Assembly (NCBI GenBank): GCA_018883985.1
Contig: JAHLFA010000059.1
Span: forward strand, 1-64,000
DNA length: 64,000 nucleotides
Direction: 5' to 3'
From: Candidatus Ruminococcus intestinipullorum
GTDB taxonomy: Bacteria > Bacillota > Clostridia > Lachnospirales > Lachnospiraceae
In this document: positions 1-64,000 of the stretch, piece by piece
Layout: the number at the start of each line of letters is the position of its first letter
Numbering within the stretch: position 1 is the stretch's first letter
The notes under the pieces: generated by a model
What the model was told of the DNA's origin: nothing
Database searches by the model: none
The model's input: only the letters and a program-made list of their open reading frames with translations
Made by a program: the position numbers and the translations under genes

Positions 1-80
1 CGACGAGGTAGATAGGGCAGAGGTGGAAGTGCGGTAACGCATGGAGCTGACTGTTACTAATAGGTCGAGGGCATAACCAA
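1..80 (+). rRNA. 23S ribosomal RNA, 3' end (partial)
   Basis: Matches the conserved 23S 3' terminus: 'gatagggcagaggtggaagtgcggtaacgcatggagctgactgttactaataggtcgagggc'; truncated by the window start; exact 3' end approximate. Confidence 0.9.
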
Positions 81-155
81 GCAAGGTGATAGGTAAGGAT
101 GACATTCTTTGTATGCAGTTTTGAAGGTATATTTCATATTTCTTCAGCAAAATAT

Positions 156-228
156 TCCTCCTTAGCTCAGTCGGTAGAGCACTCGGCTGTTAACCGAGTT
201 GTCGTTGGTTCAAGTCCAACAGGGGGAG
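156..228 (+). tRNA. tRNA-Asn(GTT)
   Basis: Cloverleaf: acceptor TCCTCCT/AGGGGGA, D-arm TTAGCTCAG, anticodon GTT, T-arm GGTTCAAGTCC. Confidence 0.95.
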
Positions 229-270
229 CTGAGAGCTTCAAGAGAGGCTCTTTTTTCATGTAGGCTATAT

Positions 271-344
<74 letters not shown>

Positions 345-439
345 TCGTAACATTGAAAAAAGTAGAAAAAAGTCAAAAAAATACTTGCAAAATAAGAAAA
401 AATGTGATAATATATTCTTGTTGAGGAGTTGATAAATAA

Positions 440-511
440 GGCCCCATGGTCAAGCGGTTAAGACATCGCCCTTTCACGGCGGTAACACGGGTTCGATTCC
501 CGTTGGGGTCA
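440..511 (+). tRNA. tRNA-Glu(TTC)
   Basis: Acceptor GGCCCCA/TGGGGTC, anticodon TTC, T-loop GTTCGATTC. Confidence 0.95.
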
Positions 512-549
512 TTAATCAAAGAAAATTTGATTGAATTTCAGGCAGGTAT

Positions 550-622
550 GCCGATGTGGCTCAATTGGCAGAGCAGCTGATTTGTAATCAGCAGGTTATC
601 GGTTCGAGTCCGATCATCGGCT
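550..622 (+). tRNA. tRNA-Thr(TGT), copy 1
   Basis: Acceptor GCCGATG/CATCGGC, anticodon TGT. Confidence 0.95.
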
Positions 623-652
623 TTGTTCCTTTATCGGGACATTATAGAGTGT

Positions 653-726
653 GGACCTTTAGCTCAGCTGGTTAGAGCAATCGGCTCATAACCGATCGGT
701 CCCGGGTTCGAGTCCCTGAAGGTCCA
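653..726 (+). tRNA. tRNA-Met(CAT), elongator-like
   Basis: Acceptor GGACCTT/AAGGTCC, anticodon CAT; elongator Met versus lysidine-modified Ile2 cannot be settled by eye. Confidence 0.9.
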
Positions 727-744
727 CTTGAAAATTAAAAATAT

Positions 745-818
745 GGCCCAGTGGCTCAGTTGGTTAGAGCGCCGCCCTGTCACGGCGGAGGTCGAGAGTT
801 CGAGTCTCTTCTGGGTCG
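745..818 (+). tRNA. tRNA-Asp(GTC)
   Basis: Acceptor GGCCCAG/CTGGGTC, anticodon GTC. Confidence 0.95.
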
Positions 819-825
819 TTAAGAT

Positions 826-898
826 GGGGTCTTAGCTCAGCTGGGAGAGCATCTGCCTTACAAGCAGAGGGTCACAGGTTCAAGTCCTGTAGGCCCCA
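826..898 (+). tRNA. tRNA-Val(TAC)
   Basis: Acceptor GGGGTCT/AGGCCCC, anticodon TAC. Confidence 0.95.
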
Positions 899-910
899 CT
901 TATTAAATAT

Positions 911-992
911 GGATGGATTCCCGAGTGGCCAAAGGGGGCAGACTGTAAATCTGTTGGCACCGCCTTCGAAGGTTCGAATCCTTCTCCATCCA
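911..992 (+). tRNA. tRNA-Tyr(GTA)
   Basis: Class II tRNA with long variable arm; acceptor GGATGGA/TCCATCC, anticodon GTA. Confidence 0.92.
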
Positions 993-1022
993 TTTGAGTA
1001 CCGTGAAAGGACTCATTGAATT

Positions 1023-1095
1023 GCCGATGTGGCTCAATTGGCAGAGCAGCTGATTTGTAATCAGCAGGTTATCGGTTCGAGTCCGATCATCGGCT
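1023..1095 (+). tRNA. tRNA-Thr(TGT), copy 2
   Basis: Identical in sequence to the tRNA at 550-622. Confidence 0.95.
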
Positions 1096-1122
1096 TTTCT
1101 CATTTGAGAGATAATTAAATAT

Positions 1123-1196
<74 letters not shown>

Positions 1197-1222
1197 CTCA
1201 GACTTATGTATTTAAGTCTAAT

Positions 1223-1295
<73 letters not shown>

Positions 1296-1332
1296 TTTTC
1301 TTTGCCAAAAGTCAAGGAAATAAATTAAATAA

Positions 1333-1405
1333 GGGCGTGTAGCTCAGTTGGTAGAGCACTTGACTTTTAATCAAGCTGTCCGGGGTTCGAATCCCCGCAC
1401 GCTCA
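1333..1405 (+). tRNA. tRNA-Lys(TTT)
   Basis: Acceptor GGGCGTG/CACGCTC, anticodon TTT. Confidence 0.95.
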
Positions 1406-1417
1406 TTGAAGTATGAC

Positions 1418-1449
1418 ATCCGTGGAACTTGTTTCTGCGGATTTTTTTT
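1418..1449 (+). terminator. Rho-independent terminator of the rRNA/tRNA operon
   Basis: ATCCGTGGAAC-ttg-TTTCTGCGGAT hairpin followed by T8. Confidence 0.7.
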
Positions 1450-1480
1450 GTAAATAGATAGTAGATAGATTGAGGTAAAT

Positions 1481-2896
1481 ATGGAGAGATTATATAGTAA
1501 ATTAAAAAAATATAGTGAATCAGATTTTTATCCATTTCATATGCCTGGACATAAGAGAAATACGACATTAATAGAATCGAAGTTACCATTTGATATAGAT
1601 ATTACAGAAATTGATGGATTTGATAATCTGCACCATGCAAATGACATTTTAAAAAATCTTCAAGAAAGGGCTGCTAGTTTATACCATGCAGAGGAAACTC
1701 ATTACTTGGTAAATGGAAGTACCAGTGGTATATTGAGTGCGATACTGGGGTGTACTAGCAAAGGAGGAACTATATTGATGGCACGTAATTGCCATAAATC
1801 TGTGTATCATGCTGTATATATGAATGAGTTACATCCAATATATTTGTATCCAAAATTTTACAGTGATATGGAGTTATGTGGAGAAATTATGTTAGAAGAT
1901 GTGGAAAAAGCACTTGAAGACTATCCCAATATTCAAGCTGTAGTTATTACATCACCAACATATGAGGGAATTCTTTCAGATGTAGAGTCTATTGCAAAAA
2001 TAGTCCATAGAAAATCCATTCCATTAATTGTAGATGAAGCACATGGAGCACATTTTGGTATGCATAGTTATTTTCCAGAAAATTCAAATAAAAAAGGAGC
2101 AGATGTTGTAATACATAGTCTTCACAAGACATTACCCTCCTTAACTCAAACGGCATTGATTCATATGAATGGAAAATATGTTAACAGATGCAAAGTCAGA
2201 AAATATCTTCAGATATTTCAGACAAGCAGTCCATCCTATGTTTTTATGGCAAGCATAGATGAATGTATTCGTGTGTTAGAGGGGAAGAAACAAAAGCTAT
2301 TTGATTATTATACGTACTATTTGGATGAGATGAGAAAAAAATTGTATAAGCTAAAATATTTTGTTTTGCTAGAATCTGAAGAATTTGATCGCTCAAAAAT
2401 TATAATTTCAGTAAAAAATATTTCCAATATGACGGGAAAGGATTTGTATAGGATATTGCTTGAAAACTATCATCTTCAAATGGAGATGGCTGCAGGAGAT
2501 TATATAGTCGCAATGACGAGTATAGGAGATACAAATGAGGGATTTAATCGTTTTGTAGATGCATTATTTGAAATAGAGGATAAGATTAAGTATTTTGATT
2601 CACAAAAAAAATATCGGATCCATTTTCAAATTCCGAAACAAGAGCAGTGCTATAGTAGTTATGAAATTGAAGAATTAAGAAAAGAGATTTCTACAGATTT
2701 TGTATTTTGGAATGATGCAAAGGGAAAGATATCTCTTGAATATGCTTACTTATATCCGCCAGGAGTCCCTATTATTGTTCCTGGGGAAAGGATATCAGAA
2801 GAGGCAGCAAATTTGATTCAAGAGTATGAGCGAATGGGATTTGAGATACAAGGAATAAATGTGGAAAACAAGGTAGAGGTGTGGATAAATGAATAA
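1481..2896 (+). CDS. Orn/Lys/Arg decarboxylase family PLP enzyme
   Basis: Fold-type I PLP motifs: 'FHMPGHKRN', 'LVNGSTSGILSAI', 'VDEAHGAHF', 'HSLHKTLPSLTQTA'. Confidence 0.9.
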   Translation: MERLYSKLKKYSESDFYPFHMPGHKRNTTLIESKLPFDIDITEIDGFDNLHHANDILKNLQERAASLYHAEETHYLVNGSTSGILSAILGCTSKGGTILMARNCHKSVYHAVYMNELHPIYLYPKFYSDMELCGEIMLEDVEKALEDYPNIQAVVITSPTYEGILSDVESIAKIVHRKSIPLIVDEAHGAHFGMHSYFPENSNKKGADVVIHSLHKTLPSLTQTALIHMNGKYVNRCKVRKYLQIFQTSSPSYVFMASIDECIRVLEGKKQKLFDYYTYYLDEMRKKLYKLKYFVLLESEEFDRSKIIISVKNISNMTGKDLYRILLENYHLQMEMAAGDYIVAMTSIGDTNEGFNRFVDALFEIEDKIKYFDSQKKYRIHFQIPKQEQCYSSYEIEELRKEISTDFVFWNDAKGKISLEYAYLYPPGVPIIVPGERISEEAANLIQEYERMGFEIQGINVENKVEVWINE

Positions 2897-3491
2897 AATT
2901 TTTTATATAATGGGGAAAAGTTCTTCTGGAAAAGATACGATGTATAAAAAAATTTTGGAAGAAATTCCAGAATTAAAAACAGTTACTTTATATACTACAC
3001 GGCCAATTAGAGAAGGAGAGAATGATGGTGTAGAGTATTTCTTTGTGGAGGAAGAAAAGTTTCAAGAGTTTCAAGAAATGGATAAAATAATTGAGGCACG
3101 TTCCTATGATACGATATATGGAGTATGGACTTATTTTACAGCAGATGATGGACAAATGGATTTGAATAAATATCATTACTTAATCATGGGAACATTAGAG
3201 TCCTATCAAGAAATGAAGAGATACTTTGGGGAGGAGAGAGTAGAGCCTATTTATATAGAGGTAGAAGATGGGGTACGTTTGGAGAGGGCTTTAAAAAGAG
3301 AACGTATGCAAAAAGAACCCAAGTATAATGAGCTATGTAGAAGATTTCTAGCAGATAGTGAAGATTTCTCAGAAGTAAACCTAGAGAAAGTTGGAATTCA
3401 GAGAAGATTTCAGAATATTGATTTTCAAACCTGTTTGAATGAGGTTATAGAGTTTATAAAAGAGAAAATGTGTGTTATACTAGATTCATAA
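2889..3491 (+). CDS. Guanylate kinase-like protein
   Basis: P-loop 'GKSSSGKDT' and 'TLYTTRPIREGENDGVEYFFV', guanylate-kinase-like. Confidence 0.8.
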   Translation: MNKIFYIMGKSSSGKDTMYKKILEEIPELKTVTLYTTRPIREGENDGVEYFFVEEEKFQEFQEMDKIIEARSYDTIYGVWTYFTADDGQMDLNKYHYLIMGTLESYQEMKRYFGEERVEPIYIEVEDGVRLERALKRERMQKEPKYNELCRRFLADSEDFSEVNLEKVGIQRRFQNIDFQTCLNEVIEFIKEKMCVILDS

Positions 3492-3527
3492 TAAACAATA
3501 GAAGCAGCATCATAAAATAAAAAGACA

Positions 3528-4535
3528 GTGGGTGATGATATGAGTAGTTTCAAGGATGTAGTTGGTCACAAGAATGTTATACAGTATATTGAGAATGCAG
3601 TGAAGAATGATATGATTTCTCATGCGTACATTCTCAATGGGGAAAAGGGTGCAGGAAAGCAAATGCTGGCAAATATATTTGCAATGAGCCTACAATGTCA
3701 GAATAGAGGAGATAAAGCAGAGGCATGTGGAGTATGTCAGTCTTGCAAACAGGCGAAAAATAATAATCAACCAGATATCATTAAGGTTACACATGAAAAA
3801 ACAAATACAATCAGTATAGATGATATTAGAGAACAGGTTAATAATGATATTGTGATAAAGCCTTATAGCAGTAAATATAAGATTTATATTATCCCAGATG
3901 CAGATATGATGAGTGTACAGGCTCAAAATGCATTACTAAAAACGATCGAAGAGCCACCAGAGTACGCAATTATATTTTTACTAACAGAAAATGCAGAAGT
4001 ATTACTTCCAACAATTCGCTCACGATGTGTAATGTTGAAGTTAAGAAATGTTAAAGATCCATTGATTAAGAAATATTTGATGGAGCGTATGCAGATTCCT
4101 GATTATAAAGCCGATGTATGTGTGGCATTTGCACAAGGAAATATAGGAAGAGCAATTATGCTTGCTACTTCAGAGCATTTTAATGAAATACGAGAAGAAG
4201 CAGTACGTTTGCTTAGAGAACTTCATGAGATGGATTTAGAGGAGCTAGAATCGGCAGTAAAGAAAATAACAGCATATAAGATGGAAATTTCCGATTATAT
4301 GGATGTTTTGTCTATTTGGTATAGAGATGTGTTGATTTATAAGGCTACAATGGAAGTGGACAGAGTCGTGTTTTCAGACCAGTTGCGATATATCAAAGAA
4401 CGTGCAAATAAAAGCTCTTATGAGGGAATTGAAAATATATTAGAGGCAATAGAAAAGGCAAAAGCTAGATTAAAAGCGAATGTAAACTTTGAATTGACGA
4501 TGGAGCTACTTCTATTGACAATAAAGGAGAACTAG
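3528..4535 (+). CDS. holB: DNA polymerase III subunit delta'
   Basis: 'SHAYILNGEKGAGKQMLA', zinc-site 'CQNRG..CGVCQSCKQ', 'QNALLKTIEEPPEYAIIFLLTEN', 'TIRSRC'; conserved neighbourhood with RicT and RsmI. Confidence 0.9.
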   Translation: MGDDMSSFKDVVGHKNVIQYIENAVKNDMISHAYILNGEKGAGKQMLANIFAMSLQCQNRGDKAEACGVCQSCKQAKNNNQPDIIKVTHEKTNTISIDDIREQVNNDIVIKPYSSKYKIYIIPDADMMSVQAQNALLKTIEEPPEYAIIFLLTENAEVLLPTIRSRCVMLKLRNVKDPLIKKYLMERMQIPDYKADVCVAFAQGNIGRAIMLATSEHFNEIREEAVRLLRELHEMDLEELESAVKKITAYKMEISDYMDVLSIWYRDVLIYKATMEVDRVVFSDQLRYIKERANKSSYEGIENILEAIEKAKARLKANVNFELTMELLLLTIKEN

Positions 4536-4539
4536 AGGA

Positions 4540-5445
4540 ATGACAAAAATAATTGGCGTAAGATTTAGAACAGCCGGGAAAATTTATTTTTTTTCTCCAG
4601 GAAAGCTTGAGATTAAGCGAGGAGATCACGTAATTGTAGAAACTGCTCGTGGAATTGAGTACGGGTGGGTTGTAACAGAACCTAAGAAGGTAAAAGATGA
4701 GGAGATTGTTCAACCATTAAAATCTGTTATTCGTGTGGCGAATGAGCAGGATGAAAAAATACAAGAAAATAATAAAGAAAAGGAAAAAGAAGCATTCAAA
4801 ATTTGCCTTGAAAAAATTAGAAAACATGGATTAGAAATGAAACTAATTGATGCAGAATATACTTTTGATAACAATAAAGTGTTATTTTACTTTACTGCAG
4901 ACGGAAGAATAGACTTTCGTGATTTGGTGAAGGATTTAGCAGCAGTATTTCGTATCCGTATTGAGCTAAGGCAGATTGGGGTTAGAGATGAAACAAAAAT
5001 TAGGGGTGGAATTGGCATTTGTGGACGACCATTGTGCTGTCATACATATTTGTCAGAGTTTGCAGCAGTTTCCATCAAGATGGCAAAGGAACAAAATTTA
5101 TCTTTGAACCCAACAAAGATTTCAGGTGTATGTGGAAGATTGATGTGTTGTCTTACAAATGAGGAAGAGACGTATGAGGAATTGAATAGCCAACTTCCTT
5201 CGGTAGGAGATTCTGTTACAACTCCAGAAGGCTTTTCGGGCGTTGTTCATTCATTGAGTGCATTGCGTAAATTGGTAAAGGTGATTGTAAATCTTGAAAA
5301 TGATGAAAAAGAAATTCGGGAATATCATGCAGATGATTTGAAATTCCATGTTAGAAGAAGAAAAGCAAAGGTTTCTAAGGAGGAGATGCAGCAGCTTGCC
5401 GATTTGGAAAAGGGAGAAGGAGAATCTAGATTAGATGATAAATAA
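4540..5445 (+). CDS. ricT: PSP1 / RicT (YaaT) family Fe-S protein
   Basis: 'VGVRFRTAGKIYFF', 'VIVETARGIEYGWV', 'GRPLCCHTYL', 'GVCGRLMCCLTNEEETYEEL'. Confidence 0.9.
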   Translation: MTKIIGVRFRTAGKIYFFSPGKLEIKRGDHVIVETARGIEYGWVVTEPKKVKDEEIVQPLKSVIRVANEQDEKIQENNKEKEKEAFKICLEKIRKHGLEMKLIDAEYTFDNNKVLFYFTADGRIDFRDLVKDLAAVFRIRIELRQIGVRDETKIRGGIGICGRPLCCHTYLSEFAAVSIKMAKEQNLSLNPTKISGVCGRLMCCLTNEEETYEELNSQLPSVGDSVTTPEGFSGVVHSLSALRKLVKVIVNLENDEKEIREYHADDLKFHVRRRKAKVSKEEMQQLADLEKGEGESRLDDK

Positions 5446-6139
5446 ATTAAAGTCTGGAGAGAGATTGGACGATTTGCAGTTGCGTGGATTGAAAATTATC
5501 CAAAACCCAGAGAAATTTTGCTTTGGAATTGATGCTGTAATGTTATCTGATTTTGCAAAGGTAAAGAGTGAAGAAAAGGTTCTTGATATAGGAACTGGAA
5601 CTGGTATTTTGCCAATACTTTTATCAGCGAAGACTGAAGGAAGACATTTTACTGGTTTAGAGATTCAAAGTGAAAGTGCCGATATGGCAAGACGCAGTGT
5701 TGAATTTAATAATTTACAGGAACGCATTGAAATAGTAGAGGGAGATATTAAAGAGGCAGCAGACATTTTTAAGCCTGCCTCTTTTGATGTCATTGTGACA
5801 AATCCTCCATATATGATTTGTCAACATGGGCTGCAAAATCCAGAAGATGCAAAGGCAATTGCACGTCATGAAATTTTATGTACCTTAGATGATATTTTGA
5901 AGGCAAGCAAGAGATTGTTAGTAGATGGAAAGGGTAGATTTTATATGATACACAAGCCATTTCGTCTGACAGAGATTTTAGCTAAAATGAGTGAATATCG
6001 TATAGAGCCAAAGAGAATACAGTTTGTACATCCTTATTTGGATAAAGAGCCAACTATGGTATTAATTGAGGGCTTGAGGGGAGGTAAATCAAGAGTAACA
6101 GTAGAACCTCCTTTCATTATGTATGAAAGAAAGGAATAA
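5435..6139 (+). CDS. tRNA1(Val) (adenine(37)-N6)-methyltransferase-like
   Basis: SAM motif 'VLDIGTGTGILPILLSAK' and N6-methyltransferase motif 'VTNPPYM'. Confidence 0.88.
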   Translation: MINKLKSGERLDDLQLRGLKIIQNPEKFCFGIDAVMLSDFAKVKSEEKVLDIGTGTGILPILLSAKTEGRHFTGLEIQSESADMARRSVEFNNLQERIEIVEGDIKEAADIFKPASFDVIVTNPPYMICQHGLQNPEDAKAIARHEILCTLDDILKASKRLLVDGKGRFYMIHKPFRLTEILAKMSEYRIEPKRIQFVHPYLDKEPTMVLIEGLRGGKSRVTVEPPFIMYERKE

Positions 6140-6141
6140 AG

Positions 6142-6981
6142 ATGGCAGGAACGTTATTTTTATGTGCAACACCTATTGGAAATTTAGAGGATATTACATT
6201 TCGAGTGATTCGCACATTAAAAGAGGTAGATTTAATCGCAGCGGAAGATACAAGAAATAGTATTAAGTTACTAAATCATTTTGAAATTCAGACACCAATG
6301 ACCAGCTATCATGAACATAATAAGTTTGAAAAAGGAAGTTTGTTGATAAAGAAACTTCAGGAGGGGCAGAATATAGCCTTGATTACAGATGCTGGAACAC
6401 CAGGGATATCAGATCCAGGGGAAGAGCTTGTCAAGATGTGCTATGAGTCAGGGATAGAAGTCACGGCACTTCCAGGGGCAGCAGCATGTATAACAGCACT
6501 TACAATTTCAGGTTTAGGAACAAGACGTTTCTGCTTTGAAGCATTTCTTCCAGTGGATAAAAAAGAGAGAGAAGCAATCCTAGAAGAGTTAAAAGAAGAA
6601 ACCAGAACAATTGTTTTATATGAAGCTCCCCATCGATTGGTAAAAACATTAAAATTGTTGACTGAATATTTGGGAAATCGAAAAGTAACAGTTTGTCGTG
6701 AGTTGACAAAACGACATGAAACAGTATTTTGCAGTACATTAGAAGAAGCAATTTGTTATTATGAGTCTAATCCTCCAAAGGGAGAGTACGTTCTCGTAAT
6801 AGAAGGAAAAAGTAGAGAAGAAATTGTGATGCAAGCTAGGAAATACTGGGAAGAATTTACAATAGAAGAACACATGCAGCACTATATTGATGAGGGATTG
6901 GATAAGAAAGCAGCGATGAAAGCTGTGGCGAAAGATAGAGGAGTATCGAAACGAGAGATATATAATTATCTAGAAAAGTAG
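6142..6981 (+). CDS. rsmI: 16S rRNA (cytidine(1402)-2'-O)-methyltransferase
   Basis: 'LFLCATPIGNLEDITFRVIRTLKEVDLIAAEDTRNS', 'ITDAGTPGISDPGEEL', 'TALPGAAACITAL'. Confidence 0.95.
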   Translation: MAGTLFLCATPIGNLEDITFRVIRTLKEVDLIAAEDTRNSIKLLNHFEIQTPMTSYHEHNKFEKGSLLIKKLQEGQNIALITDAGTPGISDPGEELVKMCYESGIEVTALPGAAACITALTISGLGTRRFCFEAFLPVDKKEREAILEELKEETRTIVLYEAPHRLVKTLKLLTEYLGNRKVTVCRELTKRHETVFCSTLEEAICYYESNPPKGEYVLVIEGKSREEIVMQARKYWEEFTIEEHMQHYIDEGLDKKAAMKAVAKDRGVSKREIYNYLEK

Positions 6982-7027
6982 TAATTGGGGACGTAGTAAA
7001 ATTCAATTTTACTACGTCCCCAATTAC
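6981..7027. repeat. Palindromic element PAL1 (23-bp perfect inverted repeat, 1-nt centre); possible bidirectional terminator
   Basis: GTAATTGGGGACGTAGTAAAATT-C-AATTTTACTACGTCCCCAATTAC; lies between two convergent genes and contains the ABC gene stop codon. Confidence 0.93.
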
Positions 7028-7650
7028 ATGTATATTATTCTTTTGTTTAAGGATTTTGCTTCTTCTATATTATTTGTTGCGTAAAGTACAGTAATATAAA
7101 GTTCTTCATTTATCTTTTGTATATCGTGTAGCATTTCTTTTCTTCGGTCATCATTTTGTCTTGCAAAGTCTTCGTCTACAAGCAGAATCTGTGGATGGCA
7201 CACAATGGCTCGTCCAAGAGCAGTGCGTTGTTTTTGGGTATCAGTGACAATGCGGAGTTTTTTGTCTAATACATCTGAGAGATTAAAAAATTCTGCAGCT
7301 TTTTTGATGCGACTCTCTATAACGACTCGTGGCAGATTGCGAAGTTTTAGTCCCAATGCCATATTGTCATATACGCTCATATGTGGGTACAGCATATAGT
7401 TTTGAAATGCCATTGCCAGACTTCTATCTCTAGGGGAAATCTCGTTGAGTAAGTCTTCTCCAAGGTATATTTTTCCAGATGTAATTTCTTCTAGTCCTCC
7501 TATCATTCGTAGAATTGTGGATTTTCCTGAACCACTGGGACCATAAAAAATAACAAACTCGCCATCCTCTATGTGAAGAGATAGGTCTTGAACAGACACA
7601 AATCCATTTGGATAATGTTTATTCAAATGTTCAAATGTGATACTTGCCAT
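7024..7650 (-). CDS. Truncated, motif-degenerate MsmK/UgpC-like ABC transporter ATP-binding protein
   Basis: Walker A 'GPSGSGKST' and Q-loop 'AMAFQNYMLYPHMSVYDNMALGLKLR' retained; LSGGQ absent ('LRIVTDTQKQR'), H-loop His replaced ('ATNNIEEA'); 208 aa with no TOBE region. Confidence 0.8.
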   Translation of the reverse strand: MASITFEHLNKHYPNGFVSVQDLSLHIEDGEFVIFYGPSGSGKSTILRMIGGLEEITSGKIYLGEDLLNEISPRDRSLAMAFQNYMLYPHMSVYDNMALGLKLRNLPRVVIESRIKKAAEFFNLSDVLDKKLRIVTDTQKQRTALGRAIVCHPQILLVDEDFARQNDDRRKEMLHDIQKINEELYITVLYATNNIEEAKSLNKRIIYM

Positions 7651-7692
7651 AGAAACACCTCCGATTTATTTAAATTCAGTGTACCATACCCA

Positions 7693-8226
7693 TCAACTCA
7701 AAACAATCATTCCAGCAAGAAAAACACTGGCAATTAGCCCAGCAAGTGTTGAAATTAATGCCCCAGTCAGTGTGTATCTTGTTTTTTTGATTTTGGCTGT
7801 CATAAAGTAAACACTCATAGTATAAAAGATAGTTTCTGTACAGGACATAGAAATTGATGCAATTAGTCCTAATCTTGAATCTGTTCCAAATTTTTTGTAA
7901 ATATCTAGCAGCAGTCCTGTGGCAGCAGAGGAGGAAAACATTTTTACGATGGATAGAGGGATGAGTTCGCCTGGAAAACCTATTAATTTGGAAAAATTTC
8001 CAATAATGCTTGAAATCATATCGAGAAATCCAGAGGCACGTAATATGCCTACGGCGACCATAAGACCAATTAAGGTTGGCATAATTTTAATAACAGTTAA
8101 AAAACCACTTTTAGCACCTTTAATAAAATTATCATAAACATTCGTTTTCATTAAAAGGCCATATGTAATAATGGATAGTATTAGAAATGGTACAATTAAG
8201 TTCGTAAGATATAAGAAGAAATTCAT
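7693..8226 (-). CDS. spmB: Spore maturation protein B (nucleoside-recognition domain)
   Basis: 'GAKSGFLTVIKIMPTLIGLMVAVGILRASG', 'GFPGELIPLSIVKMFSSSAATGLL', 'IASISMSCTETIFYTMSVYF'. Confidence 0.87.
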   Translation of the reverse strand: MNFFLYLTNLIVPFLILSIITYGLLMKTNVYDNFIKGAKSGFLTVIKIMPTLIGLMVAVGILRASGFLDMISSIIGNFSKLIGFPGELIPLSIVKMFSSSAATGLLLDIYKKFGTDSRLGLIASISMSCTETIFYTMSVYFMTAKIKKTRYTLTGALISTLAGLIASVFLAGMIVLS

Positions 8227-8328
8227 AGTTTACTCCAATTTTTTGTTGTCAGTTATTTATATGCACAGAAGGTGTATATCATCCCAGAAAGAATCATAAA
8301 ATGGAATAAAACTTTTTTAGGAGTCTTT

Positions 8329-10101
8329 ATGTCACATCTATATCAGAGAGCCTATTCTTATAAAAAAAGAAAAAAAGCCGTCTTGTATTCTATTATTTTT
8401 AGTATTTTAATTTCTATAGTATCTATGGCTTCGGGCTGTCAAGTAAAATCAGAAGAGAACCAAGATAACGAATTTCGAGAATTTACAAAAGAAACATTTA
8501 TAGAAGAGGTTTCTTCAAACACAGTAAGCTTACATTATACTTTAAGAGATGAACAAAATTATGGTGTAAAAAATACGCCAATTACATTTGGCAGTTTTAC
8601 AGAAGATTCACAAGAGCGTGCGAAGGTTATACAACAGATGGAAGAGGAGTTGAAGGAATTTTCGTACGGAAGTTTATCAACGGAAAATCAGTTAACCTAT
8701 GATGTAATGCAATATTACTTGGAACTAGCGAAAGAGGGAAATACATATGCAATCTATGAGGAACCACTAGGGATTGTAAGTGGAGTACAGACACAGATGC
8801 CAGTGATACTTTCGGAGTATCAATTTTATGATGAAGAAGATATAGAGGAATACCTAGAACTGATAAAGACGACGCCTGAATATTTTGACTCTTTAATTGC
8901 ATTTGAAAAGAAGAAAGCACAGGCAGGAGTTTTTATGGCAGATTATGCAGTTGACAGTGTTATAGAGCAGTGTCAGGCATTTATGAACATGGGAAATGAA
9001 AATTATTTGATTTCAACTTTTTCAGATAGACTTGATAAATTAGATGAATTATCGTTAGAAAAGAAAAGCCAATATTTGCAGGAAAATGCTTTATTATTGA
9101 AAAGTTATATATTGCCTTCTTATAGTAAGCTTGTACAGTCATTACAAGAGTTAAAGGGAAGTGGAAACAATGAGCAGGGATTATGTTATTTACCAAATGG
9201 GAAAGAGTTCTATTCGTATCTAGTGAGAGAGGCAACTGGTTCTAGGTATTCTGTAACGGAATTAGAAGAATTGACAAGAAAGCAGATTATAGAAGATTTG
9301 GAAGCAATGGAGGCTGTACTTGGAATTACAGCGAAAGAGGCAAAGGAAACAGCCGTGCTAAGTACTTCTGACCCAGAAGAGATTTTAAGACAGTTGGAGA
9401 GAGGGATTGAAACAGCATTTCCAAAGTTAGAAAATACACAGGTAGATGTAAAATATGTACCAGAGGCAATGGAAGAACATTTAAGTCCTGCATTTTATAT
9501 GATTCCAGCATTGGACGCCACAGAAGAAAATGTAATCTATGTAAATGAAGCCCATATGGGAGATGCATTAACATTGTATACAACGCTGGCTCATGAGGGA
9601 TATCCTGGTCATTTATATCAAACAGTTTATTACGCAAGGACCAATCCCGACCCACTAAGAAGTATTTTCAATTTTGGAGGCTATGTAGAAGGATGGGCTA
9701 CTTATGCAGAGATGTGTTCTTATTATCTAGAAACAACATTAAGTAAAGAGCAGGCAACGTTACTTCAGAAGAACAATTCGATTCTATTGGCATTATATGC
9801 TTTGGCAGATATGGGAATCCATTATGATGGATGGAGCAGAGTAGATACAGCAGCATTTTTTAAGCAGTATGGAATTGAAGATACACAAAGTATCAATCGT
9901 ATTTATGAACTTATTATTGGCTCACCAGCAAATTATTTAAAATATTATATAGGATATGTGGAATTTATGCAGTTAAAAAAGGAGTGGATTGCAAAGAAAG
10001 GGGAGCAGTATTCTCAAAAGGAATTTCATAAAGCTGTATTAGATGTAGGTCCTGCACCTTTTGAAATTGTAGAAAAGTATATGTGGAAAGAATGGAAATA
10101 G
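8329..10101 (+). CDS. DUF885 family lipoprotein, predicted metallopeptidase
   Basis: Lipobox-like 'SMASGC', 'LAHEGYPGHLYQ' metal motif, 'GGYVEGWATYAE'; the ORF extends upstream to 8272. Confidence 0.88.
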   Translation: MSHLYQRAYSYKKRKKAVLYSIIFSILISIVSMASGCQVKSEENQDNEFREFTKETFIEEVSSNTVSLHYTLRDEQNYGVKNTPITFGSFTEDSQERAKVIQQMEEELKEFSYGSLSTENQLTYDVMQYYLELAKEGNTYAIYEEPLGIVSGVQTQMPVILSEYQFYDEEDIEEYLELIKTTPEYFDSLIAFEKKKAQAGVFMADYAVDSVIEQCQAFMNMGNENYLISTFSDRLDKLDELSLEKKSQYLQENALLLKSYILPSYSKLVQSLQELKGSGNNEQGLCYLPNGKEFYSYLVREATGSRYSVTELEELTRKQIIEDLEAMEAVLGITAKEAKETAVLSTSDPEEILRQLERGIETAFPKLENTQVDVKYVPEAMEEHLSPAFYMIPALDATEENVIYVNEAHMGDALTLYTTLAHEGYPGHLYQTVYYARTNPDPLRSIFNFGGYVEGWATYAEMCSYYLETTLSKEQATLLQKNNSILLALYALADMGIHYDGWSRVDTAAFFKQYGIEDTQSINRIYELIIGSPANYLKYYIGYVEFMQLKKEWIAKKGEQYSQKEFHKAVLDVGPAPFEIVEKYMWKEWK

Positions 10102-10115
10102 GGGGGAGCCGGTAT

Positions 10116-10718
10116 ATGTTAAATTATTTATGGGCAGGAATGATTATAATTGGTATTATTTTTGGAGCATTTCAAGGGAATATGGAAGAAATTACAAATG
10201 CAGCATTGGATTCTTCCAGAGAAGCTGTAACACTATGCATTACAATGATGGGGGTTATGGCATTTTGGTGTGGATTGATGGAAATTGCATCTAGAGCAGG
10301 CATTATTCAAATGGCATCAAAAAAGCTAACGCCAATTGTGTCATTTTTATTTCCAAATATTCCACGTGGACATAAAGCAAATGAGTATATAACAACCAAT
10401 TTTATTGCAAATTTTTTAGGACTTGGATGGGCTGCAACACCAGCGGGGTTACAGGGAATGGCAGCATTAGCGGATTTAGAAGAAGAGAGAAGGCAAAGAG
10501 GTATTTCTAAAGTACAAAAAGGGGTAGCCTCCAATGAGATGTGTACATTTCTAATTATGAATATTTCATCGTTACAGTTAATACCAATTCATGTGGTTGC
10601 GTATCGAAGTCAATACGGAAGTGTAAATCCAGCAGGTATTGTTGGAGCAGGGATAGTAGCAACAGCTATAAGTACGGGGGTGGCTGTTATATTTTGCAAG
10701 ATTATGGATCGAAAATGA
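10116..10718 (+). CDS. spmA: Spore maturation protein A
   Basis: 'EAVTLCITMMGVMAFWCGLMEIASRAGI', 'TTNFIANFLGLGWAATPAGLQGMAAL'; start chosen by RBS 'ggggggag'. Confidence 0.87.
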   Translation: MLNYLWAGMIIIGIIFGAFQGNMEEITNAALDSSREAVTLCITMMGVMAFWCGLMEIASRAGIIQMASKKLTPIVSFLFPNIPRGHKANEYITTNFIANFLGLGWAATPAGLQGMAALADLEEERRQRGISKVQKGVASNEMCTFLIMNISSLQLIPIHVVAYRSQYGSVNPAGIVGAGIVATAISTGVAVIFCKIMDRK

Positions 10719-10777
10719 TTCAATATACAAAAACGAGTAGCTGAGGTATAATAATAAAAAAACGAATGGAGAACTTT

Positions 10778-12121
10778 ATGCAATTACAATACGAAATCCC
10801 TGATTCTTTCTGGAGTCTTTTTCGTTCTGTAAATCGAGAGGTTTATATTGAGGCGTTACTATGTATTCATGAAGAATATCAGTATAGTAATTATTTTCTA
10901 ACAAAGGAAGTATGTATTCAGATTTTAGGTGATTTGAATGCAAAAAATCGATTTCAGCTTCTTCGTGAAGAGAATGAAACGGATTACGACATGTTGGAAA
11001 CAACAGCATCTAGGATCTTAAGGTGGTTAGTGAAAAATGGCTGGTTGAAGAAGATAGAAGATTATAGCGAAATGACAACCAATATTGTGATTCCAGATTA
11101 TGCAGCTATATTTATTGAAGCATTTGAACGCCTTACTTCGGAAGAATTAGAGGAAACAGAGATTTATATACAAAATGTGTATGCTACACTATTTTCATTT
11201 AAAAATGACTCCCGAGTAAATGTAAATATGCTTCGAACTGCATTGATTAATACAAGAAAATTGAATAAAGCTTTGCAAGATATGCTCCATAATATGGATA
11301 AATTTTTTGAAAGGCTTTTAAATCAGGAATCGTATGAACAACTTTTAAAGGAACACTTAGATGGGTATGTAGAAGAAGTTGTTAAGAAAAAATATCATAT
11401 ACTCAAGACGTCTGATAATTTTTACATTTATAAAATGGATATCAAAAAATGTCTTCGTGAAATGAGAGAAAATGAGGAATGGCTTGAAGCATCGGGGGAT
11501 GCAAAAGAGGATATTTTAGAGCTATTGGATATGATAGAAAGAGGCTTTGACCACATAGAGTATCGAATTGCAAATATTGATAGAGAACACTCAAAATATG
11601 TGCGTGCTACTGTAACAAGGATGAATTATTTGTTAAGTGAAGAAAGTGACACAAAGGGTTTAATTGTACAGCTGCTAAACAAATTATCAGTACAAAAAAA
11701 TCTGCAGTCTATGTTAGAAGCTGTTAGCAGGAAGATGAATTTATCTTGTTTTGAAATGCTCTCTGAAAAGTCATTATACAAGCGAAGAAAGCAAAGAAAA
11801 GACTTTATTCAAGAAATGGGAGAAGAGGAAGAGATTCAAGATTTAAATCGAGAGGATGTTTTAAAGTTAAATAAGATTCAGATGCGATATAGCCGTCAAG
11901 AAATTGAAGACTTTATAGAGTCGCACATAGAAAATGATATTCTGGATACAGAAAGGCTTCACATTGGTACAGAATCAGATTTTGAAAAATTAATACTTGC
12001 ATATGATTACAGTATGAGAAGGAATAGTAAGTACAAGGTACTATCCGAGGAAGGAAAGATTCTTCAAAGTGGAGCTTATAAGTACCCAAGTTTAAAATTT
12101 GTACGTAGGAGGTCCAAATGA
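10778..12121 (+). CDS. jetA: Wadjet anti-plasmid system protein JetA (kleisin-like, DUF5716-type)
   Basis: N-term 'IPDSFWSLFRSVNREVYIEALLCIHEEY'; helical kleisin-like protein, first of a contiguous four-gene jet-type operon. Confidence 0.87.
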   Translation: MQLQYEIPDSFWSLFRSVNREVYIEALLCIHEEYQYSNYFLTKEVCIQILGDLNAKNRFQLLREENETDYDMLETTASRILRWLVKNGWLKKIEDYSEMTTNIVIPDYAAIFIEAFERLTSEELEETEIYIQNVYATLFSFKNDSRVNVNMLRTALINTRKLNKALQDMLHNMDKFFERLLNQESYEQLLKEHLDGYVEEVVKKKYHILKTSDNFYIYKMDIKKCLREMRENEEWLEASGDAKEDILELLDMIERGFDHIEYRIANIDREHSKYVRATVTRMNYLLSEESDTKGLIVQLLNKLSVQKNLQSMLEAVSRKMNLSCFEMLSEKSLYKRRKQRKDFIQEMGEEEEIQDLNREDVLKLNKIQMRYSRQEIEDFIESHIENDILDTERLHIGTESDFEKLILAYDYSMRRNSKYKVLSEEGKILQSGAYKYPSLKFVRRRSK

Positions 12122-12762
12122 TTACATATTATGAACAACTAACAGAAAAAGAACAGGATGAATTAAAGGAAGTGATTCAACTTCTATATCGGCAAACTTT
12201 TCTTTTAGAAAGAAAATATGAAAAACGGACTTCTAGAATGGTAGTTGTACCAGAATATCGTATTTGTAGTAAGCACATGGAGTTTTTAAAGGAGTATTTT
12301 GCTGTAGCAGGGATTACAATAAATGAGAATTTCCATACGGGAGTTATTTCCATACAAGGGGAAGCTGTTTGGGGAGAAAAATTGCCAAAGTTAGCAACTA
12401 TTTATTTATTATTATTAAAGTTAATTTATGATGAACAGATGGCAGCAGTGTCTAATAGTAGTTATATTGTAACTACATTAGGTCAGTTAAATGGAAAAGC
12501 AGGAGAATTCCATATTTTACACAGCATGCCATCTATTACGGAGGTAAGAAGGGCAATTGCATTATTGAAAAAATACCAAATAATAGAACCTTTGGATGTA
12601 TTAGAGGAAATGGACGAAGCAACTAGACTTATTATATATCCATGTATTCATGCAGTATTGTCAGCAGATGATATACGGGAACTGTTAAAAACATTCAGTG
12701 AGGAGGAACACGGTGGAGAAGAAGCAAGCGTTCAAAGCACTATCGAAAATATGCCTGAATAA
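12118..12762 (+). CDS. jetB: Wadjet system protein JetB (MukE-like, DUF4194-type)
   Basis: Small MukE-like protein overlapping jetA by 4 nt and jetC at its 3' end; position and size fit JetB. Confidence 0.82.
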   Translation: MITYYEQLTEKEQDELKEVIQLLYRQTFLLERKYEKRTSRMVVVPEYRICSKHMEFLKEYFAVAGITINENFHTGVISIQGEAVWGEKLPKLATIYLLLLKLIYDEQMAAVSNSSYIVTTLGQLNGKAGEFHILHSMPSITEVRRAIALLKKYQIIEPLDVLEEMDEATRLIIYPCIHAVLSADDIRELLKTFSEEEHGGEEASVQSTIENMPE

Positions 12763-15700
12763 TTGGCACTATATTGATAGAAGAGTATTAAGTTTAAATC
12801 AGGGAGTTAATTTTTTTACAGGGCATTCAGGAAGTGGAAAGTCTACGGTGATTGATGCTCTTCAGATTGTATTGTATGCAAATACAGATGGTCGAGGTTT
12901 TTTTAATAAGGCGGCAGCAGATGATTCTGACAGATCTTTAATAGAATACTTACGAGGAATGGTAAATATTGGAGATAATAATGAGTTTCAATATTTAAGA
13001 AATAAGAACTTTTCAAGTACAATAGTCATAGAGTTAGAGAATACAGATACAAGGGAAAAACAATGTGTTGGTATTGTATTTGATGTGGAAACGGCAACAA
13101 ATGAAATTAGCAGACTATTTTTCTGGCACAAAGGTGGACTTTTAGAAAATCATTATCGAGCAGAAAAAAGATGTCTTACCACTTATGAGATAAAAGAGTA
13201 TTTGCAAAGAAATTTTTCATCATCAGAAGATTACTACTATGGTTCAAGCAATGAGAGGTTTCGTAGACAGCTGTATGATGTATATCTAGGTGGATTAGAT
13301 TCTGAGAAGTTTCCAAGATTGTTTAAACGAGCAATTCCATTTAAGATGAACATTAAATTAGAGGAATTTGTAAAAGAATATATTTGTATGGAGCAGAATC
13401 TACATATTGAGGATTTACAAGAAAGTATTACCCAGTATGGCCGTATGCGAGGCATGATTGAGGAAACATTATCAGAAATTCAGTATCTTCAAAAAATTGA
13501 AGAAAAGTATGGTGAATATGTAGAGCAAAAAGAAGATACAAAGGCGTGCAGTTATCAGATTGCAAGGTTAGAGATTCTTTCTATTGAAGATAAAATGAAA
13601 GAGCTTGAGGAGAGTAGAAAGCAGCTGCAGCAGGAACTTGTAGAGTATCAAGGAAAAGAAGAGAATGTAACAAAAGAGCAGAAAAAATTAGAGCTGCAAT
13701 ATGAAGAAATCCTTTTAAAAATTGCAAGTAGTGGATATGAGGCATTAAAAAAGGATATTGAAAATTTAAATGAGTCACTGGAGCGTCTTGAACATAGTAA
13801 AGCTCGGTGGTTGAAAACGGCAGGAAGTTTGAAAGAATGGCAGGATGTAGAGGTAATATCTAACCAAACACTACGAGATATCGAAGCATTTAAGAAACAG
13901 AAAATTACAGCAGAGCAGCTAGAGAGATTAAAACAAAGTTTAGTAGATGCACGTAATGAATTGGAAGAAGAGTTGCGTGAAACAGATGCGAAATTACGCC
14001 TTATAAAAAAAGAGGAGAAGTCTTTAAAAGAGGAGTTACAAGAGTTAAAACAGGGAAGAAAGGCTTATCCAAGTGAATTAGAAGAAGCAAGATATGAGTT
14101 GAGAAATCGTTTGCAAGAACAATGTGGAAAATTTGTAAATGTACAAATTTTGGCAGATTTATTAGATGTAAGAGATGAAACATGGCATAATGCGATAGAG
14201 GGGTATTTGGGAAATAATAAACTTTTGCTTGTGGTGGAGCCTCAATATGCGAAGATGGCAATGGAAATTTATCAAAATATGGATAAAAGGAAATTTTTTA
14301 AAGCGTCCATCTTAGATACAGAAAAGGTAATGGAACAAGAATGGGAGGCAAAGAAGGGGTCACTGGCAGAAGAACTAAAGGTAAAAGAAGACTATATCCA
14401 GTCGTACATTCATTTTATTCTTGGAAATGTAATGAAATGCGAGAATATTTCCGAGCTTCGCCAGCAAAAAATTGGAATTACAGCAGATTGTATTTTGTAT
14501 AAAAGTTTTCGTTTACAGCATATTAATCCAGAGAATTATACGAAAAAAGCATTTATAGGTGAGAGAAGTACACGTCAACGTATCAGACAATTAGAGGAAC
14601 GAATTCAGACGATTCAAAATGAACGATTGCCATTGCAAGAGTTAATAGAGAAAATAAAGCATAGTTTACGATTAGAATTTCTAGGTCAGCCAATGGAAGA
14701 TTATTTAGGTTGGCTAAAGGATATAGGAGAGATTCCAGAGAAAGAACAGATAAAGCAAGAACTTTTGGAAAAAATGAAAAAGTTAAAAGATGAATCTGTT
14801 ACAGTATGGGAAGAGGAAAAAGAAGAGATTCAGAATCAGCAAAATGTGAAAAAAGATGAATTTGAGAAAGTGAAACATCTGATTTGGAAAAATCAAGAGG
14901 ATACGAATCGCTTACAAAAAATCTACACCAATTTGGACGAGCAGCTAAAAGAAAGGGAAAATGAATTCCAAAGTATTTATGCAGCTAGTGAGCAGTTGGA
15001 AGAGGACTTTCAGTTATATTTGGAGAAGAAACGTACGAGAAATTACGAATCATTAATGAAACAAAGAATAAAAGAGAGGCAGTTGTTGGAGAAGAAATGT
15101 GAAGATTCTTATGAGACATTAATAGAAGTGCGTTCTGAGTATGTGAGAAAATATCCAAATAGAGATTTTTCTGCAACGTTACACGAGAATGAACCATATA
15201 GTAATTTGCTGAAACGGTTGCAGTTTGATGAGCTTGAAAAATATCAAGAAGCTGCCAATATACAGGCAGGTCATGCAATTGAGCATTTTAAAGAGGACTT
15301 TATTTATAAAATACGCTATGCAATTAAGGAAGCCGTCTTAAGAAAGGACGAGCTTAACAGAATTATAAGTAAGCTAAACTTTGGAAAGGACAAGTATCAA
15401 TTTGTCATTACAAAGAATCAAGGTCCTGATGGCCGTTTTTATCGAATGTTTATGGATGAAGCTTTAAGTATTCATCCATCAAAGCTTCGTAGTGGCGTGG
15501 AAAATCAGATGAATATGTTTTCCATGGAGCATGAAGAGGAGTATGGAGAGCTGATGAATGAGTTAATTGAGATTTTTATACCACCTCAAAATGCGACAAG
15601 AGAGGAATTGGACGAGGCTAAAAGAAACATGGAAAAGTATGCGGATTATCGTACATATTTGTCTTTTGATATGCAGCAAATTATACAAGGTGAAAAAGAT

Positions 15701-16078
15701 ATGAAAATTGGTCTTAGTAAGATGATTCGCAAAAATTCTGGAGGAGAGGGGCAGAATCCTTTATATGTAGCACTTCTGGCAAGTTTTGCACAAATTTACC
15801 GAATAAATGATATGCCAAGAATAAGAAGACCAGAAACTCTTCGTTTAGTTATTTTAGATGAGGCATTTTCAAAAATGGATGCGGAGAAAGTAGCAAGCTG
15901 TATTTCTCTAATACGAGGGCTTGGATTTCAGGCAATTATTAGTGCGACAAATGATAAAATACAAAATTATTTGGAAAATGTAGATAAAACATTTGTATAT
16001 GCAAATCCAGATAAGAAGCATATTTCAATTCAGGAATTTGAACGAGAGGAATTTTTGCAGCTGCAAGGAGAAGAGTAG
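12713..16078 (+). CDS. jetC: Wadjet system SMC-like ATPase JetC
   Basis: Walker A 'FFTGHSGSGKSTVIDALQ', long coiled coil, signature 'NSGGEGQ', Walker B 'RLVILDEAFSKMD'; GTG start with 'aggagga' RBS. Confidence 0.92.
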   Translation: MEKKQAFKALSKICLNNWHYIDRRVLSLNQGVNFFTGHSGSGKSTVIDALQIVLYANTDGRGFFNKAAADDSDRSLIEYLRGMVNIGDNNEFQYLRNKNFSSTIVIELENTDTREKQCVGIVFDVETATNEISRLFFWHKGGLLENHYRAEKRCLTTYEIKEYLQRNFSSSEDYYYGSSNERFRRQLYDVYLGGLDSEKFPRLFKRAIPFKMNIKLEEFVKEYICMEQNLHIEDLQESITQYGRMRGMIEETLSEIQYLQKIEEKYGEYVEQKEDTKACSYQIARLEILSIEDKMKELEESRKQLQQELVEYQGKEENVTKEQKKLELQYEEILLKIASSGYEALKKDIENLNESLERLEHSKARWLKTAGSLKEWQDVEVISNQTLRDIEAFKKQKITAEQLERLKQSLVDARNELEEELRETDAKLRLIKKEEKSLKEELQELKQGRKAYPSELEEARYELRNRLQEQCGKFVNVQILADLLDVRDETWHNAIEGYLGNNKLLLVVEPQYAKMAMEIYQNMDKRKFFKASILDTEKVMEQEWEAKKGSLAEELKVKEDYIQSYIHFILGNVMKCENISELRQQKIGITADCILYKSFRLQHINPENYTKKAFIGERSTRQRIRQLEERIQTIQNERLPLQELIEKIKHSLRLEFLGQPMEDYLGWLKDIGEIPEKEQIKQELLEKMKKLKDESVTVWEEEKEEIQNQQNVKKDEFEKVKHLIWKNQEDTNRLQKIYTNLDEQLKERENEFQSIYAASEQLEEDFQLYLEKKRTRNYESLMKQRIKERQLLEKKCEDSYETLIEVRSEYVRKYPNRDFSATLHENEPYSNLLKRLQFDELEKYQEAANIQAGHAIEHFKEDFIYKIRYAIKEAVLRKDELNRIISKLNFGKDKYQFVITKNQGPDGRFYRMFMDEALSIHPSKLRSGVENQMNMFSMEHEEEYGELMNELIEIFIPPQNATREELDEAKRNMEKYADYRTYLSFDMQQIIQGEKDMKIGLSKMIRKNSGGEGQNPLYVALLASFAQIYRINDMPRIRRPETLRLVILDEAFSKMDAEKVASCISLIRGLGFQAIISATNDKIQNYLENVDKTFVYANPDKKHISIQEFEREEFLQLQGEE

Positions 16079-16080
16079 AG

Positions 16081-17295
16081 ATGGAGTATCTGGTTGGGAA
16101 GATTGTTGAACAGATTGAAAATAGTAAAAATGATTGGAGAGATGGTGCGAAGGGGAATCGGTCACTGAGTAATAAAAAGGGGGAGTTGTATAGCAAGGAG
16201 CATATCAAATCTGAAGTAGTAGAGGATGCCATTAAGCTAGAGAAGACTGGGTTGATTGAAATTGAGTGGCTAAAAGGATTTCGGGGAAACGATATTGAAA
16301 GGTTGAAATATCAGCTGGAAAAGAAAGAATTGTTGTATGAGTACTATAGAAATCACATAGATGAAACGTTTGTAAAAAGACAAGATATGGTGCGAAAATA
16401 TCGGACATATTTAGAGGAAGTATTGAAAGGTATTCGTACACCTTGGATTCGTTGTTATTATGAAGATTTATTGGAAAATACAGATATTAAGAATCCAGCA
16501 AAACAGTTAGCAAAGCAGGAAAAATATGCCCCTTGTTTTCAAGGGCTAGACCAATTGAAAGAGCCTATATTTAAGCGAATCTTTAGCAAATATTATTTAG
16601 GTGATTCTAAAAAATTTGAAAACGAATGTCAAAATCATATTGTTTCGGTTGCGAGGAAATATTTTACAGAAGTGATAGAGCCAGAGATGGAGGATTATGA
16701 AGTTTTATCACAATTGCTCATTGAGGGTTACTCACAGGAAATGATGGTGAAAGGTCCTTTGTACGTATGTGTGCCTTTTGCAGATGGTGATAGAGTTATA
16801 TGCACAAAGGACTGGAAATATGGAGTGTCATTTAATAGTGAAATGCTAAAAAATGCAAAAATTTTGGAGGATCAGCCTCAGATAAAGAGAGTAATCTCAA
16901 TTGAGAATAAGGCAAATTTTATTTGTGCAGATTATGAGGAAGATACCATTTATGTATTTAGCCATGGGTATTTTTCACCGTTAGAAAGACAGTTCTTATG
17001 TAAATTGGAGAAAGTATTGGAAAAGAATATTCAAAATGTGGAATATCATCATAGTGGGGATTTGGATTATGGTGGAGTAAAGATTTTCCAATATATAAGA
17101 AATAGAATTTTTCCAAAACTAAAACCATTGTGGATGGATGTGGAAACTTTTCAAAAATATAAGGAATATGGATATGAGATAGAACCATCCACAATGGAGA
17201 AGTTAGAACAATTGAAAGAAACAGAATTACAGGATTTAATTGACGTAATGGTAGAAACAGGAATTGGAATAGAACAGGAAAGTTTTTTAGTGTAA
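16081..17295 (+). CDS. jetD: Wadjet system Toprim nuclease JetD (DUF3322/DUF2220-type)
   Basis: Toprim-like 'VISIENKANF' and 'YHHSGDLDYGGVKIFQYIRNR' (E...DxD), immediately downstream of jetC. Confidence 0.9.
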   Translation: MEYLVGKIVEQIENSKNDWRDGAKGNRSLSNKKGELYSKEHIKSEVVEDAIKLEKTGLIEIEWLKGFRGNDIERLKYQLEKKELLYEYYRNHIDETFVKRQDMVRKYRTYLEEVLKGIRTPWIRCYYEDLLENTDIKNPAKQLAKQEKYAPCFQGLDQLKEPIFKRIFSKYYLGDSKKFENECQNHIVSVARKYFTEVIEPEMEDYEVLSQLLIEGYSQEMMVKGPLYVCVPFADGDRVICTKDWKYGVSFNSEMLKNAKILEDQPQIKRVISIENKANFICADYEEDTIYVFSHGYFSPLERQFLCKLEKVLEKNIQNVEYHHSGDLDYGGVKIFQYIRNRIFPKLKPLWMDVETFQKYKEYGYEIEPSTMEKLEQLKETELQDLIDVMVETGIGIEQESFLV

Positions 17296-17309
17296 AGGGA
17301 GATGGAAAA

Positions 17310-17843
17310 ATGAAATTAATGATAGCATCAGATATACATGGTTCAGCATATTATTGCAGAAAATTGTTGGAGGCATATAAGAGAGAAGAGGCAGATAGAC
17401 TTTTGCTTTTGGGGGATATTTTGTATCATGGGCCAAGAAATGATTTGCCAAGGGAATATGCACCAAAGGAAGTAATACAGCTTCTAAATTCTATGAAGAA
17501 TGAGATTTTGTGTGTAAGGGGGAATTGCGATACAGAGGTGGATCAAATGGTATTGGAATTTCCGATTTTGGCAGAATATGCATTGATAGAAGTGGATGGA
17601 AAAACAATGTTTGCTACACATGGACATAAGTGGAATCCACAAAACTTACCTATGTTGAAAGATGGGGATGTACTATTGAATGGACATACACACGTGCCAG
17701 CATGCGAGGAGATAAAGTTGGAGGGTGGAGGAACAGTATTGTATGTGAATCCAGGCTCTGTTTCAATTCCGAAGGAAAATTCAGGGCATGGTTATATGGT
17801 GTATGATAAAGGAAAATTTGTAATCGGGGACGTAGTCAAATGA
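17310..17843 (+). CDS. YfcE/MJ0936 family phosphodiesterase
   Basis: 'MIASDIHGS', 'LLLGDILYHGPRN', 'VRGNCDTEVD', 'THGHKW', 'LNGHTHVPA', 'VNPGSVSIPK'. Confidence 0.93.
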   Translation: MKLMIASDIHGSAYYCRKLLEAYKREEADRLLLLGDILYHGPRNDLPREYAPKEVIQLLNSMKNEILCVRGNCDTEVDQMVLEFPILAEYALIEVDGKTMFATHGHKWNPQNLPMLKDGDVLLNGHTHVPACEEIKLEGGGTVLYVNPGSVSIPKENSGHGYMVYDKGKFVIGDVVK

Positions 17844-17865
17844 TTTTGACTACGTCCCCGATTAC
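17820..17865. repeat. Palindromic element PAL2 (21-bp perfect arms, 4-nt loop)
   Basis: GTAATCGGGGACGTAGTCAAA-TGAT-TTTGACTACGTCCCCGATTAC; same core as PAL1; phosphodiesterase stop codon lies in the loop. Confidence 0.93.
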
Positions 17866-17984
17866 AATTCACTGTGTCCCACTTGCAAGAAAGGTCCTAT
17901 TTTATAGAGAAAAAATAATAAAAAAAGGACGTTATTTGCAGGAGGGACAGGGTAAAATAAAAAAAGGGACAGGATAAACTTCAA

Positions 17985-18023
17985 ATAGGGACGTACTCAA
18001 ATCAGATTTACTACGTCCCCGAT
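17985..18023. repeat. Degraded palindromic element PAL3, same family
   Basis: ATAGGGACGTACTCAAATC-A-GATTTACTACGTCCCCGAT, imperfect arms with the same GGGACGTA core. Confidence 0.8.
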
Positions 18024-18028
18024 AAGAG

Positions 18029-18057
18029 TTGACATGAAGTTTTTGCTGTGATACGAT
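18029..18057 (+). promoter_or_regulatory. Sigma-A-type promoter upstream of metG
   Basis: TTGACA - 17 nt - TACGAT. Confidence 0.65.
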
Positions 18058-18102
18058 TTTTAGCAATGATATGATGACGGTCTTTAAAGAGGAGAAGGAA
18101 AT

Positions 18103-20001
18103 ATGGCAGAGAAACCAAAGTATTATATTACAACAGCGATAGCATACACATCAGGAAAGCCACACATTGGCAATACGTATGAGATTATCCTGGCGGATGC
18201 GATTGCTAGATACAAGAGAAGTCAGGGATATGATGTTTTTTTCCAGACAGGAACTGACGAGCATGGTCAGAAAATTGAGTTAAAAGCAGAGGAAGCAGGA
18301 GTTACACCAAAGGAATTTGTAGATAATGTAGCTGGGGAAATTAAGAGAATATGGGATTTAATGGATACGTCCTATGATAAATTCATCCGAACAACCGATG
18401 AGGATCATGAAAAGCAAGTGCAGAAGATTTTCAAAAAGTTGTATGATCAAGGGGATATTTATAAGGGACATTATGAGGGAATGTACTGCACGCCATGTGA
18501 GTCTTTCTTTACAGAATCGCAGCTTGTGGATGGAAAATGTCCAGATTGTGGTCGTGAGGTGCAGCCAGCAAAAGAGGAAGCGTATTTCTTTAAAATGAGT
18601 AAATACGCAGATAGACTTATTGAGCATATCAATACACATCCAGAATTTATTCAGCCAGTATCTAGAAAGAATGAGATGATGAACAATTTCCTTCTTCCAG
18701 GATTACAGGATTTGTGTGTATCTAGAACGTCTTTTAAATGGGGAATTCCAGTTGATTTTGACCCAAAACATGTTACGTATGTTTGGTTAGATGCATTGAC
18801 AAATTATATTACAGGAATTGGATATGATTGTGATGGAAATAGTACTGAGCAGTTTAACAAGCTTTGGCCAGCAGATTTACACTTGATTGGGAAGGATATT
18901 ATTCGATTCCATACAATTTATTGGCCAATCTTTTTAATGGCGTTGGATCTTCCACTTCCAAAACAAGTATTTGGACATCCTTGGCTACTTCAAGGTGATG
19001 GAAAGATGAGCAAATCAAAAGGAAATGTTTTGTATGCTGATGAATTAGCAGATTTCTTTGGCGTAGATGCAGTTCGTTATTTTGTTCTTCATGAGATGCC
19101 ATTTGAAAATGATGGGGTTATTACATGGGAATTGATGGTAGAGCGTATGAATTCTGATTTGGCAAATACGCTTGGAAATCTTGTAAACAGAACAGTATCT
19201 ATGACAAATAAGTATTTTGGTGGGGTTGTTACAGATAAAGGTGTTAAAGAAGATGTGGATGCAGAATTAAAAGCTATGGCAGAAGCTACACCAAATAATG
19301 TAGAGCTTAAAATGAATGATTTACGTGTTGCAGATGCAATCACAGAAATTTTCAATTTATTTAAACGCTGTAATAAATATATCGATGAAACAATGCCATG
19401 GGTTTTAGCTAAGAATGAAGAGGATAAGGATCGTTTAGAAACTGTTCTTTGGAATCTCATTCAAGGTATTTCTTGTGGTGCTAGATTATTGGAATCTTTC
19501 ATGCCATCTACAAGTAAGAAAATCTTGGAACAGCTTGGAAATGGGCATGTAACAGAGAAGCCAGAAATTTTATTTGCAAGATTAGATTTAGAAGAAGTGA
19601 TGAAAAAAGTGGAAGAACTTCATCCTCCAGTTAAGGAAGAGAAGGAAGAGGCAGTAATAGATATAGAAGCAAAACCAGAAATTACATTTGAACAATTTGG
19701 TGCGATGCAATTTCAGGTTGGAGAAATTATTGCATGTGAAGAAGTAAAGAAATCAAAAAAACTTCTTTGCGCTCAAGTAAAAGTTGGCAGCCAGATTAAA
19801 CAAATTGTTTCTGGAATAAAAGGCCATTACACAGCCGAAGAAATGGTTGGGAAAAAGGTAATGGTACTTGTAAATTTAAAACCAGCAAAATTAGCTGGAG
19901 TTCTTTCTGAAGGAATGCTTTTGTGTGCCGAGGATGCTGATGGAAACTTAGCATTAATGACACCAGAAAAGGATATGCCAGCAGGGGCAGAAATTTGCTA
20001 A
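18103..20001 (+). CDS. metG: Methionyl-tRNA synthetase with C-terminal tRNA-binding domain
   Basis: 'TTAIAYTSGKPHIGNTYE', 'KMSKSKGNVLYADELADFFGVDAVRYF', C-term EMAP-like 'FQVGEIIACEEVKKSKKLLCAQVKVG'. Confidence 0.97.
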   Translation: MAEKPKYYITTAIAYTSGKPHIGNTYEIILADAIARYKRSQGYDVFFQTGTDEHGQKIELKAEEAGVTPKEFVDNVAGEIKRIWDLMDTSYDKFIRTTDEDHEKQVQKIFKKLYDQGDIYKGHYEGMYCTPCESFFTESQLVDGKCPDCGREVQPAKEEAYFFKMSKYADRLIEHINTHPEFIQPVSRKNEMMNNFLLPGLQDLCVSRTSFKWGIPVDFDPKHVTYVWLDALTNYITGIGYDCDGNSTEQFNKLWPADLHLIGKDIIRFHTIYWPIFLMALDLPLPKQVFGHPWLLQGDGKMSKSKGNVLYADELADFFGVDAVRYFVLHEMPFENDGVITWELMVERMNSDLANTLGNLVNRTVSMTNKYFGGVVTDKGVKEDVDAELKAMAEATPNNVELKMNDLRVADAITEIFNLFKRCNKYIDETMPWVLAKNEEDKDRLETVLWNLIQGISCGARLLESFMPSTSKKILEQLGNGHVTEKPEILFARLDLEEVMKKVEELHPPVKEEKEEAVIDIEAKPEITFEQFGAMQFQVGEIIACEEVKKSKKLLCAQVKVGSQIKQIVSGIKGHYTAEEMVGKKVMVLVNLKPAKLAGVLSEGMLLCAEDADGNLALMTPEKDMPAGAEIC

Positions 20002-20013
20002 AAATAGGTATTG

Positions 20014-20056
20014 CCTTAGGAATTTGCATAAGTCAAGTTCCTAAGGTTTTATTTTT
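20014..20056 (+). terminator. Rho-independent terminator after metG
   Basis: CCTTAGGAA...TTCCTAAGG hairpin followed by T-rich tract. Confidence 0.75.
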
Positions 20057-20609
20057 ATAAAAATATTCTGAAAATATAAACTAAAAATAAATAAAAGCAG
20101 AAAATAATATTAATTAAATTATATAGGTTGACTTATTTAGAGTTTGGGTGCTATTATATAAACAATCCAAGAGGGATAAATAAAAAAGGTTAGGAGGAAG
20201 GTCCAATGGACAGTGTATCGTCACTAAAAGTTCAATATGTTCGTGGTATGACAGATATAGATTCCTGTAAGATGAGGCCTTTACCATCTGTAAACATATT
20301 GAAGTAATATACCACACTTAGTCAAAGTTCTTTTATATGTGTAAAGAAACATATCAAAGAATACGAGTTTTATATGAGATACCTCCAATAGTTTGGAAAT
20401 AATTTAGTAGTTGGTTGGAATATTGAAGCACAATACTGCGATGGACGAAACATTATAGAAAAACATTGAAGAAAGGGTCTTAAATTATAAAATAGTATCG
20501 ATTACCTAGTCGAATTTGACTATAAACTTGGAAGAGTAAAGGCCTTACAGGAACCCTGTTAAAGGTTTTTCAATTTTCAATATTGTAAATTTACAGAATA
20601 ACCAAAAGA

Positions 20610-20646
20610 AAATGCATCTTCAATTTGAATTGGGGGTGCATTTTTT
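20610..20646. repeat. Hairpin 'AAAATGCATC..AATTGGGGGTGCATTTTTTT' (terminator-like; arm related to 32962-32982)
   Basis: Imperfect inverted repeat plus T7; a similar arm in opposite orientation near 32962. Confidence 0.55.
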
Positions 20647-20693
20647 TGACATTATAGGAGTCATATGGTAAACTTAAAAAAATAGCGAATGAG

Positions 20694-23153
20694 GTGAGCG
20701 TAGTGGATAAGTACGAATATAAGTTAAAGACAGAACAGATGATGGAACTTATCGAACATGGCGCATATGATAAAGCAGTTGAGATTGCAGATACAATAGA
20801 TTGGCGGCGTGTAAGAAATGTGAATATGCTGGTAAGTGTTAGCAATGTATATGAAAAGAATAGAGATTATCAAAAAAGCTATGAGGTACTAAAGATAGCA
20901 GGTGAACGTGCAGAAGGCAGTAAAAAGCTATTGAATCACTTATGTATTTTAGCTATTAGAACTGGACATTTGGATCAGGCAGTGGAGTATTACGATAGAT
21001 TTCTTCAAGTAGCACCAAAGGATCCAAACCAGTATATTTTAAAATACCATATACTCAGAGCAAAGAGAGCTTCTATCAAGCAGCAGATTCAGGCATTGGA
21101 ACAGTTTAAGAAGTCAGAATACATAGAAGAGTGGGCATATGAGCTGGCAAAACGCTATGAAGAAGCTGGAATGTTAGAAGAGTGTATTGAAGAGTGTGAC
21201 GATTTGATTCTTTGGTTTAGTGAAGGCAAGTACGTTTATAAAGCAATGGAATTAAAGATGAAGTATAAGCCATTGACACCATCCCAGCAGGAAAAATACG
21301 ATAGAAGATTCCAACCAAAGGAATCCTATACAGAAAAGTTGGTGGAGGCTGAACAAAAGCCTGAAGAACCAAAGCAAGAGGGTACAGAAGAGATTAGGAA
21401 AGAAGAACCCGAAGAAGGAAAGAAAAAGAGAAAACTCGGAGATACGATGAAGCTTGGTGAGGCACTTCAAAATCTATTTAGAAAAAAAGAAGAGCCTGAG
21501 ATAACAGAGCCAGAGTCAGAGGAAGAAGTAGAGGAAATAGCAGAACAGCCAGAAGAGGTACCATCCGAGGAGCCAGTACAAACGGAAGAACCTGAGGATG
21601 ATTTTTCAGATTTAGGACAAGATATCACAGAAATTAAAGATATGGCAGATAGTGAACTGATAGAGGAGATGGCAAATATGCCACAGGAAGAGTTAGAGTC
21701 AGTAGAAGAGGTCAAAGTGGAAGATATGGAGAAGAAACCGATTCAGGATATGCAAGAATTAAAACCAAATAATGAAGTAGATGCACAGGATGGACTTAGT
21801 ATAGATGATATCCTTGCAGAGTGGGATGCTCAGTCAGAATATGAACCTGCAAAAGAGGAAGAGCAGACCCCAATCTTATCACCTGAGATTCAAAAAATGA
21901 TTGATGAAATTGAAGGGGTTGAAGAAACGAAAGAAGAACCTATAGAAGAGTCTATGGAAGAATCTATAGAGGAAGAGGTTCCCGAGGAGATTTCTACAGA
22001 AGAAGAGGATGTACTCCTAGATGAAGAAGATGCAGAGGAGTATGTAGAAGACTTCTTAGAAGAGGAATTGTTAGACGAAGAGTTTGAAGAAGAACTTGAA
22101 GAAGAAATGGAAGATGATTACGAGAGTATTTCAGCAGGAATTGAAGAGGAGTTTAGAGCAAATCCAATGGATGAAATGGATGACCGTGAAATTCCAGATG
22201 AAGATGAACCAGTAGATATTCTTTCAGCTACAACACCACTTAGTAGAAAAGAAACGGCAAAATTAATTGCTACTGGTAAGACATCCCCACTTCCAACAGC
22301 TGAAATAGCAAACGCATTATCTATTTCTGATACAGGGTTTTTGGTACACAGCAGATACGATTTATCTGGACAAAATGGAGTAAAACGTGCAGGATTAACA
22401 GACGAACAGAAAAAGCTATTTTCTTATTTCGTACCAGTACGTGGTATGAGTGAGCAGCTTGTTGATGTATTGGAGCAAGATAGAAACTGTACAAATAGAC
22501 AAGGTACATCTTGTACTGGAAACCTGCTTATTATTGGAAATAAAGGAAATGGAAAAACCGTTTTAGCGGTAGATGTAGTAAAAGCAATTCAAAAACAACG
22601 AAACATTCGTCAAGGAAAAGTTGCAATTATTACAGGGGAAGCATTAAATAAAAAGAAAATAAGCGATATAATTACAAAATTATACGGTGGAGCTTTGATT
22701 ATTGAAAAGGCTGGAAAATTAGATGAAAAGACAGTGGCAAAGCTGAATAAAGCAATGGAAAAGGATACAGGCGAGATGCTTATAGTATTGGAAGAGCAAA
22801 GAAAGCCACTGGATAGACTTCTTACATCGAATCGAGAATTTAGAAAGAAATTTACGTCTAGGTTAGAAGTACCAATTTTCATCAATGATGAATTGGTGAC
22901 ATTTGGTCAAACTTATGCACAGGAAAACGGATATCGAATTGATGAAATGGGAATTCTTGCATTATATAGCAGAATTGATTCTATGCAAAGAGAAGATCAT
23001 TCCGTTACGATAGCAGAAGTGAAAGAAGTTATGGACGAAGCTATGGCACATTCACAAAAAGCATCGGCAAAAAAATTAGTGAAACGAGTATTAGGTAAGA
23101 ATACGGATGATGCAGACCGAATTATTCTTACAGAGAAGGATTTTAATATCTAA
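20694..23153 (+). CDS. TPR protein with long acidic linker and C-terminal AAA/CbxX-like P-loop domain
   Basis: N-terminal TPR-like helices; Glu-rich residues ~215-500; Walker A 'IIGNKGNGKTVLAVDVVKAIQ'; C-terminal domain resembles CbxX/SpoVK-type AAA. Confidence 0.7.
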   Translation: MSVVDKYEYKLKTEQMMELIEHGAYDKAVEIADTIDWRRVRNVNMLVSVSNVYEKNRDYQKSYEVLKIAGERAEGSKKLLNHLCILAIRTGHLDQAVEYYDRFLQVAPKDPNQYILKYHILRAKRASIKQQIQALEQFKKSEYIEEWAYELAKRYEEAGMLEECIEECDDLILWFSEGKYVYKAMELKMKYKPLTPSQQEKYDRRFQPKESYTEKLVEAEQKPEEPKQEGTEEIRKEEPEEGKKKRKLGDTMKLGEALQNLFRKKEEPEITEPESEEEVEEIAEQPEEVPSEEPVQTEEPEDDFSDLGQDITEIKDMADSELIEEMANMPQEELESVEEVKVEDMEKKPIQDMQELKPNNEVDAQDGLSIDDILAEWDAQSEYEPAKEEEQTPILSPEIQKMIDEIEGVEETKEEPIEESMEESIEEEVPEEISTEEEDVLLDEEDAEEYVEDFLEEELLDEEFEEELEEEMEDDYESISAGIEEEFRANPMDEMDDREIPDEDEPVDILSATTPLSRKETAKLIATGKTSPLPTAEIANALSISDTGFLVHSRYDLSGQNGVKRAGLTDEQKKLFSYFVPVRGMSEQLVDVLEQDRNCTNRQGTSCTGNLLIIGNKGNGKTVLAVDVVKAIQKQRNIRQGKVAIITGEALNKKKISDIITKLYGGALIIEKAGKLDEKTVAKLNKAMEKDTGEMLIVLEEQRKPLDRLLTSNREFRKKFTSRLEVPIFINDELVTFGQTYAQENGYRIDEMGILALYSRIDSMQREDHSVTIAEVKEVMDEAMAHSQKASAKKLVKRVLGKNTDDADRIILTEKDFNI

Positions 23154-23163
23154 GAAAATAAAG

Positions 23164-23198
23164 AGGATTATCTACTTTTAGTGGATAGTCCTTTTTTA
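23164..23198 (+). terminator. Rho-independent terminator
   Basis: AGGATTATCTAC-tttta-GTGGATAGTCCT then T6. Confidence 0.8.
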
Positions 23199-23229
23199 TG
23201 CGAAAAATGTGGTAATAACGAGAAATTTG

Positions 23230-23258
23230 TTGAGTTAATACACCGAAAGTGGTATGAT
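23230..23258 (+). promoter_or_regulatory. Candidate promoter of the EPS/capsule locus
   Basis: TTGAGT - 17 nt - TATGAT, ahead of the first EPS gene. Confidence 0.5.
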
Positions 23259-23302
23259 AATAAGCAGTGTTGATAAAAAATTTGGGGGGTTGGGGAAAAG
23301 TT

Positions 23303-24754
23303 ATGTATAGAAAGAAGTCAGAAGGTTGGTTTAAACACTACGATTTTGTATTATTTGATTTAATTTGTATTCAACTTGCATTTACAGTGTCTTATATGAT
23401 TCGCCATGATGGAACGATTCCATACGGTAATCCATTATATAGAAATATGGCATTGTTCTTAGGTCTGGTGGATATTATTTTTATTATTTTATTTGAAGGA
23501 TATAAGGATATTCTAAAGAGAGGATATTACTTAGAGTTTATTGCTGTAATTAAGCAAGTCATGTTAATAGAATTATTTTCCGTATTTTATTTATTCACCT
23601 TGCAAAAAGGGGATGATTATTCACGGATTGTTTTGTATCTTACAGGAATTATATATGGTGTATTTACATATATTGTTCGCATTATTTGGAAGAGATGTCT
23701 AAAAAAAGGCATTCGTAAATTTGATAGATGTTCTCTGATTCTTGTAACCACAAGTGATATTGCATCTAAGGTAATCAAAAACATAACGAAAGAGGAATAT
23801 GGAGTTTATGATATCACAGGTCTTGTGATTATAGATTGTGATATGCGAGGGCAGGAGATAGAAGGAATTCCTGTTATTGCTACTGAGAGTACAGCTTCAG
23901 ATTATATCTGTCAAAATTGGGTAGATGAGGTATTTGTAAAGGTTAGTTCGGAAAATAAGCATCCAGAGAATTTAGTAGAAGAATTGTTAAAGATGGGTGT
24001 TGTAGTGCATGTGCATCTTGCGAAGATTTCCTATGCAAGAGGTGGCAAGCAATTAATTGAAAAAATGGGAGATTATACGGTTTTAACAACAAGTATTAAT
24101 TATACAACAGCTAGACAGGCAATTTTAAAACGCAGCTTGGATATTATTGGCGGAATTGTTGGATGCATAGTAGCAGGGATTATTTTTGTATTTATAGGTC
24201 CTATTATATATATAAGTTCCCCAGGGCCAATTATTTTTACGCAAACTCGTGTAGGAAAGAACGGAAAGAAATTTAAGATGTATAAGTTCCGTAGTATGTA
24301 CTTAGATGCAGAGGAGCGAAAGAAGGAACTTATGGCACAGAATCGTGTAAAAGATGGAAGAATGTTTAAGGTGGATTTTGATACTAGAGTGATTGGAAAT
24401 CGAATTCTTCCAGATGGTACGAAAAAAACTGGAATCGGGAATTTTATTCGTGTCGCATCTTTGGATGAGTTTCCACAGTTTTTTAATGTGCTTAAGGGTG
24501 ATATGTCCTTGGTAGGTACTCGCCCTCCTACAGTTGAGGAAGTGGAGAAGTATAATCTGCATCATAGGGCAAGGTTATCGACTAAGCCAGGAATTACAGG
24601 TATGTGGCAGATTAGTGGACGAAGTGATATTGTGGATTTCGAGGAAGTTGTAAGGCTTGACACGGAGTATATTGAAAATTGGAGTATTGGTTTGGATCTT
24701 AAGATACTGTTTAAGACAGTGGGAGCTGTTTTGAAGAAAAAGGGATCGATGTAA
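23303..24754 (+). CDS. Polyprenyl-phosphate hexose-1-phosphate transferase (bacterial sugar transferase, WcaJ/CpsE-like)
   Basis: N-terminal TM helices; C-term 'LKRSLDIIGGIVGC', 'GPIIFTQTRVGKNGKKFKMYKFRSMY', 'SLDEFPQFFNVLKGDMSLVGTRPP', 'PGITGMWQISGRS'. Confidence 0.95.
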   Translation: MYRKKSEGWFKHYDFVLFDLICIQLAFTVSYMIRHDGTIPYGNPLYRNMALFLGLVDIIFIILFEGYKDILKRGYYLEFIAVIKQVMLIELFSVFYLFTLQKGDDYSRIVLYLTGIIYGVFTYIVRIIWKRCLKKGIRKFDRCSLILVTTSDIASKVIKNITKEEYGVYDITGLVIIDCDMRGQEIEGIPVIATESTASDYICQNWVDEVFVKVSSENKHPENLVEELLKMGVVVHVHLAKISYARGGKQLIEKMGDYTVLTTSINYTTARQAILKRSLDIIGGIVGCIVAGIIFVFIGPIIYISSPGPIIFTQTRVGKNGKKFKMYKFRSMYLDAEERKKELMAQNRVKDGRMFKVDFDTRVIGNRILPDGTKKTGIGNFIRVASLDEFPQFFNVLKGDMSLVGTRPPTVEEVEKYNLHHRARLSTKPGITGMWQISGRSDIVDFEEVVRLDTEYIENWSIGLDLKILFKTVGAVLKKKGSM

Positions 24755-24784
24755 GGGGAGAATAGGTGAAAAAGGAGAAACGGA

Positions 24785-26041
24785 ATGAGAAACTTTGACG
24801 AATTGAAAATTGCAGTTGCAGGCACAGGATATGTTGGATTATCAATTGCTACACTTTTGTCTCAGCATCATAAAGTTTATGCTGTGGATATTAATTCAGA
24901 AAAGGTTGATATGATAAATAAGAGGAAATCACCTATTCAAGACGATTATATTGAGAGATATTTAGCAGAGAAAGACTTGGATTTGACTGCAACACTTGAT
25001 GCAAAGAAGGCATATAGGGATGTGGATTTTATTATAATTGCTGCACCGACAAACTATGACTCTTCTACTCAATATTTTGATACTTCTGCCATAGAGAATG
25101 TTCTTGGATTAGCTATGGAGTATAATCCAAATGCTATCGTAGTTATTAAGAGTACCATTCCAGTTGGATATACAGAAAATATTCGTAAAAAAACAGGGTG
25201 TAAAAATATACTTTTCAGCCCTGAATTTTTAAGAGAATCAAAGGCATTATATGATAATTTATATCCTTCTAGAATTATTGTGGGTACAGATTTAGAGGAT
25301 GAAAGATTAGTTGAAGCAGCTCATGTCTTTGCTAAGCTTCTACAAGAAGGTGCGAAAAAGGAAAATGTAGAGACATTGTTTATGGGATTTACAGAAGCTG
25401 AAGCTGTAAAGTTGTTTGCAAATACATACTTGGCTTTACGAGTTGCGTACTTTAATGAGCTAGATACTTATGCAGAAATGAAAGGTCTTAATACACAGCA
25501 AATTATAAAGGGTGTGTGTTTAGATTCACGTATTGGAGATTTTTATAATAATCCAAGTTTTGGATATGGTGGATATTGTTTACCTAAAGATACAAAACAG
25601 CTATTGGCTAACTATCAAGATATTCCAGAAAATCTAATTGAAGCTATTGTAGAGAGTAATAAGACAAGGAAAGATTTCATAGCAGATCGGATTTTAAATC
25701 TAGCTGGTTATGATGATAGCGATACTTGTGATGATTGTAGAGAAAATGAAGAAAAAGAATGCTTGATAGGTGTATATAGATTAACGATGAAAAGCAATTC
25801 AGATAATTTCCGACAGAGCAGCATTCAAGGTGTTATTAATAGGATTAAGTCTAAGGGAGCAAAAGTTGTACTATATGAGCCAACGTTAGAGGATGGTAGT
25901 ACATTTCTTGGAAGTTTGGTTGTTAATGATTTGAATAAGTTTAAAGAAGTATCACAGGCTATTATTGCAAATAGATATGATGCGTGTTTGGACGATGTGA
26001 GGGAAAAAGTATATACGAGGGATATTTTTCAAAGAGATTAA
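24785..26041 (+). CDS. ugd: UDP-glucose/nucleotide-sugar 6-dehydrogenase
   Basis: '[29 protein letters not shown]', '[12 protein letters not shown]', '[24 protein letters not shown]', '[18 protein letters not shown]'. Confidence 0.93.
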
Positions 26042-26043
26042 AT

Positions 26044-26209
26044 ATGGGAGGATACAGAACGAATTGTATTATTCTAGAGGGCGATTCTGGTATATACCTG
26101 TATCCATTGACGAAAGTTACGAGCAAGAAGCATAATGAGTTGGGCTAGCTGCCAGAGATTAAGTTCGAGGACGGTATTAACAAGAGCACCCAGAGGCACC
26201 CTCGATAAT
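26044..26209 (+). pseudogene. rfbA: rfbA (dTDP-glucose pyrophosphorylase) remnant
   Basis: 'NCIILEGDSGIYLYPLTKVTSKK' resembles RfbA 'GIILAGGSGTRLYPLTKVTSKQ'; rapidly hits stops. Confidence 0.7.
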
Positions 26210-26300
26210 TGTGAGTGGTGGGAGTCTATTATCAGTAGTGAATGACAGGACTACAACGAGAATATGTACAGCAATCGCTAAGAAGACACAAGAGGAAAGA

Positions 26301-26794
26301 AAATGAAGTTTTTTCTAATAGGTGTTAGCGGTCAGCTAGTATGTGATGTAATGAATGAATTGCTGAATCGTGGCCGTGAAGATGTGGGTTCCGATATTTA
26401 GGAGAACTACAGTAGTGTAGCAGATGGTTCTACGATGACGAAGGCTCAGTAGGCGGTTCTGGATATTACGGATAGGAATACCGTTTGAAAAAGTAATTAC
26501 AGAAGTAAATCTGGATGTTGCAATCCATTGCTGGTTGATATGGATGAAACTGAGAATTACGGGGATTATCACACCACCAATAAGGTCGGGTATATTAGCT
26601 GGTACGATTTCATGAAATAAATCTATCGTCAGGCTGGCCGTAGGACAGAGGACTTTCCCGTAAGTATGGAAGAGTATGGTCTGAGCAAGGCAAACAGTCA
26701 TCTAAATAAGAGAAAGTTGGTAGAAACTGGCTTTATTCCGCTTTTGACATGGCAGGATGCATTGAGCTGTTATTTAAAGAAAGCCAAGCAGTAA
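26301..26794 (+). pseudogene. rfbD: rfbD (dTDP-4-dehydrorhamnose reductase) remnant, stops and internal deletion
   Basis: 'MKFFLIGVSGQLVCDVMNELLNRGREDVGSDI*' and 'GYISWYDFMK*IYRQAG...EEYGLSKANSHLNKRKLVETGFIPLLTWQDALSCYLKKAKQ*'. Confidence 0.85.
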
Positions 26795-26840
26795 GATGAG
26801 ATAATAGAAAATGGGATAGATTAAAATTGAAAAAATGTAG

Positions 26841-26966
26841 GTGGCGTGGAACGACCCAGAAATCGGCATAGAATGGTCACAGTTGAAAGGCGAGTACAAG
26901 GGTACGTAAGTGCAGATTACGACACGCTGGAAGTGGATTGTGCTGAAGGATACTTTTAAATTTTAA
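26841..26966 (+). pseudogene. rfbC: rfbC (dTDP-4-dehydrorhamnose 3,5-epimerase) C-terminal remnant
   Basis: 'VAWNDPEIGIEWSQLKGEYKGT*' then, after a frameshift, 'KWIVLKDTFKF*', typical RfbC C-terminal strings. Confidence 0.75.
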
Positions 26967-26985
26967 GAACACAGGGGGAGGAAGA

Positions 26986-28227
26986 ATGCAGCCAGAAAAC
27001 AAAGTACAACACGTATTTCTAGTAGGAGCTAAGAGCTTGGGAGCATATGGAGGATATGAAACTTTTGTTTATAAACTCACAGAGTACCATCAGAATAAGA
27101 AAAATATTAAATATCATGTAGCATGTAAGGCTAACGGTGACGGCTGCATGGATGAAACAAAAGTGGATGGTGTGACAAGAATTAATGATTATGAATTTGA
27201 ATTCCATAATGCACATTGTTTTAAAATAGATATTCCTCAGATTGGGTCGGCACAGGCAATATATTATGATGTTGTGGCATTGAATTCATGCTGTAAATAT
27301 ATAAAAGAACATAATATCAAAAATCCAATTGTATACATTATGGCCTGTCGCATTGGTCCTTTTGCAGGCTATTTTTACAAAAAAATCCATAAATTGGGAG
27401 GTACTGTATATCTGAATCCAGATGGCCACGAGTGGATGAGAGAAAAGTGGCCTGCACTAATTCGGAAGTACTGGAAGATTTCAGAGCAGATGATGGTTAA
27501 ATATTGTGACCTTGTTATCTGTGATTCTGTGAACATCGAAAAATATATTCATGAATGTTATGGCGGTAAAGGTATAAAGGGAAAAAATCCTAATACGACA
27601 TTTATTGCTTATGGTTCAGATTTGACCCTCAGCAAGCTGGCTGATGACGATGAAAAGCTGTTAAATTGGTATAAAGAAAAAGGACTGACGAAGAAAGGGT
27701 ACTACCTTGTCGTTGGTCGCTTTGTACCAGAGAACTCTTTTGAGGTTATGATTCGGGAGTTTATGGAGAGTAATAGCAAAAGAGATTTTGCTATTATTAC
27801 TAATGTAAATGATAAGTTCTTGAATGAGCTTGAAGAAAGACTTCATTTCAAGAGTGATGAGAGAATTAAATTTACTGGTACGGTTTATAATCAGGAGTTA
27901 CTCAAAAAAATCCGAGAAAATGCCTACGCATATTTCCATGGTCATACGGTGGGAGGGACTAATCCTTCGCTGATTGAAGCTCTTGGTAGTACAGATTTGA
28001 ATCTACTGGTTGATGTCAGTTTTAACAGGGAAGTGGCGGAGGACTGTGCGCTTTATTGGAGCAGTAAGCCGAAGAGTCTTGCAAAATTAATTGATAAAAC
28101 GGATCAAATGAGTGCTGACGAAATTGCAGAGATGGGCAGAAGAGCTAAGAAGCGTGTGGAAGAAGAGTACACATGGGATAAGATTTGTGGACAGTATGAA
28201 GATGTGTTTGCAGATAGGGGAAATTAA
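26986..28227 (+). CDS. Glycosyltransferase, DUF1972/Cps2T (rhamnosyltransferase-like) family
   Basis: 'VFLVGAKSLGAYGGYETFVYKLTEYH', 'IVYIMACRIGPF', 'HGHTVGGTNPSLIEALGSTDLNLLVDVSFNREVAED'. Confidence 0.85.
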   Translation: MQPENKVQHVFLVGAKSLGAYGGYETFVYKLTEYHQNKKNIKYHVACKANGDGCMDETKVDGVTRINDYEFEFHNAHCFKIDIPQIGSAQAIYYDVVALNSCCKYIKEHNIKNPIVYIMACRIGPFAGYFYKKIHKLGGTVYLNPDGHEWMREKWPALIRKYWKISEQMMVKYCDLVICDSVNIEKYIHECYGGKGIKGKNPNTTFIAYGSDLTLSKLADDDEKLLNWYKEKGLTKKGYYLVVGRFVPENSFEVMIREFMESNSKRDFAIITNVNDKFLNELEERLHFKSDERIKFTGTVYNQELLKKIRENAYAYFHGHTVGGTNPSLIEALGSTDLNLLVDVSFNREVAEDCALYWSSKPKSLAKLIDKTDQMSADEIAEMGRRAKKRVEEEYTWDKICGQYEDVFADRGN

Positions 28228-28229
28228 CT

Positions 28230-29420
28230 ATGAAAATATTGGCAATACATAATTTCCATAGAAAAGGTTCAGCTAGTGGTGATGATCAAGTGTTTAAGAG
28301 TGAAACAGAACTGCTGGAGAGTCATGGAAATCAAGTAATTAAATATACAGTTTCTAACGATGAGTTTGATAACGCTGGGGTAATAGGAAAGCTATCAGCG
28401 ACGTTGGGAATGCTATGGAGTACAAAAAATTATAAAGCTGTTCAGCAGCTAATTGAATCAGAAAAACCAGATATTGTACATATTCATACTTTCTTTCCGT
28501 TGCTCTCGCCGTCCATTCTCTATGCTGCCAAGCGAAGCGGAGTCAAAGTGGTGGCAACATTACATGATACCCGTTTTGTTTGTCCGTGTTCAACATCTTT
28601 ACGTAGAATGGAGTTGTGTAATGAATGCGGCGATGGAAAGTATTTTCGGATGTGCAAGTATGGCTGCTTTAAAAATTCTAGGTTACAGAGTTTTATTGTA
28701 GCTGGAATTTTTACTTATCATCGTATGAGAAAAAGTTTTTATGAGCAGATTGACTGCTATATTTGTTTGAATGAGAATCAGATTCACCTTTTGACTAATA
28801 ATGGATTTGATAAAAACAAGATTGCAAAGAAGTACAATTTTGTACCTGATGTAGAAGCAAATCTCAAAGCAGCTAGGATTGAAGGTTTACCAGAACATTA
28901 CGCGGTTTTCTTTGGTCGAATTGGTGAGGAAAAAGGTATAAGAATTTTGATGAAGATATGGGATGAGCTTTCGGATATTCCGCTAGTTGTCATGGGCAGT
29001 GGCCCGCTCGAAGATGAGTTTAAACAGTGGGCAGAGAAGCACGATAATGTTTACTTTTTAGGATATACACAGCATGATAAATGCCTCTCCATTGTAAAAG
29101 GGGGAGAGTTTGTAGTATTTCCATCTATTTGGTACGAGGGCTGCTCTATGGTTGAAATTGAGACGGAGAGTTTAGGAAGAGGATTGATAGCAACGGATCT
29201 TGGATTCTCAACAGAAGCGATTGAAAATGGAGTAAATGGATATAAAGTAAAACTCGGTGATGTTGAAGAGTTCCGTAAATGTATTACAGAACTATGGAAT
29301 AAATCGGAACTGATTTCTGAAATTGGAAAAAATGCTAGAAGAGATTATGAACGGAAATACAGACCAGAAGATAACTATGAGCAACTGATGGGGATTTATA
29401 AAAAGACAATGGAGCAATGA
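28230..29420 (+). CDS. Glycosyltransferase family 4
   Basis: 'HIHTFFPLLSPSILYAAKRSGVKVVATLHDTRFVCP', 'FGRIGEEKGIRILMKIW', 'VFPSIWYEGCSMVEIE'. Confidence 0.93.
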   Translation: MKILAIHNFHRKGSASGDDQVFKSETELLESHGNQVIKYTVSNDEFDNAGVIGKLSATLGMLWSTKNYKAVQQLIESEKPDIVHIHTFFPLLSPSILYAAKRSGVKVVATLHDTRFVCPCSTSLRRMELCNECGDGKYFRMCKYGCFKNSRLQSFIVAGIFTYHRMRKSFYEQIDCYICLNENQIHLLTNNGFDKNKIAKKYNFVPDVEANLKAARIEGLPEHYAVFFGRIGEEKGIRILMKIWDELSDIPLVVMGSGPLEDEFKQWAEKHDNVYFLGYTQHDKCLSIVKGGEFVVFPSIWYEGCSMVEIETESLGRGLIATDLGFSTEAIENGVNGYKVKLGDVEEFRKCITELWNKSELISEIGKNARRDYERKYRPEDNYEQLMGIYKKTMEQ

Positions 29421-30067
29421 TTATGGATTTGAGGATAAGTACAGCAGATAAACTTACTATTTTATATCGTACAGGAATTAAATTTTTTAGGGGCATGGTA
29501 CGCAGAATCTTCCTAAAAGAAGTACATGGAATGCTTTTGGTGGGGAAGGGTGTGCAGATTTCCCATGGTAAACATATCCGCTGTGGCAAAAATGTTAAGT
29601 TTGAAGACTATTCAGAAATTCATGGATTGTGTTCAGAGGGCTTGAATTTTGGTGATTATGTAACAATAGGCCGAGGGTGTATGATTAGACCGTCCAGTTA
29701 TTATGGTGGCGACTATGGAATTGGCCTAACGATAGGGGAGAGTAGTTCAATTGGCCCTTATGGATATGTGGGATGCTCTGGAAAAATCACTATTGGCAAG
29801 AATGTGATGTTTGGACCTAAATGCAGTCTGTTTGCAGAAAATCACGTGTTTTCTAATACAGAATTAAGTATTAAAAGCCAAGGGGTCAAGCAAAAAGGAA
29901 TTACCGTTGAAGATGACTGCTGGATTGGAAGTAATGTCACAATCCTTGACGGAGTAACAATTGGAAAAGGTTCTGTCATTGGAGCAGGAACACTAGTAAC
30001 TAAGGATATTCCAGCAGGGTCTGTAGTGGTAGATATGAGAAATAAAAAAATAAGAGATAGACGATAG
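29417..30067 (+). CDS. Left-handed beta-helix acyltransferase (hexapeptide repeat)
   Basis: Hexapeptide repeats; 'SLFAENHVFSNTE', 'GITVEDDCWIGSNVTILDGVTIGKGSVIGAGTLVTKDIP'. Confidence 0.92.
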   Translation: MIMDLRISTADKLTILYRTGIKFFRGMVRRIFLKEVHGMLLVGKGVQISHGKHIRCGKNVKFEDYSEIHGLCSEGLNFGDYVTIGRGCMIRPSSYYGGDYGIGLTIGESSSIGPYGYVGCSGKITIGKNVMFGPKCSLFAENHVFSNTELSIKSQGVKQKGITVEDDCWIGSNVTILDGVTIGKGSVIGAGTLVTKDIPAGSVVVDMRNKKIRDRR

Positions 30068-30103
30068 AGTACAACGATAAAGTGGCACTTCATTGGAGGA
30101 AAA

Positions 30104-31240
30104 ATGAGTAGTAACAAAGTAAAAAAAATTTTATATGTCCGGTGTGCACCGTATATATTAAATTTTGATAGCTATAATTTGCAAGAAGTCGGTTTAGGAA
30201 GTGCATTTTGCCGAAGGAATTATGATTTTGATCTTATTTACTATTCTAAAAAGGATAAAAATCAGGAAATCGACATTGGTAATCGTAAATTGACAATCCT
30301 TTGGAGAAAAGGGTTTAAACTGTTAAGAACAGGAATTTACCCGTTTTTGTTAAATATGGAATTTCTCAAACAGTATGACATAATAATCGTCTCAGAATAT
30401 GGACAGTTTATGAGTTATCTGATTGCTAAAAGACACTCAAATGTTTACTTGTACAACGGACCATATTATAATTTATTCAAAATTCCATTTGTCGAACTAA
30501 TATATGACAAACTTTATTGCAAAAAAATCAATAGCAAAATGAAAAAGATTTTCTGTAAAACCCAAATGGCAAAGGAGTTCATAGAAAAGAAAGGTCTAAC
30601 CAATACAATAGTAACGGGAGTGGGACTAGATGTTGCGAAGTTTGCTGCAGAAAAAAGCGTATTGCCAGAAACACAGTACTTAATGGATAAAATGAAGGGA
30701 AAAAGAAACCTACTCTATGTGGGAAGTATTATTCCAAGAAAAAATATTGAATTGATAGTAAAGGCATTTGTGGAATTAAAGAAAGATACTCAGAATTGTG
30801 ATTTGCAGCTAACCTTAATTGGAAAAGGAGATTTTACGTATACACAGAAATGCAAAGAGATAATTCCTGAAAATCTGAAAAAAGACGTGATTTGGTGTAC
30901 ATTTATAAAAAATGCTCAACTTAAGTATATTTACAAAAGTTCATATGCCTTTTTATTACCTTCAGTTCAAGAAATATTTGGAATGGTCTTGTTGGAAGCA
31001 ATGTATTTTGGCCTTCCGGTGATATCAAGCCATAGCGCAGGTGCAGGAACGGTAATTCAGAATAACAGAAATGGATTGATTGTTGAACAATTTAGTGTGA
31101 GTGAATGGAAAGAGGCGATACAAAAGTTACTTGAGGATGAAGAGTTTGCTCGTAACTTGGGAAATGAAGCCCAAAAAACTATTAAGAAAGATTTTATGTG
31201 GGATAATATAGCCGATAAGATGATGAAGTATATGGATTGA
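30104..31240 (+). CDS. Glycosyltransferase family 4
   Basis: 'LLYVGSIIPRKNIELIVKAF', 'LPSVQEIFGMVLLEAMYFGLPVISSHSAGAG'. Confidence 0.92.
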   Translation: MSSNKVKKILYVRCAPYILNFDSYNLQEVGLGSAFCRRNYDFDLIYYSKKDKNQEIDIGNRKLTILWRKGFKLLRTGIYPFLLNMEFLKQYDIIIVSEYGQFMSYLIAKRHSNVYLYNGPYYNLFKIPFVELIYDKLYCKKINSKMKKIFCKTQMAKEFIEKKGLTNTIVTGVGLDVAKFAAEKSVLPETQYLMDKMKGKRNLLYVGSIIPRKNIELIVKAFVELKKDTQNCDLQLTLIGKGDFTYTQKCKEIIPENLKKDVIWCTFIKNAQLKYIYKSSYAFLLPSVQEIFGMVLLEAMYFGLPVISSHSAGAGTVIQNNRNGLIVEQFSVSEWKEAIQKLLEDEEFARNLGNEAQKTIKKDFMWDNIADKMMKYMD

Positions 31241-31253
31241 ACAGAGGAAGAAG

Positions 31254-32162
31254 ATGATGCAGGAGCTAAAGTTTTCATTTTTGATTCTAAATTATAGAAA
31301 TATTGAAGAAACAATTAAGTGTGTTGAGTCCATTCAGAAAGCAGAATATAAAAATTCAACTATTGTAATTGTTGATAATGGTTCTGCTGATGGATCATAC
31401 GAAAGAATTTGTGAGTTATACAGTGGAGCAAAAGACATTCACATTATTAAATCAGAGATAAATTTGGGTTTTTCTGGAGGAAATAATCTGGGCTACGCAT
31501 TTGTTAGAGAAAAAATAAAGCCAGATTTTTTGATTGTGACAAACAACGATGTTTTTTTTCCACAGGTAGATATGCCTAAGCGAATTCAAGAAACCTATGA
31601 GAATACAGGATTTTATGTTTTGGGACCAGATATTTATGTTCGTAAAAGTCATGAACATCAGAGTCCAATAATGTTAACCTTGCCAACTAGGGAGGATGTC
31701 GAAAAGGAACTTCAAATGTATGAATTCTATTTAGAACATCCAGATAAATGGGTGACAAGAAGAAAAATACAAACGATAAAAAATCGCGTGTGCCAGTCCA
31801 ACGATTTTCTAAAATACATTTATAGTAAAATAAAAGGTAAAAAATCTATTGATTACTCTCAAAAATATGTGAATTGTTGTGTGCAGGGTGCATGTATTAT
31901 TGTTTCAAGAAAATTTATTGAAGCAGAAGAAAAAATGTTCACACCGGAGCCGTTTTTGTATTGTGAGGAATTGCTACTTTTCAAGAAATGCGTAGATAAA
32001 CATTATTTGACTGTATATGATCCTTCAATTCAAATATGGCACGAGGATAGCTCTACAATGAAGAAAATTAATTCTAATGCCTTGGAAAAGGCAAAATTCA
32101 CATTAAAACATCATGTGGCGGCGAGAAAGCTTGTATTGCAGGTATATCGGGGGAATAAATAA
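31254..32162 (+). CDS. Glycosyltransferase family 2
   Basis: 'FLILNYRNIEETIKCVESI', 'IVDNGSADGSYE', 'NLGFSGGNNLGY', 'IVTNNDVFF'. Confidence 0.92.
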   Translation: MMQELKFSFLILNYRNIEETIKCVESIQKAEYKNSTIVIVDNGSADGSYERICELYSGAKDIHIIKSEINLGFSGGNNLGYAFVREKIKPDFLIVTNNDVFFPQVDMPKRIQETYENTGFYVLGPDIYVRKSHEHQSPIMLTLPTREDVEKELQMYEFYLEHPDKWVTRRKIQTIKNRVCQSNDFLKYIYSKIKGKKSIDYSQKYVNCCVQGACIIVSRKFIEAEEKMFTPEPFLYCEELLLFKKCVDKHYLTVYDPSIQIWHEDSSTMKKINSNALEKAKFTLKHHVAARKLVLQVYRGNK

Positions 32163-32272
32163 TATATGGGAATTGAACAAAAAGAATTTGTCTATATGAC
32201 AAGGTATTCTTTATATTTGGCAACTATAAATTTATTTCACCGTCGCTTTATAAATTATTTAATGGAGGGTAT

Positions 32273-32930
32273 ATGTATAATTCTTATCGCTTTACTTATG
32301 ATTCTATGCCGATTAAGAAGTTGATATTTAGGGCTATAGTTATTTGTTTGGTTGTAATGTTTTCAATAAAGGCACTGCATTTTCCACAGCAATTTTTTCC
32401 TTTTCATCAAGTGTTATTTAAGGGAGTGCTTAAAACATACTTTATAATTCATGTTTTTGTAATAGCTATAAGCACGATGATGTATACATTTGGTTTTGCA
32501 AAGGATAAGATACGAATCTAAAGGAGTGTTAATAGGTCATTCCATGAGGAATGATTATCCCAATACGGTATTCAATTATAAGTGTTTCAGTAGTTAACAA
32601 ATCAATTTGCGATTTTTCTTTGTATTTCTCTGATGCTTATAAAAATCTATGGTACAGGTGGAACTATCGTTGTTGAACTTAACCACTTGATGATAAGTAG
32701 GTTAAGTAGTATGAGTTATTTTTGGAATACTTATGGGATAAGTTTATTTGGCACATAGATTGTTCGAATAGTGATTTTAAAAGCTTTAAATAGTGGAGAA
32801 CGAGCACATATTCTCGATAATTTTTATATGAACTTATTAGTGAGCTCTGGACTAGTGTTTATAGGTGTGTTTTTATATCTAGTATGTAAGATCTCAAAAA
32901 AATTAGTTGAAGTAGGACACGATCCTGATA
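32273..32930 (+). pseudogene. Fossil O-antigen/capsule polymerase (Wzy-like)
   Basis: N-part ORF 32273-32521 is hydrophobic and Wzy-like; C-part 'LMISRLSSMSYFWNTYGISLFGT*IVRIVILKALNSGERAHILDNFYMNLLVSSGLVFIGVFLYLVCKI' with an internal stop. Confidence 0.6.
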
Positions 32931-33175
32931 GGCGGCATGGCCGCTAAAATTAATAAATTACAAAAAATGCATCCCCAATTCCAAAAGTGTGTTCTATCTA
33001 TTTTGGACAGATTATCTTGTTAAGTAAGGGCCGGCGAAATACCGTATTTTTGGAGTGTTTTATCAATGGTTTTTGAAAAAAGAGGGGGACTTATAAAAGA
33101 GGTTTCTTGGAAGTCGTACAGAATGGGGCTTAAAGATTCCGAGAGTCTATTGTATTAAAATGGAGGAATGAGACA

Positions 33176-34024
33176 GTGATATCAGTTGTCATGGCAACCT
33201 ATAATGGAGAACAATATATTATAGAACAAATAGAGTCCATAGTGAATCAAACAGTTACTGTAGATGAAATCATTATATGCGATGATATGTCTAGTGATAA
33301 AACTGTTGAAATTATTAAAAAATATATTAATGAGAAATGCCTCTCTCAAATCATTAGATTGTATCCAAACAATCAAAACGTTGGATATATTAGAAATTTT
33401 TATAATGGAATAAGCAGAAGCCATGGAGAGTATATCTTCCTAGCAGATCAAGACGATGTATGGGAGGTAAATAAGGTTGAACGAATGATTGCTACAATGC
33501 ACACTTGTAATGCGGAGGTGATTTGTTCAAATTTTAGTTTGATTGATGCGAGTGGAAAAACATATTCCAGAAAGGCAAGAATTCCGGAGTTTGTTCAAAA
33601 TACATCAGAGGAAGTAAGCAAGATTAAATTTATACCATTATTATTTGGTAATGTTTCACAAGGCTGTACGTATTGTTTTACTGAAAAGGTTAGGGATGTG
33701 TATTTGAGTGCAAATTATGATGAGATAATTCATGATTATCAAATTATGCTCATCGGATCTGCTATGGATGGCGCATATTTTCTGAATGAAAAATTGATTC
33801 GATATAGGCTGCATGGAAATAATAATATTGGATTTTCAGAGAAAAAGACGCTCAAGCATATTGACTTTAGATTGAAAGTGAAAAAACCTAAAGTTGCAGG
33901 TTTTATTGATCGTATAAAAAATGAAATAGATGTTCCGCATTATATGATAGCTCAAGCAGTTTTATATCTAAAATTGCCAGTATGGAAAGCAGTGTTTAAC
34001 AGATTCTTTGGGCGAAAGGAGTAA
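33176..34024 (+). CDS. Glycosyltransferase family 2
   Basis: 'ISVVMATYNGEQYIIEQIESIVNQTVTVDEIIICDDMSSDKT', 'FLADQDDVWEVNKVERM'. Confidence 0.94.
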   Translation: MISVVMATYNGEQYIIEQIESIVNQTVTVDEIIICDDMSSDKTVEIIKKYINEKCLSQIIRLYPNNQNVGYIRNFYNGISRSHGEYIFLADQDDVWEVNKVERMIATMHTCNAEVICSNFSLIDASGKTYSRKARIPEFVQNTSEEVSKIKFIPLLFGNVSQGCTYCFTEKVRDVYLSANYDEIIHDYQIMLIGSAMDGAYFLNEKLIRYRLHGNNNIGFSEKKTLKHIDFRLKVKKPKVAGFIDRIKNEIDVPHYMIAQAVLYLKLPVWKAVFNRFFGRKE

Positions 34025-35303
34025 GTCAATGAGCATAACAAAATCTTTTCTGATTGGCCTTGTAGGGATGACATCATCGTGGGCTATAATCAGATTTGGA
34101 AACAATAGCTTGTTTAAGATACTCGTTATATGTATTCTGTTTGTAAATTTAGTTGGATTAAGTATTAAATTTAGAAAAATGAATCTTAATCCATGTTTTT
34201 ATTTGATGTATGGAAGTATGGTAATAACATTTCTATTCACAAATAGTATGACGATAGGGGCGGAATGGGTAAAACAGGAGAATATTCAGTTTTTTTGGAT
34301 GACAGTTTACGCAATATTCTATTTGATAGCCTCTGCATTTTTAGACAAACAAATTGAAATTTATTTTAAGGGCTTCATGTATGGAAGCTTGATACAAATG
34401 GCATGGGTAATCGTTCAGTATATGATATATACAGTGACTGGACTTGATATAAACATGCAACTATTTTCGAAATTATATGGTAGAAGCTATATTAAAGAAG
34501 GGGGATTTGGTGCTTCGGGTCTTGCGTGGCATCCAAGTAATTTAGCGGTACTGCTTGTTATATTATTTTGGGTGTTTGATAGCTGGTATTGGAAATTTAT
34601 TGTACTTGTGACGGCGATACTGAGTAATAACTCTACAGTTATAATTTGTGTGATAACATGCATCGTTGTAAACATTTTTGCAGATAAAAAGGATAAATTC
34701 AGGAGCATTAAAATTGGAAAGAGAACGATTGTAATAACGTTTATTGCTATCTTTGTAATGCTGATACTTTTTATTAAAACTGATTTGTTATTGATTGCTA
34801 GTAACAGAATCTTGTTTATCTATAATAGAATATTTGGTGGATATTATGATGGTGGAAGTACAAATGCGCATATTCGTTATTATACCACGATTCCAAATGT
34901 AATAGCTCGTTATCCATTAACAAAGGTTTTGTTTGGTTTTGGAGAGGGATGCTCAGGGTATGTTATGACAAGTTTATTTGGACAATATAGTAATATCGGT
35001 GCGTGGGCATTGGAATGTGATATTGTTAATATCTTGTGGAATAAAGGATTAGTAGGATTCTTTTTATTCTATGGATGGCTACTTTCTATTGTAAAAAGAG
35101 GGTGGGCAGTCAATCACAAATATGCGTATATAATGTTCGCTATAATAGTGGGAGGAATATTTTATAATATTCAGTACGACTGGGTTATCGTTTTGGAAGT
35201 GATTATTGATATTGCTATTTATAGAAAGATTGATTTGTTTGCTATGAACTATTTTTCTAAAAGAGATAATACGAGATTGTACAGATCTCGCATAAAGTGG
35301 TGA
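34008..35303 (+). CDS. O-antigen ligase/polymerase (Wzy-like) membrane protein
   Basis: ~10 predicted TM segments; large loop and position in an EPS locus. Confidence 0.75.
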   Translation: MGERSKSMSITKSFLIGLVGMTSSWAIIRFGNNSLFKILVICILFVNLVGLSIKFRKMNLNPCFYLMYGSMVITFLFTNSMTIGAEWVKQENIQFFWMTVYAIFYLIASAFLDKQIEIYFKGFMYGSLIQMAWVIVQYMIYTVTGLDINMQLFSKLYGRSYIKEGGFGASGLAWHPSNLAVLLVILFWVFDSWYWKFIVLVTAILSNNSTVIICVITCIVVNIFADKKDKFRSIKIGKRTIVITFIAIFVMLILFIKTDLLLIASNRILFIYNRIFGGYYDGGSTNAHIRYYTTIPNVIARYPLTKVLFGFGEGCSGYVMTSLFGQYSNIGAWALECDIVNILWNKGLVGFFLFYGWLLSIVKRGWAVNHKYAYIMFAIIVGGIFYNIQYDWVIVLEVIIDIAIYRKIDLFAMNYFSKRDNTRLYRSRIKW

Positions 35304-35324
35304 ATCTAGAGGAGAATAAGCTAT

Positions 35325-36491
35325 ATGAAGAAACATATATTGTGCATTAATGCAGATTTACAGTCTACGAATCTGGGTTGTGCAGCGTTGGGATTATCAT
35401 TTGTACAGGTACTTCGTGAAATTGCTAAAAAGGAGAATTTTCATATTGAGATGAGTATTCTTGGATATGGAAAGGGCAAAGAGTATGAGGATGAGTATAT
35501 CTCTATACATGAAACAGTATATTTTGATTTAAAAAATATAAAAGTATGGAAATTTCTAAAAGATAATATTGCAAAGGCGGACTTAATTGTTGATTTTACA
35601 GGTGGAGACAGTTTTACAGATATTTATGGAATGAGAAGATTCTATAGAGAATCTATTGTGAAAAAACTGGCTATACAAAGTAAGGCATATTTTGTACTAG
35701 GCCCTCAGACAATAGGTCCATTTAACAATAGTGTTACTAAGAAAATTGCTGGAAATTTGTTGCTAAAATCTGACTATGTATTTACAAGAGATGAAGTTTC
35801 GAATAATTATGCTAGAAATCTAGGCTGTGACAGTATTTTAACGACGGATGTGGCTTTTATACTGCAACCTACAACAAGTAACTACGAATATTTGAATGAG
35901 TCTACAAAGATAAAAATTGGCATTAATGTGTCTGGACTGATGATGAATGGAGGATACAACTGTAATAATCAATTTGGATTAAAAATGGATTATAAGAAGT
36001 TCATCGACACACTAGTAAGTGAGTGTCTGAAAGCAAATTATGAGGTTCATCTGGTTCCACATGTGCTTCCACTACATTCACCTGCAGAAGACGATTATAA
36101 AGCTTTAGAGCAGATTCATAATGTTTATCCTCAAACTGTACTTGCTCCTAGATTTTCCTCCCCTAAGGAAGCGAAAGAGTACATTGGTTATATGAATTTC
36201 TTCGTTGGATCTAGAATGCATGCAACAATTGGATCCTTTTCCATGGGAGTTCCAACTATACCGGTGGCATACAGCCCTAAATTCTCTAGATTGTTTTCCA
36301 GTGTAGGATATAATAGGGTAATAGACGGAAAAGTTACTAACGAAGTAGATGCCGTTTCTACTATTCTCGATTCTATTGCTCAAAGAGAAGATATAAAAAA
36401 GGAAATACAAGTGTCTTTGAATGTTATTAAAAGCAGAAACAAGGATTTTGTGGAAAAGATTCGAGATATATTGAATAATTCAGCGAGATGA
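35325..36491 (+). CDS. Polysaccharide pyruvyl transferase family protein (CsaB/WcaK-like)
   Basis: 'DFTGGDSFTDIYG', 'LGPQTIGPFNN', 'TRDEVSNNYARNLG', 'FFVGSRMHATIGSFSMGVPTIPVAYSPKF'. Confidence 0.9.
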   Translation: MKKHILCINADLQSTNLGCAALGLSFVQVLREIAKKENFHIEMSILGYGKGKEYEDEYISIHETVYFDLKNIKVWKFLKDNIAKADLIVDFTGGDSFTDIYGMRRFYRESIVKKLAIQSKAYFVLGPQTIGPFNNSVTKKIAGNLLLKSDYVFTRDEVSNNYARNLGCDSILTTDVAFILQPTTSNYEYLNESTKIKIGINVSGLMMNGGYNCNNQFGLKMDYKKFIDTLVSECLKANYEVHLVPHVLPLHSPAEDDYKALEQIHNVYPQTVLAPRFSSPKEAKEYIGYMNFFVGSRMHATIGSFSMGVPTIPVAYSPKFSRLFSSVGYNRVIDGKVTNEVDAVSTILDSIAQREDIKKEIQVSLNVIKSRNKDFVEKIRDILNNSAR

Positions 36492-36513
36492 ATAAGAAAA
36501 AGGAGGAAAGCAT

Positions 36514-38208
36514 ATGATTGACAACAAGAAAAACATACAGCTTCTTGTAGAATGCTTAAAGGAGCATTCTATTCGAAATATTGTGATAAGTCCTGGTGGA
36601 ACTAATATTGCTTTTGTTAAGGAAGTGCAGGATGATCCTTTTTTCCATTGTTTTTCTGTAGTTGATGAGAGGAGTGCTATGTATTTTGCAATCGGATTGT
36701 ATCTCCAAACAGGAGAAGTCATTGTAACGTCATGTACAAGTGCGCAGGCAACTAGAAATTATGTTCCAGGCTTAACAGAGGCATATTATAAAAAAGTTCC
36801 AATCTTAGCGATTACGATGAGTAAACATCCTCGCTTTACTTATCAAGAGTATATGCAAGCACCAGATCAGAGCTCACTCCCGAATGATTGTATTAAAAGT
36901 TCGTATAGCCTGCCAATTATATCCGAAAATGATGATGTGATACACAGTATTCGATTGATTAATGAAGCTATTTTGGAAACTACACATCGTGGTTGTGGGC
37001 CAGTACAATTGTGCATTCCGTGGCTTGACTTTCCATTAAGTGCCATTACACCACGAAATCGTTGCATAAAAAGGTACACTATGGAAGAACCATGGGATGT
37101 TTTGTTGAAAAATAAGAGAGTATTAATTTGCATTGGGGAGCATATGCGGTTCGGAGAAAGAGAAAGGAGTGCCCTCGAAAAGTTTTGCGAATGTTATAAT
37201 TGTGCAGTTTATACAAACCATTTGTCTAACTATAGTGGAAAATATTCTTTCGAGGGGAACCTTTTATTTACAACGATTAGTGTTGAAAGATTTAAAACGG
37301 AAATTCGTCCAGACGTTTTAATTACTATTGGTGGACAGACAGGAGATTATCCATTCTATAGACTTTTTTCAAAGCTCGAACTTGGAGAAATTGAGCATTG
37401 GAGGGTTGACTACAATGGTCATGTGACGGATACATATGATAAGTTGACAAAAATATTTGAATGTACAGAAGCAACTTTCTTTGAAAAGCTGACTATAGCT
37501 GAATTAGATACGCATGAATATTATGAGAAGATTAACAGTTGTATTATGTATAACCTGGAAGTAGAGATTCCGTTTTCTAACGCATATGCAGCTAGGAAAC
37601 TGACAAAAATTATTCCTCAAAATAGTATAGTTCAGTTTTCGATATTGAATAGCTTACGGGTTTGGAACTTGTTCCATTTTGAAAACCAAGTTGAATGTTA
37701 TTCTAATGTTGGTGCATTTGGAATTGATGGGGGAATGTCGACACTAATTGGACAGAGCATGGTCACAAGTGAATTGTGCTTTATGATAATTGGTGATCTT
37801 GCTTTTTTTTACGATATGAATTCTTTAGGAATTAGAGGACTAAAGAGCAATATTCGAGTTCTTCTTGTAAATAACAATGGAGGGGTAGAATTTAAATTAG
37901 GCAAAGTTGACTCTAAAGATGTGGACAGATATATTGCAGCCGGTAATCACTTTAAGAATGCGAAAGGTTGGGCTGAAACGTGTGGATTTGAGTATTTAAG
38001 AGCACAAACAGAAAAAGAATTTGATAGTGCTATAGAAAAGTTTGTTAGCCTAAATGATAAACCGATTGTTCTAGAATTGTTTGTTTCTGATACTGATGAT
38101 GCAACAGCCTATAATAAGCTAGTAACAACTAATACAGAAGGAGCAGCATTCAATCAGTTCAAAGACAATATGAAAGTTTCTGTAAAGAAGTTGTTTGGAA
38201 GAATTTGA
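36514..38208 (+). CDS. MenD-like thiamine-pyrophosphate-dependent enzyme of the EPS locus
   Basis: 'IVISPGGTNIAFVKEVQDDPFFHCFSVVDERSAMYFAIGL' parallels the MenD N-terminus; TPP motif 'IGDLAFFYDMNSLGIRGLKSNIRVLLVNNNGGVEFKL'. Confidence 0.85.
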   Translation: MIDNKKNIQLLVECLKEHSIRNIVISPGGTNIAFVKEVQDDPFFHCFSVVDERSAMYFAIGLYLQTGEVIVTSCTSAQATRNYVPGLTEAYYKKVPILAITMSKHPRFTYQEYMQAPDQSSLPNDCIKSSYSLPIISENDDVIHSIRLINEAILETTHRGCGPVQLCIPWLDFPLSAITPRNRCIKRYTMEEPWDVLLKNKRVLICIGEHMRFGERERSALEKFCECYNCAVYTNHLSNYSGKYSFEGNLLFTTISVERFKTEIRPDVLITIGGQTGDYPFYRLFSKLELGEIEHWRVDYNGHVTDTYDKLTKIFECTEATFFEKLTIAELDTHEYYEKINSCIMYNLEVEIPFSNAYAARKLTKIIPQNSIVQFSILNSLRVWNLFHFENQVECYSNVGAFGIDGGMSTLIGQSMVTSELCFMIIGDLAFFYDMNSLGIRGLKSNIRVLLVNNNGGVEFKLGKVDSKDVDRYIAAGNHFKNAKGWAETCGFEYLRAQTEKEFDSAIEKFVSLNDKPIVLELFVSDTDDATAYNKLVTTNTEGAAFNQFKDNMKVSVKKLFGRI

Positions 38209-38241
38209 TAAAGTTTCGTGCGAAAGGAGTACGATTGTTTA

Positions 38242-39711
38242 ATGGTATCTACTATAAAAAAGTTTATTGCAAAATATAGAGGACTGCCAGTTCCCGTTAG
38301 GGCATCATTTTGGTTTTTGATATCGGCTTTCTTGCAAAGAGGTATTTCGGTAATTTCAACTCCAATTTTTACACGGTTACTATCAACAGCTGAGTACGGA
38401 CAGTATAATGTTTTTAACTCATGGCTTGGACTTGTTATGGTATTTGTAACGCTTCAGCTTTATTCTGGAGTTTTTACACAGGGAATGGTTAAATTTGAAG
38501 ATAGAAAATATCAATATGCCTCCTCTCTACAGGGATTATGCTTGACATTGGTAGTGTTCTGGACAATAGTATATTTTATTTTTAGAAATAAATGGAATGC
38601 ACTATTTGGTTTAACCACTGTTCAAATGCTTGCTATGATACTGATGATTTGGACATCTTCAGTATTTAGTTTTTGGTCGGTTGAGCAACGCGTTGATTTT
38701 CATTACCATAAGCTCGTTCTGGTAAGTATTATTACATCTATTCTAAAACCTGTTGTTGGTGTAGTATTTGTTGTACTGGCCAAAGATAAGGTGACAGCTA
38801 GAATTTTGGGTCTTGCCTTGGTTGAATTAGCAGCATATACATGGATGTTCTTCTCACAAATGAGAAGAGGGCGTATGTTTTATGATAAGCATTTCTGGAA
38901 GCATGCACTTATGTTTAATCTTCCACTGATTCCGCATTATTTATCAATGACTGTTCTCAACAGCTCAGATAGAATTATGATTAAGAATATGGTGGGGGTA
39001 GAAGAGGCTGGAATATATAGTTTGGCATATTCTATTTCGCAAATTATGGCATTGTTTAATACTGCACTTTTACAAACAATTGAACCTTGGCTTTATAAGA
39101 AAATTAAATCAAAGGATATAAAAGATATAGAAAAGGTGGCTTACCCTGCATTTTTATTGATTGCTGGTGTTAATATTCTGCTGATTGTATTTGCACCAGA
39201 AGTGGTTTCTATTTTTGCACCAGCCACCTATCATAATGCTATATGGATTGTGCCACCGGTTGCAATGAGTGTGTACTTTATGTTTTCATATACGTTTTTT
39301 GCTGTTTTTGAATTTTATTATGAAAAAACAAAATATGTTGCTATTGCAACAGTTTCTGGGGCTATGCTAAATATTGTATTGAATTATATCTTTATCGGAA
39401 AGTTTGGTTATTACGCAGCTGGATATACAACGTTAATTTGTTATATTGTATTTTCACTTTATCATTACTATTTTATGAGAAAAATCTGTAAAAAAGAATT
39501 TTTGGGTGAAATGCCATATAAAACAAGTATTCTTTTGGCGATAACGGTAGCTTTTATGATTGGTGCTTTTTCGATTCTGTTATTATACAAAAACTGTGTG
39601 GGACGTTATTTACTTATTGTAGTTCTGGTGTTGTTAATGATTGTATTTAGAGTCAAAATAATAAGGCAGATAACGGGATTGCTTAGCCTAAAAAAACAGC
39701 GTGATTATTAG
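38242..39711 (+). CDS. Polysaccharide flippase (Wzx, MATE-like superfamily)
   Basis: Multi-TM; 'FWFLISAFLQRGISVISTPIFTRLLSTAEYGQYNVFNSW', 'NSSDRIMIKNMVGVEEAGIYSLAYSISQIM'. Confidence 0.93.
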   Translation: MVSTIKKFIAKYRGLPVPVRASFWFLISAFLQRGISVISTPIFTRLLSTAEYGQYNVFNSWLGLVMVFVTLQLYSGVFTQGMVKFEDRKYQYASSLQGLCLTLVVFWTIVYFIFRNKWNALFGLTTVQMLAMILMIWTSSVFSFWSVEQRVDFHYHKLVLVSIITSILKPVVGVVFVVLAKDKVTARILGLALVELAAYTWMFFSQMRRGRMFYDKHFWKHALMFNLPLIPHYLSMTVLNSSDRIMIKNMVGVEEAGIYSLAYSISQIMALFNTALLQTIEPWLYKKIKSKDIKDIEKVAYPAFLLIAGVNILLIVFAPEVVSIFAPATYHNAIWIVPPVAMSVYFMFSYTFFAVFEFYYEKTKYVAIATVSGAMLNIVLNYIFIGKFGYYAAGYTTLICYIVFSLYHYYFMRKICKKEFLGEMPYKTSILLAITVAFMIGAFSILLLYKNCVGRYLLIVVLVLLMIVFRVKIIRQITGLLSLKKQRDY

Positions 39712-39719
39712 GAGGAATT

Positions 39720-40180
39720 TCAGTGAGTTTGAAATATAAAGGGAACATTTTTATGAGTCAAGCTATAGCAAAGTATAGGGTTAGTAATATTGGGATATAA
39801 TTATAGGCGATACGATTTATATTTCGGGATGCAGTGGAGTTATATCGATGTATTATTATAAACTCAGAAATAGGACAAGATATTCATGTGGATTGCTAGA
39901 CTAGTTATGTCTTGACACAAAAAGAACAGTACGAAAAGGCTGTAAGCAATATGGTGGAACACAAGTGACATTGAGCCTACCTGATGGGTCTGACAATATA
40001 TGGTAACTACGAAATAGAGGAAAAGGTGAACTTTACGGTTATATGCTGAAGGTAGGCGAGAACCACGTTAGTAGTTTGGCAGTCATCCCATCACAGCTAC
40101 TTGGATATATGTATCTGTTGCTAAGGCTCTGGATGTTGATAAGTTGAGAAATCTTGCAAAGAGTATAACAGTAGAATAAT
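39720..40180 (+). pseudogene. Decayed coding remnant(s) between wzx and wzz; family unresolved
   Basis: Protein-like fragments in shifting frames, e.g. 'VRKGCKQYGGTQVTLSLPDGSDNIW*' and 'AKALDVDKLRNLAKSITVE*'; no intact + strand ORF. Confidence 0.4.
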
Positions 40181-40533
40181 TTTTGAAAAAGTTTGAGTGG
40201 AAAAGTTAATTTCACCTGTAAAAGTAAATACCATACTGAAGACTAAAATCGATATTTTAGGGTTTGACAGATTGTGTAAAACCCATTAAAGTAGAATTTA
40301 ACTAGATAATAACTACTTTTTTGCAATAAAACTGTATGGCAAAAAGACAACGGGAATCTGTTTCTGTAAGACTAATCCCACTTGTCTAGTATGTTTGATA
40401 TAGAGCCAATATCCGCAGATTTATTATATTAGCTGGTTTTATTTTTTCAGTAAGGAATAAAAACAACATTGGACATACTTTTATCATTAGAAGAAATGCA
40501 GAGTTAATCCTCCCACCCCCTCCCCTAAAAATG

Positions 40534-40562
40534 TTTGCGTTTTTAATAAAGTGTGTTATACT
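40534..40562 (+). promoter_or_regulatory. Candidate promoter of the wzz operon
   Basis: TTTGCG - 17 nt - TATACT. Confidence 0.5.
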
Positions 40563-40594
40563 AAGTACATCTGAGTAAAAATGAGGAGAGAGAC

Positions 40595-41296
40595 ATGATG
40601 GAAGAACAGAGGATGAATGATGAGATAGAAATAGATCTTGTCGATTTATTTTATGCACTGTTGAATAAGATTAAAGTAATCATCATGTGTATGATTATTG
40701 GTGTTCTCACAGCAGGCGGAGTTACAAATATTTTTATAACCCCACAGTACGAAGCATCTTCAATGATATACATTTTGGGGAATACGGCAAATATTTCAGG
40801 CATGAACCTACAGTTATCACAACAATTAACGGTAGACTTTGAGATTTTGGCAAAGAGCCGTCCAGTAATCAATAAAGCAATTGATAAAATGGGGGTAGAC
40901 TATACATACGAGGAAGTTGTAGATATGGTTGAGGTAGAAAACCCTACAGATTCCAGTATCTTAAGAATGACAGCAACAAGCCCAGATCCACAAGAGGCAG
41001 CAGATTTGGCAAACGCAATGGCAGATGCAACAGCATCTAGAGTTGCAGAAGTTATGGCAACGGACAAGCCAAGTACAGTAGAACAAGCAGTTGTACCAGA
41101 AGATCCAGCAAGCCCTAGCCTTCTTAAAAATATGGCAATTGGTGGTCTTTTAGGTACGTTTTTGGCAGTGGCAGTTGTGGTAGTATTGTATATTATGGAT
41201 GATACCATTACAACAGAGGAAGATGTTAAGAAATATCTGAACCTGAACACAATGGCTGCGATTCCAAAGGAAAAAAGGAAAAAGAAGTCAGCTTAG
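40595..41296 (+). CDS. Wzz/CpsC-type chain-length determinant (BY-kinase transmembrane activator)
   Basis: 'IEIDLVDLFYALLNKIKVIIMCMIIGVL', central domain, 'PEDPASPSLLKNMAIGGLLGTFLAVAVVVV'. Confidence 0.92.
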   Translation: MMEEQRMNDEIEIDLVDLFYALLNKIKVIIMCMIIGVLTAGGVTNIFITPQYEASSMIYILGNTANISGMNLQLSQQLTVDFEILAKSRPVINKAIDKMGVDYTYEEVVDMVEVENPTDSSILRMTATSPDPQEAADLANAMADATASRVAEVMATDKPSTVEQAVVPEDPASPSLLKNMAIGGLLGTFLAVAVVVVLYIMDDTITTEEDVKKYLNLNTMAAIPKEKRKKKSA

Positions 41297-41317
41297 TAGG
41301 CTGATTTCTTTTTCTTG
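41284..41317 (+). terminator. Terminator-like hairpin overlapping the wzz stop codon
   Basis: AAGTCAGC-ttagta-GGCTGATTT followed by CTTTTT. Confidence 0.6.
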
Positions 41318-41345
41318 TATATAAAGGTCAAAAAGGAGAGGTATC

Positions 41346-42116
41346 ATGAAAAGAGCAAAAGGAATTTTGATAGCAGTACTGAGTTTAATTATTGTAGGCT
41401 GTGCTAGCTATATTGCCTATTACTACTTATCACAAAAAGATAATGAAAAGGTATATGAAGAAGTTCAGAAAACAGCAATTAAAGAAGTAGAAGAACCAAA
41501 AGATACACAGGAAGAACCTGAGGAAGAAAAAGTACAAATTCCAATTGATTTTGCTACTTTACAGGCTCAAAATCCAGATATTTACGCATGGATTCAAATA
41601 GAAGGAACAAACATAAATTATCCAGTGGCACAAAGTGCAACAGACAATCAGTTTTATTTGGATCATACAATAGATGGAACAGCAGGTCTTCCAGGTTCCA
41701 TTTATACAGAAAATTTAAATTCCAAAGAATTTACAGATTATAATACTGTAATGTATGGACACGATATGAGAGATGGAAGTATGTTCCAAAACTTACATAA
41801 CTACGCAGATCCAACTTATATGCAGGAACATCCATATGTTGTGATTTATACACCAACAAAAAAATTAACCTATGAGATATTTGCAGCAGTCACTTATGAT
41901 GATAGACATGTTCTATACAGCTATAACTTCCTATCTCCAGATTCCAGACAGCAATTTTTGGATTCTATCTATAATGGAAGAAGCTTAGGAAATATTATTC
42001 GAGATGATGTGCAGGTAACAACAAATAACCGTTTACTTACATTAAGTACTTGCGTAACAGGACAAGATGACAAAAGATTTCTTGTAGAGGCGGTGCTGAT
42101 TAGTGAAGAAAAATAA
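41346..42116 (+). CDS. srtB: Class B sortase
   Basis: 'NPDIYAWIQIEGTNINYPVAQ', 'NTVMYGHDMRDGSMFQNLHNYADPTYMQEHPYVVIYTP', catalytic 'LLTLSTC', C-terminal 'KRFLVEAVLI'. Confidence 0.93.
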   Translation: MKRAKGILIAVLSLIIVGCASYIAYYYLSQKDNEKVYEEVQKTAIKEVEEPKDTQEEPEEEKVQIPIDFATLQAQNPDIYAWIQIEGTNINYPVAQSATDNQFYLDHTIDGTAGLPGSIYTENLNSKEFTDYNTVMYGHDMRDGSMFQNLHNYADPTYMQEHPYVVIYTPTKKLTYEIFAAVTYDDRHVLYSYNFLSPDSRQQFLDSIYNGRSLGNIIRDDVQVTTNNRLLTLSTCVTGQDDKRFLVEAVLISEEK

Positions 42117-43104
42117 GAAAAAGAAAACAGGAAATAAGGGCATAGTTGGAATAGTTATTTTAACTATCATTGCGGTAGTTATTGCTGTGGCAGCATTCTG
42201 CATTAGTGTCCAAAGTAAGAACAAAAAAACAACAGAACAAAAGGTTGTACAAGATGATTTAAATAGTGGATATATAACCTATCAAGGTGAAAAATACGAA
42301 TACAATGCCAACATAAGAACTATGTTATTTCTAGGAATTGATAAAGATGAAGTAGCAACTTTAAGAGATGTAGCAGGATATAGTGGGCAATCAGATTGTA
42401 TTATAGTAGCCGTGTTTGATCAGGAAAAGGAAACAACAACTCTATTAGAGATATCTAGAGATTCTATGGTGGATGTAGATTTATACAGTGACAATGGGAT
42501 TCTTTTAGATGTACAAAAAGCACAAATTGCTACCCAGTACGCTTATGGACGAGGGGAAAAGCAAAGCTGTCAGTTAACACGAGATGCTGTTTCAGAATTA
42601 TTATATGACGTGCGTATTGATGACTATCTTTCATTAAATATGGCAGGCATTCCACCTATTATTGACAGCATAGGAGGAGTGGAAATCACAGTACCAAAAG
42701 ATTATACAGAGTTAGATCCTACATTTGTCCAAGGAGCCACAATAACGTTAAATGGAGAACAGGCAAAAACTTATGTAAGAAAAAGAGATATCACAGTATT
42801 TGGAAGTAATAATGACCGTATGGAGCGTCAAACACAATTTATTCAAGCGTTATTTAAGAAAGTACAGACATCTGGAGATAATGGAAGTAGTATGCTGCGT
42901 CAGTTTTGGTCAGCAGGAGAAGCATATATGACAACAGATATGGATTTTAATACGCTTAATAAACTTACTTCTTATACGATGGAGCCTGAGATTTTAAAAG
43001 TACCAGGTGAAGTCAGAGAAGGGGAAAAGCATGATGAATTTTATGTAGATGAGCAAGGATTACAGCAGATGATTATTGATACGTTCTATCAAAAGGTAGA
43101 GTAG
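42103..43104 (+). CDS. LytR-CpsA-Psr (LCP) family cell-wall polysaccharide ligase
   Basis: 'TMLFLGIDKDE', 'DCIIVAVFDQEKETTTLLEISRDSMV', 'IDSIGGVEITVPKDYT', 'LNGEQAKTYVRKRD', 'DNDRMERQTQFI'-like. Confidence 0.92.
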   Translation: MKKNKKKKTGNKGIVGIVILTIIAVVIAVAAFCISVQSKNKKTTEQKVVQDDLNSGYITYQGEKYEYNANIRTMLFLGIDKDEVATLRDVAGYSGQSDCIIVAVFDQEKETTTLLEISRDSMVDVDLYSDNGILLDVQKAQIATQYAYGRGEKQSCQLTRDAVSELLYDVRIDDYLSLNMAGIPPIIDSIGGVEITVPKDYTELDPTFVQGATITLNGEQAKTYVRKRDITVFGSNNDRMERQTQFIQALFKKVQTSGDNGSSMLRQFWSAGEAYMTTDMDFNTLNKLTSYTMEPEILKVPGEVREGEKHDEFYVDEQGLQQMIIDTFYQKVE

Positions 43105-43200
43105 ATTTAAGCGAGAATTATTAAAAAACACTTTACAACTATTTATTTTAATGATATGCTTGCTTATATAAAAAAATATAACCATTAGGGGGCTAGAAAA

Positions 43201-43797
43201 ATGAAATTAAGAAAATTAGCGGGGGTTGTAACAGCAGTATTTATGACAGCAGCGATGAGCTTAACAGCATTTGCAGCACCTTCACCATCAGTAGATGGAA
43301 CAGTTTCAGCTGAAGAAGGAGAAGTACAGGTTACAATGACAGATGTTCCTGCAGAATATGCAGAAGCAGTTGCTCAGTTAGATTCTAGAGATACTCTTAG
43401 AAATCTATTAGGAGCACAGTACAAAGACACAATGCAAGTTGTTGCAGTAAGAGAAGTAAGTGTACCAGAAGGAACACCAATGCCTGTAACAATCGAGTTC
43501 CAGGTAACAGGAGTTAGACCTACAACAGACGTAGCTATCCTTCACTATGATACAGTACAGGCTGCTTGGGAAAACATCCCAGCAACAGCAGGAGAAGGAA
43601 CAATCACAGCTACATTCCAGTCTTTGTCTCCAGTAGCATTCGTAGTTGATACAGCTACATCTTCTGCAGCTACAACAACAGAAGCATCAACAACAAAATC
43701 ACCAAAAACAGGTGAAAGCTCAATGGTAGTTGTATTCGGAGCAGTTGCAGCAATCGCAGCATGCGGTGTTTACGGATTATCTAGAAAAAGAGCATAG
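43201..43797 (+). CDS. Secreted surface protein with SPKTG-type cell-wall sorting signal
   Basis: Signal peptide; Thr/Ser-rich stalk; 'SPKTGESSMVVVFGAVAAIAACGVYGLSRKRA' (motif, hydrophobic span, basic tail). Confidence 0.88.
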   Translation: MKLRKLAGVVTAVFMTAAMSLTAFAAPSPSVDGTVSAEEGEVQVTMTDVPAEYAEAVAQLDSRDTLRNLLGAQYKDTMQVVAVREVSVPEGTPMPVTIEFQVTGVRPTTDVAILHYDTVQAAWENIPATAGEGTITATFQSLSPVAFVVDTATSSAATTTEASTTKSPKTGESSMVVVFGAVAAIAACGVYGLSRKRA

Positions 43798-43820
43798 TTT
43801 TGAATAACTACTAAGAATAG

Positions 43821-43862
43821 AATCCTCTTCTGCAGCGAATATACAGAAGAGGATTTCTTTTT
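43821..43862 (+). terminator. Rho-independent terminator
   Basis: AATCCTCTTCTG...CAGAAGAGGATT perfect 12-bp stem then TCTTTTT. Confidence 0.85.
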
Positions 43863-43884
43863 GCCTTGAGGAAAGGGGAGGAAG

Positions 43885-44670
43885 ATGCAGGGGCTTATAG
43901 ATATACATTGTCATATTGTACCAGGAGTGGACGATGGGGCAAAAACTCTGTATGATGCAGGGAAGATATTACAGATGGAATATTGGAATGGAGTTTCAGC
44001 AGTGATTGTGACTCCTCATTATCGTGTGGGAATGTTTGAAACGCCGCAAGCAGTAATCCAAAAACAATTTTTAAGATTAAAAGAGATGGTTTCACATTCT
44101 AGGTCAGGAATGAAAGTATATTTGGGGTGTGAATATCATTCACATTCTACGATGTTAAGAGATTTACAAACAAAGAAGCGTCCTACTATGGCAGGTTCTA
44201 GATATGTGTTGACAGAATTTTCATCTAGACATAGTTATTCTATGATACGTAATCAAGTATATGAATTGGTAGCAGCCAGATATAAGCCTATTATAGCTCA
44301 TGTAGAAAGATACCCATGTTTATTGGAAGATGCAGAGTTGATTGGGGAGTTGATAGATGCAGGAGCAAAGATTCAGGTTACATCTGGAAGTGTGATTGGT
44401 GAGCATGGTAGAAAAAGAAAACAATTTTGCCAGTATTTATTAAAAAATGACTGGGTAGATTATATAGCCTCAGATGCACACGACATCACACATAGAAAGC
44501 CAAATTTGAAACAGTGTGCGGAGTATGTGTCAAAGAAGTATGGGGAAGAATATATGAAAGATATTTTTATCCGAAATCCCCAAAAAATTATAAGAGAGGG
44601 ACAAGCAATTAAGAGGAGAAGATTGGAAAATGAAAAAGGTAAACATATTAAAGAAAAAACTTCCTTATGA
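43885..44670 (+). CDS. PHP-type protein-tyrosine phosphatase (CpsB/CapC/YwqE)
   Basis: 'DIHCHIVPGVDDGAKTL', 'VTPHYRVGMFE', 'PIIAHVERYPCL', 'DYIASDAHDITHRKP'. Confidence 0.95.
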   Translation: MQGLIDIHCHIVPGVDDGAKTLYDAGKILQMEYWNGVSAVIVTPHYRVGMFETPQAVIQKQFLRLKEMVSHSRSGMKVYLGCEYHSHSTMLRDLQTKKRPTMAGSRYVLTEFSSRHSYSMIRNQVYELVAARYKPIIAHVERYPCLLEDAELIGELIDAGAKIQVTSGSVIGEHGRKRKQFCQYLLKNDWVDYIASDAHDITHRKPNLKQCAEYVSKKYGEEYMKDIFIRNPQKIIREGQAIKRRRLENEKGKHIKEKTSL

Positions 44671-45328
44671 AATAGAAGAAGAGATTAATACACTTCGTAC
44701 GAATATTCAGTTTACAGGTGCAGATAAGAAAGTAATATTAGTAACCAGTTGTATGGGAAGTGAAGGAAAGTCTACTACAACATATCGACTTGCTGCCTCT
44801 CTTTCTGAGTTAGGAAAACGTGTACTATTGATTGATACAGATATGAGAAAGTCTGTTATGGTTGGAAGACTGGCAATGGGAACCGTAGAAAAAGGACTTT
44901 CACATTATTTATCAGGACAGTGTAATTTAGTAGATGTTGTATATTCTACAAATGTACCAAATTTGCATATTATTTTTGCTGGTCCAGTACCTCCAAACCC
45001 AACAGCTCTTTTGGAAACAAAGGTATTCAAAGATACAATCGAATCTTGTAGAGAGTTGTATGATTATATTCTAATTGATACAGCACCTTTGGGAATGGTT
45101 ATTGATGCAGCGATTGTGGCAAAGCATTGTGACGGGGCAATCTTACTTATGGAATCTGGTGCAATTAAGTACAAGATTGCACAAGATGTAAAGTTTAAGC
45201 TAGAATCAGCACAGTGTCCTGTACTAGGAGTTGTGTTAAACAAAGTAGAAGTCAATGGACGTGGTGGATATTACAAGCAGTATTATAAAAAATACGAGAA
45301 GTACGGAACAAAGGAAAGTACAAAATAA
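44630..45328 (+). CDS. CpsD/CapB-family bacterial tyrosine kinase
   Basis: 'INTLRTNIQFTGADKKVILVTSCMGSEGKSTTTYRLA', 'VLLIDTDMRKSVM', 'DYILIDTAPLGMVIDA'; Tyr-cluster tail 'GYYKQYYKKYEKYG'. Confidence 0.95.
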   Translation: MKKVNILKKKLPYEIEEEINTLRTNIQFTGADKKVILVTSCMGSEGKSTTTYRLAASLSELGKRVLLIDTDMRKSVMVGRLAMGTVEKGLSHYLSGQCNLVDVVYSTNVPNLHIIFAGPVPPNPTALLETKVFKDTIESCRELYDYILIDTAPLGMVIDAAIVAKHCDGAILLMESGAIKYKIAQDVKFKLESAQCPVLGVVLNKVEVNGRGGYYKQYYKKYEKYGTKESTK

Positions 45329-45391
45329 GGAATCTAATACAGTATAATTGAGTGTGTCAAAGCAATCACAAAGAAGCTGTGAGGTGAAGAT

Positions 45392-47317
45392 ATGGGAAGA
45401 AAAGATAATGGAAAAGGGGACAGAAAACCATATGAAATAGGTGAGCTGGATCAATACCTTTTTGGAGAAGGAAAGCATTATGAAATTTATCACAAGATGG
45501 GTGCACATAAAGTTGTAAATGATGGAAAAGATGGGGTTTATTTTGCAGTTTGGGCACCAAATGCGAAGCGTGTATCTGTAGTTGGAGATTTTAATGACTG
45601 GGATGCACAACGTAATCATATGGATAGGCAAGAGCCTATCGGAATATATACATGCTTTATTCCTGATGTACAAGAGGGGGCATTGTATAAGTATTGTATT
45701 GAAACTTTGCAAGGAACGCAGATATTTAAAGCAGATCCATTTGCAAATTATGCAGAATTAAGACCAGGAACAGCCTCTAGGGTTACAGATTTATCGAAGA
45801 TACAATGGTCTGATGATAAATGGCTAGAGAAACGCAGCAAGTGGAATACAAAGGAATATCCCATGTCCATTTATGAGGTTCATATGGGGTCTTGGAAAAG
45901 ACATCCTGGTCGAGAGGATGAGGGGTTTTATACCTATCGTGATTTCGCACACTCTATTGTGGAATATATAAAAGATATGGGGTATACACATGTAGAGCTG
46001 ATGGGAATCGCAGAGCATCCTTTTGACGGTTCTTGGGGATATCAGGTTACAGGATATTATGCACCTACTTCCAGATATGGTACACCACAGGATTTTGCTT
46101 ATATGATTAACTATCTTCATAAAAATGGAATTGGTGTAATATTAGACTGGGTTCCTGCACATTTCCCAAAGGATGCACAAGGGTTATCTGATTTCGATGG
46201 CACTGCTGTATTTGAATATGCAGACCCAAGAAAAGGGGAGCATCCAGATTGGGGAACGAAGATTTTTGATTATGGAAAATCCGAGGTTCAAAATTTTCTT
46301 TTGGCAAATGCCTTGTTTTGGGTTGAACAGTTTCATATAGACGGATTGCGTGTTGATGCAGTTGCCTCTATGTTGTATTTAGACTATGGGAAGCAGGATG
46401 GTCAGTGGATTCCAAATAAATATGGAGGAAATCAGAACCTAGAGGCAATCGAATTCTTTCGTCATCTAAACTCTGTTATGCAAGAGAGAAACAAAGGGGT
46501 TATGATGATAGCAGAAGAGTCGACAGCATGGCCAAAGGTGACTGGATCACCAGAGGAAAATGGACTTGGATTTACGTTAAAATGGAACATGGGATGGATG
46601 CATGATTTCACAGAATATATGAAATTGGATCCTATTTTCCGTAAAGGAGCACACTATCAAATGACATTCTCTATGGAGTATGCTTACAGTGAGAATTATA
46701 TTCTAGTGTTGTCACATGATGAAGTCGTGCATTTAAAATGCTCCATGCTTAATAAGATGCCAGGACTTGGATTTGACAAATTTGCAAATTTAAAAGTGGC
46801 ATATGCATTTATGATGGGGCATCCAGGCAAGAAGTTATTGTTTATGGGGCAGGAATTTGCACAGCTTCGTGAATGGAGCGAAGAAAGAGAGTTAGATTGG
46901 TATTTATTAGCAGAAGAACCACATCAGCAGATTCAAAACTGGTATAGAGATTTATTACATTTGTACAAGAAAAATAAAGCGTTGTTTGAAATGGATACAG
47001 ACCCAGAAGGTTTTGAATGGATTAATCGAGATGATACATATCGTAGTATCTTTAGTTTTGTGCGTCACTCCAAGGACCAGAAAAAGAACCTACTTTTCGT
47101 GTGTAATTTTACACCAATGGAGAGATCAGATTATCGTGTAGGTGTTTCAAGAAGAAAGCAGTTGAAATTGGTATTGGATAGTGATTCTTTATGTTATGGC
47201 GGAAAGGGTCTAGAGAGGCCAGTGGTTTATAAGCCAGAAAAGAAAGAATGTGATGGGAAACCATATTCCATTGCATACCCATTACAACCTTATGGAGTGG
47301 CTGTTTTTGAATTTTAA
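45392..47317 (+). CDS. glgB: 1,4-alpha-glucan branching enzyme
   Basis: 'VYFAVWAPNAKRVSVVGDFNDWD', 'GYTHVELMGIAEHPFDGSWGYQVTGYYAPTSRYGTP', 'GLRVDAVASMLYLDYG', 'IAEESTAWP'. Confidence 0.96.
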   Translation: MGRKDNGKGDRKPYEIGELDQYLFGEGKHYEIYHKMGAHKVVNDGKDGVYFAVWAPNAKRVSVVGDFNDWDAQRNHMDRQEPIGIYTCFIPDVQEGALYKYCIETLQGTQIFKADPFANYAELRPGTASRVTDLSKIQWSDDKWLEKRSKWNTKEYPMSIYEVHMGSWKRHPGREDEGFYTYRDFAHSIVEYIKDMGYTHVELMGIAEHPFDGSWGYQVTGYYAPTSRYGTPQDFAYMINYLHKNGIGVILDWVPAHFPKDAQGLSDFDGTAVFEYADPRKGEHPDWGTKIFDYGKSEVQNFLLANALFWVEQFHIDGLRVDAVASMLYLDYGKQDGQWIPNKYGGNQNLEAIEFFRHLNSVMQERNKGVMMIAEESTAWPKVTGSPEENGLGFTLKWNMGWMHDFTEYMKLDPIFRKGAHYQMTFSMEYAYSENYILVLSHDEVVHLKCSMLNKMPGLGFDKFANLKVAYAFMMGHPGKKLLFMGQEFAQLREWSEERELDWYLLAEEPHQQIQNWYRDLLHLYKKNKALFEMDTDPEGFEWINRDDTYRSIFSFVRHSKDQKKNLLFVCNFTPMERSDYRVGVSRRKQLKLVLDSDSLCYGGKGLERPVVYKPEKKECDGKPYSIAYPLQPYGVAVFEF

Positions 47318-47403
47318 GGTAAAAGAAAAATATATGGTGGATAGGGGATTCCTTATCCACTATAATTATATTAGAGAGTAGAAAGAAGGGAGCAACAGCA
47401 AAT

Positions 47404-48051
47404 ATGAGATTGCGTAATATACCACATGCAGCAAGTACTATACAAGGACATCAGGCAGTTATTAAACGACCAGAGGATCAAAAAGGATGTTGGAAGAATG
47501 TATTTGGAAACGATAACCCAATTTATATAGAGATTGGAATGGGAAAAGGACGTTTTCTAATGAACATGGCAAAACGTTTTCCAAATGTGAATTTTATCGG
47601 GGTAGAAAGATATTCTAGTGTACTTTTGCGTGCATTGGAAAAATATGATACAGAAGAGTTTGAAGGGCTTAACAATGTAAGATTTATCTGTATGGATGCA
47701 AGAGAACTTACAAATGTTTTTAGAAAGGGCGAGATAGATAGAATTTATCTAAATTTCTCAGATCCATGGCCAAAAGCACGACATGCAAAAAGAAGACTAA
47801 CTTCAAAAGAATTTTTGGATATATATGACCAAATTTTGGCAGAAGATGGCAGATTAGAATTTAAGACGGACAATACGGCATTGTTTGACTTTTCATTGGA
47901 GCAGATAGAGGAGTCCAACTGGAAGATTCTTCAATTTACATATGATTTGCATAATCAGGAAGATATGAATGAGGGAAATGTAATGACAGAGTATGAGGAG
48001 AAATTCTCTTCAAAAGGCAACCAGATTCATAAATTAATTGCCTATCGTTAA
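47404..48051 (+). CDS. trmB: tRNA (guanosine(46)-N7)-methyltransferase
   Basis: 'IYIEIGMGKGRFLMNMAKRFPNVNFIGVERYSSVL', 'YLNFSDPWPKARHAKRRLTS'. Confidence 0.96.
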   Translation: MRLRNIPHAASTIQGHQAVIKRPEDQKGCWKNVFGNDNPIYIEIGMGKGRFLMNMAKRFPNVNFIGVERYSSVLLRALEKYDTEEFEGLNNVRFICMDARELTNVFRKGEIDRIYLNFSDPWPKARHAKRRLTSKEFLDIYDQILAEDGRLEFKTDNTALFDFSLEQIEESNWKILQFTYDLHNQEDMNEGNVMTEYEEKFSSKGNQIHKLIAYR

Positions 48052-48128
48052 AAGTAGGAATGATTCACTAAAAAAAGTATTTTGCATATTATAAGTGTAA
48101 GGTATGAGTATTTGGGAGATGAAGATTT

Positions 48129-48269
48129 ATGGGCTGGAAACGTTCTTGTAAGGAAAAGCTGCGATATTGTGTATATTGTCGTAAAAGGTTAAATAAAAGG
48201 TTGAGTTGTTTTAAGTGTTCTTTGGATGAGGTAATTAAATTTTTAAATACAGGGAGCTGCCATGGATAA
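48129..48269 (+). CDS. 46-aa cysteine-rich (zinc-ribbon-like) small protein, not in the supplied ORF track
   Basis: MGWKRSCKEKLRYCVYCRKRLNKRLSCFKCSLDEVIKFLNTGSCHG*; CxxC-x9-CxxC; stop overlaps the next gene's ATG by 8 nt. Confidence 0.6.
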   Translation: MGWKRSCKEKLRYCVYCRKRLNKRLSCFKCSLDEVIKFLNTGSCHG

Positions 48270-48594
48270 TAGAAAGAAACAAAAAATTCTCGTATCTGAA
48301 AAGAATTATGAAAAAGAAATCATAGAATCTAGTCAATTGATATTGCTTGAATTTTTTGCTCCATGGTGTCCAAAATGTGCAATGATGGAAGACGTGGTAG
48401 AAGAGGTATTTGAAGAATATGATGGCAGCCTTAAAGTATGTCAGATTAATATTGAGGAATCAAAGACACTTGCAGAGCAATTCGAGGTAGAAATTGTTCC
48501 AGTATTTTTTGTTGTTCAAAGTGGAACGATATTGGCATCAGTAGTGGGAAATGTATCAAAACAAACATTGAAACAAATGATAGAACTTCAATAG
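48262..48594 (+). CDS. Thioredoxin-family protein (WCPKC active site)
   Basis: 'LLEFFAPWCPKCAMMEDVVEEVFEEYDGSLKVCQINIEE', 'EIVPVFFVVQSG'. Confidence 0.88.
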   Translation: MDNRKKQKILVSEKNYEKEIIESSQLILLEFFAPWCPKCAMMEDVVEEVFEEYDGSLKVCQINIEESKTLAEQFEVEIVPVFFVVQSGTILASVVGNVSKQTLKQMIELQ

Positions 48595-48628
48595 AGAGAT
48601 ACACGTTTGGGGAAGGTGTGAGAAGGGG

Positions 48629-50449
48629 ATGAAGAGATGGGTTTCAGGTAGATTTGATAGATATATGAATACCCTTAAAATTAAGAAAAAGCTTTTTTTA
48701 CTGTATTTCTATTGTGTAATGCTGCCGTTGGTTTTGACAGATACTATTATTTTATATCTCTTAATTCAAAATGAATATAATGAAAAGCAAGAGATATTAA
48801 AAAGTGCTGTAAATGCCACAGAGTATACTATAAACAGTGCAATGGAAGAAGCTGTTATTTTATCAAAAAATATTTATTTCAATAAGTATATCAATGAATT
48901 CCTTAACACGAAGTTTCAATCTAATTTAGAATATTATAATCGATATCAAGACTTGTTAAGGGATTCTTTATTTGATACTTCACTTGGAACAAGCAATACA
49001 AAGATTACAATCTATGCCAATAATGAGGGGATTGTAAACGGAGGAAGATTTTGGAAAACAGAAAGTGTAGAACAACAGTGGTGGTATCAACATTTTGTAC
49101 AATCTGGACTACAAATGCGAATGTATTTTTATTATGATGATTCGAAAGTGCAGGAGATAGAGCCTGTACGAAAAGCATCATTTGTAAGAAAATTGGATCG
49201 TTATAAAAGAGATGAATATGAGAAATTTTTAAAAATAGATTTGGATTACACAGCAATAAATGAGCGTATGACGGTAGCAAGATATGGCTGTGATGTATAT
49301 GTATGTGCAGATGACGGGAGAATTTTATTTTCGAATACAGGAAAAGGAAATATGCTTTCTCCTTACTCTTATATCAGTAGTATAGGGTATAAAAAGGGAG
49401 AGTATATGAAACAGATTAATATTTATGGACAAACTATCCAGATTTATGCAATACCATATACAATTACTTTTTTACAGATTTTAAAAAGGCATCTTCCATT
49501 TCTCATTTTGTTAATCGGGGTAAATGTAGTAATTCCATGGTTTTTTGTACAATTATTAAGACGTAATTTTGTAGATAGGTTGGATATTTTAAGTAAGACA
49601 TTTGTATGTGGAACAAAAGGGGAATTAAAGGCAGTTCCAGAGTCAGAGATACATGGAATGGACGAGATTGCTGCTCTTATGCGAAATTATAATATTATGG
49701 TTCAACGGGTAAATCGGTTGATTGAAACGGTATATAAGAGTAAACTAAAAGAACAAGAGATGAATATAGCCAGACAAAAAGCAGAATTATTAGCTCTTCA
49801 CGAGCAAATAAATCCACATTTTTTGTTTAATGTTTTGGAGAATATCCGTATGCGAAGTGTTTTGAAACAGGAATATGAAACAGCAGAAATGATTGAGCAA
49901 TTGTCTTTGATGCAGCGTCAGTATGTAGAATGGGGAACTGACATGGTTGCTGTACAGGAGGAGATAAAGTTTGTAGAGGCATATTTAAAGCTTCAAAAAT
50001 ATCGCTTTGGAGATCGTCTGTCATATGATATTCAGGTTGAAGAGTCTTGCAGAGAATATCGAATTCCAAAATTATCATTGGTAACATTTGTGGAAAATGC
50101 TTGTGTACATGGGGTGGAAGATAAGGCTGTAAGAAGCTGGGTTTTTGTAAAGGTTTATCAAAGAAATCAGGAATTTCATATGGAAATAGAAGATACAGGA
50201 GGTGGAATGTCACAGGAGAGGGTTTGTAATATTTATGAAAAAATGAAACATGCAAACATTGAGATGCTGAAAGGACACGGTCGAGTAGGGATTGTAAATG
50301 CGTGCCTTAGGTTAAAAATGCAAACAAATCAGCAGGTAAGATTTGAAATAGAAAGTGAAAAAGGACTTGGAACTGTGATTCTTATTTCAGCACCGATTCA
50401 TTATTTTGACATGGAGGGGAATGATGTTAAAGGTACTTATAGTGGATGA
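48629..50449 (+). CDS. YesM-like sensor histidine kinase
   Basis: Two TM regions, 'LLALHEQINPHFLFNVLENIRM', 'IPKLSLVTFVENACVHGVE', 'DTGGGMS'. Confidence 0.93.
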   Translation: MKRWVSGRFDRYMNTLKIKKKLFLLYFYCVMLPLVLTDTIILYLLIQNEYNEKQEILKSAVNATEYTINSAMEEAVILSKNIYFNKYINEFLNTKFQSNLEYYNRYQDLLRDSLFDTSLGTSNTKITIYANNEGIVNGGRFWKTESVEQQWWYQHFVQSGLQMRMYFYYDDSKVQEIEPVRKASFVRKLDRYKRDEYEKFLKIDLDYTAINERMTVARYGCDVYVCADDGRILFSNTGKGNMLSPYSYISSIGYKKGEYMKQINIYGQTIQIYAIPYTITFLQILKRHLPFLILLIGVNVVIPWFFVQLLRRNFVDRLDILSKTFVCGTKGELKAVPESEIHGMDEIAALMRNYNIMVQRVNRLIETVYKSKLKEQEMNIARQKAELLALHEQINPHFLFNVLENIRMRSVLKQEYETAEMIEQLSLMQRQYVEWGTDMVAVQEEIKFVEAYLKLQKYRFGDRLSYDIQVEESCREYRIPKLSLVTFVENACVHGVEDKAVRSWVFVKVYQRNQEFHMEIEDTGGGMSQERVCNIYEKMKHANIEMLKGHGRVGIVNACLRLKMQTNQQVRFEIESEKGLGTVILISAPIHYFDMEGNDVKGTYSG

Positions 50450-51479
50450 TGAGCCATTTATTGCACAGGGATTACAGGTTTTGATTGATTGGAAAAGTTA
50501 TGGATATGAGGTTGCAGGTGTTGTTTACAACGGCATGGAGGCAATTGAATTTCTTCGTGAACATACGGTTTCATTGATTCTAGCAGATGTAAAAATGCCT
50601 GTTATGGATGGAATCAGTTTATTGAAAAAAATTCGGGAAGAGAACCTCTCAGATGCATTTTTTGTTATTATTAGCGGATATGGTAGTTTTGAGTATGCAC
50701 AGCAGGCTATTAAATATAAATGCACAGATTATATTTTAAAACCTGTATCTAAGCAGCAGCTTTTAGAGCTTTTAGGAAGACTTAAGATAACTTCTCATGA
50801 CCAAGTTGAGGAAAACAATAAACACGTTATTAGTGAGAAATTAATTGCTGAGCTAATTAAAGCACTTGAAGAGAATCATGTTTTGAAGATTAAATCAATA
50901 GCTAATTTGGTATATGATGAATTTGATAAAGGAAAAATGGAATCAGGAATGGTTCAAGTAAACTTGAATTATTTGTTAGTAAAATTAACCCATTTGGTAG
51001 TGGCTTTAGATGACAGTGTAGATCAAAATGAGATTATTCATCGCATTAAGAAAAATTTCTTAGAAATGTACTCAAAAGAGAATAGGGAGTGTTTTGAGAA
51101 ATTTATGTTGGAGTATGCAGAATACTTAAATAATCAAAGGAATTATGTTTCTGGAGGAGTACTTTGTAAGGTTGAGAGAGAAATTAAGCAAAGGTATCAG
51201 GAAAACCTCACATTAAAGGAGCTTAGTAAAAAATATTATGTAAACAGTACATATTTAGGACAACAATTTCGAAAGAAATATGGAGTTTCTTTCAAGGACT
51301 ATTTAAATCAATATCGAATAGAAAAAGCAGCAGAGCATTTACTTAGAACAGATGAAAAAATCTACCTTGTAGCAGAAAAGGTAGGGTATAAAGACTTGGA
51401 CTATTTTGTAAATAAATTTATATCTATTAAAGGGTGTACACCAACAAGCTATAGAAAACAGTTAAAATATTCAAAATAA
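50406..51479 (+). CDS. AraC-type response regulator (YesN-like)
   Basis: 'LKVLIVDDEPFIAQGLQVLIDW', 'LILADVKMPVMDGI', C-terminal HTH 'LTLKELSKKYYVNSTYLGQQFRKKYGVSFKDYLNQYRIEKA'. Confidence 0.95.
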   Translation: MTWRGMMLKVLIVDDEPFIAQGLQVLIDWKSYGYEVAGVVYNGMEAIEFLREHTVSLILADVKMPVMDGISLLKKIREENLSDAFFVIISGYGSFEYAQQAIKYKCTDYILKPVSKQQLLELLGRLKITSHDQVEENNKHVISEKLIAELIKALEENHVLKIKSIANLVYDEFDKGKMESGMVQVNLNYLLVKLTHLVVALDDSVDQNEIIHRIKKNFLEMYSKENRECFEKFMLEYAEYLNNQRNYVSGGVLCKVEREIKQRYQENLTLKELSKKYYVNSTYLGQQFRKKYGVSFKDYLNQYRIEKAAEHLLRTDEKIYLVAEKVGYKDLDYFVNKFISIKGCTPTSYRKQLKYSK

Positions 51480-51489
51480 CTATAAAATA

Positions 51490-51543
51490 AAAAGCATGGG
51501 AAATTCTAGTTATACAAAAAAACTAAAATTTGCCATGCTTTTC
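51490..51543 (+). terminator. Rho-independent terminator after the two-component genes
   Basis: AAAAGCATGGGAAATT...AAATTTGCCATGCTTTT hairpin. Confidence 0.75.
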
Positions 51544-51559
51544 TATGTCTTTTGTAGGG

Positions 51560-51588
51560 TTGAAACAAAACGTTGTTAAAAGTAAAAT
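51560..51588 (+). promoter_or_regulatory. Candidate promoter of the xylan-transporter operon
   Basis: TTGAAA - 17 nt - TAAAAT upstream of the SBP gene. Confidence 0.5.
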
Positions 51589-51628
51589 ATTAATATCTAT
51601 TAGAGAGAGCGAAAAGGAGGAGAGTTAT

Positions 51629-53299
51629 ATGAAAAAGAAACAATTAGTTGCAGCCCTTTTGGGTATGACGGTGCTTTCTACTATGCTAGCTGGATGTGGA
51701 GGGAAAGAGAAACCAAAGGAAACAGAAGAGGGAGGAGTGAAGGAATTCACAGCATTTTTTGCAGTACCAGGAACGGAAATCAATGATGATAATGAGGTTC
51801 AGCAAAAAATTGCAGAAATTACAGGGGCAAAGTGTAAAGAAACTTGGCTTACAGGACAAACAGCAGAGGAAGCAGTAGGAACCATGATTGCAGGAGGAGA
51901 ATATCCAGACTTTATCGATGGTGGAGATGGAATGGTTCAGCTTTATGAAGCTGGTGCTTTGGTTGCATTAGATGACTATATCGATGATTATCCCAATATA
52001 AAAGAATTCTATACAGAAGAAGAGTGGGATAAACTTCGTCAAGATGATGGACATATTTACTGGATTCAGCAATTTGGAAATATTTATGGTGAAGAAAAAG
52101 CAACTACTCATAATGATGAAGCATTTTGGATTCAAACAAGAGTGTTAGAATGGGCAGGATATCCAGAAGTAACTACAATGGATGAGTACTTTGAATTGAT
52201 TGAATCTTATCAGGAGGCAAATCCAACAATGGAAGACGGCACAGAGAATATCCCATACACAATTCTTTGTGAAGATTGGAGATATTTCTGTTTAGAGAAT
52301 GCACCACAGTTCTTAGATGGATATCCAAATGATGGTTCTGTTATTGTAGACCCAGATGAATTAAAGGTTATTGACTACAATACAACTCCAACAGCTGTAA
52401 AGTACTTTAAAAAGTTAAATGAAGAGTATCATAAAGGTATTGTAGATCCAGAATCATTTACACAAACATATGATGAGTATATTGCAAAGCTTTCTACAGG
52501 ACGTGTACTTGGAATGATTGACCAATGGTGGAACTTTGCATATACAGTAAATGATTCTTTGAAGCAACAAGGATTAACAGACCAAGGATGTAATTACGTA
52601 CCTCTTCCAATCACAATTGAAAAAGGAATTAAGAATCAGTGGCATAACTCAGGTGGTGTACTTAATGTATCAAGTGGTTTGGCAGTTACAACAAGCTGTG
52701 AAGATGTAGAAGGTGCATTGCAGTTCATTGATGACCTTTTAAGCCAAGAGGTACATGATTTAAGATTCTGGGGAGTAGAAGGGGAAGACTACAATGTAGA
52801 TGAAGAAGGCTTATATTATAAAACAGAAGAAATGAGAACACAGGGATCTGATACAGCTTATAAGGCTTCTCATACTTGTACATATTCTTATTTCCCACAG
52901 TATTCTGGAACAAGTCGTGATGGAATTAATGCGATGAAAGCAGAGTTTCAGCCAACAGAATTTTATGATGGTCTAAGTGATAAAGTAAAAGAATGTCTTG
53001 CAGCATATGGTGCAGAAACTTATGTAGATATGCTTGGAACAAGTGAAGCTCCAGGAGCATGGTATCCAATGTATTCATTCTCAAATAATTTGACTACAAG
53101 TACACCAGGTGGTATGGCATGGACAAAAATGGGAGAAATTAAGCACGAGTATTTGCCAAAAGTTGTTATGGCAAAGGATTTTGATGCAGCATGGGATGAG
53201 TATATGACTGCATACGAAGGATGTGATCCACAGGCATTTTTAGATGAAATGCAGGCAGAATTGGACAGAAGAATGGAAGAAGCTGCTAAGTTTGAATAG
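51629..53299 (+). CDS. Extracellular solute-binding lipoprotein (LipO/LplA-like, oligosaccharide ABC transporter)
   Basis: Lipobox 'STMLAGCGG' after a Lys-rich start with 'aaggagg' RBS; upstream codons from 51530 overlap the terminator hairpin and are probably not translated. Confidence 0.93.
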   Translation: MKKKQLVAALLGMTVLSTMLAGCGGKEKPKETEEGGVKEFTAFFAVPGTEINDDNEVQQKIAEITGAKCKETWLTGQTAEEAVGTMIAGGEYPDFIDGGDGMVQLYEAGALVALDDYIDDYPNIKEFYTEEEWDKLRQDDGHIYWIQQFGNIYGEEKATTHNDEAFWIQTRVLEWAGYPEVTTMDEYFELIESYQEANPTMEDGTENIPYTILCEDWRYFCLENAPQFLDGYPNDGSVIVDPDELKVIDYNTTPTAVKYFKKLNEEYHKGIVDPESFTQTYDEYIAKLSTGRVLGMIDQWWNFAYTVNDSLKQQGLTDQGCNYVPLPITIEKGIKNQWHNSGGVLNVSSGLAVTTSCEDVEGALQFIDDLLSQEVHDLRFWGVEGEDYNVDEEGLYYKTEEMRTQGSDTAYKASHTCTYSYFPQYSGTSRDGINAMKAEFQPTEFYDGLSDKVKECLAAYGAETYVDMLGTSEAPGAWYPMYSFSNNLTTSTPGGMAWTKMGEIKHEYLPKVVMAKDFDAAWDEYMTAYEGCDPQAFLDEMQAELDRRMEEAAKFE

Positions 53300-53319
53300 A
53301 ATAGTTAAGGAGTGAGATT

Positions 53320-54279
53320 ATGACTTCTAAAGCAAAAAGAAGAAGAAAAGAGAATGTAGCAGCTCCAACTCCTAAGATTACGTGGAAGGAGATAAAACGT
53401 CAAAAAGTATTGCTGTTTTGGTCAGCTGCAATTGTAGTGTATGGTGTGATATTTTATTATCTCCCTTTGGTTGGATGGTTGATGGCATTTGAAGATTATA
53501 AACCAAAGGATGGACTTTTTCATTCGGCATTTGTAGGAATGAAGAACTTTCAACACTTATTTTCAGATGCCACATTCATTAAAGTATTACGAAATACGTT
53601 GGCTATGGGAGTGATTAACTTAGCAGTCACTTTCATTATGGCAATTGTATTTGCGATTCTTTTAAATGAGGTACAGTCACGCAAAGGGAAAAAGACAGTA
53701 CAGACGATATCTTATTTACCACATTTTCTTTCATGGATTATTGTAACAGGTATTTTGCACGATGCTTTATCTGGAACAGGTATTGTAAATGAGATTTTAG
53801 TAAATTTACATTTGATAGAAAAACCAATCAACTTTTTTGCTCATCCAAAGTATTTTTGGCCAATTGTAGCATTTGCAAATGTGTGGAAAGAAACAGGATG
53901 GAATGCAATTATCTATCTTGCAGCAATTACAGCAATTGATCCTTCATTATATGAGGCTGCAAGCATAGATGGAGCAGGACGTTGGGCGAAGATTAGAAGT
54001 GTTACACTTCCAGGGATTAAACCAACAATCATGATTCTTTTATTAATGAATGTTGGAAATGTATTAAATGCAGGATTTGAAATTCAGTACTTATTAGGAA
54101 ATGGTCTTGTACAGAGTGTATCCCAAACAATAGACATTTATGTTTTGAAGTGGGGAATTAGTCAGGGTAATTATGCAATAGGAACTGCCGCTGGTATCTT
54201 CAAGAGTTTTGTAAGTATTATTTTGATTATCATTGCAAACCAAATCGCAAAACGAAATGGCGAAGAAAGATTGTTCTAG
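53320..54279 (+). CDS. ABC transporter permease (LplB/YtcP type)
   Basis: 'YLPLVGWLMAFEDYKP', EAA-loop 'YEAASIDGAGRWAKIRSVTLPGIKPTI'. Confidence 0.95.
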   Translation: MTSKAKRRRKENVAAPTPKITWKEIKRQKVLLFWSAAIVVYGVIFYYLPLVGWLMAFEDYKPKDGLFHSAFVGMKNFQHLFSDATFIKVLRNTLAMGVINLAVTFIMAIVFAILLNEVQSRKGKKTVQTISYLPHFLSWIIVTGILHDALSGTGIVNEILVNLHLIEKPINFFAHPKYFWPIVAFANVWKETGWNAIIYLAAITAIDPSLYEAASIDGAGRWAKIRSVTLPGIKPTIMILLLMNVGNVLNAGFEIQYLLGNGLVQSVSQTIDIYVLKWGISQGNYAIGTAAGIFKSFVSIILIIIANQIAKRNGEERLF

Positions 54280-54291
54280 GAGGTATCGGGA

Positions 54292-55200
54292 ATGAAAGAA
54301 GTGTATCAAAGTAAGACAAAAATAAAAAAATCATGGCCAGACAAAATTTTTGTTGTCTTAAATACATTGTTTATGATTAGTTTTGTAGTTATCACACTTT
54401 ATCCAGTTTTAAATACACTTGCGATCTCATTAAATGATGGTACCGATGCGTTAAGAGGTGGAATTTATTTAATTCCAAGAAAGTTGACGTTTAAGAATTA
54501 CATTACAGTACTTCAAAAGGATAATTTGATTACAGGTGCATGGGTTACAGTGCTTAGAACAGTATTAGGAACAGCAGTAGCATTAATCACCAATGCCATA
54601 CTTGCTTATATTGTAAGTAGAAAAAGGTTTTTATTTAAACGTTCACTTTCCTTGTTTTGGGTAGTTACTATGTATGTCAATGGTGGTATGATTCCTGTAT
54701 TCCTATTGTATAAAAACTTAGGGCTTACAAATAGTTTTTGGGTATACATTATTCCAGGTATGATTAGTGCATTCAACATGTTGGTAATTCGTACCTATAT
54801 GTCAGGAATTCCAGATAGTTTGGAGGAATCAGCACAGCTTGATGGAGCTGGATATACGACAATTTTTATTAAAATTATTTCTCCTTTATGTAAACCAGTT
54901 TATGCAACAGTTGCTTTATTTGTTGCTGTGGGTCAGTGGAACTCTTGGTTTGATGCGATGCTCTACAACAGAATGAGTCCAGAGTATACAACATTGCAAT
55001 ATGAACTTATGAAATTGTTGTCCTCTGTTACAAATCAAAGTAGTTCTGCAGAGGCAATGAAAAATGCGATGGGAAGTGTTACACCTACATCGGTTCGTGC
55101 AGCAGCTACTATATTGACAATGCTTCCTATCATTTGTTTATATCCATTTCTACAAAGATACTTTATTACAGGGCTTACAATAGGTGGTGTAAAAGAATAA
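54292..55200 (+). CDS. ABC transporter permease (LplC/YtcP type)
   Basis: 'TLYPVLNTLAISLNDG', EAA-loop 'LEESAQLDGAGYTTIFIKIISPLCKPV'. Confidence 0.95.
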   Translation: MKEVYQSKTKIKKSWPDKIFVVLNTLFMISFVVITLYPVLNTLAISLNDGTDALRGGIYLIPRKLTFKNYITVLQKDNLITGAWVTVLRTVLGTAVALITNAILAYIVSRKRFLFKRSLSLFWVVTMYVNGGMIPVFLLYKNLGLTNSFWVYIIPGMISAFNMLVIRTYMSGIPDSLEESAQLDGAGYTTIFIKIISPLCKPVYATVALFVAVGQWNSWFDAMLYNRMSPEYTTLQYELMKLLSSVTNQSSSAEAMKNAMGSVTPTSVRAAATILTMLPIICLYPFLQRYFITGLTIGGVKE

Positions 55201-55207
55201 TTGAGGG

Positions 55208-56890
55208 ATGTTTATGAAAGGAATTGGAAAATGGACAGGAACAGGCATAGTAGCAATGGTAATGGGGATTGCTCTAGGCTGTATGTCTCAAGCAGATGAT
55301 ATTGAAATATCTTTGTTGCAAGAACAAGAATTAGAGTCAATAAAATCTGTTTATAAGGATGATTTCTTAATAGGAAATATATACAATCCTTCTAGTCAAC
55401 AGGGTGTGGAAAAAGATAGATTGTTATACCATTTTAATGTGATAACACCAGAGAATTTACTAAAACCTGATGCAGTACAGCCATCAAAGGGGAACTATCA
55501 GTTTCAGCCAGCAGATGATATGGTGCAATTTGCAGCGTCAAATCAATTAGCTGTGGTAGGGCATACATTTGCATGGTACCAACAAACTCCTGATTGGATG
55601 GCAGAAAATTGCAGTAAAGAGGAAGCAATCGAGAATCTTAAAAATCATATCTACACGACTGCTGGCAGATATGCAGGAAAAATAATTGTTTGGGATGTTG
55701 TAAATGAAGCGATTTTGGATGGAGTTAAGCTTCCAGAAAATGGAGATTGGAAGCAATGTTTGAGGCAAGGAGCATGGTATAAAGCCATTGGTGCAGATTA
55801 TATAGAGATGGCATTTCGCTATGCACATGAAGCAGATCCAAATGCAAAGCTATATTACAATGATTATAATTTAAATGACCCTAATAAAGCAGAAATTGTT
55901 GCAGCAATGTTCAAAGATCTGAAAGCAAAAGGGGTTCCAATTGATGGAATAGGAATGCAATCACACTATAATATTGGTATAATTCCAGCTTTGGTTGAGC
56001 GTTCTATTCAACTATTTGAAGGTGTAGGGGCTGAAATTTCCATTACAGAATTAGACGTTACAGTAAATGGGGCAGATGCGTCTGGATTAACAAAAGAGCA
56101 GGAGATTGAACAGGCTCAAGTTTATGCAGAGTTATTCCAGATATATAAGGCACATTCAGATTCTATTGAAAGAGTTACCTTTTGGGGGCTTGATGATGCA
56201 CATAGTTGGAGAAAAGAGAGTTTCCCTTGCCTATTTGATGCAAATTACGCACCAAAACAAGCCTATTTTGCTGTAATAGATCCAGAAGGATTTTTAAAGG
56301 AATATCCAAGGGATGAGATTCCTGAACCAAATGAAATTACAGCAGCATATGGAACTCCAACGATAGATGGGGCTATTGATGAAGTTTGGGGAAAGACAAA
56401 ATCAGCACCCGTAGATATTATGACAATGGCATGGCAGGGAGCAAAAGGAACTGTTAAAACTTTATGGGATGAAAATGCGATTTATATTCTCTTTGAGGTT
56501 CAAGATTCGGTACTAAATGCAGATAGCAGTCAGCTGCATGAGCAGGACTCTGTCGAAATCTTTTTAGATGAAAACAATGGAAAAACTCCATATTATGAGG
56601 AAGATGATGGACAATACAGAGTTTCCTTTAAAAATTTAGTATCTTATGGTAGTAATGGTTCAAAACAAGGCTTTCAATCTGCAGTTTCCCTTACAGGGCA
56701 AGGATATATTGTTGAGATGAAAATTCCTGTGAGCAAAAAGCTCTATGGAGGAGAGGTTTTAGGTTTTGATGCCCAGATTAATGATAGTAATGCAAAGGGT
56801 ACACGTATTAGTGTTGCAAAATTCAACGATGGTACGGATAATTCTTGGCAGTCTACACAATACTGGGGAAATCTAAGGCTAACAAAATAA
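55208..56890 (+). CDS. GH10 endo-1,4-beta-xylanase with C-terminal CBM9-like module, predicted lipoprotein
   Basis: 'VVGHTFAWYQQTPDWM', 'WDVVNEAI', 'YYNDYNLND', 'ISITELDVTV'; C-term 'AYGTPTIDGAIDEVW' CBM9-like; N-term 'MGIALGC' lipobox-like. Confidence 0.95.
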   Translation: MFMKGIGKWTGTGIVAMVMGIALGCMSQADDIEISLLQEQELESIKSVYKDDFLIGNIYNPSSQQGVEKDRLLYHFNVITPENLLKPDAVQPSKGNYQFQPADDMVQFAASNQLAVVGHTFAWYQQTPDWMAENCSKEEAIENLKNHIYTTAGRYAGKIIVWDVVNEAILDGVKLPENGDWKQCLRQGAWYKAIGADYIEMAFRYAHEADPNAKLYYNDYNLNDPNKAEIVAAMFKDLKAKGVPIDGIGMQSHYNIGIIPALVERSIQLFEGVGAEISITELDVTVNGADASGLTKEQEIEQAQVYAELFQIYKAHSDSIERVTFWGLDDAHSWRKESFPCLFDANYAPKQAYFAVIDPEGFLKEYPRDEIPEPNEITAAYGTPTIDGAIDEVWGKTKSAPVDIMTMAWQGAKGTVKTLWDENAIYILFEVQDSVLNADSSQLHEQDSVEIFLDENNGKTPYYEEDDGQYRVSFKNLVSYGSNGSKQGFQSAVSLTGQGYIVEMKIPVSKKLYGGEVLGFDAQINDSNAKGTRISVAKFNDGTDNSWQSTQYWGNLRLTK

Positions 56891-56996
56891 GTTAAGGGTA
56901 CTACAATTAGAGGTGTCTGTTTCGTCACAAATTATGTGGATGGGCAGATGCCTGTAGTTGTATATAAATAAAAATGGAAGAGAGGAATAATAAAGG

Positions 56997-58142
56997 ATGA
57001 CAGGTGCATTTGAAACAGGTGTATATAGAAATTTATTTTTGGAATATGGGTATGATTCTAAGGAGATTCAAAGAAGATTGGAAAATTGTTTTCAGACAAT
57101 GTTTTATGGCTCGGATGAAGAAAGGATTTATCATGTAACTGGGGATGATATGGGTTATGTAGAAGACACAGGGAATCATGACGTTCGGACAGAGGGAATG
57201 TCTTATGCAATGATGGTTTGTGTGCAATTGGATAAAAAGGAAGAGTTTGACCGTTTATGGAAGTGGGTATGTACATATATGAGGATAGAAGAGGGACCAG
57301 GGAAGGACTATTTTCGTTGGTCTTGTGGTACAGATGGTACATCGTATTCTGATGGTCCTGCACCAGACGGGGAGGAATTTTTTGCTATGGCCTTATTTTT
57401 TGCATCCAACAGATGGGGCGATGGAGAGGGTATCTTTGAATATAAAGCACAAGCAAGAAGAATATTGAGAGCATGTGTTCACAAAGGGGAAGAGGGAAAT
57501 TTTGGAGAGCCTATGTGGAATCCAGAAAATAAGTTGATAAAATTTGTTACATGCGTGGAGTTTACAGATCCGTCCTATCATTTGCCCCATTTTTATGAGC
57601 TTTTTGCTCTTTGGGCAGATGAGGGAGATAGAGAATTTTGGATGGAGGCTGCAAAAGCAAGCAGAGAATATCTTCATCTTGCTTGTCATCCAGATACAGG
57701 GCTTTCTCCTGAGTACTCAGAGTATGATGGAACGCCTCATACAGGAACAGAGGAGCAGTTTGGACGGCATGACTGGTATTATAGTGATGCATATAGAACA
57801 ATGGCCAATATTGGATTGGATTTCTCATGGTTTGGAAAAGATCCTTGGCAGAAACAGATTGCTAGAGTATTTCAGGAGTTTTATTGTGTTCGCCAAAAAG
57901 ATGCATGGGACGGAGTGTTTTTAGTGGATGGAACATTGCTAGAGGAGAAAGCATTGCATCCTACGGCTGTTATTGCAGTAAATGCACAAGCATCGCTTGC
58001 AGCACAAGGAGCTTATTCTAGAGAATGTGTAGATAAATTTTGGAATACACCATTACGTAAGGGAGATCGTAGATACTATGATAATTTCTTGTATATATTT
58101 GCTTGGATGGCGTTAAGTGGAAATTATCGTATTTGGAAGTAA
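56997..58142 (+). CDS. GH8 family enzyme, probable reducing-end xylose-releasing exo-oligoxylanase
   Basis: 'DDMGYVEDTGNHDVRTEGMSYAMMVCVQLDKKEEFDRLWKW', 'SDGPAPDGEEFFAMALFFAS'; no signal peptide. Confidence 0.92.
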   Translation: MTGAFETGVYRNLFLEYGYDSKEIQRRLENCFQTMFYGSDEERIYHVTGDDMGYVEDTGNHDVRTEGMSYAMMVCVQLDKKEEFDRLWKWVCTYMRIEEGPGKDYFRWSCGTDGTSYSDGPAPDGEEFFAMALFFASNRWGDGEGIFEYKAQARRILRACVHKGEEGNFGEPMWNPENKLIKFVTCVEFTDPSYHLPHFYELFALWADEGDREFWMEAAKASREYLHLACHPDTGLSPEYSEYDGTPHTGTEEQFGRHDWYYSDAYRTMANIGLDFSWFGKDPWQKQIARVFQEFYCVRQKDAWDGVFLVDGTLLEEKALHPTAVIAVNAQASLAAQGAYSRECVDKFWNTPLRKGDRRYYDNFLYIFAWMALSGNYRIWK

Positions 58143-58148
58143 AGGGGT

Positions 58149-61010
58149 ATGAGTAAAATAAAATTTTGGTTATCCACAGAGGTAGAAACAGCAGAATTTG
58201 TATTGGACGAGAATGCATGTGAAGGGGTGGAAAGGGTTGTTGATAAGGTTCGAGAGGATGTAAAAAGGGTAACAGGAAATTATCCAAACCTTGTAAGGGA
58301 GATGGGAAATACTTTTCAAGTCGTAGCAGGAATCTTAGGACAAAGTAGTCATTTAGATTTGATTGAAATGGAGAATCCAGAAATCTTTCAAACGATTCGT
58401 GGGAAAAGGGAATGCTATTATTTTGGAGTGATAAAAGGGGAAGAGGAAAAAAGTAAGCTCGTAATTGCTGGAAGTGATAAAAGAGGGTGTATTTATGGCT
58501 TGTTTCATATTTCGGAATTTATGGGAGTTTCACCTTGGGTAACATTTGGGGATGTAATTCCAAAGCAGAGAAAAGAGATTTGTATTACACAGGACGATAC
58601 CGTAATCTCAAAAGAACCTTCCATAAAATATAGGGGATTTTTCATTAATGATGAATGGCCTGCATTTGGTAAGTGGACATTTGAAAAATTTGGCGGCTTT
58701 ACAGCTCAAATGTATGACATTATTTTTGAAACTATTTTACGGTTAAAGGGAAATTATTTATGGCCTGCTATGTGGACCTCCTCATTCTCTTTGGATGGAC
58801 CAGATGAAGAGAATGCACGTTTAGCAGATGTTTATGGAATTGTAATGAGTAATTCTCATCATGAGCCGTGTTTAAGGCATAGTGAAGAATGGGATTTGGT
58901 TCGAGGAGAGGATTCTCCTTATGGCAACGACTGGGATTATCGCATCAATCGAGAAGGTCTTTTGAAATACTGGGAAGAGGGATTACAGGCGAGAGGAAAA
59001 TATGAAAATATTATTACTATTGGAATGCGAGGAGAAAGAGATTCTATTTTATTAGAGGAAGGTGCGTCTATTTCAGAAAATATAGCAGTGCTTAAGGATG
59101 TAATTACACAGCAGAGGAAACTGATTAAACGACATGTGGAGAAAGAAAATGAAGAAGTGCCACAGCTTTTGGTAATTTATAAAGAAGTAGAAGATTATTT
59201 TTATGGTTCCAAGGATAGTAAAGATGGTTTGAAACATTGGGAAGGGCTAGATGGAGTAACCTTGATGTTATGTGAGGATAATTATGGTAATCTGCGAAGT
59301 CTTCCAGAGGAAGAAATGAGAAATCGAAAGGGTGGATGGGGACTGTACTATCATTTTGATTATCATGGTTCACCTGTTTCTTATGAGTGGGTAAATAGTT
59401 CTTATCTTCCTAAGATTTGGGATCAACTGATACAGGCGTATGCATTTGGTATAAGAGATATTTGGATTGTAAATGTTGGTGATTTAAAATTTCAGGAATA
59501 TCCTTTGAGCTTTTTTATGGATTTGGCATATGATTTTGAAACATGGGGAAATGACGTGGATGCCCCAGAACGTTATATAAGAAAGTGGGTGAAAAGAGAG
59601 TTTGGAAATTGTTTAACCAAAGAGATGCAGCAGTTAGTAATAGATGTAATGAAAGGATATACAAAATTAAATCATAACAGAAAACCAGAAGCTACTTCTC
59701 CTGAAGTATATCATCCAGTTCATTATAGGGAATCTGAACGCATATTATGTCAGATTGAGGAATTAGAGAAAAAATTAGAATTTATAAAGGAGAATATTCC
59801 AAAAGAGAATATGGCTGCATTTTGGGAATTGGTTTATTATCCAGCAGCAGGGAGTTTGAATGTTCAAAAGTTAAATATCTATGCAGGCTTGAACCATTAT
59901 TTTGCTAAAATGCGGGTTGTATCAGCAAATGTATATGGTGCTTTTATGCAGGAATGTATAGAAAAGGATAGGAGGCTTACAGACGAATTTCATCATTTAC
60001 TCAATGGGAAATGGAATCATATGGGGGATTCAAAACATATTGGATTTTGTCATTGGAATGATGAGGAGAGTGGCTATCCTATTCAAATGTATGTTGAGCC
60101 TTTGGACTCTTTAGAGTTAGCGGTTTATGTACAAGGGGAAAGTACATGGACATCTGGAGGAGATTGGACAGGAAAACAGCTGGTTATGAGGCAATTTTTA
60201 TCACCAAAAGTGGATAAGGGCATTCTTGTACTAGAGAATAGAGGGAAAAAGGCAGTTGCTTTTACACTGGAGAGCGATGTTCCATGGATTGAGTTTTCTC
60301 AGACAGAGGGATGTGTTACAGAACGTTTACAAATTGAAGTTCGAGTAGAGAAAAAGCATGCAAAGGTTCAAAGTGGAGAAATTCGATTAAGGTATGAAAA
60401 TAGGTGTGTTCTAATAAAAGTTCCAACTGGATATACACAAATTCCAAATTGTCCTGAAGGAACATTTTTGGAAGAAGATGGTGTTTTCTCAATAGAAGCA
60501 GAGCATTATGCACAGAAGTGTGATTCAAAAGTGGGATCGTTCCAAGTGTTAAAAGAATATGGAAAAACAAAATCTGGAATTAAAGCCTTTCCAGTAGATA
60601 GGTTTTTTCAAGGAGAGGATAGGCCTTCTGTGAAGTATCTTTTATATACAAAACAAGAGGGGTTGTATGACATGGAGCTTTTTTCTGCCCCAGCAAACCC
60701 AATTGCACCGTCTAAAGAGGTAGGATGTTGTATTCGTATCAATGGAACAACGGAATATTTTATATCCTTGCATTCTAAGGAGTTTCACGCAGGAGATCCA
60801 TCTTGCACAAAGTGGTGTGAAATGGTATTAAATCAGATTATAAGAAAAAAAGTTGAAATTCCATTGAGGGCAGGCTTGAATGAAATAGAAATTTTGGCAG
60901 AAACACCTGGTTTTGTATTAGAAAAATTTACCGTATGTAAAGTAGAACAGGTGTTATTGGATTCATACTTAGGACCAGAAGAGAGTTATTTTATTAGAAA
61001 AGGGATGTAG
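58149..61010 (+). CDS. GH115 xylan alpha-1,2-glucuronidase
   Basis: 'KYRGFFINDEWPAFGKWTFEKFGGFTAQMYDIIFETILRLKGNYLWPAMWTSSF', 'YGIVMSNSHHEPCLRHSEEWD', 'IITIGMRGERDS'; no signal peptide. Confidence 0.94.
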   Translation: MSKIKFWLSTEVETAEFVLDENACEGVERVVDKVREDVKRVTGNYPNLVREMGNTFQVVAGILGQSSHLDLIEMENPEIFQTIRGKRECYYFGVIKGEEEKSKLVIAGSDKRGCIYGLFHISEFMGVSPWVTFGDVIPKQRKEICITQDDTVISKEPSIKYRGFFINDEWPAFGKWTFEKFGGFTAQMYDIIFETILRLKGNYLWPAMWTSSFSLDGPDEENARLADVYGIVMSNSHHEPCLRHSEEWDLVRGEDSPYGNDWDYRINREGLLKYWEEGLQARGKYENIITIGMRGERDSILLEEGASISENIAVLKDVITQQRKLIKRHVEKENEEVPQLLVIYKEVEDYFYGSKDSKDGLKHWEGLDGVTLMLCEDNYGNLRSLPEEEMRNRKGGWGLYYHFDYHGSPVSYEWVNSSYLPKIWDQLIQAYAFGIRDIWIVNVGDLKFQEYPLSFFMDLAYDFETWGNDVDAPERYIRKWVKREFGNCLTKEMQQLVIDVMKGYTKLNHNRKPEATSPEVYHPVHYRESERILCQIEELEKKLEFIKENIPKENMAAFWELVYYPAAGSLNVQKLNIYAGLNHYFAKMRVVSANVYGAFMQECIEKDRRLTDEFHHLLNGKWNHMGDSKHIGFCHWNDEESGYPIQMYVEPLDSLELAVYVQGESTWTSGGDWTGKQLVMRQFLSPKVDKGILVLENRGKKAVAFTLESDVPWIEFSQTEGCVTERLQIEVRVEKKHAKVQSGEIRLRYENRCVLIKVPTGYTQIPNCPEGTFLEEDGVFSIEAEHYAQKCDSKVGSFQVLKEYGKTKSGIKAFPVDRFFQGEDRPSVKYLLYTKQEGLYDMELFSAPANPIAPSKEVGCCIRINGTTEYFISLHSKEFHAGDPSCTKWCEMVLNQIIRKKVEIPLRAGLNEIEILAETPGFVLEKFTVCKVEQVLLDSYLGPEESYFIRKGM

Positions 61011-61014
61011 TTTT

Positions 61015-62730
61015 ATGGGAGGAGTCAAAGCACCAAAAGACCCTGAGAAAAAGCAGCAGGGATTTTATATTATTCACAATAAAGAGGTTTTTGGCACTCG
61101 TCAACCAGATGGAAGAGGAATTCATTACATATATGAGGACAATGGAAGATTGATAAATAGTGCTGTTTTATCGGGAAATATTCAAGATGAACGTATTTTG
61201 GAGTGTTTAAAAACGGCAGAGGGGTTTCGTAGTCTTGTTCATAGTATAGGGGTTTGTATTGAAACAAAAGAATATGGAATCCCCGTTGAGTTTGTATTCC
61301 AAATGTATGGAAAAAAGGATATTTATGGGGGTGGAACGGTAATTTCTAAGAAAATTTTAGGGGATGGGATGGAGTATAAAATACCATTATCTGAAGTAGC
61401 TTGGAGTGAGGATGATAAGGAACCAGGGCAAATACAATTTTGTTTTGAAAAACCAGAAACAATGGCAAAAGCAAGCGTTCGTCTTTATGTAAATGAGGGA
61501 TTCCAAGTTCCAGAGGAAGAAATGGAAGAGCCTATTAATCTTGACGGGGAAGACGCTAGAAAAATGCTAGAACGTTCTTTGATGTCTATTGGCAATCCGT
61601 TTCGGTTAAAGAAAGTGATAGAAAAGGCACGAAAAGGGGAAGAGGTTACACTGGCATATATAGGAGGTTCTATTACGCAGGGAGCTGGTGCTGTACCCAT
61701 CAACACAGAGTGTTATGCATGGAAGTCTTGTTGTGCATTTGCCAAACGTTTCAGCAAAGAAAATCGAGTCAATTTTATTAAGGCTGGAGTAGGAGGAACA
61801 CCATCAGAGTTAGGAATGCTGCGATTTGAACGAGATGTGCTGCGTCAGGGAGAACAGCCAGATTTAGTTGTAATTGAGTTTGCAGTAAATGATGAGGGGG
61901 ATGAAACAAAAGGGATTTGTTATGAAAGCCTTGTACGAAAAGTATTGGGCTTGCCGTGGAGTCCAGCGGTTGTCCTTTTATTTTCTGTATTTGCAAATGA
62001 TTGGAATCTTCAGGAACGATTAAGCCCAATTGGAGAGCATTATCAATTACCTATGGTGAGTGTGTTAGATGCTGTATCTCCACAGTTTGGATTAAAACCA
62101 GAAGAGGGACGGGTTATTACAAAAAATCAGTATTTCTATGATATGTTTCATCCTACAAATGAGGGACATACAGTTATGGCACAATGTCTGGATTATCTAT
62201 TCGAGGTGGTTGCTCATGGGGAATCTGGTCAAGATGATAGCAGAAAAAATATTTTTGATATACCTCCAATTTTAGGAAAGACTTTTGAACATATAAGATT
62301 CTTTGACCGAAAAGATTTGTATGATGGTGCAGAGATTATGGAGGGAAGTTTCCATGATACGGACGTGGATTTGCAAGCTGTAGAAATGGATATGGATACA
62401 GAGGGGACTTTAGAGTTTCCATATAATTGGCAGTATAATGGGGAAAATTGGAGTGGTAAAGAAGTAAAGCCTTTTAGAATGAAGATTTTCTGTAAAAATC
62501 TTGTGTTAGTTTTTAAGGATTCTGGAGCTGTTTGTGCAGGAAAGGCAAAAGTATTGGTGGATGGAGAGCATGTGTATACAGCAGACCCATTGGTGAATGG
62601 TTGGACCCATTGTAATGCAAAGATTCTTTTTGAGGAGCAGGAAAGTAGGGAGCATATAGTAGAGATTCAAATGGAGCAGGGAGAGGAGAGTAAGAAGTTT
62701 ACAATTTTGGGCTTTGGGTACGTAATATAA
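61015..62730 (+). CDS. SGNH-hydrolase-type esterase, probable acetyl-xylan esterase
   Basis: Block I 'AYIGGSITQGAGA', 'VIEFAVNDEGD', 'DMFHPTNEGH' (Asp/His); extra N- and C-terminal domains; no signal peptide. Confidence 0.85.
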   Translation: MGGVKAPKDPEKKQQGFYIIHNKEVFGTRQPDGRGIHYIYEDNGRLINSAVLSGNIQDERILECLKTAEGFRSLVHSIGVCIETKEYGIPVEFVFQMYGKKDIYGGGTVISKKILGDGMEYKIPLSEVAWSEDDKEPGQIQFCFEKPETMAKASVRLYVNEGFQVPEEEMEEPINLDGEDARKMLERSLMSIGNPFRLKKVIEKARKGEEVTLAYIGGSITQGAGAVPINTECYAWKSCCAFAKRFSKENRVNFIKAGVGGTPSELGMLRFERDVLRQGEQPDLVVIEFAVNDEGDETKGICYESLVRKVLGLPWSPAVVLLFSVFANDWNLQERLSPIGEHYQLPMVSVLDAVSPQFGLKPEEGRVITKNQYFYDMFHPTNEGHTVMAQCLDYLFEVVAHGESGQDDSRKNIFDIPPILGKTFEHIRFFDRKDLYDGAEIMEGSFHDTDVDLQAVEMDMDTEGTLEFPYNWQYNGENWSGKEVKPFRMKIFCKNLVLVFKDSGAVCAGKAKVLVDGEHVYTADPLVNGWTHCNAKILFEEQESREHIVEIQMEQGEESKKFTILGFGYVI

Positions 62731-62814
62731 AAAAATTATAAAAAATACTTGATTTTTTATAAAATTCCATATATAATAATTTTTGCATTGAAAAATGATT
62801 GTTTTATATGGAAT

Positions 62815-62887
62815 GCGCGATTAGCTCAGTTGGTAGAGCACCTGACTCTTAATCAGGGTGTCCAGGGTTCGAGCCCCTGATCGCGCA
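62815..62887 (+). tRNA. tRNA-Lys(CTT)
   Basis: Acceptor GCGCGAT/ATCGCGC, anticodon CTT, T-loop GTTCGAGCC. Confidence 0.95.
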
Positions 62888-62889
62888 CT

Positions 62890-62940
62890 GCAAAGCACTG
62901 TTTTCTAGCGAAATCGCTATGGGGATGGTGCTTTTTTTCG
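62890..62940 (+). terminator. Terminator after tRNA-Lys
   Basis: AAAGCACTG...GGTGCTTTTTTT hairpin with inner AGCGAAATCGCT stem. Confidence 0.7.
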
Positions 62941-63073
62941 TTCTCAAATATTTAAAAAATAAGAAAATGAAAAGCAATAATTGAATAGGTCATAACAACA
63001 ATTAAAAAGAAAAAACAGTTGGAATTTGATAAACTAGAACCAGATAACTTTGTATGAAAAGTGAGGGGATTTT

Positions 63074-64000
63074 ATGAGACGAGAAGAAGCAAGAAAAAGA
63101 GCAGAAGAACTAGTAAGTCAAATGACCTTAATGGAGAAAGCAAGTCAATTACGGTATGATTCACCTGCTATTCCACGGTTAAATATTCCAGCATATAATT
63201 GGTGGAATGAGTCTTTGCATGGGGTTGCACGAGCTGGAGTTGCAACGATTTTTCCTCAAGCAATTGGATTGGCAGCAACTTTTGATGAATCTCTTTTAAA
63301 GGATGTAGGTTCAGTAATTGCGTTAGAAGGACGTGCCAAATATAATGCATCATCAGAATTAGGGGATCGAGATATCTATAAAGGATTGACTTTTTGGGCA
63401 CCTAATGTAAATATTTTCCGTGATCCTAGATGGGGAAGAGGTCATGAAACATATGGCGAAGATCCATATTTATCTAGCCGTTTGGGGGTTGCTTATATAC
63501 AAGGACTCCAAGGGGATGGTGACACCATGAAAGCAGCAGCTTGTGCAAAGCATTTCGCAGTGCATTCAGGACCAGAAGCGATTCGACATGAATTTGATGC
63601 ATGTGTTTCCCAAAAGGATTTGAGAGAAACATATCTTCCAGCATTTCAAGCATGTGTGCAAGAAGCAGATGTGGAATCTGTGATGGGAGCATACAATCGA
63701 GTGAATGGGGAACCATGTTGTGGAAGTCCTACATTGCTAAGGGAAATTTTGAGAGATGAATGGGGATTTCAAGGGCATGTTGTGTCTGATTGTTGGGCAA
63801 TTAAGGATTTTCATGAAAATCATATGGTTACAGGTACGCCAATTCAATCAGCAGCTTTAGCCATAGATTCAGGATGTGATTTGAATTGTGGTGTTACATA
63901 TTTGCATTTATTGCAAGCATATGAAGAAGGACTTGTTACAGAAGAGCAGATTACGGAGTCAGCTATTCGTTTATTTACAACACGTTTTCGTTTGGGATTG
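63074..64000 (+). CDS. GH3 beta-xylosidase/beta-glucosidase, 3'-truncated by the window end
   Basis: Open frame from ATG 63074 to window end: 'NWWNESLHGVARAGVATIFPQAIGLAATFD', 'NIFRDPRWGRGHETYGEDPYLSSRLG', 'KHFAVHSGPE', 'GHVVSDCWAI'. Confidence 0.95.
   Translation, partial: MRREEARKRAEELVSQMTLMEKASQLRYDSPAIPRLNIPAYNWWNESLHGVARAGVATIFPQAIGLAATFDESLLKDVGSVIALEGRAKYNASSELGDRDIYKGLTFWAPNVNIFRDPRWGRGHETYGEDPYLSSRLGVAYIQGLQGDGDTMKAAACAKHFAVHSGPEAIRHEFDACVSQKDLRETYLPAFQACVQEADVESVMGAYNRVNGEPCCGSPTLLREILRDEWGFQGHVVSDCWAIKDFHENHMVTGTPIQSAALAIDSGCDLNCGVTYLHLLQAYEEGLVTEEQITESAIRLFTTRFRLGL

Follow-up and report, generated by a model that had tools for sequence, protein, structure and literature searches.

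A MenD-derived ThDP enzyme with a carbonyl reductase partner in EPS loci of gut bacteria, and its possible part in making a C-branched sugar

The substrate site of MenD has been dissected by mutagenesis in Bacillus subtilis, with Arg32, Arg106 and Lys299 assigned to isochorismate, Arg428 mainly to 2-oxoglutarate and Arg409 to both substrates, while Ile489, Phe490 and Leu493 form a hydrophobic wall beside the thiazolium (PMC2914249). Outside menaquinone synthesis, the ThDP-dependent enzyme YerE makes acetyl-branched sugars (PMC12247030), and Pau7, an aldo/keto reductase of the paulomycin pathway, reduces an acetyl branch made by a ThDP enzyme (PMC4753412). In the open-access literature we found no account of MenD-like enzymes encoded in capsule or EPS loci.

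The stretch of DNA analysed here (hereafter the window) comprises 64,000 nucleotides of contig JAHLFA010000059.1 from Candidatus Ruminococcus intestinipullorum (assembly GCA_018883985.1), and holds an EPS locus of the Gram-positive type with the following genes:

23267..34021, + strand: upstream EPS genes, including an initial sugar transferase, a member of the UDP-glucose/GDP-mannose dehydrogenase family, a Cps2T-type rhamnosyltransferase, more glycosyltransferases and a hexapeptide acetyltransferase
34008..35303, + strand: membrane protein matching neither Pfam nor NCBIfam models, a probable Wzy polymerase for this locus
35325..36491, + strand: polysaccharide pyruvyl transferase family protein, 388 aa (PF04230, 3.5e-34)
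36514..38208, + strand: MenD-derived ThDP enzyme, 564 aa, intact, with catalytic Glu52, G427-D428...N453-N454 and the clade-marking Glu459
38218..39711, + strand: Wzx-type flippase, 497 aa (PF01943)
40595..45328, + strand: downstream EPS assembly genes, encoding sortase, LytR-CpsA-Psr, CpsB/CapC and tyrosine-kinase-like ATPase proteins

The pyruvyl transferase and ThDP enzyme ORFs lie exactly where a preliminary description of this DNA had placed them, and the segment 40595-41296 may encode a chain-length regulator. Between the UDP-sugar dehydrogenase and Cps2T-type rhamnosyltransferase genes, positions 26060-26800 carry decayed fragments of RmlA, RmlB and RmlD (dTDP-rhamnose). A multi-frame gene remnant lies between two glycosyltransferase genes at 32160-32990; it has membrane-protein-like stretches and is polymerase-like by eye. 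The membrane ORF at 34008-35303, by contrast, is intact.

The likeness of the ThDP enzyme to MenD, proposed in the preliminary description, is borne out by TIGR00173 (menD) as the best NCBIfam model (7.5e-48, 163.8 bits) and by the solved structures nearest in sequence, all of which are MenD. Acetolactate synthase is the second-best model (6e-13), and models of this type score far below that of MenD. Matches to TPP_enzyme_N (PF02776, 8.5e-19) and TPP_enzyme_C (PF02775, 1.5e-4) each exceed the gathering score, the DERSA and GDL...NNNGG motifs are both present as previously claimed, and the catalytic Glu52 and the cofactor residues Gly427-Asp428 and Asn453-Asn454 are all in place. The predicted fold matches MenD with a whole-chain TM-score of only 0.53, so that the structure model (mean pLDDT 80.9, poor over residues 457-480, a span that includes Glu459) backs a MenD fold and not the detail of the active site. 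A chance ORF is excluded, given its full length and its 56-58% identity to proteins in the same locus type of other organisms. Judged from its sequence, the enzyme is a member of the ThDP decarboxylase superfamily and, by descent, of the MenD branch.

Given that MenD provides both the top family model and the top structures, the enzyme might be a divergent yet genuine MenD that stands in an EPS locus by accident. Yet its score falls below the curated TIGR00173 cut-off of 244.2 bits, most of the substrate-site residues are altered (see below), and its relatives lie in EPS loci rather than men operons. The preliminary description had named a case that would count against its own view, namely that this was the only MenD of a menaquinone-producing genome. 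In the genome assembly, which is 83.54% complete (all genome-wide absences given here are to be read against that figure), we found neither MenB nor isochorismate synthase, nor a second MenD, the sole MenD-like match being an acetolactate-synthase-like protein; nor does the neighbourhood contain menaquinone genes, as had been said. Since cut-off, substrate-site residues and pathway genes were all tested and none assigns the enzyme to MenD, we do not class it as such. It is almost certainly not MenD in function, the accident of placement being an extremely improbable account, and the earlier view of it as part of the EPS locus rather than a menaquinone enzyme is supported.

We mapped by alignment the eight residues that belong to the substrate site of B. 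subtilis MenD and are strictly or mostly conserved (PMC2914249), and six of them differ in the window enzyme: Arg32 is replaced by Thr30, Arg106 by Lys104, Lys299 by Tyr279, Arg428 by Val399, Ile489 by Glu459 and Leu493 by Gly463. Phe490 is kept as Phe460, and Arg409 is kept as Arg382 in the multiple alignment, whereas a single-sequence alignment gives Trp384 instead; the match of Lys299 to Tyr279 depends on the same multiple alignment. Thr30 lies in the motif that had been read, correctly, as SPGGTNIA for the SPGSRSTP of MenD. Across the alignment, Arg428 is absent from all 22 EPS-type proteins and Glu occupies the Ile489 position in 21 of the 22, while Arg428 and Ile489 are both invariant in ten proteins annotated MenD. 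Arg32 and Arg106 are retained together only in L046 and L047 (L numbers designate the loci compared here), the earliest EPS-type branches, which suggests that Arg428 on the donor side and Ile489, the neighbour of the reacting carbon, changed before, or at least more consistently than, the isochorismate side. On these alignments, the EPS-type clade is marked by Glu459 and the loss of Arg428. The SR-to-TN change was considered as a diagnostic mark and rejected, as those two early branches retain the Arg. As far as aligned residues can tell, the pocket for 2-oxoglutarate and isochorismate has been rebuilt. The preliminary description had proposed a different acceptor, and the changes on the isochorismate side (Arg32, Arg106, Lys299, Leu493) agree with this, but the 2-oxoglutarate side is altered too, at Arg428, so that the donor is as likely as the acceptor to have changed. 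An Azospirillum protein annotated menD (L013, 5896-7767), which reads CPGAQM where MenD has SPGSRS and has no menaquinone genes around it, is possibly another divergent MenD relative.

The close relatives (56-58%) come from MAGs labelled Eubacterium, Coriobacteriaceae and Thomasclavelia, and the remoter ones (33-39%) from Ruminococcus albus, several genomes of the same phylum and scaffolds of human faecal origin that were deposited as 'phage' but are unverified. They are rare, occurring in 3/399, 4/291 and 8/189 genomes in three draws, the first two counts including the window's own genome. As a contrast group we used Bacteroidales proteins at 31-33%, among them genuine MenD that are encoded in men operons and bear CPGSRN and NRG. 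A mixture-model tree places 21 EPS-type proteins on one side of a branch (87/98), beside Bacteroidales MenD, and the members of this clade are found mostly in EPS loci of Bacillota and Coriobacteriaceae, not in men operons. We regard this MenD-derived lineage in EPS loci as real, conserved and rare, and no description of it was found in the open-access literature. A search for relatives in viral contigs confirmed none. The scaffolds of L018, L019, L020 and L021 (GenBank MT835729, MT835934, MT835535, MT837954), deposited as unverified human-faecal bacteriophage, hold bacterial polysaccharide loci. In R. albus (L009, 325-1599), a cytidylyltransferase fused to a GFO/IDH/MocA-type oxidoreductase domain stands beside LicD genes in the EPS locus of the ThDP enzyme.

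A carbonyl reductase lies near, or is fused to, the ThDP enzyme in 19 of 21 relatives, the two loci without one (L040 and L043) both being cut by contig ends. Three reductase families take this place. Ten loci have a classical SDR directly next to the ThDP gene (upstream in six, downstream in four), and in L009, L016 and L041 the gene next to it encodes an extended SDR instead. Both kinds follow the flippase in L044, L045 has an extended SDR plus an aldo/keto reductase, and L021 has an aldo/keto reductase two genes upstream of the ThDP gene. Three further proteins carry the ThDP domain with a C-terminal aldo/keto reductase fusion and a 4Fe-4S tail:

L037, 3123-6308, - strand: ThDP-aldo/keto reductase fusion
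L038, 6691-9804, - strand: ThDP-aldo/keto reductase fusion
L039, 8779-11910, + strand: ThDP-aldo/keto reductase fusion

The fused forms lie outside a typical EPS locus, near TPR/GT41-type glycosyltransferases, and may have a role in protein glycosylation. A placing test for the adjacency of SDR and ThDP genes gives about 1e-8, but it treats the loci as independent although they are related. Of 20 control loci around random flippases, none contains an SDR, extended SDR or aldo/keto reductase of the kinds tested; the set is weak, in that only 11 of the 20 contain a flippase detected by the locus models. Lower-scoring flippases had been chosen as controls because the top matches of two family searches resembled SpoVB and CsaB, as judged by length and score. 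The varying gene order argues that the link between ThDP enzyme and reductase has been kept through rearrangement, and from the way in which three separate reductase families have joined one ThDP enzyme we infer, on strong evidence, a product with a reducible carbonyl. The two enzymes very probably form a module.

In the window, no intact reductase stands beside the ThDP gene. Two fragments of an SDR were detected there:

39723..39788, + strand: SDR fossil fragment 1, VSLKYKGNIFMSQAIAKYRVSN, matching residues 74-95 of the L044 SDR
39794..39853, + strand: SDR fossil fragment 2, DIIIGDTIYISGCSGVISMY, matching residues 192-211 of the L044 SDR, collinear with fragment 1

Within the stretch searched, their E values are 9e-5 (39723-39788) and 4e-5 (39794-39853), and together they reach 55.8 bits, a score that none of 1000 dinucleotide shuffles equals (best 40.4). 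They stand directly after the flippase, the place of the SDR in L044, and the window flippase is itself 52-59% identical to the flippases beside the ThDP gene in L015, L016, L044 and L045. Two collinear fragments in this position indicate that the window's SDR has decayed, which explains why the reductase was overlooked in the preliminary description, and the final reduction step would consequently be missing here unless another reductase supplies it. The module could on this account be a remnant in this strain, its ThDP and pyruvyl transferase ORFs still open and its pathway dead through decay of the SDR and other genes of the locus. The fossil agrees with such a history, as do the rml and polymerase-like remnants at other places in the locus; the full-length ThDP, pyruvyl transferase and flippase ORFs speak against it, a reductase may act in trans, and the genome has an intact RmlB on another contig. 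We consider a dead pathway improbable.

The pyruvyl transferase family protein matches PF04230 with 119.4 bits (gathering score 25.3) over profile positions 1-280 of 280, and the same subtype lies upstream in L006, L007 and L008 at 37-40% identity. Its pairing with the ThDP enzyme, on which the preliminary description had built, stands in so far as every one of the 15 EPS loci with sufficient flank has a PF04230-like gene close to the ThDP gene. Positions and subtypes differ among these loci, though, and such genes also adjoin flippases in loci without a ThDP enzyme (L130, L139) and belong to a family present in 51 of 61 genomes of the phylum, for which reasons we regard this link as weaker than that with the reductase. 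Among the control flippase loci, a small set, 2/20 contain a pyruvyl transferase. The reductase, then, is the tighter partner of the ThDP enzyme.

Our best explanation, to which we give a probability of about one half, is that the MenD-derived ThDP enzyme and its reductase make a C-branched sugar for the EPS. Following recruitment of a MenD ancestor into EPS loci of gut bacteria, the enzyme would decarboxylate a 2-oxo acid in a ThDP-dependent reaction, as its family, kept catalytic Glu and kept cofactor motif suggest. A keto-sugar nucleotide, for instance a 4-keto-6-deoxy intermediate, is the most likely new acceptor of the activated acyl unit, and the transfer would leave a carbonyl that the dedicated SDR, extended SDR or aldo/keto reductase would turn into an alcohol. 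In agreement with this reading, the genome encodes RmlB, a dTDP-glucose 4,6-dehydratase, which yields a 4-keto sugar nucleotide, and YerE and Pau7 offer precedents. The resulting C-branched (hydroxyalkyl) sugar would enter the repeat unit for export by the neighbouring flippase; a separate decoration of this unit would probably be the work of the pyruvyl transferase. The keto-sugar acceptor put forward in the preliminary description is a reasonable idea, though a small-molecule product fits too, and the C-branched sugar as such is a tentative identification, a little short of an even chance. We found no single sugar-nucleotide pathway common to all ThDP loci.

If only small molecules are involved, a 2-oxo acid would be turned into an aldehyde or acyloin and then, by the partner reductase, into an alcohol or diol. 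This would be linked to the glycan as a substituent other than a sugar, and the pyruvyl-transferase-family protein may be what attaches it. The partner reductases do resemble general carbonyl reductases (acetoin reductase, FabG and DkgA types), and the presence of a pyruvyl-transferase-family gene in every sufficiently flanked EPS locus would be accommodated, but no conserved activating enzyme for such a substituent stands beside the ThDP-reductase pair, and no pyruvyl transferase was seen in the loci of the fused forms. We hold this route to be unlikely, at slightly better than one chance in four. More doubtful still is a specific form in which the ThDP enzyme and reductase build a reduced acyl unit that the pyruvyl-transferase-family protein installs on the repeat unit in place of PEP pyruvate; were it so, the glycan would bear a substituent not yet described, from a MenD-derived lineage.

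Some polysaccharide loci hold phosphonopyruvate decarboxylases, which are likewise ThDP-dependent, and an aminotransferase and a cytidylyltransferase lie upstream in R. albus, so that an enzyme of this kind, supplying a phosphonate decoration of the glycan, has also to be weighed. No match to PEP mutase (TIGR02320) was found in the genome, none is annotated in the R. albus stretch, and no phosphonopyruvate decarboxylase model is among the 25 best NCBIfam matches, which leaves this explanation with very little credit.

A sister lineage whose active site is recoded and whose reductase can be exchanged or even fused would mean that MenD was remodelled to serve glycan chemistry and that ThDP enzymes had a further, independent origin in polysaccharide loci. 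It would also offer new C-C ligases for biocatalysis, and the fused forms represent a two-step enzyme open to direct test. A practical warning is that 'menD-like' genes in capsule loci are not to be taken as menaquinone genes.

Among known systems, the CsaB and WcaK pyruvyl transferases share the PF04230 domain, over its full length, with the window protein, but this protein scores well below the equivalog cut-offs for the two, with 76.1 bits where 213.1 are required and 29.7 where 727.1 are required, respectively. With MenD (SEPHCHC synthase), and especially that of Bacteroidales, the ThDP enzyme has in common full-length homology, the ThDP motif, the catalytic Glu, the predicted fold and its position in the tree; it differs in its sub-threshold score, in the altered Arg32, Arg106, Lys299, Arg428, Ile489 and Leu493, in the lack of men genes found in locus or genome, and in the reductase that neighbours its relatives. 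YerE, ErwE and MygE belong to the same ThDP decarboxylase superfamily and share the polysaccharide locus and an expected later ketoreduction (PMC12247030, PMC4753412), and by analogy the module would act like YerE if our best explanation holds; unlike those enzymes, compared in the case of YerE by description only, the present one descends from MenD. Pau7, finally, is a reductase that acts after a ThDP-made branch, and an aldo/keto reductase is likewise adjacent or fused in some relatives here, but Pau7 serves antibiotic biosynthesis, whereas most of these relatives use a classical or extended SDR, in EPS.
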